64,000 nucleotides of DNA. Source: Heliocidaris erythrogramma (lineage: Eukaryota; Echinodermata; Echinoidea; Camarodonta; Echinometridae). Under the pieces are notes generated by a model. It had not been told where the DNA came from, did no database searches, and saw nothing but the letters and a program-made list of their open reading frames with translations. This document shows positions 1 through 64,000 of the stretch, piece after piece (the stretch's first letter is position 1; every line of letters starts with the position of its first letter). The stretch covers positions 48,085,580 through 48,149,579 of the forward strand of contig CM046856.1 of the NCBI GenBank assembly GCA_025617745.1, written 5' to 3'. Made by a program: the position numbers and the translations under genes.

Positions 1-3
1 ATT

Positions 4-126
4 CTTTGGAACTCTCTTCCTTTCTATTTGAGACAATTAGATTCCATAGAACATGTCAAAACACAACTGAAAACATATCTGTTTATTGTTTTAGGTACGC
101 CAGTTATAACCAAGCTGCCGAAATAA
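4..126 (+). pseudogene. LINE (non-LTR retrotransposon) 3' ORF end, truncated
   Basis: From base 4 one frame reads LWNSLPFYLRQLDSIEHVK, continues to LKTYLF and stops with TAA at 124-126. The pattern WNSLP..LR....S...FK..LKTYLF is the usual C-terminal signature of reverse transcriptases of CR1/L2/Jockey-like LINEs. The rest of the element lies upstream of the window. Only about 40 residues are visible, so the clade cannot be fixed. The frame is open to the window edge, and whether the whole element is intact cannot be judged. Confidence 0.7.
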
Positions 127-130
127 CATA

Positions 131-276
131 TTATGAGGTACCCTTTTAAAACGTGGGTGGAGAGTAGCAAATTTAGATTAATGTCGTGCCCCAAAGGACG
201 TTAGTGCTGGGCTGGAATTTGAATCCTGTACCTTGGATCTGCAGTCGGGTAATAACCACTAGACCACACAGCTACA
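131..276 (-). mobile_element. tRNA-derived SINE, truncated copy
   Basis: This segment matches the SINE at 37548-37916: both contain a block reading gtgggtggagagt-gcaaat-tagattaa, a 'ggacg-tagtgctg' block, and then a tRNA-like part that on the minus strand has a B-box-like GGATTCAAATTC and an A-box-like TAGTGG region. It is shorter and more diverged than the other copy and lacks the AAT-repeat end. It directly follows the LINE tail at 4-126, so it may be a chimeric or chance junction. Confidence 0.6.
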
Positions 277-2884
277 ATGGGAAAATCGTTTAAGCATAGA
301 GGCATCTTGGTGTAGGAATATCATTTCTTTTCATTGATATTTCTCAATATTAATCATCAGTGGTTACGCGAACCGAAGTACAGGAAATACGTCTGTTCGT
401 GAAAACAATGACAAATTTCTGCCCACTGAGAATATGCAGGATAATGAATGTTGTTGATGCCAGGTGTTGTGGCCAACTTTCCTTCTCTTTTTTTTTAGGC
501 CAATGACCCAATTTTTTGAAGAGATAATGTGGCAAGCTCATTAGGAAAGCTAAATGGATTTCATTTCCCTTGTGTCCATGCAGCATAATGAAATTGATAG
601 GTAACTTTCATCTGATATTGCGTCTGTCTTTTCATATTGTGGAGGATGCTTTATTTGGGATTTAGTGTGATTGTGAGTTAGACTCCAACCTGCGACTGTC
701 TCAACTCAGTTAATCTTCCCAATTTGTGGTAGTCTGTCTCATTTTAATACTATTTATTTATGTATGACTCATTTTGTTATCTGTTCTGAGTAGCCCCCAT
801 CAGTAATCAGGAAAATTTTCCCCCTTTCACCCTTCATGTGAGGGGGGGGGGGGGGTTGCCCATACTTGCTCCTAGCCCCCATCCCCATCAATAATCAGGA
901 AACCCTCTCCCTTTCCCTTTTCATTTCACATATCTCGGATACATACAGTGTAGTTACCAGGAAATGTTCATTCTTGCTCCTTTTCATGTCAGATAATTTG
1001 GGACACATACTTGTTCTACCCCCCCCCCCCCTCCCCAGAAATCTGGATCCCCTCTTGTACATGTGTGGTTACTGTTAAAGAAGCTATAAATGATTGAAAA
1101 CTAAAATCACAAATTAAAATGGGGAATGTCTTAATGGCAGCTGAGTCATGATGCGTGATGTTATAAAGGGATAAATTTCCATTTGTTTAGTACCCAAAAT
1201 ATCTCTTCAATCAGTTCTTATGATGAGAATACATAGATTTCATGAAATTGGTAATGAATTTTCCGCGTGCTGCAAAAGTTGTTTCTTCTGTTCTACCATA
1301 AAATTGGAGGGTTCTTTTGAGTAATTTCATTTACTGAGAAAATAGTGTTTTACTTCCATGTCATCACATGTCTTACTTCCATGTCATCACATGTCTTGAG
1401 TGAGTTGCCTGTAGTAAATTATGATTAATGATCTCCACTCCAATAAATGAATAATGTTTCAATTCTTAGTCAGCCTTTCTGCTTTTAATTAGTTTAATCT
1501 GTTAAAATTAATTGATATGTACCTCATTGCAAGGAGTACTTTGCTTATTATACTTTTTTGTCCACAGGTCACTGTGCCTGAGTATACTAATAATTCAGGA
1601 GCTGTTGCACACATGTTATCTCATAAAAGAAAACCAAATATTTAACATTTGCAAATATTTAGTATTTGATGAGGGAAGCACAATTTTTCAAAACAAATAA
1701 TGCCCAATTCCATTGTTGATAACTGTCAGCATTAACAGTTCAAAGTCTGTAGTCAAGGTTTCAAACCTACACCCCCCCCCCCCCAAAAAAAAAAAGAAAA
1801 AATTGTGCTCCTTTGCATTATGCTTATAATGCAGTGAAACTGGTTTGATGTGTGAATTAAGTTGGAACATACATGTTTAAATGTAATTTTTAGTTCTGGT
1901 AATTGTGAGGAAAAAAATTGTCACAAACCTAGTAAAAAATCACACCAAATGATTAAGAAATGTAAATGCATTACATCTACCAGAAGAACTTAAAACAAAT
2001 CATGTATTTGCTAACTATGAACAAAATAATGATTATTTCAAAATGTACTATAAACTATTGTCTCAAATCCAGACAAAACCATAAACTGTGTGGGTATAAA
2101 TATGATATGTACTGGTTCGAATAAAGCTATCATTGTACAGTTAACCAAAGACTGTGGTATTGTTTGCGGTAGAATTAATCAGAAAACCATTGTAGTAGAA
2201 TATTTGGCACATTGATTTAGCATTTGAATTTTGTTGAAATTAGAATTCAAGTCCATAGCTACCCTCGTTTTGCCCACTGTGGTTTATGGTATTCAGACTA
2301 AAAAGAAAACTAAATGTGAAGTGTTTTAAATGGAACACATGAAAGCCGAAACCGAAGGCAAATACAGACACACATTGTGAAATAAGTCATGTGGGTAATG
2401 CACCTGGGATATTACAAACAACTGCATTACTATTGTCTGTCAACATGAATGCTAAAAGCACAATATTCATGATTGAATAAGCATTGTAGTGGAAACTTGT
2501 TGATTCAACCTATAGTGAACGGACGAATTAACATTTAACAACAGTTGTATCAATTTGTCTGTCACCTTCAAAATTATTTAACCTTGGCGACTGTTTCACG
2601 TCATTTTTTTTTCTTCAGATATTGCATATTCACTGTATTAATTATTGAAGTGGAAATATCAAAGAGTAATGGTGATTCTAAATATTGAGAAGTTCATTCC
2701 CCTTCATTTGAATGCTTTATTTTGCCTTCAGAAAAATGAATGTAATGTAGTTATAGTGAAGGCTATGTCTGCAGGTAGTAAAAAAAGGATGGTCTACAAA
2801 ATCAAGACTCATAATGCATTTTTATTTTCATTTTGAGAAAAGAATACTTATTCTGCCTGCATATAATCCAGTATATTTGCCCCC
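277..2884. other. non-coding stretch, no gene recognised
   Basis: AT-rich sequence with many stops in all frames. It holds a G14 tract (841-854), a C-rich tract near 1020-1032, a C/A tract at 1772-1795, and a 22 bp direct duplication at 1355-1396. At 1567 a polypyrimidine-CAG acceptor precedes 25 open codons ending in TAA, beginning VTVPEYTNN. It could be a small terminal exon, but there is no supporting homology. Confidence 0.6.
1355..1396. repeat. 22 bp tandem duplication
   Basis: The unit ttacttccatgtcatcacat plus gt... occurs twice head to tail with no visible differences. It is too short and has too few copies to be a satellite, and looks like a recent slippage duplication. Confidence 0.8.
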
Positions 2885-3235
2885 TACAATTAAATTAAAT
2901 TGCACATGAGAAAATCAGAGAGAAAGACAAGAGAGAAGAAGGGAGAAAGAAAGGAAGGGAGAGTGGGACTCTGGGAGAGAGTGAGAGCATGGATCTACTG
3001 TACAAAGGGAGAGAGAGAGGGAGAAATAAAAAGAGTGAAATGGATAAGAGATACAGAAAGATAAGAAAAAAAAGGATAGAGAGAGAGAGAGTGGGAGAAA
3101 GGCAGAAGGGTGAAATATACAGAGAAGAAGGGATAGAGAGAGAGATAAATTAACAAACAGATAAGGATAAAGAGGAAAAAAAAAAAGAGTGGAAGATCAA
3201 TGAGCGAGAAAGAGCAAGATGTAGGCTCTGTCATG
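2885..3235. repeat. degenerate GA-rich (AGAG)n microsatellite region
   Basis: About 350 bases dominated by GAGA, GGAGA and AAGG motifs on the plus strand. Small Ser/Phe/Leu-rich reading frames on the minus strand are a consequence of the CT-rich complement and are not genes. Confidence 0.85.
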
Positions 3236-6200
3236 GATCCTCGTCAGTGAGGTCAATGGAATGGAACAGGTAGACGTTCTCAGAGGACACCTCTTTGACA
3301 CTTGATACCAGCCATCAACACTTCACTCACACTGTCACTGCATCCTAAGGAGTCATAATGACTCCAGTAGGTGAATCTGGCAGCCTGTTCAGACTACAGG
3401 AAAGTTGTATAAAAGTCGTATAAAGAAACGTATAAAGAAACGTATAATGAATCATCATATAGTGAAATTCTTTTAAAAGATTCCTTTTGGCAAATCGCAT
3501 TTCATGACTTCAGGGTTTTACCTATTGCCCAATATTTTACTTTAAATTGCTTTTTATATATTTTAAAAATAAGTTGCAGTTAACCATTGATTAGCCTTCT
3601 TGATCCTTGGTGTTTTGGCTGGCTATTGTTCACACTTTGCATGCTATATACAAAAAAAAAAAAAACGTACTTGAAAAAAAAAGAGTAAAGAAACTAATTT
3701 GAGGAGGTCAGCTGACACCATATGTGTTGTATCAGCTTACTTCATTGGCAGCGCTGGATCATTCAGAAATTACAGCTGATTGGTCATATCGGCTCGCACA
3801 CATGATAAGCCTCACCCAGTTTTCCAGTTTTCGTACAATACAACGTTATGAGTGGATGCTGATTCTTTATCAAATTTTCTTTCGAAACGATGCGCAAACA
3901 TTCGTTTTGCTATGTATCGTTTCATTGTATTATATAGTATGGTATGTCGTATAGCTGTAAGGTTTTCGTATAGCTATACAATGAATTTTGGTAGTCTGAA
4001 TGCGGGGTTGAACTGTTACGTTTGGCCCAATTGATGCAAGAATACTCACAGGAGACCTGTGTTTAAAGGGTCAGTCACATACCACTGATAACGATAACTA
4101 TAAAATCAATCTCTGCAGAAAATGTATTAAATCTGAGGAAATCGATGCTGAAGGCTCATTAGCTTAAATCCATGAGCTCAGATACCCTTCCAAACCAATA
4201 TAATCATTATCGGTAATATTTCAACAGCCCGTAAAGGTAATTTGTGTTCTGGTAATGATGGAAATTAAATTTCACAGATACAAACCTAGCTTACACCTTC
4301 TGCACTAAATAAATGATAACGATCTGCCCAATAATTATGGTTGAAAATGTGTAATAGGAGAGAAATGATCAAAGAAAAATGAAATAAAATTTTATCACTA
4401 CACTCAAGTATTTTAGTATATTAATTGAAGGCACGGTCACACCTTCCCGATAACTATATGCACTGAAAAACTAAAATAGGCTATATTTCCCCCGAGTCCT
4501 GTTCTCCCATCTCTCTGTTTGTTACCTCCCCACAGTTACTGTTTTTTGTACCTGTACTTGGCTTACTATCTCAAGGATTACCCACTCCAAAGTTGTTTTC
4601 ATTTTTGACATCAAGATCAGTTACATATATTCTCACCCTTTTGACATGTACTCCAACATTACATAATCTTCTTATTAAAGACCAGGTAATGCCCTATTGA
4701 TTCTCCCTCCCCTTCTCCAATGCACCCCTATACAGCTCTGCCAAGCTTCATCAATGAAGATGGCTTGTGTTGATACCACGAGATGGATATCCTATTGTCC
4801 CAACATAATGACATTTAGAAAGGGGTTGAATGAATAAAAAGAAGCAATGGTTTTAAGAAATAGTTGCCCCTGTGGTTCTGCACTTAGTCTAAGCCTGGAG
4901 ACCTTTAATTTTCCTGAGAATGAAACCATTATTCTGATGAACTTCATTATGGAGTCCATGAGTATACCATGCCCCCGCACTGACAGTACCGAGTGCTTGC
5001 TGTAGGGCTATTTGCTTTACAAAGAATTAGACTTTTGAATTGTCCATCAAGCAGGTCTTAAACCAACTGGTCTAGAAGAACAAAATCTGCGTTAATTCTC
5101 TTTCAATCTTAATTTCATGAGAATTTGTTTCACCCGCATGTCCAGGTTGGATTTTTTTTTTTTTTTTTTGGGGGGGGGGTACTATTTTGATTCATTGCTT
5201 AGCTTATGGTGTGCGAATGACTAACAATAACATGATATGATTTGAATCAATTCTTTAAATGGGGCTGTTATTTAGACTCATTATTTTCTTTGATAATCCT
5301 GATTTAAAAAGGGGGGGGGGGGGTGGATGAAGGATTAGGGTCGGGGTATAACTATATACCTCTATGTGCCAGGTCCCATAGCCTTCAGTTCACTTCTTTT
5401 GTGCCCAACTGAAAGATGTGCTGGAACTTTGGACAGGTGTTTTTTTTTTAAAATACTCTCTGCCGCAAGGTGAAGGAGAATGCTCACGGGTGCAACAGGG
5501 TATCCTCTATAAGCGAGGCCTGTTCAGTCAAGCTAACTTGACACCATTTTAACCCTATCAGTCTGGGAGCGAGACGTACGCTTCAGACCGGAAGGCTGTT
5601 CACATATTTGGACAGATTCTTGATATCACTTCATTACCTTACGCAGCACTTCAGATACTAACTTATTGCATGATAAGCCCTGGCAATCGCGGCAGTTGTT
5701 GTAAATTCCACAGATGCAGAGATGTGAAATACTGGTGTGAATGTTTTCACGATGACCAAGTTGTGTAATCAGTGAAGTGGATTGCTTACTTGATTAATTG
5801 ACGGTGAGAATTTCAAGGAACCCTTTTGAAGCATTGTGTAATTAACTCCAACTTTTGTTTACAATGACGGGAGCTCAAATTTCATCTGAAGTGTGATGTG
5901 GCAATCAAGGTTGCTTCTACCAGATTTTGACGTAAAAGTGCGTAGTATTGCTTGTTCCTTAATAGGAAGGAAAACTTTGCCTGATTTGCCATCGTTGCTC
6001 TTGCAGATCACTGGGAACTTGAAAGGTTAAGTGTTTTTTGGCATCGCTGATGTGTATTAATCCTGAATATTGGTATCATTTCCAATCTACATTTTTTTTT
6101 TACCATCTTGCTTCATGCGATCCGTGCATCTTTTTGTCTGCATCTGACATGTGACAGTTATCGCAAAGTGGAAGCCTATCTTTAGAAAGCTACTGTAGGA

Positions 6201-6850
6201 AATTAATAGGCTGGCAGGCATGGAGTAGAAATATTCAAAGTTCATTCTGCTTTGGGCATCAGACAGAATCAAGAACTCTTTCATGAAGGACAAGGAGTAG
6301 GAGAAATCATTTCAAGACGAAGCAATGCACATGAATTTAACAAAATGGGTTGATGGACATTAGCTAAATATCATCTTGCCGAGAAAATGGGCCAAAGAAG
6401 TGACTTCAACTTTCAAAAGGGATCATACTTGCATGAGGAGTTTATGAATAACCTTCCATTGCAACTGTGTTTTGTTATTTGATGCTGAATACATCAAGAT
6501 GAGTTGTCATAGATCACTGGTAATCCAAACGGAAATGTCATGATTTCTAATGGTTGTTGTTTTTGTAGAGGCATGTACCCTAAATTTTTTTTTTGTTGTT
6601 TAATAAGCAGATGTCAGGATGATAGTTTATATTGGTGCATCATAGTACACACAAACTAAAGTTCGTTCATTTATTACTTTGTACACTTAATGTATATTGA
6701 AAAGTTGGAAATAATTGTTATTAAGTTGAAATTTAATTTATATGTTTGATATTATGGGCTATACATGTATGTAATAATTTCTTTGTAATAAGGTGCTGTA
6801 AAATATATTTGGGGTACATGTATGTATGTGTGTGCACAATGTAGGCCTTT
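3236..6850. other. non-coding stretch, no gene recognised
   Basis: No coding signal or named repeat is seen. There are T/G homopolymer runs at 5152-5178 and a G13 run near 5310-5322. The last 100 bases before 6851 are the left flank of DIRS element 1. Confidence 0.6.
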
Positions 6851-6860
6851 ATTTACAGCA

Positions 6861-7009
6861 ATAAATCGATGTATCTACCTATTTGCTAGTTTCCCAAACT
6901 ATGCCGTCATTCGAGAAAACCTAAGTCTAAAACGCGCAGCCCCTGCCTGCGCGCGCGTACTCCCCGTCCACCAATCCAAACGCGCCACCGCCATACTCTT
7001 CCTCTTCCG
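6861..7009 (+). repeat. DIRS element 1 left ITR
   Basis: 149 bp that are the reverse complement of 12787-12935. By eye the only mismatch is ATAAATCGAT here against ATAAATCTAT in the right copy, and that difference is also seen between the two ends of element 2. The region is GC-rich with a run of CGCGCGCG-like sequence and probably contains the promoter, as known for DIRS-1. Confidence 0.93.
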
Positions 7010-7469
7010 TTCTCGCCCGTCAGAGAAGTGACATCTATGAAGCTAAGTCTTAACCTAAATTGCGAGATTTTTACCTCCAAAAGTGTTTTTGGTTGCCTTT
7101 CGCAATAAAAATCCCGTTCACCATGTTTTCACACTCATTTTGGTGTATCGGATTTTTCCTGAGTCAACCTCCTTCACGGTAAATTAATGAAATTACTTTG
7201 CCGTTTTTCCTCACTTTCGGGGCTTTATTCACAGACGGTGTACTAGTACACTGCGTCGGGCTAGCCCCCGTGTCTGGACTGTAGGTGGTTGATTCAACGC
7301 GCTTAGACAAGCGGTCTTATCATACATTGTGCTCCGTAATAGGAGTTTATTCCCACTCCGTCTTGTGAGTTGGTTGTTACCTTTATATAGATCTATACTG
7401 TTTTGTAATAATAATAAATTTATTACTATATATGGTTTTCTATATTGTTGCTTGTCTTTATTTTCAGCC
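7010..7469 (+). promoter_or_regulatory. DIRS element 1 5' leader with splice-acceptor-like end
   Basis: Non-coding leader between the left ITR and the first gag-like ATG at 7470. It ends with a polypyrimidine stretch and TTTTCAG (7461-7467) just two bases before the ATG, which looks like a 3' splice site. The same arrangement is found in element 2 and, with a different sequence, in element 3. An intron in the leader is therefore inferred, not shown. Confidence 0.5.
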
Positions 7470-8334
7470 ATGTCGAGGTCTCCGTTCGGCTGGCGTTCCC
7501 CAGTATTTAATACTTATAAGGGGACTCGCCCAGCCTTGGAAGGGTTGGCTGCGAGAATTTAATCTCGCACCAACATTATAACTTCCACGGAGCTTCGACT
7601 AAGGTAAGTTAGGGCCTACTTCGTGTACGGCTCGCCCCGTTATGAGTTCGCCGTCTTTTTTGACGACCAACTCATGCGGGGAAAACCGAGAGAGTGAGTG
7701 CTGGGAACGGCCAATACCTCTCTCGAAGATAGAGACTTGTATAACGGTGGGAGTGAGTGCCTCCGGCCAATACCTCTCACCGATAAAACTGTGGGTGTTA
7801 TCCCTGCCCACAGTTCGTCTCGCTCGAGCATCATTCCTCGCTCTTCAGCCATAGGTGTGATTGCTCAGGGATCGGCTCCTTTTGTCTCTCCGCACGCTTC
7901 TAACACAAGCAAGGCGGGTAAGGGAAAAAGAGAGTCGTGATCCTCCAAAAGTACTCCCTTCAGGGCCTACTACGGAGGCGGTGCCCGTTTCTAAGGGTAA
8001 AGGGGGCGATAAACATGCCCACCTGCCCAAGAAGCGTAAGCGCCAGAGTACTGCCCAGCCAACAGGCGAGGCGGACTCTCTCCCCCTAACACCGACTGTG
8101 TGTTCACCTCATGTGTCAGGGGGGGCCAAGAAGAAGAAGGTTAGCCCCCAAGGGGCGACCACTTCTTCTGAGTTAGGCGTCTCCCATGAACTTTTGAATT
8201 ATCTCAAGATCATTGTGGAGCGGAGTGGTTGGTCAGACTCTGTGTCTGTACTCCCCACCACGCCTGACTCCAACCCCTCCCCCCAAGGGGGAAGGGGGGA
8301 TACCTGTACCCGACCCGACCCAGGTCCGGTTCGG

Positions 8335-8420
8335 ATACCGGTTCCGGTTCGGATACCGGTTTTTGCCGGATATCCGGTTCGGATATCCGGTTCGGATACC
8401 GGTTTTTACCGGTTATCCGG
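8335..8420. repeat. GGATATCCGGTTCGGATACC minisatellite in gag (element 1)
   Basis: Short tandem repeat rich in the self-complementary words GGATATCC, CCGG and GGATACCGGT, about 86 bp. The homologous array in element 2 is longer (about 148 bp). Units of 21 bp keep the reading frame and encode heptads of the type IRFGYPD. Confidence 0.85.
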
Positions 8421-8930
8421 CTAGGAACACTGGTTTTCCCTTGTTTACCACCACTGCTTCTAGTGGGTTGGGATCCGGTTCCTTTTCTCAGGTATCTGGC
8501 TCATTGTGTTTGTTTTCCAACACACTAGAGCCTTACCGCCCCACTTCGGGCGTCTCTCGACCACGTTCAGCTTTGATCGTCCGGTCGGGGCTACTCCCAT
8601 TCCAGCGGCACTTGGTGCTCCGCCTGGGGAGGAATCCTGAGACTGCTTACACCGCCCTTCTTGGGATCAGGTTTCAGTCTGGATTTTCGGAGGATGATGC
8701 CTCTCCACAGGCTGAGATTACACCCCAGACCTTTGGGTCCTTGGCGGTAGAGACTCAAGCCCTGCTGGAGAAATTTCTTCCCGACACTTTTACAGAGTCG
8801 GGCTGATCCGGGACATCCGTCTCTCCTTTTTCAAGGTGAGCGTCCCTCCAAGGGCATCCCTCTTACGGAGGACTGTAAGCGAGTCTTCAATGACTTCGCC
8901 TCACAGCCTCTTGCATCCTTAGTAGGGTCC

Positions 8931-9535
8931 GTCCCTCGGCCGGGGATTTCACCTTCTCTAAACAGGACACTCTCGAATTATATTACGAGAAAGTCCCGTT
9001 CCAGTGACCTCCTACATGTAGGTGGTAGGCTTGGTGTCTACTTAAGAGTACACCTTGCGCCAAAATAGAGAGGTTCCCGTCCTTATTGGAAGTTCATTCC
9101 AGGACTGGCCTGAGGCTGACTGCCTACTTGGGTACGCTCCTTTCCCTTAGCGCTAGGAGCCAGCACCTCGAGATGTCCGACTCGGACATCCTGTGCTAGA
9201 CGAAGCCCCTTGTCCAAGGACAGGCTCGTTGTAAAACCGTCCCTCGGCTGGGTTTTCACCTTCTCTCGACAGGACACTCGATTAAATTACGAGAAAGTCC
9301 TGTTCCAGTGACCTCCTACATGTAGGTGGTAGGCTTGGTGTCTACTTAAGAGTACACCTTGCGCCAAATAGAGAGGTTCCCGTCCTTAATGGAAGCTCAT
9401 TCCAGGACTGGCCTGAGGCTGACTGCCCACTTGGGTAGGCTCCTTTCCTTTCGCGCTAGGAGTCAGCACCTCGAGATGTCCGACTCGGACATCCTGTTGC
9501 TAGACGAAGCCTTGTCCTGGACAGGCTCGTTGTGG
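8931..9535 (+). repeat. ~308 bp tandem duplication inside element 1 gag
   Basis: Two head-to-tail copies begin GTCCCTCGGC (8931) and GTCCCTCGGC (9239) and run through the CTACATGTAGGTGGTAGGC, GACTCGGACATCCTG and CAGGCTCGTTGT blocks. Element 2 has this segment once (27739-28040), so the duplication is specific to element 1. The copies differ by several substitutions and small indels. Confidence 0.85.
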
Positions 9536-9965
9536 TTGGAACTGTCTGTGTCGACAGCAATAGCCACCAATGCTAGGAGGAAGCTTATGCTTTCCTCTCT
9601 GGGCAGTGCGGATGCGGACATACCTGCCCTCCTGGCCAGGGTCCCGCACTCCGGCCTTCACCTCTTTGGAGGTAAGGGGCCTGATGTGATTCAACTTGAG
9701 GTTGATTCACGCAAGCAGGCGACGGAACTTCTGAAACGCCTTAAGTCCTCGGCTCCTAAGCCGCAGGCCCAGGCTGTCTTTCCGCCTCCTAGACGCGGTG
9801 GCGCTTCCAGCTGCCCCGTGCACAGGTGCGCCCCGAGCGTTGGAGGAGAGGGTTGGCGGCCGTCTTCAGTACCTTCTCGCCTGGGAAGGAATTACCGACG
9901 ACGTTTTCGTGCTCCCCTTCGTGCGAGGAGGCTTCTGCATACTTTTCGCAAAGCCCCTCCCACAC

Positions 9966-10900
9966 GGAACCGTCCGCCACAACCCTCCTACACTATCGCC
10001 CCCTTTCTAGAGCACATCTCCACCGAGATTCAAGAGCTGCTGGAAAAGGGCGCGATCGAAAGGGTAAGAGACCACCCCAGTTGTGCCTCTCCCCTATCTT
10101 ATATTCCCAAATGCTCGGGGAAGCTCAGAATGATCTTGAATATGGAAGTCATCAATTCCTTCATACCAAGAGAGGTTTTTCCACAGGGAAACCTTGGCCT
10201 CGATTCTCCCGGCGATCAGACCGTCAGATGTGGCTATTTCGGTAGACTTGAAAGATACTTTCACATACCGATACACCCTTCTTCAAGGGACCTTCTAGGT
10301 TTCTCCTTCAAGGCGAAACTTTCCGGTTCGAGGCCTTAAATTTCGGCCTGAAACCGGCTCCTCGAGTGTTACTCGAGCAGTCTCTACCCTAGCCGCTTCC
10401 CTCAGGATCGCGGTCTGAGACTTTTCACTTACCTGGACCACTGGCTCCTGGTGGCGAGCTCTGTGTCCGTCCTTCAGTCGCACATGGCCCTACTTCTCCG
10501 TGCTACGCAAGAAGTACGATTCATAGCCAACTGGGACAAGTAGGAGTTGACTCCTACCCGCAGACCCATTTACCTAGAGTGCGGAAATTAGACATTGTGA
10601 ACCAACTTACCCGCCCCAGTCGGGAGAGAATTCACGCAATTGTCTTTCTAGCTCGATCTCTTCGTCTCTTACGTCGAGTTCGGGCAGGCCGATGGCACCA
10701 GTTCTTGGACCACTTATCGAGCCATAGGGATGTCCTCAAAGACTGTCGGCTTCATATGAGGCCTTTTTCCAACTTCATCTTCTGAAGTTTTCAAGCCCAG
10801 TGTAGACTCGCTCAAGGTGTGGATTCCTCTCTCCGAGGAGATCAAACGCCTACTTATCGCCCTGTGCGGACCAGGTGGTCTCGGGGGACTGGTCACACCT
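9966..10900 (+). pseudogene. DIRS element 1 reverse transcriptase, broken
   Basis: Fragments in several frames match the RT of element 3: EHISTEIQELLEKGAIERV, GKLRMILNMEVIN, then the frame-shifted equivalents of SVDLKDAYFHIPIHP, and the active-site loop. At 10430-10441 the loop reads TAC CTG GAC CAC, that is YLDH instead of YLDD, so one of the two catalytic aspartates is lost. RTs of DIRS elements copy the element RNA into DNA. Frameshifts and this change make it inactive. Confidence 0.88.
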
Positions 10901-11560
10901 GTGCACCTTGCCCCACTTATTGTGTTGGAATTGATGGCAGTCCTCATGTCTCTCCACCTTTTCGAGAACATGTTTGTAGGTCGCTCCGTCCTGATTTGAC
11001 GGTCAGCACCTCTGTTGCTGCTTACATCAACAGACAGGGCGAGACTCTTCCCGCTACCCTGAACGATCTAACCGCCAAACTTAAGAGTGGTGTCGGCCTC
11101 ACCGAGTGATTCCGATCGCCTCCTATGTTCCCGGGCGGGACAATCTGATTGCAGATTTGCTGTCCCGGGACATGTGTCCCCCCTCCGAGTGGTCACTGAA
11201 TCAAGAGGTCTTCGACTACCTCAGTTCAGTCTGCGCCCATCTGGAGATAGACCTGTTTGCGACAGCTCTGAATCATCGCCTCCCGAGTTTGCTCTCGAGT
11301 GCGAGATCCGGAAGCTTGGGCCCTCAATGCGTTCTCCCTTCAGGGAAGAACTTCTGGGGTTACGCCTTTCCGCAGATCTCCTTAATTCCTCAGTTCCTGG
11401 GGAAGATTCAGGAGGATCAGGCGTGGGTTTCTGCTCATAGCACCTTGCTGGCCGAGGAGACCTTGGTTTCCTCTTCTTCTGTCTCTGCTGGACGGTCGGC
11501 CTCTCTCCCTTCTATGGAGAGCAGTCCTCAGATCAGCCCCTGTCGGGGATCCTCCACCAT
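10901..11560 (+). pseudogene. DIRS element 1 RNase H and methyltransferase-like region, broken
   Basis: Contains the RNase H-like piece TSVAAYINRQGE and, in a frame open from 11106, PIASYVPGRDNLIADLLSRD, then EIDLFATALNHRLP and GYAFPQISLIPQFLGKI. The second block corresponds to the segment after RNase H that in DIRS1-like elements is annotated as a DAM-like N6-adenine methyltransferase domain. Reading frames change several times. Confidence 0.8.
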
Positions 11561-12585
11561 CGTCCGGCGGCTCTACATTGACCGCCTGGCCGCTATTGGG
11601 GAGGAAGCGAGGACTCTCAGAGAGAGCCTCCCAGTTCATAGTCCAGAGCAGAAGAGTTTCTACCCGAGCTGTTGTCAACTCGAGTTTAGAAACCTTCCAT
11701 GCTTGTTGGGGAGAAGGGGTTTGTTTTCCCGTTTCTGCCCCGGTGGGTGCTTTTACAACAATTTTCCTTATTACTCCTTTCGATAAGGGCAGGGCCCTCT
11801 CTAACTTTAGTGGTTACCGGTCCGCTATTACTGCGGTTCACCTTGGTTTTTTTCTGATGGTTCGGGAGTTTCAATCTCTCCCTTCCTGACTCATTTGCTG
11901 AGGTCTTCCTTTGACACGCCCAGCAAATCGCCAGTTGACTCCTGCATGGAGCCTTCCTTGGTTTTGGACGCCTTGGCCAAACCGCCCTTTGGGCCGTTCT
12001 GCAAAGCGTCGTTACACCATCTCCCGATTAAGACCACCTTTCTCTCTCTACGGCCCCCGGGCATATCAGATGGGAAAGGCAAGGTGTACGTCTTGTCCCT
12101 CGACCTTCGTTATTGCCAAGAATCAGACAGATTCTTCTGGCTTAATCGAAGTGTTCTTGAGTGCTCTGTCGGAATTCTCTTCCGTCATGGAGGATAAATC
12201 TTGGTGCCCTGTTAGGGCTCTCAAATGGTACTTGGATAGGACTACGGTTGTTTTCGTAAGGATGATCAGCTCTTCTCTTTTTCCATCACCTTTATTCCCC
12301 AGCATCACGGGAGACTATCTCCCGTTGGATTGTCGAGGCTATCCAAGCTGCGGGTTTGGAGGCTCTCCTGTCTGGGAAGCCTCCCAGAGCGCATGACACT
12401 AGGAGTGTTCTACCTCCTGGGCGCTTTGTCAGGTTCATCCCTTTGGAAGACTTTTGAGGGCCGCCTTTTGGCGTTCCCCTACTTTCTTCACATCCTTCTA
12501 TCTTAAGGATGCTCCTTCGGGTGAGGTTGGATTTGAAACCTCTGGGTTGAGAGCTGCTTCGTCGTCTCTGTCTGCCCCGCGTTAG
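11561..12585 (+). pseudogene. DIRS element 1 tyrosine recombinase, broken and lacking the first catalytic Arg
   Basis: Pieces in different frames match the YR of elements 2 and 3: QSRRVSTRAVVNS, KPPFGPFCKASLHHL, CPVRALKWYLDRT and a C-terminal stretch ending at the TAG at 12583-12585. At about 12040 a 45 bp in-frame deletion relative to element 2 (30840-30884) removes the segment holding the first catalytic arginine (GQRRS). The HxxR region near 12390 is also frame-shifted. The enzyme would normally integrate the circular DNA copy. Confidence 0.88.
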
Positions 12586-12632
12586 TTACTCCCGTCCTGG
12601 GACATGCCACCCGGGTTTTTATCCGTGCTATT

Positions 12633-12727
12633 CTAGCAAATAGGTAGATACATCGATTTATTGCTGTAAATCAAGAAAATTATAACTAATTTTGTTATTT
12701 ACTAGATAAATCTATGTATCTACCTAT
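12633..12727 (+). repeat. DIRS element 1 internal complementary region (ICR)
   Basis: The left part (CTAGCAAATAGGTAGATACA... to GCTGTAAAT) is the reverse complement of the element's left end, and the right part (CAAGAAAATTATAACTAAT... to ACCTAT) is the reverse complement of its right end. Together they spell the junction of a closed circle. In the DIRS-1 model the ICR templates completion of the ends and circularisation. Confidence 0.95.
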
Positions 12728-12786
12728 GTCCCTCCCTCCAGCCCCTCTCCTTGTCTGACATGTCCTAGATTCTGTCTCTGACTGCT

Positions 12787-12935
12787 CGGAAGAGGAAGAG
12801 TATGGCGGTGGCGCGTTTGGATTGGTGGACGGGGAGTACGCGCGCGCAGGCAGGGGCTGCGCGTTTTAGACTTAGGTTTTCTCGAATGACGGCATAGTTT
12901 GGGAAACTAGCAAATAGGTAGATACATAGATTTAT
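12787..12935 (-). repeat. DIRS element 1 right ITR
   Basis: Inverted copy of 6861-7009 with one mismatch near the outer end. It carries the same two private variants as the left ITR of this element (CCAATCCAAACGCG and GAGAAAACCTAAG when read as the left ITR). Confidence 0.93.
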
Positions 12936-12974
12936 CTAGTAAATAACAAAATTAGTTATAATTTTCTTGATTTA

Positions 12975-14077
12975 TACCAGTTCGGGGTCCAAAGTGGACA
13001 TTTTTTTTTGTCTTTGTGCACCAGACCCCTGTTGTTGATGAGATTTGATGAATCTTAATATATCTTAATATATCTGTGGGGTAGGAAGATAAACAAGATT
13101 TGAAAATTACCAATTTAAATGATTCTGCATCAATTTATAGTGTAGATTTACATGTACATAGAATGGTGCTTAGACAAATGAAGACAACAAATATGGTAGT
13201 CATTTTGCTTGATGATTTAGAGAGAAAAAGATTTAATAGGAGGTATAGTTCTGGGGTTGTTTTTTTTTTTTTTTGGGGGGGGGGGTAGGTTTTTTCCTTT
13301 GGATAACCGCTGCATTTTCACATAAACAATCCGTAATGCAATACAAAATTTGGCAGAGTCTTGATTGGATGGTGATATCTAAGCATGTAACTCAGTAATC
13401 CGAGTCTAATGAGACAGGGCACAGCTCTAGATTTTACACCATTTGCACAAATATTTACGCAGAGTGGTGCTAAATTGGTATCGCTATCTTGAGAACACAA
13501 AGTTCAAGTGGTCAATTTTTGACCACTTTGCATTCAATGGAGTCAAAAACAATCCATGTCAGTATACAAGAAATGCAGAAATACCAAGTGTGAAGTTATG
13601 AATGTCATAAGCTCATTTAATCCTGCTTTAAAACATAATGATGTAAATAATATATTTAATTTTTAAAAAATAGTTGAATATAATATGTGAACATCATTTG
13701 GCAAAATGTTCCATAGTCAGAAAAGAATCAGAATTGACTTGTATTAACGCTGTATAGTATGAGACTTTTTCACAACCAAACTTCTCCCCCAAAACAATTT
13801 GTTTTTTAACACATACTTTATGTGTATGTCTGTCTGGCATATACGGCTATCATACAGTACATGTGTTTTTATATGGTACTGTGGAAATAAATTTCAAATC
13901 TGTGATTTTGATTTGTGTTTTATTTTCCTGATTCTAGCATCACAAAATCATATGAAACCACTCGGTAAAGTCATTGCCGAAGCCAGGCTGAAACCACATG
14001 ATTCCCATATTGAATGGGTTAGCTGATTGGAAGGTGCAACCATATGCTGTGGGAATTATTTTTATATCAAACATAAA
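12975..14077. other. non-coding stretch upstream of a host exon
   Basis: No gene recognised. It includes a T15G10 homopolymer pair near 13260-13286. This is either an intron or 5' flank of the host gene whose exon starts at 14440. Confidence 0.55.
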
Positions 14078-14239
14078 GGCCCGAATTCACAAAGCGTACG
14101 TGCGCACGGAATCCGATCCAATCATATATTTTCTTCGAGCGCACGCATGGGCAATGTGCGCTTATTTACGCCTATTTCAGTACGCTTACGGAGGTTTAAA
14201 CCATGGTTTAGGTTTAAACCTCCTGTGTGAAATCGGGCC
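14078..14239. mobile_element. MITE with GGCCCGAATTCACAAAG termini
   Basis: A ~162 bp element starting GGCCCGAATTCACAAAG and ending TGTGAAATCGGGCC, imperfect terminal inverted repeats. A second inner palindrome, GGTTTAAACCATGGTTTAGG, lies near the right end. It is flanked by A runs that could be a short target duplication. It has no coding capacity and is therefore non-autonomous. Confidence 0.75.
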
Positions 14240-14439
14240 AAAAAGTTAGGGTTGCTATGGGGTTTTAGTTATGGTTTAGGGTTAGGGTTGTTGAAATAAG
14301 CTATAGTGTTTGGTAATGGATTGAAGTTAGGAATTCAGATATTGACCATAGAGCAATTGTTGCCGCAGCATGTGTCCTACAGCCGATTGGAATCTAATAC
14401 TATTGGTTCATGAATATATATTTTGCTTGTGTCCTACAG

Positions 14440-14659
14440 GAGGATCTAGAGAGTCATGTCCCTCTCTTTGCTGACCATGACTCTATCAGTGAACTCTTAG
14501 AGGGGTCCTCTGCCTTTGGGGGATCAGGCGGAGTGCGGGCGGAGGAACGAGACACACCCAGGACCAGGACTAGGTTTATGTCACTAGATGTTACCGGCTC
14601 CTCCCCCAATCCCTTCCTAAGACGGTCGCTTAGCAACCCAAAACGGTCCAAATCTAAAG
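14440..14659 (+). CDS. internal exon of an unidentified host gene (exon A)
   Basis: Open exon between an acceptor (GTGTCCTACAG at 14429-14439) and a donor (AAAG|GTAAGA, GT at 14660). It starts on a codon boundary and is 220 bp, leaving one base for the next exon. The translation begins EDLESHVPLFADHDSISELL and ends with the Ser/Arg-rich PFLRRSLSNPKRSKSK. RRSLSNP and RFMSLD look like basophilic-kinase sites. No domain was recognised. The phase fits exon B at 36267, so both are taken as parts of one gene. Upstream exons were not identified in the window. Confidence 0.75.
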
Positions 14660-14689
14660 GTAAGAATATACTTTTTAAACATTGTTTTA

Positions 14690-14862
14690 CAGTCAAACCT
14701 GCTTTAACGACCACCCGTATAGAAAGACCACCTGTCTGTAAAGACCACAATTTCTGTTTCCCTTGAAAAGTGTTTCTCAATGAAACATGTATAAAGACCG
14801 CCTGCTCATTAAGACAAATTTTCTTGTCTCACTTGAGCATTCTTTAGATACAGGTTTCACTG
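14690..14862. mobile_element. Tc1/mariner-type MITE with TA target duplication
   Basis: A 173 bp element CAGTCAAACCTG...CAGGTTTCACTG flanked by TA on both sides (14688-14689, 14863-14864). Inside are degenerate repeats of 'AAAGACCACCTG'. It lies only 30 bases after the exon A donor. The TA duplication and CAGT termini fit the Tc1/mariner superfamily; there is no transposase. Confidence 0.72.
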
Positions 14863-14864
14863 TA

Positions 14865-17800
14865 TTGGGGGGGGGGAGACTTCCTCCATCTCTTGTTTGT
14901 CATTTCGTTTTAGCCGCCACTCTTGTGGAGTTTTCCAGAGACAGAGCTAAAAGGCTCATATCACTACCATGAATATTCTCACTTACATGTAAGTGCCAAA
15001 TCTGTACTAACCACAGACTTTTAGAAAATAGGGACATGTACATTAAAAATCAAAGTATGCATTAAGGAGAGTCGAGATGTTTATCCCAGCAGTTTTTAAA
15101 AGCATTTGAAATTAAAACGTGAAATGTAGTTTTGAACTCGATTGCCATGATTTTTTGATTATATGATTAGTTTGTGTCAAATAATGTAATTTCTTACTAC
15201 AATGAAATCTTAATCATTTAACTACAGTATTATATTATTGTGTTCATAAGTTTATACTGTACCATTTATATCATATCTGAATTATATCATGTATTATATT
15301 GTATTATATCCCTCATTGAAAATTTCTTGATCTTGGATTGGTCGAGAGTACCTCATGTGATTAATCATAGTTCTACCAGAAGAAGAAATTCCTCCGGGGG
15401 AAAAATAAGTTTGTGACGTCAAACTTTTAATAATATAATAATTTTATAATAGTTTTTTTTTTTTACTATCATGCCTCCAACTGCCCCTTGCTCCCTAGAA
15501 TCATTTCTTCTGACTCGTACGGCGAGCAGCCAGACTGTCTCCCTCGGGTAACTCCCGCGATGGGACGGGGCAGGCACCAATGAAATTACGCCAAGCCCAA
15601 GAGTTTTCATGAATCCATATAAAGAAAAGTGGGTGGGGGGAGGGGGGAGGGGGGACACTGAACAAAAATTAGCTGTCAATTTTGCAAAATATGCATCAAG
15701 GAACACTAAGCCAAATGAATATTTGCAACTAATAATTCTGTCAACCTATCTTGTCAAAGATTCATTACAATCTGCATGAAACAACACAACGTGTTGGTTA
15801 TGTAAATGTAATTGGATGTAGGCCAGTAGATCAGCTGTTTCTCATGCATACGCGCAATCATACTAGCTAAATGCACGTCTTCAAGCGCATGTCATCAACC
15901 GAAATCAAAACATGGCAACCTATGTCTAGCCTAGTGTCCGTTGAAAGGAAAAAGATTTGATTTTAATTGACGAGTTCAGTTATCAGGTAAAATTTCATTT
16001 GAACGTAAACTGTTATCCTGAATTATATATGTTGTTTGACCCTTTTTAACTTGTTAGTGTTTGTTAGATCTAACTGAGTAGACCTAAAGACTAGTCTAAA
16101 GTTAGATCTATTTAAAATTAAGTGCTAGTGCTTTAAAACTAAGTTAGGCCTAGCCTATTATTTTTTTTTTTATATGTTAGATCTAAAGTTTTAATCTACT
16201 GTGCCTGTGCTGTTCATACTAGCCATAAAATTTTGACTTGCTCTCTCTTGGACTTACACCGATTAATTTACGGTATACCCTTTAACTTAAATTAACTTAT
16301 ATGTTATACTTGACTACCTAGATCAAAGTTAGATCCAGATCTACGGTATTTAGTATTTGATGAGGCCTATAAAAGAAAATTAATATACAGGGCCTTTATT
16401 CGGAAATCTACTTCGATCTATATGAGGTCGGTCTAAAGCTCAGCGACTATCAATCGTCAAAAATAGCATCCACTGTGTTTTGATCTAACCGTTACATTTT
16501 ATAGATCTAACAACAACTCCAGATTTATACCATCTAACATTAATTTGTAATTTGTAATTGTTGATGAGGGATATAAAACAAAGTCCTTGCGATCGTGTTT
16601 AGGCAGTTAAGGTCACTTGGGATAACAACAAATGAAGAAAACCAAAAAATGGATGTGCATCGGCTTCACCGAATGATAGGCGTCAAAGTAAAGAAGAAAG
16701 TTTCCCTAGCCTGGCACTGGGTTGTAATTTTTCCAATCTTCCAACCACGATGCTTTAACACCCTTACCACACTTTCTGTTGTAATACAAAGTAATCTTGT
16801 TCTGCTGTTCCGCTCTGTAAAGCGTAATGATATAACTGCAGGTAATGAGAACTGCTTCTGCCTGGCCTGAAGGCAAGTTTTTAATCAGTGAAAACTGAGC
16901 GTGCATGCTAGCGAATCAATGCTCTTATCCTCATGGAGTGAGGGGAAACCCTTAGAAGAAACAAGCCAGAACAACACTATTTTTTTTAGAGGGGACTTAT
17001 TACAGAAAACAACACAATTGGAAGACTTAAGGTGTACCAATCACCTGAAAGAATATTTTGTGTACAGCTAGAATGTGTAAAATCAACTTCAAAACACTTA
17101 ACCAGGGGTGGTATTCTGAGCATCATTATCTCTAAAATTTGATATTTTATCTTCTTGTATTCTGAGACCACATTTTATCTCGGATTTTATCTCATATTTT
17201 ATCTCAGTCTCCTACCTCTTGCGTGCCTCTTCATGTGGTACGCATGATACGCACAGCTTTAAATGCTTACGCCAATCATATTTGTGGGAAAGATAAAATA
17301 AATCTTGAAATAGTTCCGAAGTTACTCCACATTTCGTACTTGCACGTCAGACCAAAATTGCTCAAAAACGTTTCATGTATAATTTCTATACAAAAAGTGT
17401 TTTCAGCCAAAATTTAGAAATCTATATTTTCACATTTGCTAATTAAAATGAATTCATTTTATGGTGTTTATGTTTGCGAAAGTGGTCCTGACAAATTTCA
17501 TCAAAAAAAAATAAAAAATAAAGAAATACATAAGAACTTTTAAATACAATAAAATACATAAGAAATCAATTTTGATACCAAAAGAATACTGGAAAGAGTG
17601 TCTAGACCAAAAATTAGCATTTTTTGAGCTTTATTTAATGATTTAGAGCAAAATTTTGATTTCATGCATAAATTAGCATAATTAATGTGAATTTTTTTTG
17701 GAGCATTTAACTATACAATTTTGTAGATTACGTTGTGGACGACATGCGAGCCGATTTTTGGCGTGATTGCGCAGTCAACGGTCGAGACCTCGGGGGGGGG

Positions 17801-18300
17801 GGGGGGGGAGGATTCATTTGTTGAATTAAGTCCCTTTGTAGTGATAAAGTAATTGTACAAAAATTCTTGCAATATTACATGTGGATGTACTCTTGCTGAT
17901 AACTGTATTTATATATTTGTGCCTTGGCCTATAAAAGATAATATCCTCTGTTTAGAGCCTAAAGGATGTTAACTATGTAAAAGTATAGTGCCTCTCTTGC
18001 TCTCAGCAACAATATCATGAACTGTTTTAGGGGTAAATCCATACTGATTGGCTGCAGCTATCTACAGTAGATCTGGAGTTAGTGCAACTACTGTGTACAA
18101 TAAGTTTCTTTTGCTTTAGAGTATGATTATGCTTTCTTTCTATCGCTGATTCTGGCTTTCTACTTTTCCCCTTTTCTTCTTTTCTTATTGTAATTTTTGT
18201 GGTCATGCTTTGCCTTAAGGCTTTAAAACCCTCACTTTGATTCCCTCTCTGAGTTTTCCTTCCTGTATCCATTTGCCCCCTCCCTTCCCACATATTTCCT
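14865..18300. other. intron sequence of the host gene
   Basis: AT-rich sequence with no recognised exon. It includes a G-rich patch at 15630-15655, a G18 run near 17792-17809 and a repeated 'ATTTTATCTC' patch at 17110-17210. Confidence 0.6.
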
Positions 18301-18322
18301 CTTTCTCTCTCTCTCTCTCTCT
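18301..18322. repeat. (CT)n microsatellite
   Basis: Short run of CT dinucleotides in the intron between exons A and B. Confidence 0.9.
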
Positions 18323-18815
18323 GCCACTCTTTTTCTGTGTCTTTCTAAATACACCAGTAGTTGCTTGAAGGAAATATGCATGATCTTACCATAATTTTAG
18401 TGCACTGTTACAGGAACTGCCAAGAGGCTACAGAATGTAGGACAATTCCAGGACTCTTAATTGCATTTAAACTTCATCATTCCATATAAGTTAACGAATA
18501 CTTCATTCAAACAATCCCACTCGCTTCGGAGGCACGGCAAAATGGAATAAGAAACGAGATTAGCGAAAACTAGTGTTTGCTAACAGGAAGGAAATCTTTC
18601 CATCATCCTGCAGGGTTATTGAAATTGGACTGCACCAACTATTGATTGATCACATCATTTCCTTGTAAAAAGGGAATGAAAAAATTCTTCTTGATCTGTA
18701 ATGAATCGTTTACGTGACCAATGCAAAAGCTATTTCGGCAGGTTGTAGCGAGATTTGCCTGCAAGTCCTGTTGACCCTTTTTTCAGAGATCTTAATTTCA
18801 TACATCTTCTGTTGG

Positions 18816-18854
18816 GAGCCAGAAGGGCATTAACTCTAATGCCCTTCTGTCTCT
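18816..18854. repeat. hairpin repeat 'GCCAGAAGGGCATTA', copy A
   Basis: AGAAGGGCATTA (18821-18832), loop ACTC, then TAATGCCCTTCT (18837-18848): a perfect 12 bp hairpin, with the family ends GAGCC and GTCTC outside it. It belongs to the same family as copies at 35259, 41450 and 45031 but has lost most of the loop. Confidence 0.75.
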
Positions 18855-19435
18855 AAGCAGGCAATATTTTATGTCCACTTAGCTTTGCGAAAGTATATCA
18901 TCATTGCTGTTTGTAGATCTGAGAATTTCCCGATCGCGAATTTAACCACTCGTGAAATAGTCTGGATAGTCGATTTGCACAAATTTGAGGCGTATACATA
19001 TATACATGTATGTTGATGATAATCCAAAATTGTGGATTTTAATTAAATAAATTGATTTGATTTGATATGATTATACAGAAATAGACCACACTCAATTTCC
19101 CATGGAGCATTTGTTGTAGACCCCCCCCCCCCCCCAGTCTTTAATCCTACTGTTTAATACCTCATCTTCAATTTTCTGAATCCCTTTTGACGAGGTGAAG
19201 TAAATCATTAGTGTAATGGACTGGCTAATAAACCACCATAGTGAAAACCTGCATATCATCTCATATTCCTTGGTGGCTTTGTTGCTATGGATGCTGCCAT
19301 ATCAGTTTATTCTGGGGTGTTTATGGCCTGGCCGATGAAATCCTATATATCAGCTTTAAAGCCCTCTGTTGAGTTTTTCTGCTCTCCTTAATTACAATTT
19401 CAAGTTCAAGTTCAGTTTTAGTTTTATTGATTTTG

Positions 19436-19467
19436 ACCTGTGTTAAGATCATTCTCTTATGCAGGAT

Positions 19468-19499
<32 letters not shown>

Positions 19500-19643
19500 A
19501 AAAAATAGTCATTAACAACTATTTAACATACAATAGTACAATTATTCGATCCTGTGTTGTAAGGTTGATCATTCTCTTTCTGCAGAAACACACACACACA
19601 AACAAAAAAATAGTCAACAACAACCATATTTAACATACAATAG
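19436..19643. repeat. tandem duplication with two (CA)n arrays
   Basis: Two copies of a ~95 bp unit (19436-19531 and 19549-19643) share CCTGTGTT, GATCATTCTCTT, a (CA)n tract, AACAAAAAAATAGTCA and TTTAACATACAATAG. The CA arrays differ in length (about 13 against 7 repeats), so they have changed since the duplication. Confidence 0.82.
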
Positions 19644-21809
19644 TTATAAGATACTTCTGTCAAGTACATTATCATGCTCAATATTTTGAGAATAAAAATG
19701 AGTAATCTGTGAAAGTCCCTTCTGCATCTTTTGCAAGGTGTTGTATCAAATTGAATATGAAGAAATATGAAGTCACTTGTACTTATGTATGATTATTATA
19801 TGAAGCAATTTAAGTTACCCACTGTTGTCTACTATTTCAGTCTTTTCACTTTGAACTGTGATGTTAAATCTAAAGCCCCTGTTACATACTAGAGTATCGA
19901 GCTAACGTTTTTAGAAATTTGGGTGTACATTCGCATATTAAAGTTGCCATTCGTTTGCGACACGTTTGACTTACGTTGAATTTGTTAGCTGTTCTTTGAG
20001 GTTCGCAGAGGGTACGCTGGGGTCGATTTTTAATTTTGGACATGTTCCAAATTTTGGTACAACATACCAATCCGTACGCTAGGCATACGTTGGGCATTCG
20101 CAGGTCATTCGTTGTGTATGCTCAGCATTCTTTGGATGGATGCCCCACATGCACTGTAATTCGTTTCTGGATGCTAGTTATACATTCAGCATTCATTCAT
20201 CATTTGTTTTTCGCATTCGTCTTATATGCCAAGGAGTTCATTAAGAAACAGATTTTGGCCGAGAATTTGAGCGTATTTCAGCATATCTAGGCTTTGCCAA
20301 ATTTAGATAGAAAATTCTGTTCACTACGCATAAGTTTGCTCTATACTCAATTATGTGACAGGAACTTTAGGCATTTTAATTATATTAGCCTCTCTTAACC
20401 CAGGTGTAATAAATGGATACCTGGAAATAGATTTACACTGATTCTTTGTAATTATGTAACATGGCCCAATTTTTCTTGTCAGAGGTGCTTCAGGATGATA
20501 ATTTCTAAAACATGCACCTAGATATGTTACTTTACGTGTGATATGCACAATAGAAAAATGGAATATGATATGAACAAAGAATATATAATTAATCATAAGT
20601 GTTCTCGCAAGTCTTTTAAATCTCTGTTTATTTTTTTTTATAAGTCTGTGAGTTTGGCCATGGCACAACCCTGAAGGCAGTACTCGAAACCTGTGGAAAA
20701 CCAAGGGTGAAACATGATTTCCATGTAGAGTTTAATTAGCAAGTCACGGAAATAAAAAGGTGCATGTACACACAAATTAGGAGCGAATGGTATTCATTGT
20801 ATTCATAGAGCTAACAATCAATAATTGAGAACAAAACGCCCTATTTTTTGAAAGACTGTGATTGGAACTTAATTAACTGCATATGTTCACCAATAATCAA
20901 AAACAAATATGTCCAAGATATATCTTATGAGATAAAATTACAAGCCCTTTTCTTTTAGCACTCATCTAGTCCACCAATCACATGTACGCAGACATCACCT
21001 CATGAAAGCATAAAAAGGATTGATTTTGTCCCCATTGTCTTTTATTCCGGTTTGAGATGTTCATTTAGAGTGAAATTTTTGCCAGTTGAACAGTTTTGAA
21101 ATGATTAAGAATGAAAGAAAAGGGTCCCCTTCCCGGCCTAACATGCATACTGCACATTGATGTAAGTTCAGTTTTCTGTAATAATTTCATTGATTTCTTT
21201 CTCTCTAGTTAATGTTTGTTATAATAGTTCAGTTGACTGCATGCTCTTTTAAGGTTTAAAGTGGTTCAAGACATTACAGAAATTGATGCATAAAAAATAG
21301 TAAAAAAACTTTGTATCAGTGTTTGCGTTTTCTATTTTGAAAGTAAAATTGTAAAATTTCCACTATAAGCAATCTACATATAAATTTGCATCTCTAGAAA
21401 TGTTGTAACTCTGAGACTAGCCAATAAATCAGCATTTGTCCTGTTGAAAATGGTCACCTTTCTCTGTTATTTAAATAATTGTTCTTCCTTTATTAAAAAT
21501 TTCATTCAGCACATAACAATCGACACTATTTAAACAGATTGATTTCTTTTACCTTATAAATATTCTTTATGAATAAAACTATGAATAATAGCCTGATATC
21601 TGCCTATGAAACCATTTTAATGCCAAAGAGAACAATTTAATGCTATACAAAAGAAAATAAATTCTCAAAGATTAAAATACCTATGTGTTTTTCATTTGAT
21701 GAGCAACTCCACTTAAAGCTGAGAAGCACATTAAGAATGTTATGTATGTTATGTTGATTTTATAAGGATGAAAGAAAAAATGTCACTTTTCCAGAGCCAT
21801 ATTAAAGTC

Positions 21810-23298
21810 GTCTTGCATCCCTAAATTGTTAATCGCTGGAGTTAATGAAATGTCTCTCTGGCATCATTAAAGTTATTGATTCTGGTTCAACTGATTGCTC
21901 TTTCCAAGCCCCACACATCATTATCAGTATGGGACTAAGCAGCCATTAACCCTACTACTATGATGTAGAGATCTGGGGGATGTTTCACAAAGAATTAAGT
22001 TTGACTTAAAGTCGCACTTAAATTCCTAGTTGCGTGCTGTATATTACGCATCACCGCATTGGTCAGATCATGCTCAAGGGACGCGCGCTCTTGGTTAATC
22101 TACATGTACCAATGAGATTACGCGTTAAATACGTTAAATACGCATTGGTACTTACGCATGACTTTAAGTCAAACTTAACTCTTTGTGAAACAGCCCCCTG
22201 GTCACATGAATGGCTGGAGATAAAGAATAAATTAGTTCTGCACAGGTGCCCGAGATAAGAATTCCTCATGTTGTCACATAGCAACATTGGAATAGAAGGG
22301 TAACAAAATAAAACAGTTAACTCGATAAACAGTTTTCAATTTCAACATACTGATAAAGAGAAAATTGAATTGGGTGCTGAGAATCAGACGGGCATTCGTT
22401 AACTGTTTGTAAAAGTTATATGTGTCGGTGTTCTCGGTCTCCACAGTAAAGATAACAGGCTGCATGTATCAAAAGAGGGGAAGAGATGTGTCACCCGCCC
22501 CCCCCCCCCTTCAAAATTTTCTGTCATGCAATTTGGAATTTTAAAGCTTATTTTGGAAATGGCAAATGTGAATGACCAAAATTTTGGCAAATTTGGTCTG
22601 AAATTCCCTCCCTCTTATTCAGAATAGTCTTGCATCCCTAAATTGTTAATCGCTGGAGTTAATGAAATGCCTCTCTGGCATCATTAAAGTTATTGATTCT
22701 GGTTCAACTCTTTCTAAGCCCACACATCATTATCAGTGTGGGACTAAGCAGCCATTAACCCTACAACTTTGATGTAGAGATCTGGTCACATGAATGGCTG
22801 GAGATAGAGAATAAATTAGTTCTGCACAGCTGCCTAAGATAAGAACTCCTCATGTTGTCACCCAGCAACATTGGAATAGAATGGAAACAAAATAAAACAG
22901 TTGTCTCAAACAGTTTTCAATCTCAACATACTGATGAAAAGAAAATTGAATTGGGTGCTGAGAATCAGACGGGCATTCGTTAACTGTTTGTAAAAGTTAT
23001 GTGTCAATGTTCAGTATAGATAACAGGCTGTATCTGTAGAGAAAGTGTGTCGTTTATAATAATGAGGATCATATCACTTTGCATTTAACTGATGTTGTAT
23101 TTTGAAGCAAAAGTAAGTCTTATAGTTGTGAATCAGCTTGAAGGTATCGCTAGAGGGGAAGAGATGTGTCACCCCACCCCCTTCAAAAACTTCTGTTTGG
23201 AATTTTAAAGCTTTTTGGATAAATTGCAAATGTTGATGTCCAATATTATATTGTTGGCAAATTTTGGTCTGAAATTCCCTCCCTCTTATTTCAGAATG
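21810..23298. repeat. ~820 bp tandem duplication in the intron
   Basis: Two direct copies begin GTCTTGCATCCCTAAATTG at 21810 and 22627, and both run to CTGAAATTCCCTCCCTCTTATT followed by CAGAAT-GTCTTGCA. The copies differ by substitutions, by a 221 bp MITE present only in copy 1, and by about 80 extra bases in copy 2 near 23030-23140. A third start of the unit (GTCTTGCAACACC) is visible at 23299. Confidence 0.88.
21977..22197. mobile_element. MITE with TGTTTCACAAAG termini, CTGG target duplication
   Basis: Termini GGGATGTTTCACAAAGAATT and, inverted, GGGGCTGTTTCACAAAGAGT continue as ~38 bp inverted repeats containing AAGTTTGACTTAAAGTC. The neighbouring duplicate copy at 22780 shows the empty site GATCTGGTCACATG, so the insertion and the 4 bp duplication CTGG (21973-21976 and 22198-22201) can be read directly. 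It is non-coding. Confidence 0.88.
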
Positions 23299-23310
23299 GT
23301 CTTGCAACAC

Positions 23311-25227
23311 CCCTGAATGAGCTTGAAAGTAAACACATTATTGATGATAAATGCGACTTTCTGACTCAAAACTTTGCTCATTTTACATTGCACACTACAA
23401 TTTCAATCCAAACCACAAACATAGTTTGACGTACACTTGGCATCAACTAGGAGAATGTCATAACTTGTCTTATTAAAAAAGTTACACTTTCTACACCGGC
23501 TGTGAATATAATGGGCAAAATGAGGTCATGTAAAATCGTAAATCATGCATGCTTGGTGTGTAAAATTGAGACATTTTTTCTGTTAAAGTACAGTGTTTTG
23601 GTAATTGTGAATACAACAGTCAGGAATTCTGAATTAATTCTCACAAACACATTTGTTACTAGATGTTTAACAGAGTTTTGAGCAGAGTTGTGAGAAGCAG
23701 ATGCACATTTAAAGACAAAGGTTGAAAGTCTTGACAATATATTGGATTGCACTCACAAGTGTGTTCATTTCCTTTAACCTCCATTTACGTTTCTATTTCC
23801 TTACTTAGAAGATAGAGATGCCTGAAGTGCACTGATCCTTTCTTAATACTTAAACATTAAAACATTTTTCTTTTTTTCTTTGCCTGTAACATTGTATGAC
23901 TTCAGTGGGAAATATTTGTAATTCAGGGTCTATATTGTTAAGATGCTGGTTATAAAATCTTACTTTCTAAAATTTCAATTTCTTTTTCCTCTTTAAGTAA
24001 TAACCCTTTAAAGAATTTTTGACTTTTTGGAGTCACAAAAGAAATCTTTGTCAATGAGTGATAGATTTTAGATCCAAATATTAAATAGTGTCAGCTTTAT
24101 TTGTTATTTCTAATCACTTGCGTTTTTTCCTCCTTCAGATGGATGTTAAAAAGTAGCTTTAACACATTATTTGACAAACAATATGGTCAGCCTGTGGGGT
24201 TCCTCAATTAGTTCACTTGGCAAAGAATTTATTCATTATTGGGAGGAAAAACCCACATATTGGTGTACCAGACAGCAATGTACTTATTTCAGTTTATCCA
24301 TAGGCATAGTATAGTCCGTCTTTAAAGATAATGTTGAGTTCTTGTATAAAGGTGAATGATAATTTGTTGGCTTTCTCATTCTTTGAATGTCAGTGTGGAA
24401 GAATATCATTCTCATGAAAAGGATTGCTTGTCAAATATCCTCATATTCGGAATATGACTAGAAATAATTAAAAATTTAGATCCAAATTTTCAGGCCACAT
24501 GTGTGTATAGTGTAAGTGTCATAATTATACCCATTTCTGTGTGTAATGCATTACATTGCATTTTTTTAAATAGCATGAATTGGTTGATTTCCTATTATTT
24601 TGATGATTCCAAAACCTCACAGTATACACTAATGATCATGTAATACACAATTAACCTTTCCCAATAACTTCTAGAGTCTAGACATTTTCTCTTAAACTAT
24701 GATCATGCACATGACCGCTTCTCAACTTTCCCTTAAACCCACCCCTGCCCATCCACTACACTGCAATAGAAAACAAGAAAGAGCCACACTACAAAAGTAT
24801 TATATTGTATCTCTAACATTATTCAGTGAAATACTCTACACGTAGTGGCCTGACATTTTTAAAGTCTAGGGTAATGAATGATTACATCAAGCAATATTTT
24901 GTTTGGAAAATATCCAATATCAAGCTGTTACAGATACATGCACAGAAGGGAGACATGCATGCCCGGGGGCTTTTCCAGTCCAAGCTGTAAATTATCTTGA
25001 AAACTCAATTGTACTGAGATCTTCTTTCATCTATGTACAACAGTGGTATAAGAAAAACATTTTTTTCCCCCAAGGTGTCAGTGTTTCATCTAAGTTGATA
25101 TCAATTGTCAAAGTTATCTACACCCTGACATTTAACAAGTGTTATTCCTCTTATTTAAAAGTAAAAATTTCATTTGATATAACAGAAAGTGAAATCTTTC
25201 ATAATACATGCATTTGAATTTCATTAT
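23311..25227. other. intron sequence, nothing recognised
   Basis: AT-rich, with no open frames of note and no terminal repeats found. It leads to the TTAA target of the next element. Confidence 0.55.
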
Positions 25228-25646
25228 TTAAAGGAGAATTAACCCCTGAGTACAAATTTACTTATATGGAAAGGTGTAGTATATTCCTACTTATTGGCCT
25301 AAATCATTTTCCAATGAGATATCAGAAAAGGGTATAATAAAGATATTCCAACACCCAGTATCGTCTACTACTCATTTACATGGGGGCTGCCATTTTCTTG
25401 CTGATTTGGATTTGTACATGAACCATTGAGAAATGTTCCGGTCAGGAAGATATTTTGAATCCAAGACCTAAATTGATTTTCTTCATTACCTAAAATCCCA
25501 TATGTGACGAAAAATATAAAGTGGGTGTTTACATGATTTATAAAAATTAAATCTTTATAATGATACTTTTAAATTGTCTGGTTTTGCTTAACAAAAATCT
25601 ATTTTCTTGGGTTTGCCAAACAGAGCAGAGCATAATATTTACAGCA

Positions 25647-25795
25647 ATAAATCGATGTATCTACCTATTTGCTAGTTTCCCAAACTATGCCGTCATTCGA
25701 GAAAAACTAAGTCTAAAACGCGCAGCCCCTGCCTGCGCGCGCGTACTCCCCGTCCACCAATCCAATCGCGCCACCGCCATACTCTTCCTCTTCCG
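25647..25795 (+). repeat. DIRS element 2 left ITR
   Basis: 149 bp, inverted match to 31630-31778 with the same single outer mismatch as in element 1. It differs from the element 1 ITR at two places (GAGAAAAACTAAG, CCAATCCAATCGCG), and both variants are present in the right ITR as well. Confidence 0.93.
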
Positions 25796-26252
25796 TTCTC
25801 GCCCGTCAGAGAAGTGACATCTATGAAGCTAAGTCTTAACCTAAATTGCGAGATTTTTACCTCCAAAAGCATTTTTGGTTGCCTTTCGCAATAAAAATCC
25901 CGTTCACCATGTTTTCACATTCATTTTGGTGTATCGGATTTTTCCTGAGTCAACCTCCTTCACGGTAAATTAATGAAATTACTTTGCCGTTTTTCCTCAC
26001 TTTCGGGGCTTTATTCACAGACGGTGTACTAGTACACTGTGTCGGGCTGCCCCCCGTGTCTGTAGGTGGTTGATTCAACGCGCTTAGACAAGCGGTCTTA
26101 TCAAAACGTTGTGTCTCCGTAATAGGAGTTTATTCCCACTCCGACTAATGTGAGTTGGTTGTTACCCTTTTATAGATCTATATTGTTTGTAATAATAAAT
26201 TTATTACCAAATATGGGTTTCTATATTTGTTTGCTTGTCTTTATTTTCAGCC
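25796..26252 (+). promoter_or_regulatory. DIRS element 2 5' leader
   Basis: Homologous to 7010-7469 of element 1. It ends in TTTATTTTCAG (26240-26250), two bases before the gag-like ATG at 26253, again like a splice acceptor. Confidence 0.5.
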
Positions 26253-28500
26253 ATGTCGAGGTCTCCGTTTCGGCTGGCGTTCCCCAGTATTTAAATACTT
26301 ATAAGGGGACTCGCCCAGCCTTGGAAGGGTTGGCTGCGAGATTTTCATCTCGCACCAACATTATAACTTCCCCGGAGCCTCGACCAAGGTAAGTTAGGGC
26401 CTGCCTTGTGTACGGCTCGCCCCGTTATGAGTTCGTCGTCTGTTCTGTCGACCAACTCATGCGGGATATACCGAGAGAGTGAGTCCTGAAACATGGCCAA
26501 TACCTCTCTCGAAGAAGAGACTTGTATAACGGTGAGAGTGAGTGCCTAACCCGTCCAATACCTCTCACCGATAAAACTGTGGGTCTACCCCAGCCCACAG
26601 TTCGTCTCGCTCGAGCTGCACTTCTCGCTCACTAGCCATAGATGTTGTTCGCTCAGGGGTCGGCTCTCTTTGTCTCTCTCCGCACGCTTCTAATCCAAGC
26701 AAGGCGGGAAAGAGTAAAGAGAGTCGTGATCTTCCTAATGTACCCAGTACAAAGGGTTTACTACGGAAGCGGCGCCCGTTTTCAAGTGGGTAAAGGGAGC
26801 GGTCACGTGACCGCCTGCCCAGAAACGTAGGCGCCTGAGTACTGCCCAGCCAGCAGGCGGGGCGGACTCTCTCCCCTTGACATCGACTGTGTGTTCACCT
26901 CATGTGTCAGGGGGGCCAAGAAGAAGAAGGTTAGCCCCCAAGGGGCGACTACTACTTCTGAGTCGGGCGTCTCCCATGAACTTCTGAATTATCTGAAGAT
27001 CATTGTGGAGTGGAGTGGTTGGTCAGACTTTGTGTCCGTACCTCCCACCACGCCCGACTCCAACACCCCCCCCCCCCCCCGGGGGAGGGGGGATACCTGT
27101 ACCCACCAACCCGGGTCCGGTTCGGATACCGGATATCCGGTTCGGATACCCGGATATCCGGTTCGAATACCCGGATATCCGGTTCGAATACCCGGATATC
27201 CGGTTCGGATACCGGTTTTTACCGGATATCCGGTTCGGATACCGGTTTTTACCGGTTATCCGGCTAGGAAGACTGGTTTTCCCTTGTTTATCACCACTGC
27301 ACCTAGTGGGTGGGGATCCGGTTCCTTTATCAGGTATCCGGCTCATTGTGTTTGGTCTCCAACACACAAGAGCCTTGCCGCCCAACTTCGGGCGTCTCCC
27401 GACCACGTTCAGCTTTGATCGTCCGGTCGGGGCTACTCCCATTCCAGCGGCACTAAGTGCTCCGCCTGGGGAGGAATCCTGGGACTACCTAAACCGCCCT
27501 TCTTGGGATCAGGTTTCTCAGTCCGGATTTTCGGAGGATGATGCCTCTTCACAGGTTGAGATTACACTCAAACCCTGCTGGAGAAATATCTTCCCGACAC
27601 CTCTTTTCAGATTCGGGCCGATCCGGGACATCCGTCTCTCCTTTTTCAAGGTGAGCGTCCCTCCAAAGGCATCCCTCTTACGGAGGACTTAAGCGAGTCT
27701 ACATGACTTCGCCTCACAGCCTCTTTCATCTTTGGTAGGGCCCGTCCCTCGGCCAGGGAATTCACTTTCTCTCAACAAGACACTCTCGATTATTTTACGA
27801 GAAAGTCTTGTTCCAGTGACCTCCTACATGTAGGTGGTAGGCTTGGTGTCAACTTTCAGAGTGCACCTTACGCCAAAAGGGAGAAGTTCCCGTCCTTGAT
27901 GGAAGCTCATTCCAGGACTGGCCTGAGGCTGACTGCCTACTTGGGTACGCTCCTTTCCCTACGCTAGGAGCCAGGAACTTGAGATGTCCGACTCGGACAT
28001 CATGTTCCTACACGAAGCCCTCTTGTCCTTGACAGGCTCGTGGTGGTCAAAACTGTCTGTGTCGACAGCATAGCCACTAATGCCAGGAGGGAACTTGCAC
28101 TTTCCTCTCTGGGCATTGCGGATGCGGACATACCTGCCCTCCTGGCCAGGGTCCCGCACTCCGGCCAACACCTCTTGGAGGTAAGGTGTCTGATGTGATT
28201 CAACTTGAGGTTGATTCACGCTAGCAGGCGACGGAACTTCTGAAACGCCTTAAGTCCTCGGCTCCTAAGCCGCAGGCCCAGGCTAGTTTTCCGCCTCCTA
28301 GACGCGGTGGCACTTCCAGCTTTCAGCCTCTCGTGCACTGCAAGTTCAGCCCAGTGCCCCTCACTACAGGGGGCCAGGGCGGAGCCTTCTCCTCGAGGTA
28401 GGAGAAGGCATCGTCGCGGTCGGGGCCGTGGTTCGGCCCGGGATTCGCGGCGAGTGCGCCCCGAGCGTTGGAGGAGAGGGTTGGCGGAGCCTTCCGCTGC
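26253..28500 (+). pseudogene. DIRS element 2 gag-like ORF1, broken
   Basis: ATG at 26253 gives MSRSPFRLAFPSI and a stop; the shifted frame continues LNTYKGTRPALEGLAARF to a donor-like AAG|GTAAGT at 26386-26394. Further pieces (26891-27418, 27003-27692) contain the GGCCAAGAAGAAGAAGG basic patch also present in element 1 and the 21 bp minisatellite. The C-terminal part at 28380-28480 is Arg/Gly-rich (RGRRRHRRGRGRGSARD), typical of a nucleic-acid-binding tail and more complete than in element 1, where this stretch is deleted. Confidence 0.78.
27117..27264. repeat. 21 bp minisatellite in gag (element 2, expanded)
   Basis: Units of the form CGGATATCCGGTTCGGATACC, four nearly perfect, followed by variants with GGTTTTTACC spacers. 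The unit length keeps the frame, giving the heptad IRFGYPD/IRFEYPD. The word GGATATCC is self-complementary, so each unit can fold. It is about 60 bp longer than in element 1. Confidence 0.88.
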
Positions 28501-29560
28501 AACCCGCCTACATATCGCCCCCTTTCTAGAGCACATCTCCTCCGAGATTCAAGAGCTGCTAGAACAGGGCGCAATCGAAAGGGTAAGAGACCACCCCCAT
28601 CTGTGTCTCTCCCTTATAATTCCCAAACGCTCGGGGAAGCTCAGAATGATCTTGAATATGAGGGTCATCAATACCTTCATTCCAAGAGACATTTCCGCAT
28701 GGAAACTTTGGCCTCCATTCTTCCGGCGATCATATCGCCCCCCTTTCTAGAGCACATCTCCTCCGAGATTCAAGAGCTGCTAGAAAAGGGCGCAATCGAA
28801 AGGGTAAGAGACCACCCCCATCTGTGTCTCTCCCTTATCTTATAATTCCCAAACGCTCGGGGAAGCTCAGAATGATCTTGAATATGAGGGTCATCAATCC
28901 CTTCATTCCAAGAGAGCTTTTTCCGCGTGGAAACTTTGGCCTCCTTTCTTCCGGCGATCAGACCGTCAGATGTGGCCATTTCGGTAGACTTGAAAGATGC
29001 TTACTTTCACATACCGATACACCCTTCTTCAAGGGACCTTCTAGGCTTCGCCTTTCAGAGCGAAACCTTCCGGTTCAAGGCCTTACCTTGTGGCCCGAAA
29101 CCGACTCAAGTTTTTACTTGAGTAGTCTCTTCCCTAGCCGCTTTCCTCAGGTATCGCGGTCTGAGACTTTTCACTTGCATGGACGACTGGCTCCTGGTGG
29201 CGAGCTCTGTGTCCGTCTTTCAGTCACGCATGGACCTACTTCTCCGTACTACGCAAGAAGTATGATTCATAGTCAACTGGGACAAGTCGGAGTTGACTCC
29301 TACCCGCAGACCCATTTTCCTGGGTGCGGAAATAGACATTGTGAACCAACTTGCCCGCCCCAGTCGGGAGAGAGTTCTAACTATTGTCTTACTGGCTCGA
29401 TCTCTTCGTCGCTTACGTCGAGTTCGGGCAGGCCGATGGCTCCAGTCCTTGGGCCACTTATCGAGCCTTGTAGATGTCCTCAAAGACTATCGGCTTCATA
29501 TGAGGCCTTTCCAGCTTCATCTGCTGAAGTTTTTCCAAGCCCAGTGTAGACTCGCTCAAG
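28501..29560 (+). pseudogene. DIRS element 2 reverse transcriptase, broken
   Basis: RT blocks EHISSEIQELLEKGAIERV, GKLRMILNMRVIN and SVDLKDAYFHIPIHPSSRD are readable, the last in the frame open at 28927-29121. The catalytic loop at 29176-29187 reads TGC ATG GAC GAC (CMDD), where element 3 has YLDD: both aspartates are kept but Tyr-Leu is changed. The internal duplication and frameshifts prevent a continuous protein. Confidence 0.9.
28513..28960 (+). repeat. ~220 bp tandem duplication in RT of element 2
   Basis: Two direct copies (28513-28732 and 28733-28960) each contain CTAGAGCACATCTCCTCC, GCAATCGAAAGGGTAAGAG, CTCGGGGAAGCTCAGAATG and GGAAACTTTGGCCTCC, and end in TTCCGGCGATCA. They differ by several substitutions and a few small indels, so the event is not the most recent change. 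Element 1 has this segment once. Confidence 0.9.
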
Positions 29561-30200
29561 GTGTGGATTCCTCTATCCGAGGAAATCAAACGCCTGCTTA
29601 TCCCCTGGTCGAATGAGTCGTTCCTTCTTCAAGGGCAAGTCTCTTTTGGACCAGGTGGTCTCGGGGGACTGGTCACACCTGTGCACCTTACCCCACATCA
29701 ATATGTTGGAATTGATGGCAGTCTTCATGTCCGTTTTTTTTTTTTCGAGAACATGATTGTAGGTCACTCCGTCCGGATTTTGACGGACAACACTACTGTT
29801 GCTGCCTACATCAACAGACAAGGCGGGACTCGTTCCACTACCCTGAACGATCTAACCGCCAAACTTTGGAAGTGGTGTCGGTCTCACCGAGTGATTCCGA
29901 TCGCCTCCTATGTTCCCGGGCGGGACAATCTGATTACAGAATTTCTGTCCCGGGGCATGTGTCTCCCCTCCGAGTGGCCACTGAACCGAGAGGTCTTCGA
30001 CACCTCTGTTCAGTCTGCGCCCCTCTGGAGATAGACCTGTTTGCGACAGCTCTCAATCATCGCCTCCCGAGATACTGCCCTCGGGTGCGAGATCCGGAAG
30101 CTTGGGCCCTCGATGCGTTCTCCCTTCAGTGGAAGAACTTCCGGGGTTACGCCTTTCCGCCGGTCTCCTTAATCCCTCAGGTCCTGGGGTAGATTCAGGA
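29561..30200 (+). pseudogene. DIRS element 2 RNase H and methyltransferase-like region
   Basis: A frame open at 29561-30034 contains ILTDNTTVAAYINRQGGTRS and PIASYVPGRDNLITEFLSRG, matching the RNase H part of element 3. The following block (EIDLFATALNHRLPRYCP, GYAFPPVSLIPQVLG) is in another frame (29866-30192) and corresponds to the DAM-like methyltransferase region of DIRS elements. The expected TDASxxGWGG stretch at the start of RNase H is not seen, so a small deletion there is likely. Confidence 0.82.
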
Positions 30201-30299
30201 GGATCAGGCGTGGTTTCTGCTCATAGCACCTTGCTGACCGAGGAGACCTTGGTTTCCTCTTCTTCTGTCTCTGCTGGACGGTCGGCCTCTCTCCCTTCA

Positions 30300-31428
30300 C
30301 CGGAGAGCAGACCTCATAGCTCAGCCCCTGTCGGGGATCCTCCACCATCGCCCGGCGGCTCTACATTTGACCGCCTGGCCTCTATCGGGGAGGATGCGAG
30401 GACGGCAGGACTCTCTGAGAGAGCCTCCCAGTTCATGGTCCAGAGCAGAAGAGATTCTACCCGAGCTGTTTACATCTCGAGATTAGAAGCCTTCCATGCT
30501 TGGTGTGGGGAAATGGGATTTGCTTCCCGTTCTGCCCCGGTGGGTGCTATTGCAGATTTCCTTATCGCCCCTTTTCGATAAGGGCAGGTCCCTCTCTACC
30601 AATCGTGGTTACCGGTCCGCTATTGCTCCGGTTCACCTTGGTTTTTTTTTCTGATGGTTCGGGAGTTTCTAACTCTCCCTTCTTGACTCATTTGCCGAGG
30701 TCTGTCTTTTGAAACGACCAGCAAATCGCCAGTTGACTCCTGCGTGGAGCCTTCCTTTGTTTTTGGACGCCTTGGCCAAACCGCCCTTTGAGCCGTTGTG
30801 CAAAGCGTCTTTACACCATCTCTCGATTAAGACCGCCTTCCTCGTCGCTATTGCTTCTGGGCAGAGGAGGAGCACTATTCAGGCTCTCTCTACGGCGCCC
30901 GGGCATATCAGATGGGAAAGGCAAGGTGTACGTCTTGTCCCTCGACCTTCGTTTATTGCCAAGAATCAGAAGGATTCTTCTGGCTCAATCGAAGTGTTCT
31001 TGAGTCCTCTGTCAGAATTCTCTTCTGTCAAGGAGGATAATTCTTGGTGCCCTGTTAGGGCTCTCAAATGGTTCTTGGATAGGACTAAGGTTTTTCGTAA
31101 GGATGATCAGCTCTTTCTCTTTTCCCGTCACCCTTATTCCCCAGCATCACGGGAGACTGTCTCCCGTTGGATTGTCGAGGCTATCCAAGCTGGGGGTTCG
31201 GAGGCTCTCCTGTCTGAGAATCCTCCAAGAGCGCACGATACTAGGAGTGTTTCTACCTCCTGGGCGCTCTTTCTGGGTCCTCCTTTGGAAGACATTTTGA
31301 GGGCCGCCTTTTGGCGTTCCCCTACTTCCTTCACATCCTTCTATCTTAAGGATGTTCTTTCGGGTGAGGTTAGCTTTGCAACCTCTGGGTTGAGAGCTGC
31401 TTCGTCGTCTCTGTCTGCCCCGCGTTAG
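30300..31428 (+). pseudogene. DIRS element 2 tyrosine recombinase, catalytic half open
   Basis: The N-terminal core-binding part reads LSERASQFMVQSRRDSTRAV (up to about 30578) and then changes frame twice near 30580 and 30705. The C-terminal catalytic part is open for 239 residues (30709-31428) with GQRRSTIQAL (first Arg), AHDTRSVSTSWA (HxxR), FWRSP and the nucleophile Tyr in SFYLKD. All catalytic residues of the YR family are therefore present in this half, although the whole protein is interrupted. Confidence 0.9.
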
Positions 31429-31475
31429 TTACTCCCGTCCTGGGACATGCCACCCGGGTTTTTATCCGTGCTATT

Positions 31476-31570
31476 CTAGCAAATAGGTAGATACATCGAT
31501 TTATTGCTGTAAATCAAGAAAATTATAACTAATTTTGTTATTTACTAGATAAATCTATGTATCTACCTAT
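31476..31570 (+). repeat. DIRS element 2 ICR
   Basis: Same structure as in element 1: the reverse complement of the left end joined to the reverse complement of the right end through GCTGTAAATCAAGAAAATT. Confidence 0.95.
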
Positions 31571-31629
31571 GTCCCTCCCTCCAGCCCCTCTCCTTGTCTG
31601 ACATGTCCTAGATTCTGTCTCTGACTGCT

Positions 31630-31778
31630 CGGAAGAGGAAGAGTATGGCGGTGGCGCGATTGGATTGGTGGACGGGGAGTACGCGCGCGCAGGCAGGGGC
31701 TGCGCGTTTTAGACTTAGTTTTTCTCGAATGACGGCATAGTTTGGGAAACTAGCAAATAGGTAGATACATAGATTTAT
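31630..31778 (-). repeat. DIRS element 2 right ITR
   Basis: Inverted copy of 25647-25795, with one mismatch near the outer end. Confidence 0.93.
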
Positions 31779-33511
31779 CTAGTAAATAACAAAATTAGTT
31801 ATAATTTTCTTGATATGCAGCATGCATTCTGACTTTTCAAGTCCCATTATCCGAAAGCAGGTGAATGCATAGTTTGCCGCTATAGATGCTCAGGGAAGAA
31901 GCATCCATAAAATTTGAATTAATTTGCTCCGTCCATTGCGTCACAGTATCTAGAAAATAGATTTATATTAAGCGAATATCGATTTTCAACAGAAATATAT
32001 AAGGAAATCTTCAGTTTAAAAATAAATTGACATATCTATTCTATATTTTAAATCTCAAATGGGTTTTTAATTTTGAAAAAGGCAATTGGGCATTTGGATT
32101 AAGAAAATCTTCTTGTACACATAAAAAAAATGGCAGCCCCCATGTATTGCTAGCAGACGATACATATTGCTAGCAGATGATAAATTTTGCTCAGAAAATC
32201 TTGATTCGTATCGATCTCGTATATTTTGACGCGAAGCCATATAGTCTAACAAGTAGGAATAAATAACACCTTTGAACACTATCGTCTTTATTGTTTGAGG
32301 TTAATTCTCCTTTAACGTAAAACCTTTGGAATTATATGAAATAATGTAAAACCTCAAAATAGAAGGATCATTGTTATTCATGTGAAACATCAATAATGTA
32401 ACTACTGGTAAATGTGGTATATTGTCGCATTGAGTTTCTTGAACAGATTTTTAATTTTTTAAAATTGTATTTTGTTGTATTGCATGTTATTAATTTGCAG
32501 TTTATGCTGCGACAAAAACACGTTTGTAGTGGGAAGGTACTTCGATGTTTCACGCTTCTGTAATGTGTTCGAAAAGATTAGATTGCTTTTGAATAGTATC
32601 TAGAAGTGGACAAATATCAACCACTTGAAATGAAGAGTCGTTCATAGCTATGTGTCACATAACAATCATGAAAATGATGTTCTACATTTAATTCATTGTA
32701 GTAAAGTTAAAGGATATTAACCTCAAAATATAAATTTGCTAATATTCAAAAATGTAATCATTCTTTCTTGTTGTCCTACATAGTTTTCCATTAAAATATA
32801 TGAGATGGGTATAAATCAACATTTTCACAACAAAATATATTGTCTGCTAGCGATACCTGGGGGCGGCCATTTTCTTTTCTTGTGTACATCTACCTAAAGA
32901 TATTTTTAATCCCTTTGCAAAATTATCTTTCTTCCTCATACAAAATCCCATTTGAGAATTAAAATATTTAACAGATATTTACATATATTCTAAAAATGAA
33001 AATGTGTTCTATATTTCTTTGAAAATTACTATTTTACTATTAATAGAAATCTATTTTCTTGATACTATGACGTACGCGACAGAGTAAATTAATTCAAATT
33101 TATGGATGAAACTTTCCCAAGCGTCAGTTGTGACATACTATGAATTCACCTGCTTTGAGATAATGGACTTCAATAATCATAATAAATTATGTTCTGCTTT
33201 GCCAGGCAAGCCCAAGAAATTGATTTCTATTTAGTAAAACCAGAGAATTTAATTTTTTTTTTATAAATTTCAAATTTTAGAAAAATACACTTGTAATGTA
33301 GTTTCCATCATATATGGGGACTTTTTGTAATGAAGAGAAGCAATTTAACTCTATAGGATTAAACATTTCTTTCTGACTGGAACTGTTTCCAATGGTTCAT
33401 GTACGACTCCATATCATCAAGAAAATGGCAGCCCCCATTAAAGTGTTAGCAGACGATACTGTGTGCTAGAATGTCTTGATTTAAACCCTTTTTTGATATT
33501 TTATTTCTTAA

Positions 33512-34501
33512 CGCTTTCAAGACAATTGACCACATTTTGTGGTTTGGCTCAATAACTTTTGATTCAGAGCTCTAAAAATTATACCAGATGCACAAGTAGA
33601 AAGAGAAAATATTTCTGCACGTACATTGTCCATTTTTGTTGCATGACCATATTGCATTTGCCACCAGGAATTTAAAAAAACGAGAATAAGTTTTAAAGGG
33701 CAATCCAACCTTGGTAATAAGTTGATTTGTGTGAAAGCAGAAAAATAAGAAAAACAGGATGGTGAAATTTTGAAAGAAATCGGACAAGGAATAAGAAAGT
33801 TATGGATGTTTGAAAAATGAGATCACTACATCTATGCGAATCTCAAATTGGCAATTTGGTGAGTCGATTGTGACATACTTGTGGACAACTCTCCCATTTG
33901 TCGTACACAAATTTATCATTAATTTGCGGTTTTCTCCGAAGCACCTTTACCCTCGGGGCATTACTCAAAATATATTGGAGATAGCTGTTATAGGTCCTAA
34001 TGAAAGAAAAAGATCCTACTAATTAAACATTTTGAAAAAAGTGATATTTTAGTCATTATATGTGTTGGAGCGAATGGAGGAGTTGTCCACAGCTACATCA
34101 CAGTGACATTACATGTACCTATTGGGCCAATTTGAAATTCCCATATGTATAGTGATTACAACTTTCAAAAATTCATAACTTTCTTATTGCTTGTCCGATT
34201 TCGTTTAAATTTTCACCAAACTGCTTCTCTGATTTTTCCTCTTTCTTTCAAAGCAACTTGCATTAAGGTTGGATTTCCCTTTAAATTCCTTAAATTGGCA
34301 ACACATTGAGAGGTTTAAAATCATTAATTTTTATAAAAATTGGCAATAATTTAAACTTTTCAACAAACTTCCTAACCATGTTGTATCCACACACATTACA
34401 CCTTGTTAGAACTGTGTAGCACTAAAAGAAAAATATTGTTTCCAATTTGAAGAACAAAATGGGATCAATTTAGCCCTAAAAATATTTCTGTCCTAAAAGG
34501 G
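33512..34501. mobile_element. nested TTAA-flanked element
   Basis: Flanked by TTAA at 33508-33511 and 34502-34505. The ends CGCTTTCAAGAC and, inverted, CCCTTTTAGGAC form short imperfect terminal inverted repeats. It interrupts copy 2 of the larger TTAA element and itself carries another insertion (33699-34280). No coding capacity. Confidence 0.6.
33699..34280. mobile_element. foldback/MITE element with AGGGCAATCCAACCTT ends, TTAA target
   Basis: Left arm GGGCAATCCAACCTTGGTAA and right arm, inverted, GGGAAATCCAACCTTAATGC extend into arms of about 150 bp that pair with mismatches (for example TAAGAAAGTTATGGATG against TAAGAAAGTTATGAATT). It lies between TTTTAAA and TTTAAA, fitting a TTAA duplication. 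Non-coding, probably moved by a piggyBac-like transposase in trans. Confidence 0.72.
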
Positions 34502-34585
34502 TTAAGTGATACAGGGCAATGATTAAGAATATATTACACGATTGAACATAAGTACATTTATATTCTGGGGTTAATTTTCCTTTAA

Positions 34586-35700
34586 CAGTTAAGTATCCAT
34601 AATGCTCCACTGAGATCTGAAAGGGCATTCGGCCAGTACTAAATGATAAGAGGTGACATATTTCTGACTTTGACCAGGCAGACAATATTTTATTAGCATT
34701 TCAGGGCTTGATCAAGTGACATAGTTATTTACTTCTGTGCCATTGCATGGCTCAATCCTTCCTATATAGCGCACTTATGAGTAATTCATCCGCCTGCGAT
34801 GCATTTTGGACCTGCCTACCAAAGGTGATGTAATTGTAGCTGATCGAAATATTCATATAAAATTGAATACTTGTTGGCTGTAAATCTGTTTGAGAGAAAT
34901 GGTATTTGGGAGTCACATTCTGACATATTTTACCCCTATGTGGAAGCTTGGATGTCTTTGTGTATTTTAGAGGAATTATTTGATCTGCAGTGTATTTCCA
35001 CTGTTCCCCAGCAGTGAGAAGTGGTAGTTTGTGATTTTCAGCCTTCACAGCGTTTGTTGTAGCCAGTTAAGTGCCCAAATCAAGAAACTAATTTTGTAGT
35101 ACCATCATTGTTGCAGACCTACTTCGTGAATTAAAACAATTTTTGTAGAGATATTATTTAAATATGAATTTTTGATGTGCTTCAATTGAACACGTGTTTC
35201 TATGGGGTCCCAAATCACTCTTGTATGCCCTGAAGGTTTTATCAAAGCATCTGGTACAAGCCAAAAGGGCATTAACTCCAGTAAAGTGCTATTTAGTTAA
35301 CATCCTTCTGGCTCTCAGCTGATGAAAATCCAACTCTCACATCATTAAACGGTTCAAAGCTTGGAGGTATCATTGGGATTTAATGTTTGTCTTGCTCTTC
35401 TCATCACCTTCATAAGCAATGGATATTGGGGAGGAATCTGTCAAACAAATGAATTATGGACTCTTTAAAACACTTCTCATCAGAAGCGATATATATTCCT
35501 TTATTATCATCCTTCCTACGGGATGGGGCAGTATGGGACGTTTTAATTGGATAGGGAATCGTAGTGTGCGTGACTGTGCCTGCTGTCTGCCTAAGATGGG
35601 AAACTGTTTTTTGTCTCTTTTAATTAGCTCTTGCCATGATCAAGGTATTGTAAAGCACTTTTCTCCTATCTTGCTTTTATTTTTTTTGTCTCCTCCGTTG
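34586..35700. other. intron sequence with one hairpin repeat
   Basis: No coding signal. It contains hairpin copy B (35259-35316) and leads into the CT-rich region. Confidence 0.55.
35259..35316. repeat. hairpin repeat 'GCCAGAAGGGCATTA', copy B
   Basis: Left arm AGCCAAAAGGGCATTAACTC, ~17 base loop, right arm GTTAACATCCTTCTGGCTCTC. Member of the four-copy family. Confidence 0.75.
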
Positions 35701-36050
35701 TATATTAATTTATCTCTTTCTTTCTTTACCTCTCTTTACCTCTCTTTTCTCTCTTTCTCTCTTTCTCCCCCTCTCCCTCTCCCTCTCCCTCTCCCTCTCT
35801 CTCTCTCTCTCTGTGATGAACTATGATGTACATGTATATGTTTATGTAGGCCTATGCATGAGCTTGCTGTATCACTCTTTGTATTTTGTCTCTTTCTTCT
35901 TTCTCTGCTTATTCATTTCTTCTTGTTTTAACATGTGGTCATCCACTCCCTCCCAGAGCTATCCATTCTGTCTCATTTGGTATCTTATTGTTTGTTTGTT
36001 TTTTCCCCTGCTACTCTTGTCTTTCTTTTCCTCTCTCTCTCTCTCTCTTT
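35701..36050. repeat. CT-rich microsatellite region
   Basis: (CTTT)n, (CCCTCT)n and (CT)n runs at 35715-35812 and again at 36028-36048, just upstream of exon B. The Leu/Ser/Phe-rich frames in it are by-products. Confidence 0.88.
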
Positions 36051-36266
36051 AATGAATACATACTTTGGGAAATCACACTGCAGAGAATTAGACATGGTAA
36101 GCTGATTAGCAATATTGATCACAGTAAATTGGTGTCAAAGAATGACTAGAAATGTATGCAATATCTGTCAAGCACTGACAAAGTAAAGGTAATTGGATTT
36201 TTGACTCTGATGTTGATCAGTCTCCAGCCTGCTATTCTGATTTTTGTCTTCTCTGTCTTACTACAG

Positions 36267-36960
36267 GTGTCAGTCCCTTGGCCAAGTTCTCATCTCCACC
36301 TGAACACTCTACGTCGTCAGAGCAGGTCTGGGTTGTCGATGAGCAGAGGTCAAAGGCAACTGATGAACGCCTTACAAGCAGTACAGAAAACAATCTAAAC
36401 CAACCCCCTAAGCCGACAGCCTCCAACATGGCTCAGCACCTGTTGACGCGGGGAAGCAGCGAACGAATAAGAGGTGACCGAAGCGCTAGACTCCACCCCC
36501 AGAACATTACAGGGAGTGCCGGCAGACATCCTAGAAGTTGTTCTGCAGAGAACCTACCTTCGATCCCGAGCAGCGGTAGTAGCATGGATGACAAACAGGG
36601 AATGGCACCTCGTAGCAGTTCCATGAGCGACATTGTCAGAATGAACCCTGTGCTCACGATCCCAGTCATAGGGATTGAGGAAGCTTCTGACCAGGAAGAA
36701 GAAAGGATTGAAGCTGGAAAGATCACATCCGAAGAGACAGAACAGTCCAAGTCACCTGTAAGCTCTCCACCCCTGCCAAGATTTTTGAATCCGGACCTAG
36801 CTAAACGACTGTCCTTGCCCAATGAAGGGAGTGGTAGTAGTCTGTCTACCAGAACTGGAAGTGATAGTGATCTCAGTTACAGTGGTAGCATTACACCAGA
36901 TATCAATGAATACAGAAGAAATGTTGGAGAGAAGGGCGGCAGCAAACTTCGTAAAAGCAG
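36267..36960 (+). CDS. large internal exon of the same unidentified host gene (exon B)
   Basis: Acceptor TTACTACAG (36258-36266), donor AGCAG|GTAAGC (GT at 36961). The first two bases complete the codon begun by exon A (G|GT, Gly), so the join reads SKSKGVSPLAKF. The exon is 694 bp and ends with two bases of a codon. The ~230 residues are rich in Ser, Pro, Thr and charged residues, with no hydrophobic domain and several kinase-type sites (RSCSAENLPS, APRSSSMSDIV, AKRLSLPNE) and an acidic patch (EEASDQEEERIEAG). It is likely a disordered linker of a large signalling or trafficking protein. I do not recognise the family. Confidence 0.85.
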
Positions 36961-37547
36961 GTAAGCGTTAATTAATCTCACATGTTTGTTCCCCACTTTT
37001 AGGAGTCATTGGGTGTGCTCATTTTGTATGTCAGTGATCTAAATTTCTAGTTCATGGTTGCATGTATGTGTATCTTTCTCTTTTTACTCAAAGAAGAATA
37101 ATCAGCTGCTTCTTGAAAAACCATGACTTGGAAGAAAGTTTTTCTGTTTCAAAATAAGGCAAGTCCAATGTATTCTCTCCCATATGTAACTGACTTCTTC
37201 AAAGATTTTAGTATTCCTCATGATTATAGAGTTGATATAGTTGATGGCCCTGTTTGAGCTTTGATCAGACAAGTATGAAGGAAAATCATCCATTTGATGA
37301 AAATCAATGACTTGGCCCATTAATGAGGTTTGGTCAAGTTAAACATTGCAAGGTTCAATTCTTTGATGATCTCTTTTTTTGATGTCTTTAAACTTGTGTT
37401 ATTAGTGCTGTGGCCAAAGCTGTGGCCACTGATCACTCAAAATGTGGTAGATATGTCCACCCATTAAGACCTGCCATCAGTGAAATGAATCGAAATGTTT
37501 GCTACTGCACGGCTCCTAATGCAGTCTAGGGAGGGCCCCCTCAAGTG
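36961..37547. other. intron after exon B
   Basis: Begins with the donor GTAAGCG. No further exon of the gene was identified downstream with confidence. Confidence 0.55.
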
Positions 37548-37916
37548 ATTAATAATAATAATAATAATAATACCTAGCATTTATAAGGTGCTTTTACCAT
37601 AGTGGCCCAAAGCGCTCACAATTACAGATATATATTATTACCCCGGTCATCCGATTCTGGCATGCCCGCACACAATGCGTGCACATTCTCCACTCCCTGG
37701 GGAGTATTCCAGCAGTGGGCAGTACAGTGACGCTCACATTGCTAAGCAAACGACATTAACTTTCGCATCCTACCAGGTACCCATTTAACACCTGGGTGGA
37801 GAGTGGCAAATGTAGATTAAAGTCTTGCCAAAGGACGCTAGTGCTGCAGTGGGATTCGAACCCCGCACCTCGTGGTTCACAGTCCGGGGGCTTATCCACT
37901 GATCCACAACACCTCT
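37548..37916 (-). mobile_element. tRNA-derived SINE, nearly complete
   Basis: On the minus strand a tRNA-like head has an A-box-like TGGATCAGTGG (37896-37906) and a B-box GGTTCGAATCC (37852-37862), followed by a body (CCAGGTGTTAAATGGGTACC etc.) and an (ATT)n tail at 37548-37571. The organisation, RNA polymerase III promoter then body then simple-repeat tail, is that of a tRNA-type SINE. A truncated relative is at 131-276. Confidence 0.82.
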
Positions 37917-40900
37917 ACAAGTGATTGGTAATAGCTCTTGCTCAGGAACAATGTTTCCCTGACATCAAGAAAACAAGTCACAGAGGAATTAACCCTTCCT
38001 ACTCCAGAACTACTAATTATAAGATAGAGCTTTATTTGCCACAGGCTATGAATTGCTAATCCACTCAGTGAGTGTCCCCTTAGCCTGCACTGACACACAC
38101 CTTGTCTACAAGTTGATGGAGGATGATTCCCATTGCTGCATTGTGTCATGAAGTGAGTGGAAGTGAATTGACACCTCCCATCTCCTTAAAATAGAACACT
38201 AATGATTTTAAATATTGGCTGAATACTTATTATTGCATAGATGGCATAAATTAAACAAGGTTATCCAAATTTAAAGCTTGGAAACATTTGAATTAATGAT
38301 TTATTATCAATTATAAAACAGTAAAATACAGCCCCCGATATAGCAGCTGAAAAGCTCCTTGAACGCTGCTGAGATGTGTGACGACACAAGAGGGGCGAGT
38401 CCTGTCTAAGCAGACGATGTCCCATAACATTATACACATTTTTCAGTGCCTGTTTTGTCATCTCCTCTTCACTTATTTCTCTTACTTGACTAGCGTCAGT
38501 CTTAATGTTAGTCTGTTGCCTCACTCTTAACTTCGTGTATGGTATTATTTTGATGAAAAATGCAGCGTTAAAAAAATAAAGGAATCAGTCACTTGTAAAC
38601 AAAATAAGACGCCATTGTATTTTCAGCTGCTTGCACCGCGGCATGTTCGGCGTTTCAAGAGGGAACGAATACCATCCAGCTATTATTCGCAGGGCTTTTC
38701 AATTTGAAAATGGGGTTTATTTCATTGATCATTGACCCTTCTCCTGTGTATTTACAATCAAACGGTTTTAGTTATCAGAATCAGTTCACTTTCCCTTTTA
38801 GAATGGTGTGAAATAAGGTCATGTTTAAATGTACCAAACTCTTTATAATTTGATAAATAATTGCATTGCAATTACGTTCATTCATTATAGGACGTCGTCT
38901 GCTTAAGCAGGATCGATCCCTCGTATGACGACATCAAAACATCGCTATATTTCTGGCGAATCCTCGGATATTCCACATGCTGAGAAAAGCTTTTATTTAT
39001 GTTGTTTTTATAATCATCATATACGCAGTTGACATAAAACTTATACGATTGCCATCTGTAAGCTTCCCAATTTCTAGTGATACATTAATTGCCATATTTG
39101 TGATTTTCTTGAGTGTTCTACTTTAAGATAATTGTTATTTAAACTTTGGAGTTGAAAATCAAAATATAATGAATTATGTACTTCCCCTTTTAATAAGTGG
39201 TTTGAAAGTACAGAGAAACTCATCGACAATGATTAAACATGCATTCTAAAGCATTTCTTGTGAAAAAAAAAATGTAATTGAGGATAGGGAAATTGAATGA
39301 AATCAAGAGATCTGATGATGAAGAGATAGACAGATGGAAGATATGAACATTTGCACAGAGAATTAAAATTATTCAAAAGTTAAGCAAACATTATTTATAG
39401 AGAGACACAGACAGACAGACAGGCAGACAGAGAGACATAGAACAGAGACAGATGAAAAGAAAGATATACGGTTACTCCCGTTGCTCCATCGTGTCATGAT
39501 GTGGAGTGGGAAGATCAAAGCAGAAGATACTTTATTATTTACTGACTCTGTCATCCTCCTCAGGGGGGTTTGAAAATACAAAGAAACATTTTTACTATAA
39601 TTATTCATACATTCTAAGGCATTAATTGTGAGAAAAGAGTAACAAAAGAGAGAGAAATGGAATAAAATCAAAGAGTTTTGGCGATGGAGGGGGTGAAAGG
39701 ATAAAGGATGTGAAAATTTGGCAGAAACAGAAATTATTTAGAAGCTGTGCAAAGCAAGCAAACTCTGCAGTGAGTATGATAAAGAGCTAGAAATAATAAG
39801 TGATAGCAACAGAGGCACAGAGAAAGAGAGAAACAGAAAGAAAGAGAGATGGGGCAAGTTTTGAGAGCATTGTAGAAGTGTGAAGAGAGAGAGAGAGAGA
39901 GTGAGCATGGAGAAGGTTTACGGTTCACCATGTGGTTAGTCCTGAAAAGGACTATTGAGTAATAAGAAGAATGTGGAGAAAAGTTGAGAGAAGAAAAGAA
40001 AAGGCGAGATAGAAATTCAGAGAGTGTAGAAGTAATCTTTCTTGAAAGTGAAGTCCTGAAAAGGACTGTAAACCAGGTGAGAAGGCTGAGAGTGGAGAAG
40101 AGTCAACGTTTCGGACAGGTTGATGACGGACAACTGTAGGAGGAAATTATTTCTTTTAAAGAAAGTTTATCAACAAAGAGAATACTTATCCAACCTTGTA
40201 GTATGTGGTCAAATACTGTCATGCTGAGTCCTTACTGTCTTCAGACCATCTAGTGATTGGAAACAAAATAGTAGCATATATCCTTGATATATCGCAATTT
40301 GTACACAAACATAGCTGTCGGCAGGCATGGACACAAAAAATTAATAATATTTTTGGAACTAGGTGATCCTTTAGGGAAAACAGATACACGATGGAGATGA
40401 TCCTTAAATATACCTTTTATCCATGTCCTAGAGCTGTAGCACTTGCTTGTGTATCTTTAATTTGTAACTGTCCTATATACAAACGGCCCAGTGGCAGACT
40501 GAGTTTAGTCTTCCAATCCTGTTTACAAGCATGGTGGTCAATACCCCGCCCTCATTCTAAACGCTCTCGACAAGATGTCATAACTTATCCACTTGTGTTA
40601 ATTACGCAAATATTGTTTTTGTCTTGCCCTAGTTGTGCTCATTCTATCCTACTCCAATTTCGTCAAGAAGTAGTGTGCATATGTATTTTGTTAGTAAAAA
40701 CTTCAACATTTGGAATATTAATATCAACAACGTACACTCTCAAATAGAAAGTGTCAGATCACCATTTAAAAGGGCCAAGGAGTGATAGCATCTTCACACT
40801 GACAGATTAACCTTTTTAACATGCTGAATCCAACACTGTAAAGGTTGTACATGTATCTAGCATGTTTAAAAGGCTGATTTGTCATTTTGAAGATCATTAT

Positions 40901-42075
40901 GGAGATCATCTAAATCAATTTACTTCAACTCCAAAAGTTGTATGATATCTGAGAAAGTAGAGAAAGCAAGGGGAAAATAACTCTTCAAAAATACATTACA
41001 TCATCTTCCAAGTTCAGATTTGCTTAATTCTTTAAATGCTGTTTTGCTTTTGCTTTGAATGTTGTGTTGCTTTTTCTTTAAATGCTGATTTGCTTTTGTT
41101 TTAAATGCTGTTTTGCTTGTATAACTGTCCTTTCCACAATATATTCTGTCCTGCAGAGAAATTGGACACCAGTTGTGCCATAGTTTTTGTTCTTTCTATG
41201 ATATTCTTTTGAATACTTATTGTGGCTGGTGTAGCATTCTTATATATGGAAGGGAAATATGCTATAATTTTTTCACCTTATCTGTGATAAGCGTATCATA
41301 CATGTACATATTGTACATGTTGATGAAAGGAATGAAAGTTATCACATTGCCTACAATCATGGCATTTGGACAGGTGGCACTTGGCATCCTGTGGCCTGTG
41401 AAAGGGATCATCTCCACCAAGCACATCAAATACAATGTAATCTGTTTAGAGCTAGAAGAGCATTAAGTCTGTGTAAAAGGATATGAGTTAATGCCCTTCT
41501 GGCTGTCAGATGGTATTGATTTTTCATTTTCATGTCATGTCTGCCAAGTGTGTGACGTATTGTGTAGGTAGGGTGATGACAAAAACAGGCTCAATAAGTC
41601 CAACATCAGTAATGTGATTGACAATACATGTTTATTTCAGAGAACAATACAAGGTTAGTGATCAAGTTTCCATCTACTGTAACAATCCTACATTGATCAA
41701 GGTTTGTGAGAGGAAGTTTTGTGAGAGGAAGTTTTATATTTTGGGAGGCTTTTGTCCAAGACTTGAAACTTACTGGCATAGATGCGCATAATTATCTATT
41801 TGTGAGGGGGTTAACTTTGGGTATGATGTATTCATCATTACACCCCCCCCCCCCATATACAGTCATTTGCAAATTTGTTGACATTTCTGTCACTTCACTT
41901 CCATTTCATTTTCTCACTGAATGATTGCACAACAGTGGTCCATATCAGAGTATAGTGCTATGATCCCATGTGAAGGGGATTTTTTTTTTCCTTCTTTTTT
42001 TTTCTTTTTTGCGAAGGTAGGTCTTGTGTGACATTTTGTCTGCAATAATTCATAAGAAATAAATGAAGCCTTTTT
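37917..42075. other. non-coding stretch, intron or 3' flank of the host gene
   Basis: No clear gene. GA-rich simple sequence at 39395-39440 and 39810-39905. A tandem ~40 bp repeat of 'TTTAAATGCTGTTTTGCTTTTG' type lies at 41025-41120. A 312 bp open stretch follows an acceptor-like CAG at 41154, but its composition is not protein-like. Confidence 0.55.
41450..41507. repeat. hairpin repeat 'GCCAGAAGGGCATTA', copy C
   Basis: Left arm AGCTAGAAGAGCATTAAGTC, ~17 base loop, right arm GAGTTAATGCCCTTCTGGCTG. Member of the four-copy family. Confidence 0.75.
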
Positions 42076-43331
42076 AGCTCACCTGAGCCTATGGCTCGAG
42101 TGAGCTATTGCAATGGAAATTTGTCCGTCGTCCGTCGTCCGTCGTGCGTCGTCCGTTAAATTTTTACATTTTCATCTTCTTCTCCAAAACCCATGATCGG
42201 AATTCAACCAAACTTGGTAGGAATCATCCTTAGGGGTAGGGGACCCAAAGTTGCTAAAATGGTACATGTGGCCCCCAGGGGGGCCCAGGGGAGGGCCCCC
42301 AATTGTAAAAGCTATGTAAATTTCAAACATCTTCTTCTCCAGAACCAGGCATAGCTCATACTTGGTATTGTGTATGGAGATACCTCTATAGATGAAGAAT
42401 GAATGTTGTTCATGAAATTTCTCTGAGTGGCCCTATAGGGGCCCTGTGGGGGTAACATACTGGACGGGGGGGGGGGGGGGGGGGGCGCTGCCAGGCAAAA
42501 TGTACATTCTGATCTTCTCCAAAACACATAATCGGAATTCAACCAAACTTGGTAGGAATCATCCTTAGGGGTAGGGGACCCAAAGTTGCTAAAATGGTAC
42601 ATGTGGCCCCCAGGGGGCCGAGGGGGAGGGCCCCCAATTGTAAAAGCTATGTAAATTTCAAACATCTTCTCCAGAACCAGGTATAGCTCAGACTTGGTAT
42701 TGTGTATGGAGATACCTCTATAGATGAAGAATGAATGTTGTTCATGAAATTTCTCTGAGTGGCCCTGTAGGGGCCCTGTGGGGGTAACATACTGGAGGGG
42801 GGGGGGGGGGCGCTGCCAGGCAAAATGTACATTCTGATCTTCTCCAAAACACATAATCGGAATTCAACCAAACTTGGTAGGAATCATCCTTAGGGGTAGG
42901 GGATCCAAAGGTGCTAAAATGGTACATGTGGCCCCCAGGGGGGCCCAGGGGGAGGGCCCCCCAAGTATAAAAGCTATGTAAATTTCAAACATCTTCTCCA
43001 GAACCAGGAATAGCTCAGACTTGGTATTGTGTATGGAGATTTTTTTCTGGGTGGCCCTATAGGGGGTCTGTGGGGGTAACATACTGGAGGGGGGGGGGGG
43101 GGGGGGAGGCCAGTTGTCCGCCATCCATAAACTTTTTACATTTTCAGCTTCTTCTCCAAAACCCATGATTGGAATTTAACCGAACTTGGTAGGAAGCTCA
43201 GACTTGGTATTGTGTATAGAGATACCTCTATAGATGAAGAATGAAAGTTGTTCATGTGCTAGAGAGAACATGCACCAGATGTGAATTGATCCACCTCAGG
43301 TGAGCGTCGTGCCCCCTGGGGCTCTTGTTCT
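42076..43331. mobile_element. AGCTCACCTGAG interspersed repeat with internal ~320 bp tandem units
   Basis: Left end AGCTCACCTGAGCC with an immediate palindrome (CCTGAGCCTATGGCTCGAG); right end CCTCAGGTGAGCGTCGTGCC followed by GGGGCTCTTGTTC. After a (GTCGTCC)n patch (42123-42155), a unit starting TCTCCAAAACCCATGATCGG occurs at 42181, 42516, 42841 and, partially, 43153 (periods about 335, 325 and 312). Units end in poly-G tracts. This repeat type is, to my knowledge, common in marine invertebrate genomes. Pro-rich frames on the minus strand come from the poly-G tracts. Confidence 0.8.
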
Positions 43332-43696
43332 ATAAGGGCCCTCAAAGTGACCCTCCATCAAAAGGGCTACTCTTAAAGTCATAATATCAAATTAGAAAGA
43401 GGATTGTTAGAAGCAAGACTGCTATGCACAATGCCATTTCAAAATGTCAGTAAGTATATAGGCTCAGTTTCTTACCAGAAATGATGCTTATATACTTCCA
43501 GTAAAACCTACACCCCCCCCCCCCCCTGTAATGAGAAAGTAATTAAGAAAATTGCTGTGAAAGATAAGTTCTTGTGGAAAGATCAAGCCAGTGTATTTAT
43601 AGTGCCAGCAATATCTCTTTGTCATTTGAGCAATTAATAAGTTGCTATGATTGATTACCCACGCCGATAAAATCGGCAGGGTTATGTAAAGGGCTC

Positions 43697-43773
43697 CGTA
43701 TGTTTGTTTGTTTGTTTGTTTGTGTGTGTGTTTGTTTATTTGTTTGTTTGTTTGTTTGTTTGTTTGTTTGTTT
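43697..43773. repeat. (TTTG)n microsatellite
   Basis: Tetranucleotide array interrupted by GTGTGTG and one TTTA unit. The Lys/Gln/Thr/Asn frame on the minus strand is produced by this repeat. Confidence 0.92.
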
Positions 43774-43999
43774 GTGTACAAGATAACTAGAGAACGGGTG
43801 AACGGATTTGCACCAAATTTTCAGGGAATGTTCGGATAGTGACAGGAAAGAATCGATTAGATTTTGGTGATGATCGGTTGACCCCTGCAAATTCTGTGTG
43901 ACCTTGAAGTTTTGACCCAAACTTCAGTTCGGATAGTGACAGGAAAGAATCGATTAGATTTTTGGTGATGATCGGTTATAGGAAGTTCATTTCGGATAG

Positions 44000-44228
44000 T
44001 TTTTTTTTGTTTTTAAGAATATTTTATTACTTCCTTTTTAAAAATAACATTTTTCACAATAATCAAGGTAAAATACACAAACAAATATATTCACATGCAG
44101 TATCATTGTGCCAAATTACATAATAATAACAATAAGTAACCATAATATTTTACATGCATGTATTAAATAGTAGATTATGCCAAATCTGGAAATCTTTATT
44201 GCGATAAGAAAAGAGAAAAATATAAAAT
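44000..44228. mobile_element. small insertion with ATAG target duplication
   Basis: Interrupts the repeated core between ATAG (43996-43999) and ATAG (44229-44232). It begins with a T-rich run (TTTTTTTTGTTTTTAAG), as expected for a reverse-oriented retroposed sequence with an A-tail, but no Pol III boxes or coding part were recognised. Confidence 0.55.
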
Positions 44229-44330
44229 ATAGTGACAGGAAAGAATCGATTAGGGAAAGAATGCAACTACTCGATCTGTAGCGCCGCTAAGGCGTGGGTC
44301 TGCCGCCTTTGACGGCCTTTCTAGTTAATA

Positions 44331-45845
44331 ACTGAGTTTGGTTTTTCTTCAAATTCATGCATGTTGTATGGGTGGTCTGAAACTTTTACAAATGACTGTA
44401 TATAGTGTTCCTTTGCTAAGTTTATTGCCAGTTTCAATGGGAACAAATTTTTAGCACTTCCCAATCGGTTGCCTGAAATTGGTAGTATTTAAAGTATTAT
44501 AGTAAAGCTAATGAACAAAGCTCTGCAATCTTCCCCTTGCAGTTAGCATTTGGATTGAAAATGTAGAAATAATCGATATGTAAACAACATTTCCATTGAC
44601 AAGAGTTATCGTTGTAAAATTGGCATGCTAATTTAATGTCGTAGGAGAAATCAATAATCAATGCAATTTTAATCTTAGAACTTGCTTTAATTTAAGCAGC
44701 TGTGAGGAATGCTGTTGTTTTGCAGTGAGTATAATTTTAAATATGCATCTTGATTCTAGAGTACAGCAACAGTCTTCACATTTGCAGCTGTTTTTATTGA
44801 TGTAGTTTGATTCAAGAAATCAATATAGATACTGATACAGGTGAAAGTAAAATGTAGGAAGGGGTAAGAAGGCTAAGGAATAGTGGAGAGGTTGAATAGT
44901 AGTCATTTATGGAGAATGATTAGTACAGTGACATAGTCATCTTTTCTTATGGTGCAGGTCACTGCCTGGCATGCATGCATACTAAACATAATTGCTGAAA
45001 AATATAACAGGAATAATATTGTCGGGTTGGAGCCAGAAGGGCATTTATTCACGCAATTTGCACAGAGTTAACGCCCTTCTGGCTCTCAACAGACGATATG
45101 CTCTTGTTGGATTGCTGAATGATATACAGGTAAAGTACAGTCATCCTCACCTAGGTCGATCATGACAGGACTGAGTTAAATGCGTTGACTTAGGCGATTT
45201 TCAACTTGTGCGGATTGTCAAGAAAAATCTGACTTTATACGCGTGTTTACATAACACGGGACGCCGCGGTGCGGACTGTGTGGCCGGCGGCCCGGCGGTT
45301 TGATCGATCAGGAGTTCTCATCACATAATGTACCATGATTTATATTTTGCCGACATCGAGAAAATAAGAACATACATGTACTGTACCTTTCATGTACCCA
45401 GTGTATTACTTCACACTCCTGTTACAAGTTGGACAATAAAGAATAAAACCAGACACGTCCAGTGATTAATTACAATGTATTAAATCCTCCCTTACATCCA
45501 TTTATATGCAATAAAATTGCGTGCAGTACAGGTACGTGGCTTCTGTCCGGCCGACAGAACCATATCAAGGTGTGCCACTTTATGTATTGTAAGTTCTATT
45601 CATCAGATGATTTTTTTTGTTAGTATGAGCTCTTGTTATCTCTGATTTTCTTTCTCTCCAGTCTTTCTTCTAAACAATGATTCCTCTTTGACCAATTGTA
45701 TACATTCCCTCAAGAAATGTAGAGTACAGTGTCGTAAAAAGGACTGATGCATAAAACTTAGCATATCTATTTAGAGATAGGTACATAGACAGACATATAA
45801 AGATTTACGGATGTATTGAAAGCGGAGAGGGAGAAATAGAGATAT
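44331..45845. other. non-coding stretch with one hairpin repeat
   Basis: No gene recognised; contains hairpin copy D at 45031-45087. Confidence 0.55.
45031..45087. repeat. hairpin repeat 'GCCAGAAGGGCATTA', copy D
   Basis: Left arm AGCCAGAAGGGCATTTATTC, ~16 base loop, right arm GAGTTAACGCCCTTCTGGCTC. The flanks GTTGG and CTCAAC extend the pairing. Confidence 0.78.
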
Positions 45846-46142
45846 TTGATAGAAAGGGGCAATGAGATACTGAATGGTCAGCTCAAACAACTTACAGAGT
45901 CAAGAACTGTGACAGAGAGCAGTGGAGATTTCGAAGACAGAGAGAGAGAGAAAGAGAGAGGGGGGGTAAGGGGTGGGGGAGTGAAAGATTTGATAGAGAA
46001 GAGAGTGAGATGTGAGACTCAGAATGGGGAGCTCAAACAACTTACAGAGTCAAGAACTTTGACTGAGAGTGGTGGATATTTCGAAGACAGAGGGAGAGCG
46101 AGAGAGAGAGAGAGGGGGGAGGTAAGGGGTGGGGAGTGAAAG
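45846..46142. repeat. ~155 bp tandem repeat, target of DIRS element 3 (left part)
   Basis: Two units share CAGCTCAAACAACTTACAGA, GTCAAGAACT-TGAC, ATTTCGAAGACAGAG, a GA-rich tract and GTAAGGGGTGGG-AGTGAAAG. A third unit continues after the DIRS element at 55416 (ATTTGATAGAGAAGA, then GAGCTCAAACAAATTACAGA). The unit-unit junction at about 45985 preserves the empty target GTGAAAGATTTGATAGAG. Confidence 0.85.
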
Positions 46143-46152
46143 ATTTACTGCA

Positions 46153-46311
46153 ATAAATCATATATACCTACCTATTATGCCTGTAGTCTTGACTACGGGA
46201 CCCCTTCGAGAATTATCACACATGTGTCACAATATTGTGCGCACCCCCCGTAATCCTATTGTCCCCTTCGCCACTCACGCGCGTCAATACGCTACGGCCA
46301 TCTTCCTCTTT
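46153..46311 (+). repeat. DIRS element 3 left ITR
   Basis: 159 bp, inverted match to the two-part right ITR (52156-52236 plus 53448-53528). The match is perfect by eye except for a small difference in the TATATA stretch near the outer end. Confidence 0.92.
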
Positions 46312-46735
46312 CTTGCTCGCCCCCGACGAGTTAGGACGTATAGTCACAGCGCTCCTGAAATCAGGTCGTATAGTATCTTTTTGGTGCGCTTTTTCACATA
46401 GTTAAAGCACTTTTAGGTACCTATATTCGTTTAGATTATAGTACTTTGTGTTTTATTAGTCACTCTTGCCGATTGCAAGGGATTTTTTGATTCCCTTTCT
46501 TGGCATTTATTTCTCTCTTTCACGGTCAGCCCCACGTAGATATTTCCGTGTTTGCGGGTGTTTCCGTTTGTCACTGAGCCTTCGGGTTCGGCGTTTATTC
46601 TTACGGTTTTTAGGCTGTGAAAATTTCTTTAGTGCGTATCTCCCAAATAATTTTACCCTTATTTACTGCATTCAGTTGAAGTATTTCTTATTTTGAAAAA
46701 AAAGTATACTTTATTGTCTGTTTTATTGCAGTGGT
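46312..46735 (+). promoter_or_regulatory. DIRS element 3 5' leader
   Basis: Non-coding, T-rich leader before the ORF1 ATG. It ends in CTGTTTTATTGCAG (46719-46732), a typical 3' splice-site sequence three bases before the ATG. The position is equivalent to that in elements 1 and 2 despite no obvious sequence conservation. Confidence 0.5.
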
Positions 46736-49008
46736 ATGGATTCGGAAGAAGAAGCAGCTAGGTCAAGGAGACCTGCTTCTTCCGAAGAGTCGTCTAGCAA
46801 GACGACTCGGCCTTCCAGAACTCCCCCGAGTACTGCGGTACACGGGGGAGGGAGGAGGGCTAAGGGTAAGTTGCCTAGTGGTGTTTCCTTGCAGAGTTTG
46901 CCAGTCTCGGAGCTTGCGGCTTCGGGACGGGTGGCGTTAACTGAATCGGGATTGTCAACTCCGAAGCCCGTGGTTTCGGGGTGGGTGGCGTCAGATTCTA
47001 GTGGTTTGGATATCTCGAATCCAATCCCCCGGTCGCTGAGACCAGAGGGGGGGGGGCTGTTGTTTCCCGTACGGTAGCGTTCACTCGCTCTGATCCGTTA
47101 GGGGAGACGCGCCCCACTACTGCAGGGCAGCCCACGGGCTTAGTCCATGTTGGTCTGGGTTCTCAAACCCTAGCCCCCGGCAAACGCCATATGGGGGAAC
47201 GAGTACTTCCTGGGCTGTCTACATTGCCAGCTAATGGGAATGCTCGAGCTAACAATTATGGACGCTCTTCGGAGCAACAGGTGTTTTCACCTGAGTGCGT
47301 GACTACTAGTGCTCCCCTATTGCTGCTTTCGAGCGGTCCAATAGCGGGTTCACACGCCTTTAGTAGTCATCGGGCACATACCGAGTCATCTCGGTCTGCC
47401 CACGCACTGGGAGCTTTTAGCTCCCAACCCAAGGCTACTGCATCTTCTTGCTTAGCCAATATGGGTGATTTGGGCGATTCTCTAGGCTTACGCCATGAGC
47501 GCTCCAATCCCTTTATGGGAAGTGAACGCCCCTTTGCGGAGGGATCGGTTTGTGTTTCCGAAGAGGCTTCGGGGATCCGAACGAATCCGATTAAGCGTTC
47601 TAAGAAAAGGGTTTCGGCTACGACTTTTGTCGAGCCAGCCAAGAAAAAGGCTAAGAAGAAGGCTAAGAAGAAGGCAAAAAGTGGCAAGGCTTTGCCGGCC
47701 TCTTGCCCGTCTGGCCTGGCTAACCCAGCTAGCTCCTCTCAAGCTGACATGTTCAGTATGATGCGGGCTTTTGCTCAGAATCAGGGTTGGTCCTTTGTAC
47801 CGGCTACTTCAACCCTGACTTCTGTCCCTATTCAGGGATCTCGCCTTGAGTCTAATCAGCCTTTTGTGATTGATTCCTCTTTGTCTGAGTCGGATTCGCA
47901 TGTGCCTCCTATTCCCGCGGCCCTTGGGGCTCCGCCGGGCGAGGAGACTTTTGTTGAACCATGCGGGGCTCTGCCTGCGGAGGCCTTTGTTAGTGCTCCT
48001 TTGTCTCATTCCACTCGGGTGGAACCAGATTCGGATGTGGCTTCTCAAGCTTCGGTTCCTGAATCGCTTGGGCAGGCGGAGTCTCAATCGCTTGCTCTTC
48101 GCGGGGTAGAAGCGATTGCTTTGTTGTCCAAATATCTCCCTGAATTTCAGTCAACCCGCGCGCAGGGTTCGACTTCGCGTTGGAAATTTAAGCAGCAGGA
48201 TTCCTCTGAGGGTATCGCTCTTGAGGAGGTTTTCAAGCTGGAGTATGACCGCATTGAGGCCGCGCTGTTGATTAAGCGCTCTAATGCGGTCAAGGGTAAG
48301 GCCTTTGCCTTTTGTTCTCAGGACCAAGACAGCTTTTTTAAGGCTAAGACTCTGTCTCCTGAGATTTTGGAGGTTGGTCGTCGCTTACGGGCGACTAATC
48401 CGCTTACCTCCGCCGCTTTCAAGGCGGAGGATAAGATCTGGTCTAATATTGAAAACCAGGTTAGGTCGGGGATGCGTTTGTCGGCGTTTCAAGGGTTTCT
48501 CTCCGACCTTAGGTCCAGGGCGGAGGAGTTGAATGTTACCGATGGTGACAAGCTGATTATTGACGACCTGTTGCATACTCTTTTTTGTCTGCAGTGGTCG
48601 CAGCTTTCCACCGCAGCTGCTTCGGCTACGTTCCGTCGCAGGACCTCGGCTCTCTCGGCACTGGGTGTTAGAGAGTCGGGCATTGCTCAACTTCTCCGAG
48701 ATGTTCCGTCTCGGGGTCCTTCGCTTTTTGGTGGTAAATTCGCTACGGTTTTTCAGAGAGAGATCGATGCGCGTAAGGAGATCTCGGATATGACTAAGCA
48801 GTTTCACACTAGCTCTAAGCCAACGCGGGCCCCTGTTCAGCGTAGACCTGCTGGTCCCGTTTCGGGTCAACGCAGTCGCGTGTCTAGGGTCCCGCCTCCT
48901 GAGCCACAGCCAGCTCCTTCTCGTGGGAGAGGGAGTCGTGGCAGGGGCATTTCGAGAGGTACTCGTGGTAAGGCGATGGCTTCGCAGAAGGCCAAGCCTG
49001 GGTTTTGA
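46736..49008 (+). CDS. DIRS element 3 ORF1, gag-like protein (one frame change)
   Basis: Starts MDSEEEAARSRRPASS at 46736. This frame closes at 47077, but the +2 neighbour frame is open from the G10 tract (47047-47056) through 47191 to the TGA ending at 49008. A single-base length change in the poly-G tract is the simplest explanation. The product would be about 757 residues: an acidic N-terminus, a Ser/Pro-rich region, a lysine-rich KKKAKKKAKKKAK patch (near 47640-47690, nuclear-localisation-like), a conserved helical part ending LLRDVPSRGPSLFGGK, and an Arg/Gly/Pro tail (RGRGSRGRGISRG). No zinc knuckle is seen. By position and tail it is the DIRS gag-like nucleic-acid-binding protein. Confidence 0.82.
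47047..47056. other. G10 tract at the frame change in ORF1
   Basis: Ten consecutive G bases where the ORF1 reading frame moves from the ATG frame to the long downstream frame. Could be a genuine mutation, a sequencing or assembly length error, or a slippage site. Confidence 0.75.
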
Positions 49009-50132
49009 TGTTTTTCCCCGAGCGCTTGTTCAACCGAATGTGGTAGGTGGCCGTCTTCACGCGTTTCTCCCCGCTTGGGAGGCCATCTCCGGGGACGCGT
49101 TTGTTCTCTCCGTCGTGCGAGACGGATTCTTCATAGATCTTTGCGCTTCGCTCCCCGGAGGGGCTATAAGAATTCGGTCACCTCCCATGTCTGCCCTGTC
49201 TCGATCTCATGCTTCAAAGGAGATCGAGTCTCTTCTGGAAAAGAGGGCTATAGAAAGGGTAAGAGACAGGCCGTCTCTTTCCCTTTCTCCAATATTTGTT
49301 ATTCCCAAGCGCTCGGGAAAACTTCGTTTGATACTGAACCTAAAAAGGATAAACAAATTTATTCCTCCGGTTCATTTTCGGATGGAGACTCTTGCCTCCA
49401 TTCTTCCGTTGATCAAAAGGGAAGACTACGCGGTCTCGATAGATCTCAAGGACGCGTACTTTCACATTCCCATTCATCGCGCATCTCGCGATCTTCTGGG
49501 GTTCTCCTTCCTCTCGGAGACTTATCGTTTTCGGGCTCTTCCCTTCGGGCTGCGCCCGGCCCCTCGGGTTTTTACTCAAGTTGTAGCGGTGCTAGCGGCC
49601 TTTCTGAGGCGTCGCGGCCTGCGGTTGTTTTGTTACCTGGACGATTGGCTTCTCCTTGCGGAGTCGCGCGATCGTTTGTTGGACGAGACTCGTTTGCTCG
49701 TCTCTCTTACTCAAGACTTAGGTTTCCTAATAATTTGGGAAAAGTCAGAGTTAGTCCCCACTCGCAGCCCAGTTTTTCTGGGGGCGGTGTTAGACATAAG
49801 GAATCAGTTAGCTCGGCCCAGTCGAGACAGGATTCTCACCATTGTCTCTGCGGCTCGCAAGCTCTTGCTGGCCAGAAGAGTCTCGGCCAGACAGTGGCTT
49901 CAGTTTCTAGGTTATCTAGCCAGTCTAGTCGATGTTTTAGAGGACTGCCGGCTCCTCATGAGACCCTTTCAGAGACATCTCCTCAGGTTCTTCAAGCCGG
50001 GAAAAGACTCTCTTTTGGTCTGGATTCCAGTACCAGTAAAGATCAAGTCTCTTCTCTCTTGTTGGACGAGCGAGGTGTTTCTCGCGCGAGGCAGGTCCTT
50101 CTCTGCCCCTCTTCCGTCGATATCGGTTTTCG
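48923..50132 (+). CDS. DIRS element 3 reverse transcriptase (frame 1 of a split RT-RNase H ORF)
   Basis: The frame overlaps the end of ORF1 by 86 bp, so the true start is uncertain; DIRS RT is often expressed by frameshift or re-initiation. Conserved text begins GGRLHAFLPAWEAISGDAF. RT motifs: GKLRLILNLKRINKFI, SIDLKDAYFHIPIH (catalytic Asp at residue 174 of this frame), LPFGLRPAPRVFT, YLDD at 49634-49645 (residues 238-241), LGAVLDI. All expected RT blocks are in order and intact. At 50132 an extra G shifts the continuing RNase H into the next frame. The enzyme copies the element RNA. Confidence 0.9.
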
Positions 50133-50960
50133 ACGGACGCCTCTCGGTTGGGGTGGGGAGGACACTGCAACGGCAGCACGGTTGCGGGGGATTGGTCTCA
50201 TCTTGGGACTCTTCCTCATATCAATGTCCTGGAGTTTATGGCAGTTCTGTTGACCTTGCTCCATTTCAGAAGTCGACTTCTCAGTCGTTCGGTTCTGATT
50301 CTCACGGACAATGTTACTGTGGCGGCATATATCAATCGGCAGGGAGGCACTCGTTCGGTTGCCCTGAATGCCCTAGCAGCTCAGCTGTGGAGGTGGTGTC
50401 GTCGCATGGCAATCACACCCGTGGCCTCTTTCATCCCCGGTCGGGAAAACCTCATTGCGGATTTTCTGTCCCGGGGCAGGTATCTTCCATCGGAATGGAT
50501 GCTCCATCCGGAGGTATTTTGCCGCATTCGCAGTTGCCTAGGTCCACTGGAAGTGGATCTATTTGCGTCGGTGCTAAATCACCAGCTGCCGAAGTATTGC
50601 TCCCGTGTTCGCGATCAGGGAGCATGGGCTCTCGATGCTTTCTCCCTCAGCTGGGAGAACCTTCAGGGATTCGCCTTTCCTCCCTTCCAACTGATTCCGC
50701 GTGTCTTGCGGAAAATCAGGGAAGATCGGGCGAGGGTGCTTGTAATAGCTCCCTTTTGGCCCAGGAGGAATTGGTTTCCGGAACTTATGAGCCTTCTAAG
50801 GGCTCAACCGTTAGTTCTCCCGTTAAGAGCGGATCTGGTGTTACAGCCCCTATCGGGGATTCTTCACCACAATCCGGAGTCTCTTCATTTGACTGCTTGG
50901 CCCCTGTCAGGGAATCTGCAAGACAGTCGGGTCTCTCTGATAGAGCCGCGGACTTTTTAA
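50133..50960 (+). CDS. DIRS element 3 RNase H plus methyltransferase-like region
   Basis: Directly after the putative inserted G the frame reads TDASRLGWGGHCNGS, the usual start of RNase H in these elements, then LEFMAVLLTL, SVLILTDNVTVAAYINRQGG and FIPGRENLIADFLSRG. A second block (EVDLFASVLNHQLPKYCSRV, DAFSLSWENLQGFAFPPF, APFWPRRNWFPEL) corresponds to the DAM-like N6-adenine methyltransferase domain typical of DIRS1-like retrotransposons. RNase H removes RNA from the RNA-DNA hybrid; the role of the methylase-like part is unknown. The frame stays open to 50960 and overlaps the YR frame. Confidence 0.85.
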   Translation, partial: TDASRLGWGGHCNGSTVAGDWSHLGTLPHINVLEFMAVLLTLLHFRSRLLSRSVLILTDNVTVAAYINRQGGTRSVALNALAAQLWRWCRRMAITPVASFIPGRENLIADFLSRGRYLPSEWMLHPEVFCRIRSCLGPLEVDLFASVLNHQLPKYCSRVRDQGAWALDAFSLSWENLQGFAFPPFQLIPRVLRKIREDRARVLVIAPFWPRRNWFPELMSLLRAQPLVLPLRADLVLQPLSGILHHNPESLHLTAWPLSGNLQDSRVSLIEPRTF

Positions 50961-51934
50961 TGTCCAGTCGTAGGGTTTCTACTAGGGAAATTTACAATTC
51001 CCGTCTCTCGGTCTTTTTCCTTTGGTGCAAAGAGAGAAATCAAACCCCTTCTAAGGCTCCTATTGGTTCAATTGCGGATTTCTTAATCTCGTTATTTGAC
51101 AAAGGGAGATCTATTTCTACTATCCGAGGCTACCGTTCGGCGATCGGGGCCATTCATTCGGGTTTTTCGGATGGTTCGGGGATTTCCAATTCCCCGCTAC
51201 TAAGTGGTTTGATTTGTTCGTTCTTTCTGAAACGACCTTCGTTTTCTAAGTTAGTGCCGTCTTGGAGTCTGCCTAAGGTCCTGGAGGCCTTGGCGAAACC
51301 TCCTTTTGAACCGTTAGGTGAAGCTTCGCTTCATCATCTTACGGTTAAGACGCTCTTTTTGGTAGCTATTGCCTCTGGGCAGAGGCGCAGTACTCTTCAT
51401 GCTCTCTGTCTTACTCCTGGTCATGTTCGCTGGGAGAGAAAAGGTGTTAGATTGATTCCTAGGGCTTCTTTCGTTGCCAAGAATCAGACAGCTACCTCCG
51501 GTCCTGTTGAGATTTTTCTTTGTCCGCTTTCTAACTTTTCTTCGGTGCGTGAGGACAAAGTTTGGTGTCCTGTTAGGGCTCTCAAATGGTATATTGATAA
51601 GACTAAGTCTTATCGTAAGGATGATCAGTTGTTCCTGATCACTAGAGAGCCTTTTTCTCCTGCCTCTCTTGATTCCATTTCTAGATGGATCGTTGAAGCT
51701 ATTAGGGCCGCTGGCACAGAGGCTCTTTTATCCGACAGTAAGCCTCGTGCTCATGATACTCGTAGTGTCAGCACTTCTTGGGCTCTGTTTCAAGGTGTGG
51801 CGCTTGTTGATATTTTGAAGGCTGCTTATTGGCGTTCGCCCAATTCCTTCATTTCTTGCTACCTTAGGGATATTCCCGCAGGTGAAGCTTTGTTTGCGTC
51901 AGCCACCTTGAAGGCCGCTGTGTCTTCTTTGTAG
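50640..51934 (+). CDS. DIRS element 3 tyrosine recombinase (intact frame)
   Basis: The YR frame is open and contiguous with the RT frame, because the RNase H region happens to lack stops in it. The start is approximate: recognisable YR sequence begins near 50900 (QSGLSDRAADFLMSSRR). N-terminal core-binding domain: STREIYNSRLSVFFLWC, GSIADFLISLFDKGRSIST. Catalytic domain: GQRRSTLHAL (Arg codons 51383-51388), PRAHDTRSVSTSW (His 51752, Arg 51761), YWRSPNSF and the nucleophile Tyr at 51860-51862 in SCYLRD. All catalytic residues are present. The enzyme inserts the circular copy by site-specific recombination and explains the absence of a normal target-site duplication. Confidence 0.92.
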
Positions 51935-52001
51935 TCTTTGGTGTAATCCTATTTCCTTCTGCTTGAAACATGCCTCCCGGTCTTTGAGTTGGCGCTGGTC
52001 T

Positions 52002-52096
52002 GGCATAATAGGTAGGTATATATGATTTATTGCAGTAAATTTGTAAAATCAGCACTGATTTTCTTATTTACTATATAAATCTATATACCTACCTAT
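52002..52096 (+). repeat. DIRS element 3 ICR
   Basis: GGCATAATAGGTAGGTATAT... to TGCAGTAAAT is the reverse complement of the left end (46143-46181); the following TTGTAAAATCAGCACTGATT... to ACCTAT is the reverse complement of the right end. It holds the palindrome AAAATCAGCACTGATTTT. It shows what the right end looked like before the two nested insertions. Confidence 0.95.
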
Positions 52097-52155
52097 GACC
52101 CTCCCTCCTTCCCCGCTCCTTGCAAGCAACATGTTTCTTCTTGGGGTTGCTCGCA

Positions 52156-52236
52156 AAAGAGGAAGATGGCCGTAGCGTATTGACGCGCGTGAGTGGCGAA
52201 GGGGACAATAGGATTACGGGGGGTGCGCACAATATT
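52156..52236 (-). repeat. DIRS element 3 right ITR, inner part
   Basis: Inverted match to the inner half of the left ITR, from AAAGAGGAAGATGG to GTGCGCACAATATT, with no differences seen. It is interrupted here by the element at 52237-53447. Confidence 0.92.
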
Positions 52237-53447
52237 ACGGAGCTTTCTAACATCAGACCGAACGTGGTTGTGCAGAGCTCGTTCGTTCTCTGGCAGAAGC
52301 GCTTTCGATTTTCACACTGTACTACGAGGGCTTCGGCGATATCACGTGACCAAATGTTCAGATCAGCGCTAGCTATCGGCCTCGGGTGACCAAATTTACA
52401 TCGCGCGCTAAATCCAAAATGGCTAACTTCAGACGAACAAATATATCACAATCAAGGTGGCAAAAAGAGCGCCTAATCAGACCAGCGATCATGTTAGCCT
52501 TAGATGTGATATGCTGAAAGTGACCTTCAAAACTAAGTGTAGACTCAATTAACACACCTAGGACTAGGTCTTTTATAATGTTGTCTTGTTGAACATTTTC
52601 AAGAAATACTGAATGCCATCTTTTTTCAAAAATTATTTGATTATTAATATTATTATTATTCAAAAACTGATTCATGGATTACTCTGAAATTTGGTAGATG
52701 TCTATTTTGCAATGTTTTCATCAAGATCTGAAAAACTCGGACAGTTTAATGAAGTGGTTTATGAGATAGAAAAATCTTGCTGTCTCCCAAACTAGATCTA
52801 GGCCTACTGCTAGAATCTACAGTAGGCCTAGGCCTAGGCCTACATGACATACATGTACATCTAGTGACAGTGTTTGTCACTAGACTAGTAATTTCCTAGA
52901 CATGCCCATAAACACAAAAATTAATCGTACCAATGTTCATAAACGAGTTTTGCGAGTTATTTTGGCAAATACCAGCGCTTATACCGATAGCTAAAACAAT
53001 ATTGGCTACACTCAGCCTACAGGCTACTCGCCCGACGGGTCGCCCGCCAGCCACGGCCGCCAGCCTTGTCGATTTCCGCTGGGAAATGAGACTTTTAACT
53101 CACTCAAATTTTAATGATCTGAGAAACGATTTCATGAAAAATATGATCGCATGATGATTGATTTATATTTTAAGCTCTCTCAAAAATCTATTTTGTGATG
53201 AAAGAAGTAGAAAAAACAAAATAGACCTAGGGGCCTACCCTATACCGATTGTTTGGTGGCAGTGAGGGACGAAGAAATTGCACTCACCTTGTCGTTTTCA
53301 CCACAACGCGGAATCAGTTAAATTTCCCCCAAATCCCGTCGTCAGAATTGGAAGGCGACGTGAGAGCAAGCCTTCGGGCATGCGCAGTGGCAAAATATGA
53401 CGTCACTCGTAGTAGCTTGACGTTCGGTCTGGCGATAGAAAGCTGCC
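52237..53447. mobile_element. nested DNA transposon-like insertion in the right ITR
   Basis: 1.2 kb insertion between TATT (52233-52236) and TATT (53448-53451). Terminal inverted repeats of about 28 bp: AGCTTTCTAACATCAGACCG on the left and, inverted, AGCTTTCTATCGCCAGACCG on the right, continuing AACGT. No transposase is seen; the interior carries a LINE fragment on the minus strand and an AGGCCT-rich patch (52800-52850). The superfamily is not clear from a 4 bp duplication alone. Confidence 0.82.
52418..52675 (-). pseudogene. LINE reverse-transcriptase fragment
   Basis: On the minus strand a frame reads KDLVLGVLIESTLSFEGHF, ITSKANMIAGLIRRSF and HLDCDIFVRLKLAI. This matches the C-terminal part of non-LTR retrotransposon RT (pattern LGV.ID..L.F..HI..I..KAN..LG.I.R.F..L....F..L). 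Only about 60 residues are recognisable. It is enclosed in the inverted-repeat element, so it was either captured or inserted there. Confidence 0.72.
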
Positions 53448-53528
53448 TATTGTGACACATGTGTGATAATTCTCGAAGGGGTCCCGTAGTCAAGACTACA
53501 GGCATAATAGGTAGGTATATAGATTTAT
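53448..53528 (-). repeat. DIRS element 3 right ITR, outer part
   Basis: Inverted match to the outer half of the left ITR: TGTGACACATGTGTGATAAT, GGGGTCCCGTAGTCAAGAC, GGCATAATAGGTAGGTATA. The element then continues GATTTATATAGTAAA and is cut again at 53536. Confidence 0.92.
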
Positions 53529-53703
53529 ATAGTAAACTAGAATTTAATTCGTCATGAGGACGAATTAGGTGGTCTGTCCTTCAATTTGTACGATCATGAT
53601 TGTAATCAGGATGATCATAATAATGGGGAAATACTAAACTGAAGATAGGATGTCAAGAATGCCATGAATGGAGGTCCTTCTTGAGGACGGGAATGTAGCA
53701 AAA

Positions 53704-53836
53704 TGTGTAACGGTCATTGTAAAATGATTATGGTGATGATGATAATGGTGATTATGATGATTATAATGATATATGATGGCGATGATATAATAGCGATGAT
53801 GATCATGACGGTGATGATAATAATGATGATGATACA
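53704..53836. repeat. degenerate (GATGAT)n microsatellite
   Basis: Imperfect ATG/GAT trinucleotide array inside the Helitron-like insert. The Met/Ile/Asp-rich frame is a by-product. Confidence 0.9.
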
Positions 53837-54032
53837 GGATACTTGGCAGATTAACCCCTTAGCTCTAATACAGGACAGGAAATCACAATTTCCATAGGGT
53901 TGTACACAAAACTACTGCACACTACTTTCTAATAGACATAATACGGGAAAATAAGGCAGTTTATTACATGATTTGTGATTTTTTATGTTATACTAGTCGA
54001 AGAGGATGGTAAAATGACAGGCAAAAAGAAGC

Positions 54033-54118
54033 AAAAAAAAAAAAAAAAAAATCGGCCCCGGGGATCGAACCAGGTACCTTGACCATGGTAGTCATGTGCT
54101 TTACCGATAGACCAGAAT
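54033..54118 (-). pseudogene. tRNA-like relic with poly-T tract
   Basis: On the minus strand: an A-box-like TGGTCTATCGGTAA (54101-54114) and a B-box GGTTCGATCCC (54061-54071), then CCGGGGCCGA and an uninterrupted T18-19 run. The spacing fits a tRNA or the head of a tRNA-derived SINE, but the 5' acceptor strand does not pair with the 3' one, so it is not a functional tRNA gene. Confidence 0.6.
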
Positions 54119-55415
54119 ATTTCCCATAGAGATAACACGTAAACGAAAACGGGATTCTCAAATCACATCTTGCACTGAAAAATTGGGCATGATCCCGACA
54201 TCTGATCAAAAATTGGAGACCACACTTGTAAAAGCTTATAGTCTCAGCTACAACATATTAAAATCTGGAAGAAAATAGACCAAAAATAACTGAGATACTG
54301 CTCAGAGAACGATGTCATGTAGATTCATGATTCGAAAAAAAGTCATCTTCCATAGACATAACACGCAAATAGGGAAAATTCTGACATGGCGTCTTTAATT
54401 GAAAATTTCACTGTGATGACGTCATCAAAATGAAAAATGGTGGCAAGTAATTTTGTAGGAAATTGCCTCAGCTATGACATATCAAAATCTTGGCGAAAAA
54501 AGACCAATAATTACGAATCTAGAGCCAAATTTGCTTAAATGTGATGACGTCAAAACATGAAAAATGGAAATTTGGATTTCTGGTGCCATTTTGATGACGT
54601 CATAATGTTTATAAGGGTCAAATGATACATGAAATCATATCTATGATTCATACCCTACCTGATGATGACAAAAAATTGGGGGATTTATGGACTATTTAAA
54701 GAGCTAGAGTTAATTTTGTAGAGGCATGTTTTTGCACGTTTTTACGTTATTTTCGCCATAGATGCGCGCACGGATTTTGAAGTTTGACGCGCCCGTACGA
54801 CCTTATTATTGATTGAAATTGATTCCAAGTTGATGGAAATGATGAAGAAAAGTGTCAAGATTGCAAATCAATCGAAAAAACAGCGTTTTAACGTTATTTA
54901 CGACTTGCGCGCGCGTAAAACGCGCGCGCGGACACTTACGCACGGACATTTTTGAAATGCTCAAAATGACCTGAAACGTGTGCAGACTTGATCCTACGTG
55001 ATTTTGAGCATTTTTAAATTTTGACGCGCGCGTACGCGCACATCCTGACCTCTAGATGACCTGTGAGGACATTGCTTGATGACTCGTCATTTGAAGTTTA
55101 TGTGATGTGAATATAGTTTATTTTTGATGATCGATTATGAAGATATAATCGATCTTGTAAATTTACAAAATGGCGTCTTGATGACGTCACGATGACATGA
55201 TGACCTCCAAAAGCTTAATGGATCATCTCCATGATTGACCTCATACATGACATGAAACTCGATGATATTGACCTGGCCAATTTTGAGATATGGTGGCCAC
55301 AAGAATTTGTTATAAAAAGAAAGAAATAAAAAGAAGAAAAATCTTGACAAAATTAAAAGGTGATCTGTCGATACCGACAGACCACCTAATAAGAAAATCA
55401 GTGCTGATTTTACAA

Positions 55416-55542
55416 ATTTGATAGAGAAGATGGTGAATGAGACATGAGACTCAGAATGAGGAGCTCAAACAAATTACAGAGTCAATAACTAAGAGTTTCA
55501 AAGATAGGGGGAGAATGAGTGTGTGTGTGTGTGTGTGTGTGT

Positions 55543-55575
<33 letters not shown>
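55416..55575. repeat. tandem-repeat unit right of DIRS element 3, with (GT)n(GA)n
   Basis: ATTTGATAGAGAAGATGGTG continues the unit seen at 45985-46142, followed by GACTCAGAATGAGGAGCTC. It then runs into (GT)n at 55518-55542 and (GA)n at 55546-55573. Confidence 0.85.
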
Positions 55576-55578
<3 letters not shown>

Positions 55579-56817
55579 CAGACAGACAGAGCCATGGGCA
55601 TTACTATCAGGTGTAGATATGAACTCAGAGTCTCCAGTTTGTTAAGTTGGAAAAAGGTAGATGTTGTAATCTTCTGGCTTTAACTCTTTTACAGGAGATG
55701 CAAAGATCTTTGGTCCAAGCCTTTCCAGCATAGCAATAATGCCATATGGCATGATATCCATAAATTTACATAAATTTTGCCATCCTACTGAGGATATTAA
55801 ATAGGAACGTGTAATGTTAGATGTACATGTACCTCAAGCAGTTGGGGGAAAAAAGCCATATTCTCCCAGTCACAACATGGTAAGGAAGGTGGACACACAC
55901 TGCATGCATGAATCTTACCTGAGCATAACTGTCATCAAAAATGTTAGTATGAAGCACTACATACATCTAAATCCAGCTGATTATCATGAAAATAAATAAC
56001 ATGATTACAAAGACATTCCAGAAATCACCTTAAAGGCAATGTAAATACCCTAATTGCCTATATAGAAATCATGTTTAGATTATGTACCTCATTGTAATTT
56101 TCCCATATTTTAAACGGTGATGGAAAGGGCTATTGATATTGTCGTAGGTTGAAGTCTTTGCGATTGTGTTACATCTCCATTTTTGTATATTACCTTATTG
56201 TTATTGTATTTTGTATTTTCATGTAGAATGATGTGTTAAACCACAGGGTACCTTTGGAAAACAGTTTTGCATAACCGAACAGGCCAACCCTGTAGTATAG
56301 AAGAAAGAAGACACAATAAATAAATATAAATATAGTCCTAAGAAGAAATGTTGCTTTTACTGTTGACTCTCATCTTTAGCAGATCCTTTTATTTCGTCAG
56401 CTTCGTAAAATTTGCTAGAAGTACAAAAATATGGAAACAGTAACAGTAAATTTTCATATACATTCAACCACTTTTTTAATTGTTGAGAGAAAGTGTATTG
56501 AGAAAATAAGAAAGGGGATTAAGAAAGAGAATGGCCGTGATTTGGATCATGCTCAAAATGACATTCTCATTACTAACCAAATTGAAAGAAAGCTTGATGG
56601 AAAGTTTTATCAGTCCACTTGTTCCAGCCACTTTGCTGGTTTGGATGTCCTGTGCACCTGACTTCCAAATATCCTCAGAGAGTATATAGAGAGACACGAA
56701 CATTGATTGCTGGTGTAATGTTTATGTTATGGATTCCATCTTTGGGAAATAAGGAGAGAGGAACATTCAAGGGAATTTTAAAGGGTGATCGGACACGTGC
56801 TCTGGTGACAGGTTACA
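55576..56817. other. non-coding stretch, no gene recognised
   Basis: AT-rich. An acceptor-like TTACAG at 55694 precedes a short open stretch, but there is no evidence that it is an exon. Confidence 0.55.
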
Positions 56818-57096
56818 CGTCGTTTTTCCGAAGGTTCATAATTCTGAAGATTTGTTTTTACGAAGGTTCGTTACTCCGATGGTTCGTAATTCCGAAAATG
56901 AAATAGGGTTCATAATTCCGAAAATGAAAAAGGGTTCATATTTCCGAAGGTTTGTAATTCCTAAAGTTATGTAGGGCTCTATTGCATTTTTTGAATTACG
57001 ACCCTTCAGAATTATGAACCCCCTGCTATGGGAAATTTGTGTTTCAGAATTACGAACCTTCAGGAAAAACACCTTCAGGAAAAACGAGTACCCCCC
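56818..57096. repeat. foldback repeat of GGTTCATAATTCCGAA motifs, copy 1
   Basis: Left half has repeated 'GGTTCRTAATTCCGAAAATG' units; right half has the inverse (TTCAGAATTACGAACCTTC) and ends GGAAAAACGAGTACCCCCC. The unique core is AAAGTTATGTAGGGCTCTAT at 56959. In copies 2 and 3 this core is in the opposite orientation. No coding potential. Confidence 0.82.
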
Positions 57097-59489
57097 TGGT
57101 GACACATGCTCCAGGCTTTATTTTGTCCAAGATATACATGTAGTTCTAGGGTTAGGGTTTTCTGTTGGGTCCGGGTTGAAGTTTGGAATTGGTTAGTGTT
57201 AGAAAACAGTGAGTTTTGGAGAGGTGAAAAATAAGTTGTTAGCTTTCCCATGATTTCTTTGAATAATTGTGATGTCACATGAAAAAAATATTGGTCTTGA
57301 AGTGCCCTCATATTCATATATGACCATATGTTTTGAAAATTTCAACACAAATTTGCTTTTTGTGTACAGTCCCTTGAATATCAAGTTTAAGCTGATTTGC
57401 AACTAAAGGCATTTTGTTCATGTCAATATTTACTTATCATTCCATTATAATTGAATGTAATCCTTATTAATCTTGGACTTCCCCTTAGTATAATAAATGC
57501 TACCCCCATAATTTTTTTAGTCTAGCAACTTCAACAAAGTGCTTCATATATACTCATTGCACCTGGTCTCTGATTGATTGCACATCTCAAAACTTTTTTT
57601 TTTCCATCAGAGATCTTTAGAGATGATCTTGAGAATTAAGGATGCAATCCTTGGTGCCGTTAAATCAGGTCAACTGCATCGGGTAAACCTTTGGGAGCAG
57701 AAATGAGAGGTGGAAAATCTGCCTCTGCTTTGGAATTAATACTGCCATGATTGATCCAAATGCAATGCAGCGAGAGGGGGGGGGGGGGGGGGGGTGTTGT
57801 AGATAGTTTTAATTTTTGACAGAAGACTAATGCTGCTTCAAACTCTTTGTGCACCAATCAAGTAGTGATCTGTTAGACTGTATTGTAATTATTAAACAAC
57901 ATTGTTTGGTTTTTTTTAGTCTCTTTATTTTTTTTGCTTGGGGGGGGGTTACCCGTATTGACATAAAGCCAGTGAAAAAAATAAGATGTACATGTAACAT
58001 GCGTTATTTGCAAAGAAGCATAGTTATTAATCAATATTTAGAGAGTTACAATTCAAGGACTTTATGCAATGTTCATATAAATGGCATGGAAATGATCCCA
58101 TTGGGATTGGTGATAGTTGCATGGGCTATCCTGGTTTAAAATCATTAATTTTATGAAAACATTAGGTGTTTTTTTTTTAAATTTCCAATTGAATTGCATT
58201 TATGTTGTTATGGATGCTTTTTGAAGAGATATACACCTGTCAAATCAAATCCAATCAAACGCTGAGTATACTCCATGTAAATAACTCTAGTTGTCTTTAT
58301 TAAAGTGTGTGTATTATGTGTATGACATGGGTTGATGTGATGTACAGTACCAGTACATTGTGTAGAACAATCATCTTTATGGCTCATTGTGTTTGGAAAT
58401 GTCATTACCAGCACAAGGATGTTTTGAAGGAGCATATGTTTTTTTTTTATGCTCATTGCATTTTTTTAAAAACTCTGGTTTTGTGCTTCAGTGATTTAAG
58501 CTATGAAACTAATAAAATACTTTTGCATGGCATTTATTTTTTCATAACTATAACAATGGCAGTAGTATGTATATAGTGGGTATGTTAAAATTCCCAATAT
58601 TTTTTGAAGGACATGATAATCTTTGTCAATGAGCTTGTAGAAAATCAAAGTAGCATGTTCTGAAGTATAGTTATTTCATACCAATAATACTCAAATGGTC
58701 ATCAGAGGTGTGTGTAAACAAAAGTTAAATTGGTCCAGGATTATTACAGTTTGTGGAGAATATTGATTTGGTTTCATGGCTCAGTTAGTATGAAATGTGG
58801 TTACCTAGCATATTCTTCAAAATTTTCAAAGTATGTAACCCTCTTGTTTGCTCCATGATTAAAACTATTCATGAATATTTTTTTGTGATTTGGGTGGGGT
58901 TGTTCATGGACCAAAGTGGGTGATATTTCAGCTAATTCGTAGAATACTGTCTTTATTGCTGCTGGCTATAGCTACTGAGAAAGTAAGATTTTCTCCAAGC
59001 CATTTCATGTTTTGAGAGTTCTTTTTCAGAGCTCTTGTTGAGCTTTCTGAGCTGAATTGCTAGCTCTCTGCTTTACATGGCTTTAGATTTGATTTTACTG
59101 TTTAACCCTTGATAATTGACTGTCATTGAAGTTTTAAAACAATATTTTTATTTTTGAAAATAAATAGCCTATGTGGGGGAAATACCATACTTAGGAAATT
59201 TCAAGCGAAATATCTATGTCGTCAAATGGAATTCTGTCTTCTTTTGTAATACTTTGTTTCCTCTGTTTGGTAGAGCTCACATGTTCTAGTTTTGATAGAA
59301 TTTGTTTCTCAAAAATACATCATGTTTACCTGAGGAATATGCCTGCAGATATGTTTATAGCATCCAACACTAGGTGCTTTCTCCAGTAGCCAGAGCAAGC
59401 TGAAGCTTGATATAATCGACCGATCATCACTTTTTATGAAAATCATCCGAGTTTGAAGTTCTCCATCATCATTAGACTGATTAAAAGGG
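57097..59489. other. non-coding stretch, no gene recognised
   Basis: AT-rich sequence with a G21-type tract at 57776-57794, a G9 tract at 57941-57949 and a short GTTAGGGTT patch at 57147. No terminal repeats or exons identified. Confidence 0.55.
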
Positions 59490-59790
59490 GGAGGGGGGGT
59501 ACTTGTTCTTCCAAAGGTTTATTTTTCCAAAGGTTCTTCATTCCGAAACACAAATTTCCCATAGCAGGGGGTTCATAATTGCGAAAATGAAATGGGGTTC
59601 ATAATTCCAAACATTTGCAATAGAAATGCAATAGAGCCCTACATAACTTTTCGGAATTATGAACCTTCAGAAATTAGAACCCTCTTTCTTTTTGGGAATT
59701 ATGAACCCTATTTCACTTTCGCAATTGCAGTAATGGACTTTCGGGGTAACGAACCTTCAGAATTATTAACCTTCAAAAAAATGACATGTA
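59490..59790. repeat. foldback repeat of GGTTCATAATTCCGAA motifs, copy 2
   Basis: Starts GGGGGGGTACTTGTTCTTCC, has GGTTCATAATTGCGAAAATG units, the core AATAGAGCCCTACATAACTT (59626) and inverse units to AACCTTCAAAAAAATGACAT. Same family as 56818-57096 with the core reversed. Confidence 0.82.
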
Positions 59791-62700
59791 GCCGATTAAA
59801 GTGATCCAAGCTCAACTGAGGAATCAGCTTGAGGTACAGAGCATTAGCATCCAAATGAAAGTCAGGGTGCTTCTTCAAAGGCATATTAGCCCACTAATCG
59901 GCCAAATAGCGGGTTATTTCACAAGCGAGCCCTTGTTTGCGTGGGATAATCTGTATCTTCACTACAAATGAGCTTATGGTAATTTTGATTTGGCTAATTA
60001 ATCTTCACTGCATCAGAAATGTGAGGTATTTTAAGAACTTGGAATAACGGAAACAGGCCTACTGTGTCAGAGTACAGTATTCTCTATTCAGGTAGGCTAT
60101 ATGTACTATGTGTGGTTAGATGAAGAATGGGATCTTGATATCACGTCAGCAACCATGCATATGAATTAGCTGTGGGGTTCACGGTAGAGTGAAAGTGACA
60201 TTTGATTTATGACAATATTATCTTTCATGAATCCCCAAGGCCAGACTTGAGTTATGGGTGGTGCAAACAATAAAGGATGTTCTACAAACAGACCCCATGA
60301 CATAAGGTGTCCATCATGGCCTCTTAGAATAATAAGATGGATCTTCCCCACCTTTAATGTCTCTATAATTGATAAGTGTGTGTATCTGTATTAACCCATT
60401 CCCCACCCCCCCCCCAATCAACCACCCCCCCCCCCCCCATCAACCATTTCCCCAGCCACTATCTCCATCTTCATACTAGAAACACTGTTATGTGTTGATG
60501 CCTGAGTATTTTCTCAGGAGTGACAATGTAGTTTTCTTTCTGTCTGTCTTTTTACTGCTTCATTTTAGATACATTCATACATGCAATTATTTCTTTTGTA
60601 ATCCAAAGTGTAAATATGAAAGCTCGTCCATGCGCTCCATATGCATATAATCAAAATATGACAACAAAATTGTTTACTTAAAGAAGAGGGTTTTTTTCCT
60701 TATAAGAATCATTAGAAGAAAACTTAAAGTTCAAAAGGGATTGTGTTTCAAATACGGGGGGGGGGGGCATAATAGAAATAAAACAGATGGCTTTCCTTGT
60801 GTCTACTTTCTATTTTTTAGCTGTTCCATGCAAGCATCAGAAATGTTTGTTTTCAGACTTTTTATGAAAGAAAAGTCCATGAAGGAAGAATATAAACTCC
60901 CTCATCCCTCATTTATTTTCTACTACAAAGAACCTTCAGTGGACTGTATGTTTTGATGCAATTACATGTAAATGAACAACCATTATTCATAAATAAAGAA
61001 AATCTTGTACATTCTTTATTTTTCCCCCTTTTTTTTCAAATCTTGCAGCCTCTTAATATTGTGCATGTTATCGTATTTCAAGTTCATGAATTCTCTGATT
61101 TTTTGTCATAACTATACCAAAAAAAAACAACCCCAACCCTTTTCCATTGTTGTGTGATTTTTCCCTTGTCTGCTGGTAATGAATGCATGAGAAAGCATGC
61201 TTGTGTATATTGGATCACCAACAATGTGATATAAGGTACATGTTTATCATTTTATCTTGTGACATTGGCTTTATTTCTAATGAGCCAGGCCATTAGGGTG
61301 ATCATGATCTTTTTACCAGCTGGAATCCTCCTGATGATTAATATAAACATGAAAATCACAGCCAGTAGACAGTTCCTGTTGTTGACCTTCCTGTACTACA
61401 GATCAAATATTATATTTTGTTGTGCGGCTAGCAGAAGGACGTAAGGGTGTCACGCCATTCAGACACGCAATGTTGCATTAATTAATCAAGCAGAAGGTCG
61501 TAATTAAAGTACCAGTAACTTTAAAAAATAACCACACTTGCTATGAAACTATAAAAATTACATGTAGGCAGTTACCATCCATTTTTATAAATCGATAAAG
61601 ATCCCTGTCCTGTTTTTAGAATTGTATAGCATGTAATAATCAAAATCTTTAATAGTAGTGAAATACATGTACAAGAAGTTTGCTTTATGGCAAAACGTGT
61701 GCTAATTAATGCCCTTATGCCAGCCACACGACAATTTCCTGTTCTTCTTCCTTTAACATCAGATCAAATGTTCATATTTTCACCGCCTTAGCATTGTTCC
61801 AAGATATGGTAACTTTCATTGGTCAACATTTTCATGGTTTCACCTTAACTTTCCAATAGGCTTTTCAAGCATTTTGAAAATGTTTAATAGCAGTGTTTCT
61901 TCATATGCTTGCTAGTTGGAAAAGATAGATGTTTATTTAAAAAAAAAAAAATTTACTTTGTTTCTAAACCTAAAACATCATAGACATGATAATTAATCTT
62001 GGTTTTGAATACTTTTTATAAAAAGTCTTCTGTAAATGAACTTTTATGATAAAAAATCAATTTTTAGAATGTTTTACAAAATATAAAAGCAGTTTTCTTT
62101 ATTTCGGTATAATTTGTATATGCATATTTTTTTAAATCGGATTCTGTTTATTTGTTATGCATTAAGAAAACATTGATGCCTAAATAATAATAATAATGAT
62201 TATAATAATAATTGTTTTTACAGTAAACTGATCAGAGCGCTGATACCAACAACAAAATAAGTGAACAAATTGTGGGAGTAAGTGATTGGCAAATGAAGAA
62301 ATCACTTTTTATAGCTTGAATTTTCCAAGGATCATTTCAAATAGCCAATGACTTTATCATCATCTTTTTCTTCTCTTTGAATGTCTTTTTTGTTTAGCCT
62401 GCAGCAATATCATATTAATGAAAACAAGTTAATTCACATTTACTGGATAATCATAGGAATGTTCTGCTGTATTTTCTTTTACAACTGTATACTTGATCCC
62501 AAATGAGACTCTGGATCTATTATCTCCAGTCAGGGAAATGGGTGATTGAATTTGAGATGTAAGATTATCATTTCATCTAATCAAGCCAGAAAATAGCATG
62601 AGTCAACACAATTTTGTGATGGGTGGTGTTGAGTGTTAACAGCATAAACTGGAGAAAGAGGTCACTGCATGTACGTGTACAACTTAGAACCTTTTACTTT

Positions 62701-63360
62701 GGGAGTTGATATTTTGCTGAAGATGTGATGAAATAGGATTTGTTAAAATATTAATGATGATGCATGCTATAGATCCAGTGTAGAGTTCTAGTAGTCATGG
62801 CAGAGTACTGCTAACTTCCTTTGGAAACAAAGTATTTCTCTCTTTAATTTAGACTTTGATAAGAAAAATTCTTATTCAGGTGATGATCCAAGTTAAGTTG
62901 TGCTTGTTAAAAGAATTTTTTTTTTTTGGGGGGGGGGTGGGGGTTTGGGAGCGGAATGGACACCTGGGTCAGCCACTTATGCAGTGTAATAAAAATTGAA
63001 ATTTTTGGAGTTACTTTGTTTGGTTTGCAATTAAGACTTCATTCTTTGATTTAAGTGCCACTGGCACTATAGTCTGTACGTTAGTGGTTATTACTTGATA
63101 ATTTCATGTAGCTTATGCGTGAGAGAGAATGATTGCCCCAAGAAGTAGCTAATTACGTTACAAGGAAACCCGTGTTTTGATTTTTAGAAATCTGAAACTA
63201 TTTCTGGCTACTTCAGTCATCCCATGCTGAGTCATAATACTCAGCTAAGTATGATGTTGACTTGTTTTCAGTATACATTGGCTTTATTTCAAAGATTCAT
63301 GGGATGCATAGATCATTTTGGTCACCATTTGAAGTGGAGAAAGTATGCTTTATGATTATT
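59791..63360. other. non-coding stretch, no gene recognised
   Basis: Contains C-rich tracts at 60405-60440, G9-10 at 60756, a T/G homopolymer pair at 62917-62944 and AT-rich simple sequence. A single arm of the hairpin family (ATTAATGCCCTTATGCCAGCC) is seen at 61706. No exon recognised. Confidence 0.55.
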
Positions 63361-63369
63361 ACCTCTAAA

Positions 63370-63530
63370 TAGGAGTAGAAGTAGTATAGATGGTAGTAAT
63401 AGCGGTCGCAGCAGCTGTTATAGTAGTAGCAGTAATAGTATGTAGTATATATCTAAGTACGGTAGTAACAGATGTATATGTAGTAGTAGTAGTAGTTGTT
63501 GCTGTTGTAGTAATAATAATACTCTTTGTA
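63370..63530. repeat. degenerate (GTA)n microsatellite
   Basis: Imperfect GTA/GTT trinucleotide array. The Val-rich and Thr-rich open frames on the two strands are produced by it. Confidence 0.92.
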
Positions 63531-63600
63531 GCAGTGGTACATATATCATACAAATACATGTACCACAACAGAAGTGGCATTGGGAAAAATATATTGCATC

Positions 63601-64000
63601 GGGGGGTACTCATTTTTCGTTTTCCGAAGGCTCATAATTGCGAAGGTTCATAATTCCGACATACAAAGTTCCCATCAAAGGGGGTTCATAATTCCGAAAA
63701 TGAAATAGGGTTCATTATTTTGTCTGAGCATTTGATTAATTTCTTTGAAGGTTTGTAATTCCGAAAATGGAATAGGGTTCATAATTCCAAAAATGAAAAA
63801 GAGTTCATATTTCGGAAGGTTCGTAATTCCAAAAATGCAACAGAGTCCTACATAAGTTTTTAGGAATTACAAACCTTCGGAAAACTAATCCTTTTTCATT
63901 TTCAGCATTATATGAACCTTCGGAATTACGAACCGTCAGAGTAACGAACCTTCAGAAAAACAAACCTTCAAAATTATGAACCTTCAGAAAAACAACATGC
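63601..64000. repeat. foldback repeat of GGTTCATAATTCCGAA motifs, copy 3 (runs off the window)
   Basis: Starts GGGGGGTACTCATTTTTCG, followed by GGTTCATAATTCCGAAAATG units, the core AATGCAACAGAGTCCTACAT (63834), and inverse units AATTACGAACCGTC and AATTATGAACCTTC to the window end. Longer than copies 1 and 2, with an unrelated 'TTTGTCTGAGCATTTG' stretch in the left arm. Confidence 0.82.

Follow-up and report, generated by a model that had tools for sequence, protein, structure and literature searches.

Origin of the left and right junction cores of DIRS1-like retrotransposons in the sea urchin Heliocidaris erythrogramma

The window, a 64,000-nucleotide stretch of the Heliocidaris erythrogramma genome (contig CM046856.1, positions 48,085,580 to 48,149,579), carries three mobile elements, which are DIRS1-like retrotransposons of two subfamilies, A and B, in an echinoderm genome (Table 1). 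The 1003-aa ORF of Element 3 matched RVT_1 in the Pfam search at E 3.7e-19, above the family cut-off, and its last third, in which the tyrosine-recombinase R, HxxR and Y are retained, aligned with proteins of Diadema, Lytechinus, Patiria and Apostichopus; among the best 120 of 281 matches, most of them unlabelled, the best-scoring organism-labelled relatives were sea urchins. The alignment of tyrosine recombinases (YRs) contained an Arg column that was invariant (9/9), and HxxR together with a Tyr near the C-terminus were found in eight of the nine sequences and were missing in P0049; we take R, HxxR and Y to be the catalytic residues. The YR of Element 2 matched PF00589 at E 6.2e-4, which is below the curated cut-off, the YR piece of Element 3 matched no Pfam family, and PF00589 was present in some relatives of that piece. 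The gag-like ORF of 605 aa had no match in the Pfam search, and the only hint of a methyltransferase was a PF12237 match (E 0.0083, below the cut-off) in a 270-aa ORF. Inverted terminal repeats (I1, I2, I5 and I8) and a right extension were present, and the ICR joins the complements of both tips across one short core. No consistent target-site duplication was observed in 35 paired family A copies and the empty sites. Reverse transcriptase, YR, inverted terminal repeats (ITRs) with a right extension, one-core ICR, ATT junction and the lack of a target-site duplication are all shared with DIRS1-like elements such as DIRS-1, SkoDIRS1 and BmDIRS1. Ngaro and PAT elements, which are marked by split direct repeats, were rejected, the terminal repeats here being inverted.

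Table 1 Features of the window; positions are those of the whole stretch
Feature	Position	Strand	Details
Element 1	6851..12973	+	Family A; left core ATTT 6851-6854, right core ATTT 12970-12973, ICR core 12668-12671 (minus)
Empty counterpart of the G000:C2:22580350 target, inside Element 1	7060..7108	+	GTGTT-TTTG-GTTGCC; 49/49 identical
Element 2	25637..31816	+	Family A; left core ATTT 25637-25640 (ICR version), right core ATAT 31813-31816 (target version)
Element 2 ICR core	31511-31514	-	
Empty target in the preceding tandem unit	45981..45998	+	GTGAAAG-ATTT-GATAGAG; exact match
Element 3 left core	46143..46146	+	Family B; ATTT, identical to ICR core
Element 3 left terminus and left ITR	46143..46311	+	Inverted repeats I5 and I8 (blastn)
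Element 3 gag-like ORF	47191..49008	+	605 aa; gag label by position only
Element 3 ORF	48923..51934	+	1003 aa; RT near start, tyrosine recombinase near end
Element 3 ICR	52002..52096	-	One circle joint, core ATTT at 52037-52040 (minus)
1.2-kb insert in Element 3 right ITR	52237..53447		Imperfect terminal inverted repeats, TATT either side (ends by eye)
1.85-kb repeat insert in Element 3 right terminus	53538..55392		
Element 3 outer right tip (right extension)	55393..55415	+	ICR match
Element 3 right core	55416..55419	+	ATTT, read as target-derived

The length of Element 3 (9.3 kb) is due to the two inserts listed in Table 1. Other family B copies that align there join 52236 straight to 53448 and lack the 1.2-kb insert. 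The 1.85-kb insert occupies the identical position in five other copies (L009-L012 and L014), and the ICRs of all of these are free of it; unlike published DIRS1-like elements, six family B copies thus carry in the right terminus an insert that is missing from their ICR. Copy L013 shows the mirror state, with the 1.85-kb insert inside the ICR, a finding that ruled out an element inserted at the ICR core of L013. A one-step inversion between the ICR and right-end cores was also ruled out, as the loop has the normal orientation. Genome-wide, the insert junctions were found eight times at up to two mismatches: in Element 3, in L009-L014, and at one more place where the adjacent sequence was unlike the insert by eye. 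L012 and L013 differ by 1.4% in the coding part and by 21.9% in the 1.85-kb insert, and these discordant distances indicate that termini and bodies were reshuffled or that the insert arrived more than once. Helitron-like elements are recognised by a terminal hairpin, a CTRR end, a target between A and T and no target-site duplication. By eye, the 1.85-kb insert has a hairpin close to each terminus, CTAG on one side and a joint between A and T, and its opposite end occurs again elsewhere beside different flanks.

In the published scheme, as set out in the parts of PMC3266345 covered here, DIRS1-like elements form a 3-bp circular junction, most commonly ATT, that recombines with an identical genomic sequence and leaves no target-site duplication. 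An earlier sequence-only reading of this DNA had claimed that the insertion point of Element 3 can be read to the base from an adjacent empty site, and every string that it quoted was matched exactly. The left junction is GTGAAAG-ATTT-ACTGC at 46136, the right junction is TTACAA-ATTT-GATAGAG at 55410, the circle joint in the ICR is ACAA-ATTT-ACTGC on the minus strand at 52032, and the empty target string GTGAAAGATTTGATAGAG starts at 45981. The reading had the target sequence right and its place slightly off, at about 45979-45996 instead of 45981-45998. The tandem unit with the empty target and the occupied unit are 84% alike across the joint.

The family A elements were compared in the same way. 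Element 1 is bounded by CCTTT-ATTT-ACAGC at 6851 and CTTG-ATTT-ATACC at 12970 (exact matches), in agreement with the ATTT that had been noticed at both of its sides; its empty site was not found among the sequences compared, each of at least 1000 bases. Element 2 has the junctions CATAAT-ATTT-ACAGC at 25637 and CTTG-AT-ATGCAGC at 31813 (exact matches), and the right end can also be read as CTTG-ATATGCAGC. The family A joint CTTG-ATTT-ACAGC occurs at 12663 and 31506, both on the minus strand, so that the ICRs of all three elements record an ATTT circle joint, as proposed. The right side of Element 2 does share only AT with the joint, because its original target was ATAT, of which an empty copy exists in L021; Element 2 was therefore rejected as an exception to the junction rule. 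Outside the elements, ATTT occupies 1.4% of positions and AT 9.8%, and the product of these background rates gives a chance of about 2e-5 for ATTT, ATTT and AT at the three right junctions. With an ATTT background this low, the junction match is not explained by chance.

To see what the targets looked like before insertion, the joined flanks of 35 paired family A copies were compared with sequences of at least 1000 bases. The empty site of Element 2 (121/124 identical) carries ATAT at the joint. That of C1:42982172 carries GTCT, at 123/124 in the neighbouring tandem unit (L052) and again in L051. The target of G000:C2:22580350, with the core TTTG, lies within a family A element, and the target of C1:42901861, with ATTA, lies in a family B ITR (93/95 in the window copy at 46143). 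The two remaining sites were ATTA for C1:44952995 (48/51 in L012) and TTTA for C1:45752003 (44/50, or 88%, at 54665-54714, with a gap near the joint). Among the seven empty sites, Element 3 included, only that of Element 3 has an ATTT target, and the six others have other cores. All seven insertions have ATTT as their left core, and their right core equals the core of the empty site. ATTT as an obligatory 4-bp shared core was accordingly rejected, the fourth T being the element's own. The earlier statement that one ATTT from the circle and one from the target yield one at each side is right for Element 3, and applies only where the target carries ATTT (right ATT in 16/35).

The target requirement is roughly NTT, a loose match to the core. 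In the 35 family A pairs, A was found at -8 in 28, T at -2 in 25, T at +2 in 34 and T at +3 in 29; A at -8 was not clear in family B (5/11). This differs from the recombination with an identical 3-bp sequence that is described for DIRS1-like elements in the parts of PMC3266345 considered: the copies in this genome match their targets loosely and have a core that is asymmetric between the two ends. The family A right flanks of L037 and L049 share their starting point within an ITR of the family B type, ATTATGCC, and the left side of L049/L050 agrees with a target in such an ITR (CTACCT-ATTA). These insertions recall the self-targeting reported for DIRS-1 (PMC5633606).

We then surveyed the cores in the 1.064-Gb genome, in which a 28-base family A left-tip pattern gave 660 forward and 652 reverse matches at up to two mismatches. 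The pattern begins past the core and therefore cannot fix it. The family A sample came from the window and from the 100 places listed first, all of them exact matches located on C1 and C2 (contigs); loci L027-L056 were read, as were short regions around other pairs in the list. The left core was ATTT in all 40 family A left ends read (15, window included, plus 12 plus 13; in L055, where the left tip is duplicated 30 bp apart, only the outer one was counted), and the ICR core was ATTT in 34 of 34, with some loci overlapping. By comparison, the 41 readable right cores (17 + 23 + 1) varied, with ATT in 19, TTT in 11, GTT in 4 and others in 7. Here L116 was counted as TTTT, its right tip ending earlier, the right ends of L100 and L106 lay outside the regions read, and two weak right-tip matches (TGAA and CTAT) were dropped as false. 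L118 and L120 probed a single copy in its other orientation (L118 is the ICR of that copy), which makes L108 and L114 partnerless left ends. The copies L055/L116 and L127/L136 were included among the ends and excluded from the 35 pairs.

In these 35 pairs, the left core was ATTT throughout, and the right core was ATT in 16, TTT in 9, GTT in 4 and another triplet in 6. In 19/35 pairs, then, a perfect left core is combined with a right core other than ATT, and the reverse was seen in none (sign test 1.9e-6; Fisher 1.3e-7). In family B, ATTT was the left core in 11/11 tips with up to five mismatches, one of which, L051, belongs to a tandem array; the right cores of this family were left out of the rates because the query ran into an ATTTG flank. 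The tabulation of junctions against ICR joints and empty sites, which the sequence-only reading had suggested, bore out the lack of a consistent target-site duplication and revealed no general shared ATTT, since the right core varies. Elements 1 and 3 by themselves do resemble the 4-bp target-site duplication that an integrase conventionally produces, but the sampled copies have an invariable left core and a variable right one, the known empty targets carry other cores, and the ICR bears the same core; this explanation is refuted by the junction table and we give it practically no credence.

The left-core rule is not absolute. Exact 21-base tips, with left ends and ICRs pooled, occur 977 times genome-wide, and in eight of them the first core base is not A (GTTT three times, TTTT three times, CTTT and GGAT). 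A right tip upstream is lacking in all eight, which excludes them as ICRs, and they were read as left ends; the one with GGAT may come from a truncated copy. In C3:9151588, another of the eight, GTTT stands at the left and at the right and the ICR has ATTT, indicating that on rare occasions a base of the target is retained at the left. Genome-wide, 257 exact right tips precede a non-A base (matches not individually checked); this count covers only such tips, and the non-A share of right ends thus rests on the sample. Exact ICR joints number 563.

All these results define an insertion layout of target/ATT(T)-L ... R/(N)TT-target, in which each insertion, rare exceptions apart, retains a single exchange point where the right tip meets ATT. 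The sequence-only reading had held that the junctions are exactly what a tyrosine-recombinase crossover predicts, a claim that goes too far: a plain symmetric crossover does not by itself predict the near-absence of the target version on the left. Such a crossover, in which a double-stranded circle undergoes ordinary two-strand YR exchange over the overlap and the heteroduplex is resolved at random, corresponds to the circle model in the parts of PMC3266345 covered, and fits the conserved YR residues, the likeness of circle and target cores and the rare left-core exceptions. It would leave a core heteroduplex at both ends, so unbiased replication should place the target core on the left in about half of the mismatched insertions, whereas this was seen in 0/19 paired copies, and genome-wide 8 exceptional left tips stand against 257 non-A right tips. 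The overlap in this class of recombinases is 6-8 bp. If it had that size here, bottom-strand products would also have the opening bases of the left tip replaced, and the tip pattern would miss them. However, copies caught through their ICR and lacking a listed left tip (L029, L037, L038 and L053/L054) show the same kind of right ends, none of which reads ATTTACAG, and a hidden half is therefore unlikely. Random resolution is thus already disfavoured, and we regard it as improbable; a strand-biased repair step would rescue it.

A two-strand crossover would yield the identical polarity if mismatch repair afterwards were consistently biased, or if replication favoured one strand, and the rare exceptions, among them the copy with the target base at left and right, resemble an occasional failure of the bias. 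This reading requires a purely postulated bias of about 97% or more (8 versus 257), and we consider it rather unlikely, if a little less so than random resolution. The best explanation overall, which we hold to be probably right, is that these are DIRS1-like elements with the exchange point between right tip and core, the left core coming from the ICR and the right core from the target.

How this outcome is reached can be proposed from the insertion products. The two ends of the cDNA would be held side by side by the ICR, only one cDNA strand would be exchanged with one target strand, and replication would then fix the one-strand product; each insertion would consequently have one element core and one target core, with no random choice. 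Such a one-strand exchange seems to us about equally likely to be right or wrong. One-strand integration by tyrosine recombinases operates in integron cassettes and CTX phage. That mode would give a single exchange point and a one-sided core origin, a likeness confined to the junction products.

The start and end triplets given for published elements were re-examined in this light. In Table 3 of PMC3266345, within the parts of the paper covered, start and end differ in 10/28 elements, two of which were left out of our count for their 2-bp junction. In our recount, the start equals the ICR core in 7/8 (AcDIRS1, AcDIRS2, AmDIRS2, BmDIRS1, NveDIRS6b, TnDIRS1a and XtDIRS2) and the end does so in 1/8 (AcasDIRS1), which is weak when taken alone (one-sided p 0.035). 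AcasDIRS1, the element of opposite polarity, has a left extension and no right extension in the same source. BmDIRS1 appears there with the start triplet ATT and the end triplet ATA, similar to Element 2. The covered parts of PMC3266345 contain no comment on the pattern of mismatches between start and end. By title and abstract, our literature search turned up no treatment of the polarity of core origin, with subscription work (Goodwin and Poulter; Cappello) lying outside its scope. As far as could be seen, this polarity appears to be new, and the general circle-junction scheme is already published.

Extended to DIRS elements across phyla, these observations allow a tentative proposal, towards which we lean somewhat less than against it: neither a double-stranded circle nor a reciprocal crossover would be involved, and single-stranded cDNA bridged by the ICR would exchange one strand at a fixed border between right tip and core with a loose NTT target (with a strong A at -8 too in family A), hence a left core from the element and a right core from the target. 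The entry of DIRS elements into the genome is modelled and not fully proven according to the portions of PMC5633606 considered. Where a genome has been assembled and contains young copies, the polarity of the junctions can be read and tells strand-specific models apart from a two-strand crossover resolved at random; it hints at one-strand integration. It also provides a base-level rule for annotating the left and right ends of DIRS elements, and would explain the terminal mismatches in Table 3 of PMC3266345.

In six copies of family B, one of the two DIRS1-like subfamilies, the right terminus was found to hold a 1.85-kb repeat while the internal region that joins the complements of both element tips over one core (the ICR) is short; these copies comprise element 3 and members of a set read elsewhere in the same genome (L009-L014). 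In L013 the arrangement is reversed, with the repeat lying within the ICR and the right terminus being short. If the right tip is templated by the ICR, such placement is hard to account for, unless the transcripts reach nearly to the right tip or the ICR and the terminus exchange sequence. Comparisons among L009-L014 and element 3 further showed that the coding-region and insert distances disagree: L012 and L013 differ by 21.9% in the 1.85-kb insert and by only 1.4% in the coding region. This discordance between the sequences suggests that elements have recombined with one another, or that the insert has reached one site more than once.

The 1.2-kb element in element 3 has imperfect inverted ends and is flanked by TATT on each side. 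The nested inverted-repeat pairs are perhaps a DNA transposon.

Repeats and insertions in the window
Feature	Position	Description
Tandem array	42134-43256	units of ~325-335 bp
Non-autonomous element, 1.2 kb	52237-53447	interrupts right inverted terminal repeat (ITR) of element 3
1.85-kb repeat	53538-55392	inside right terminus of element 3
Two nested inverted-repeat pairs	56888-59726	83% and 86% complementary; ~2.4-2.7 kb apart

In family A, the first base of the core, the short junction sequence, is other than A at eight rare left ends (G000:C3:9151588 and seven others), one of which carries the identical altered base at left and right. L055 (positions 1461-1600 of that locus) contains two copies of a family A left tip as a direct repeat, 30 bp apart. 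Two family A insertions (L037 and L049/L050) lie at one and the same position, ATTATGCC, within an ITR of family B type, which is possibly a self-targeting hot spot.
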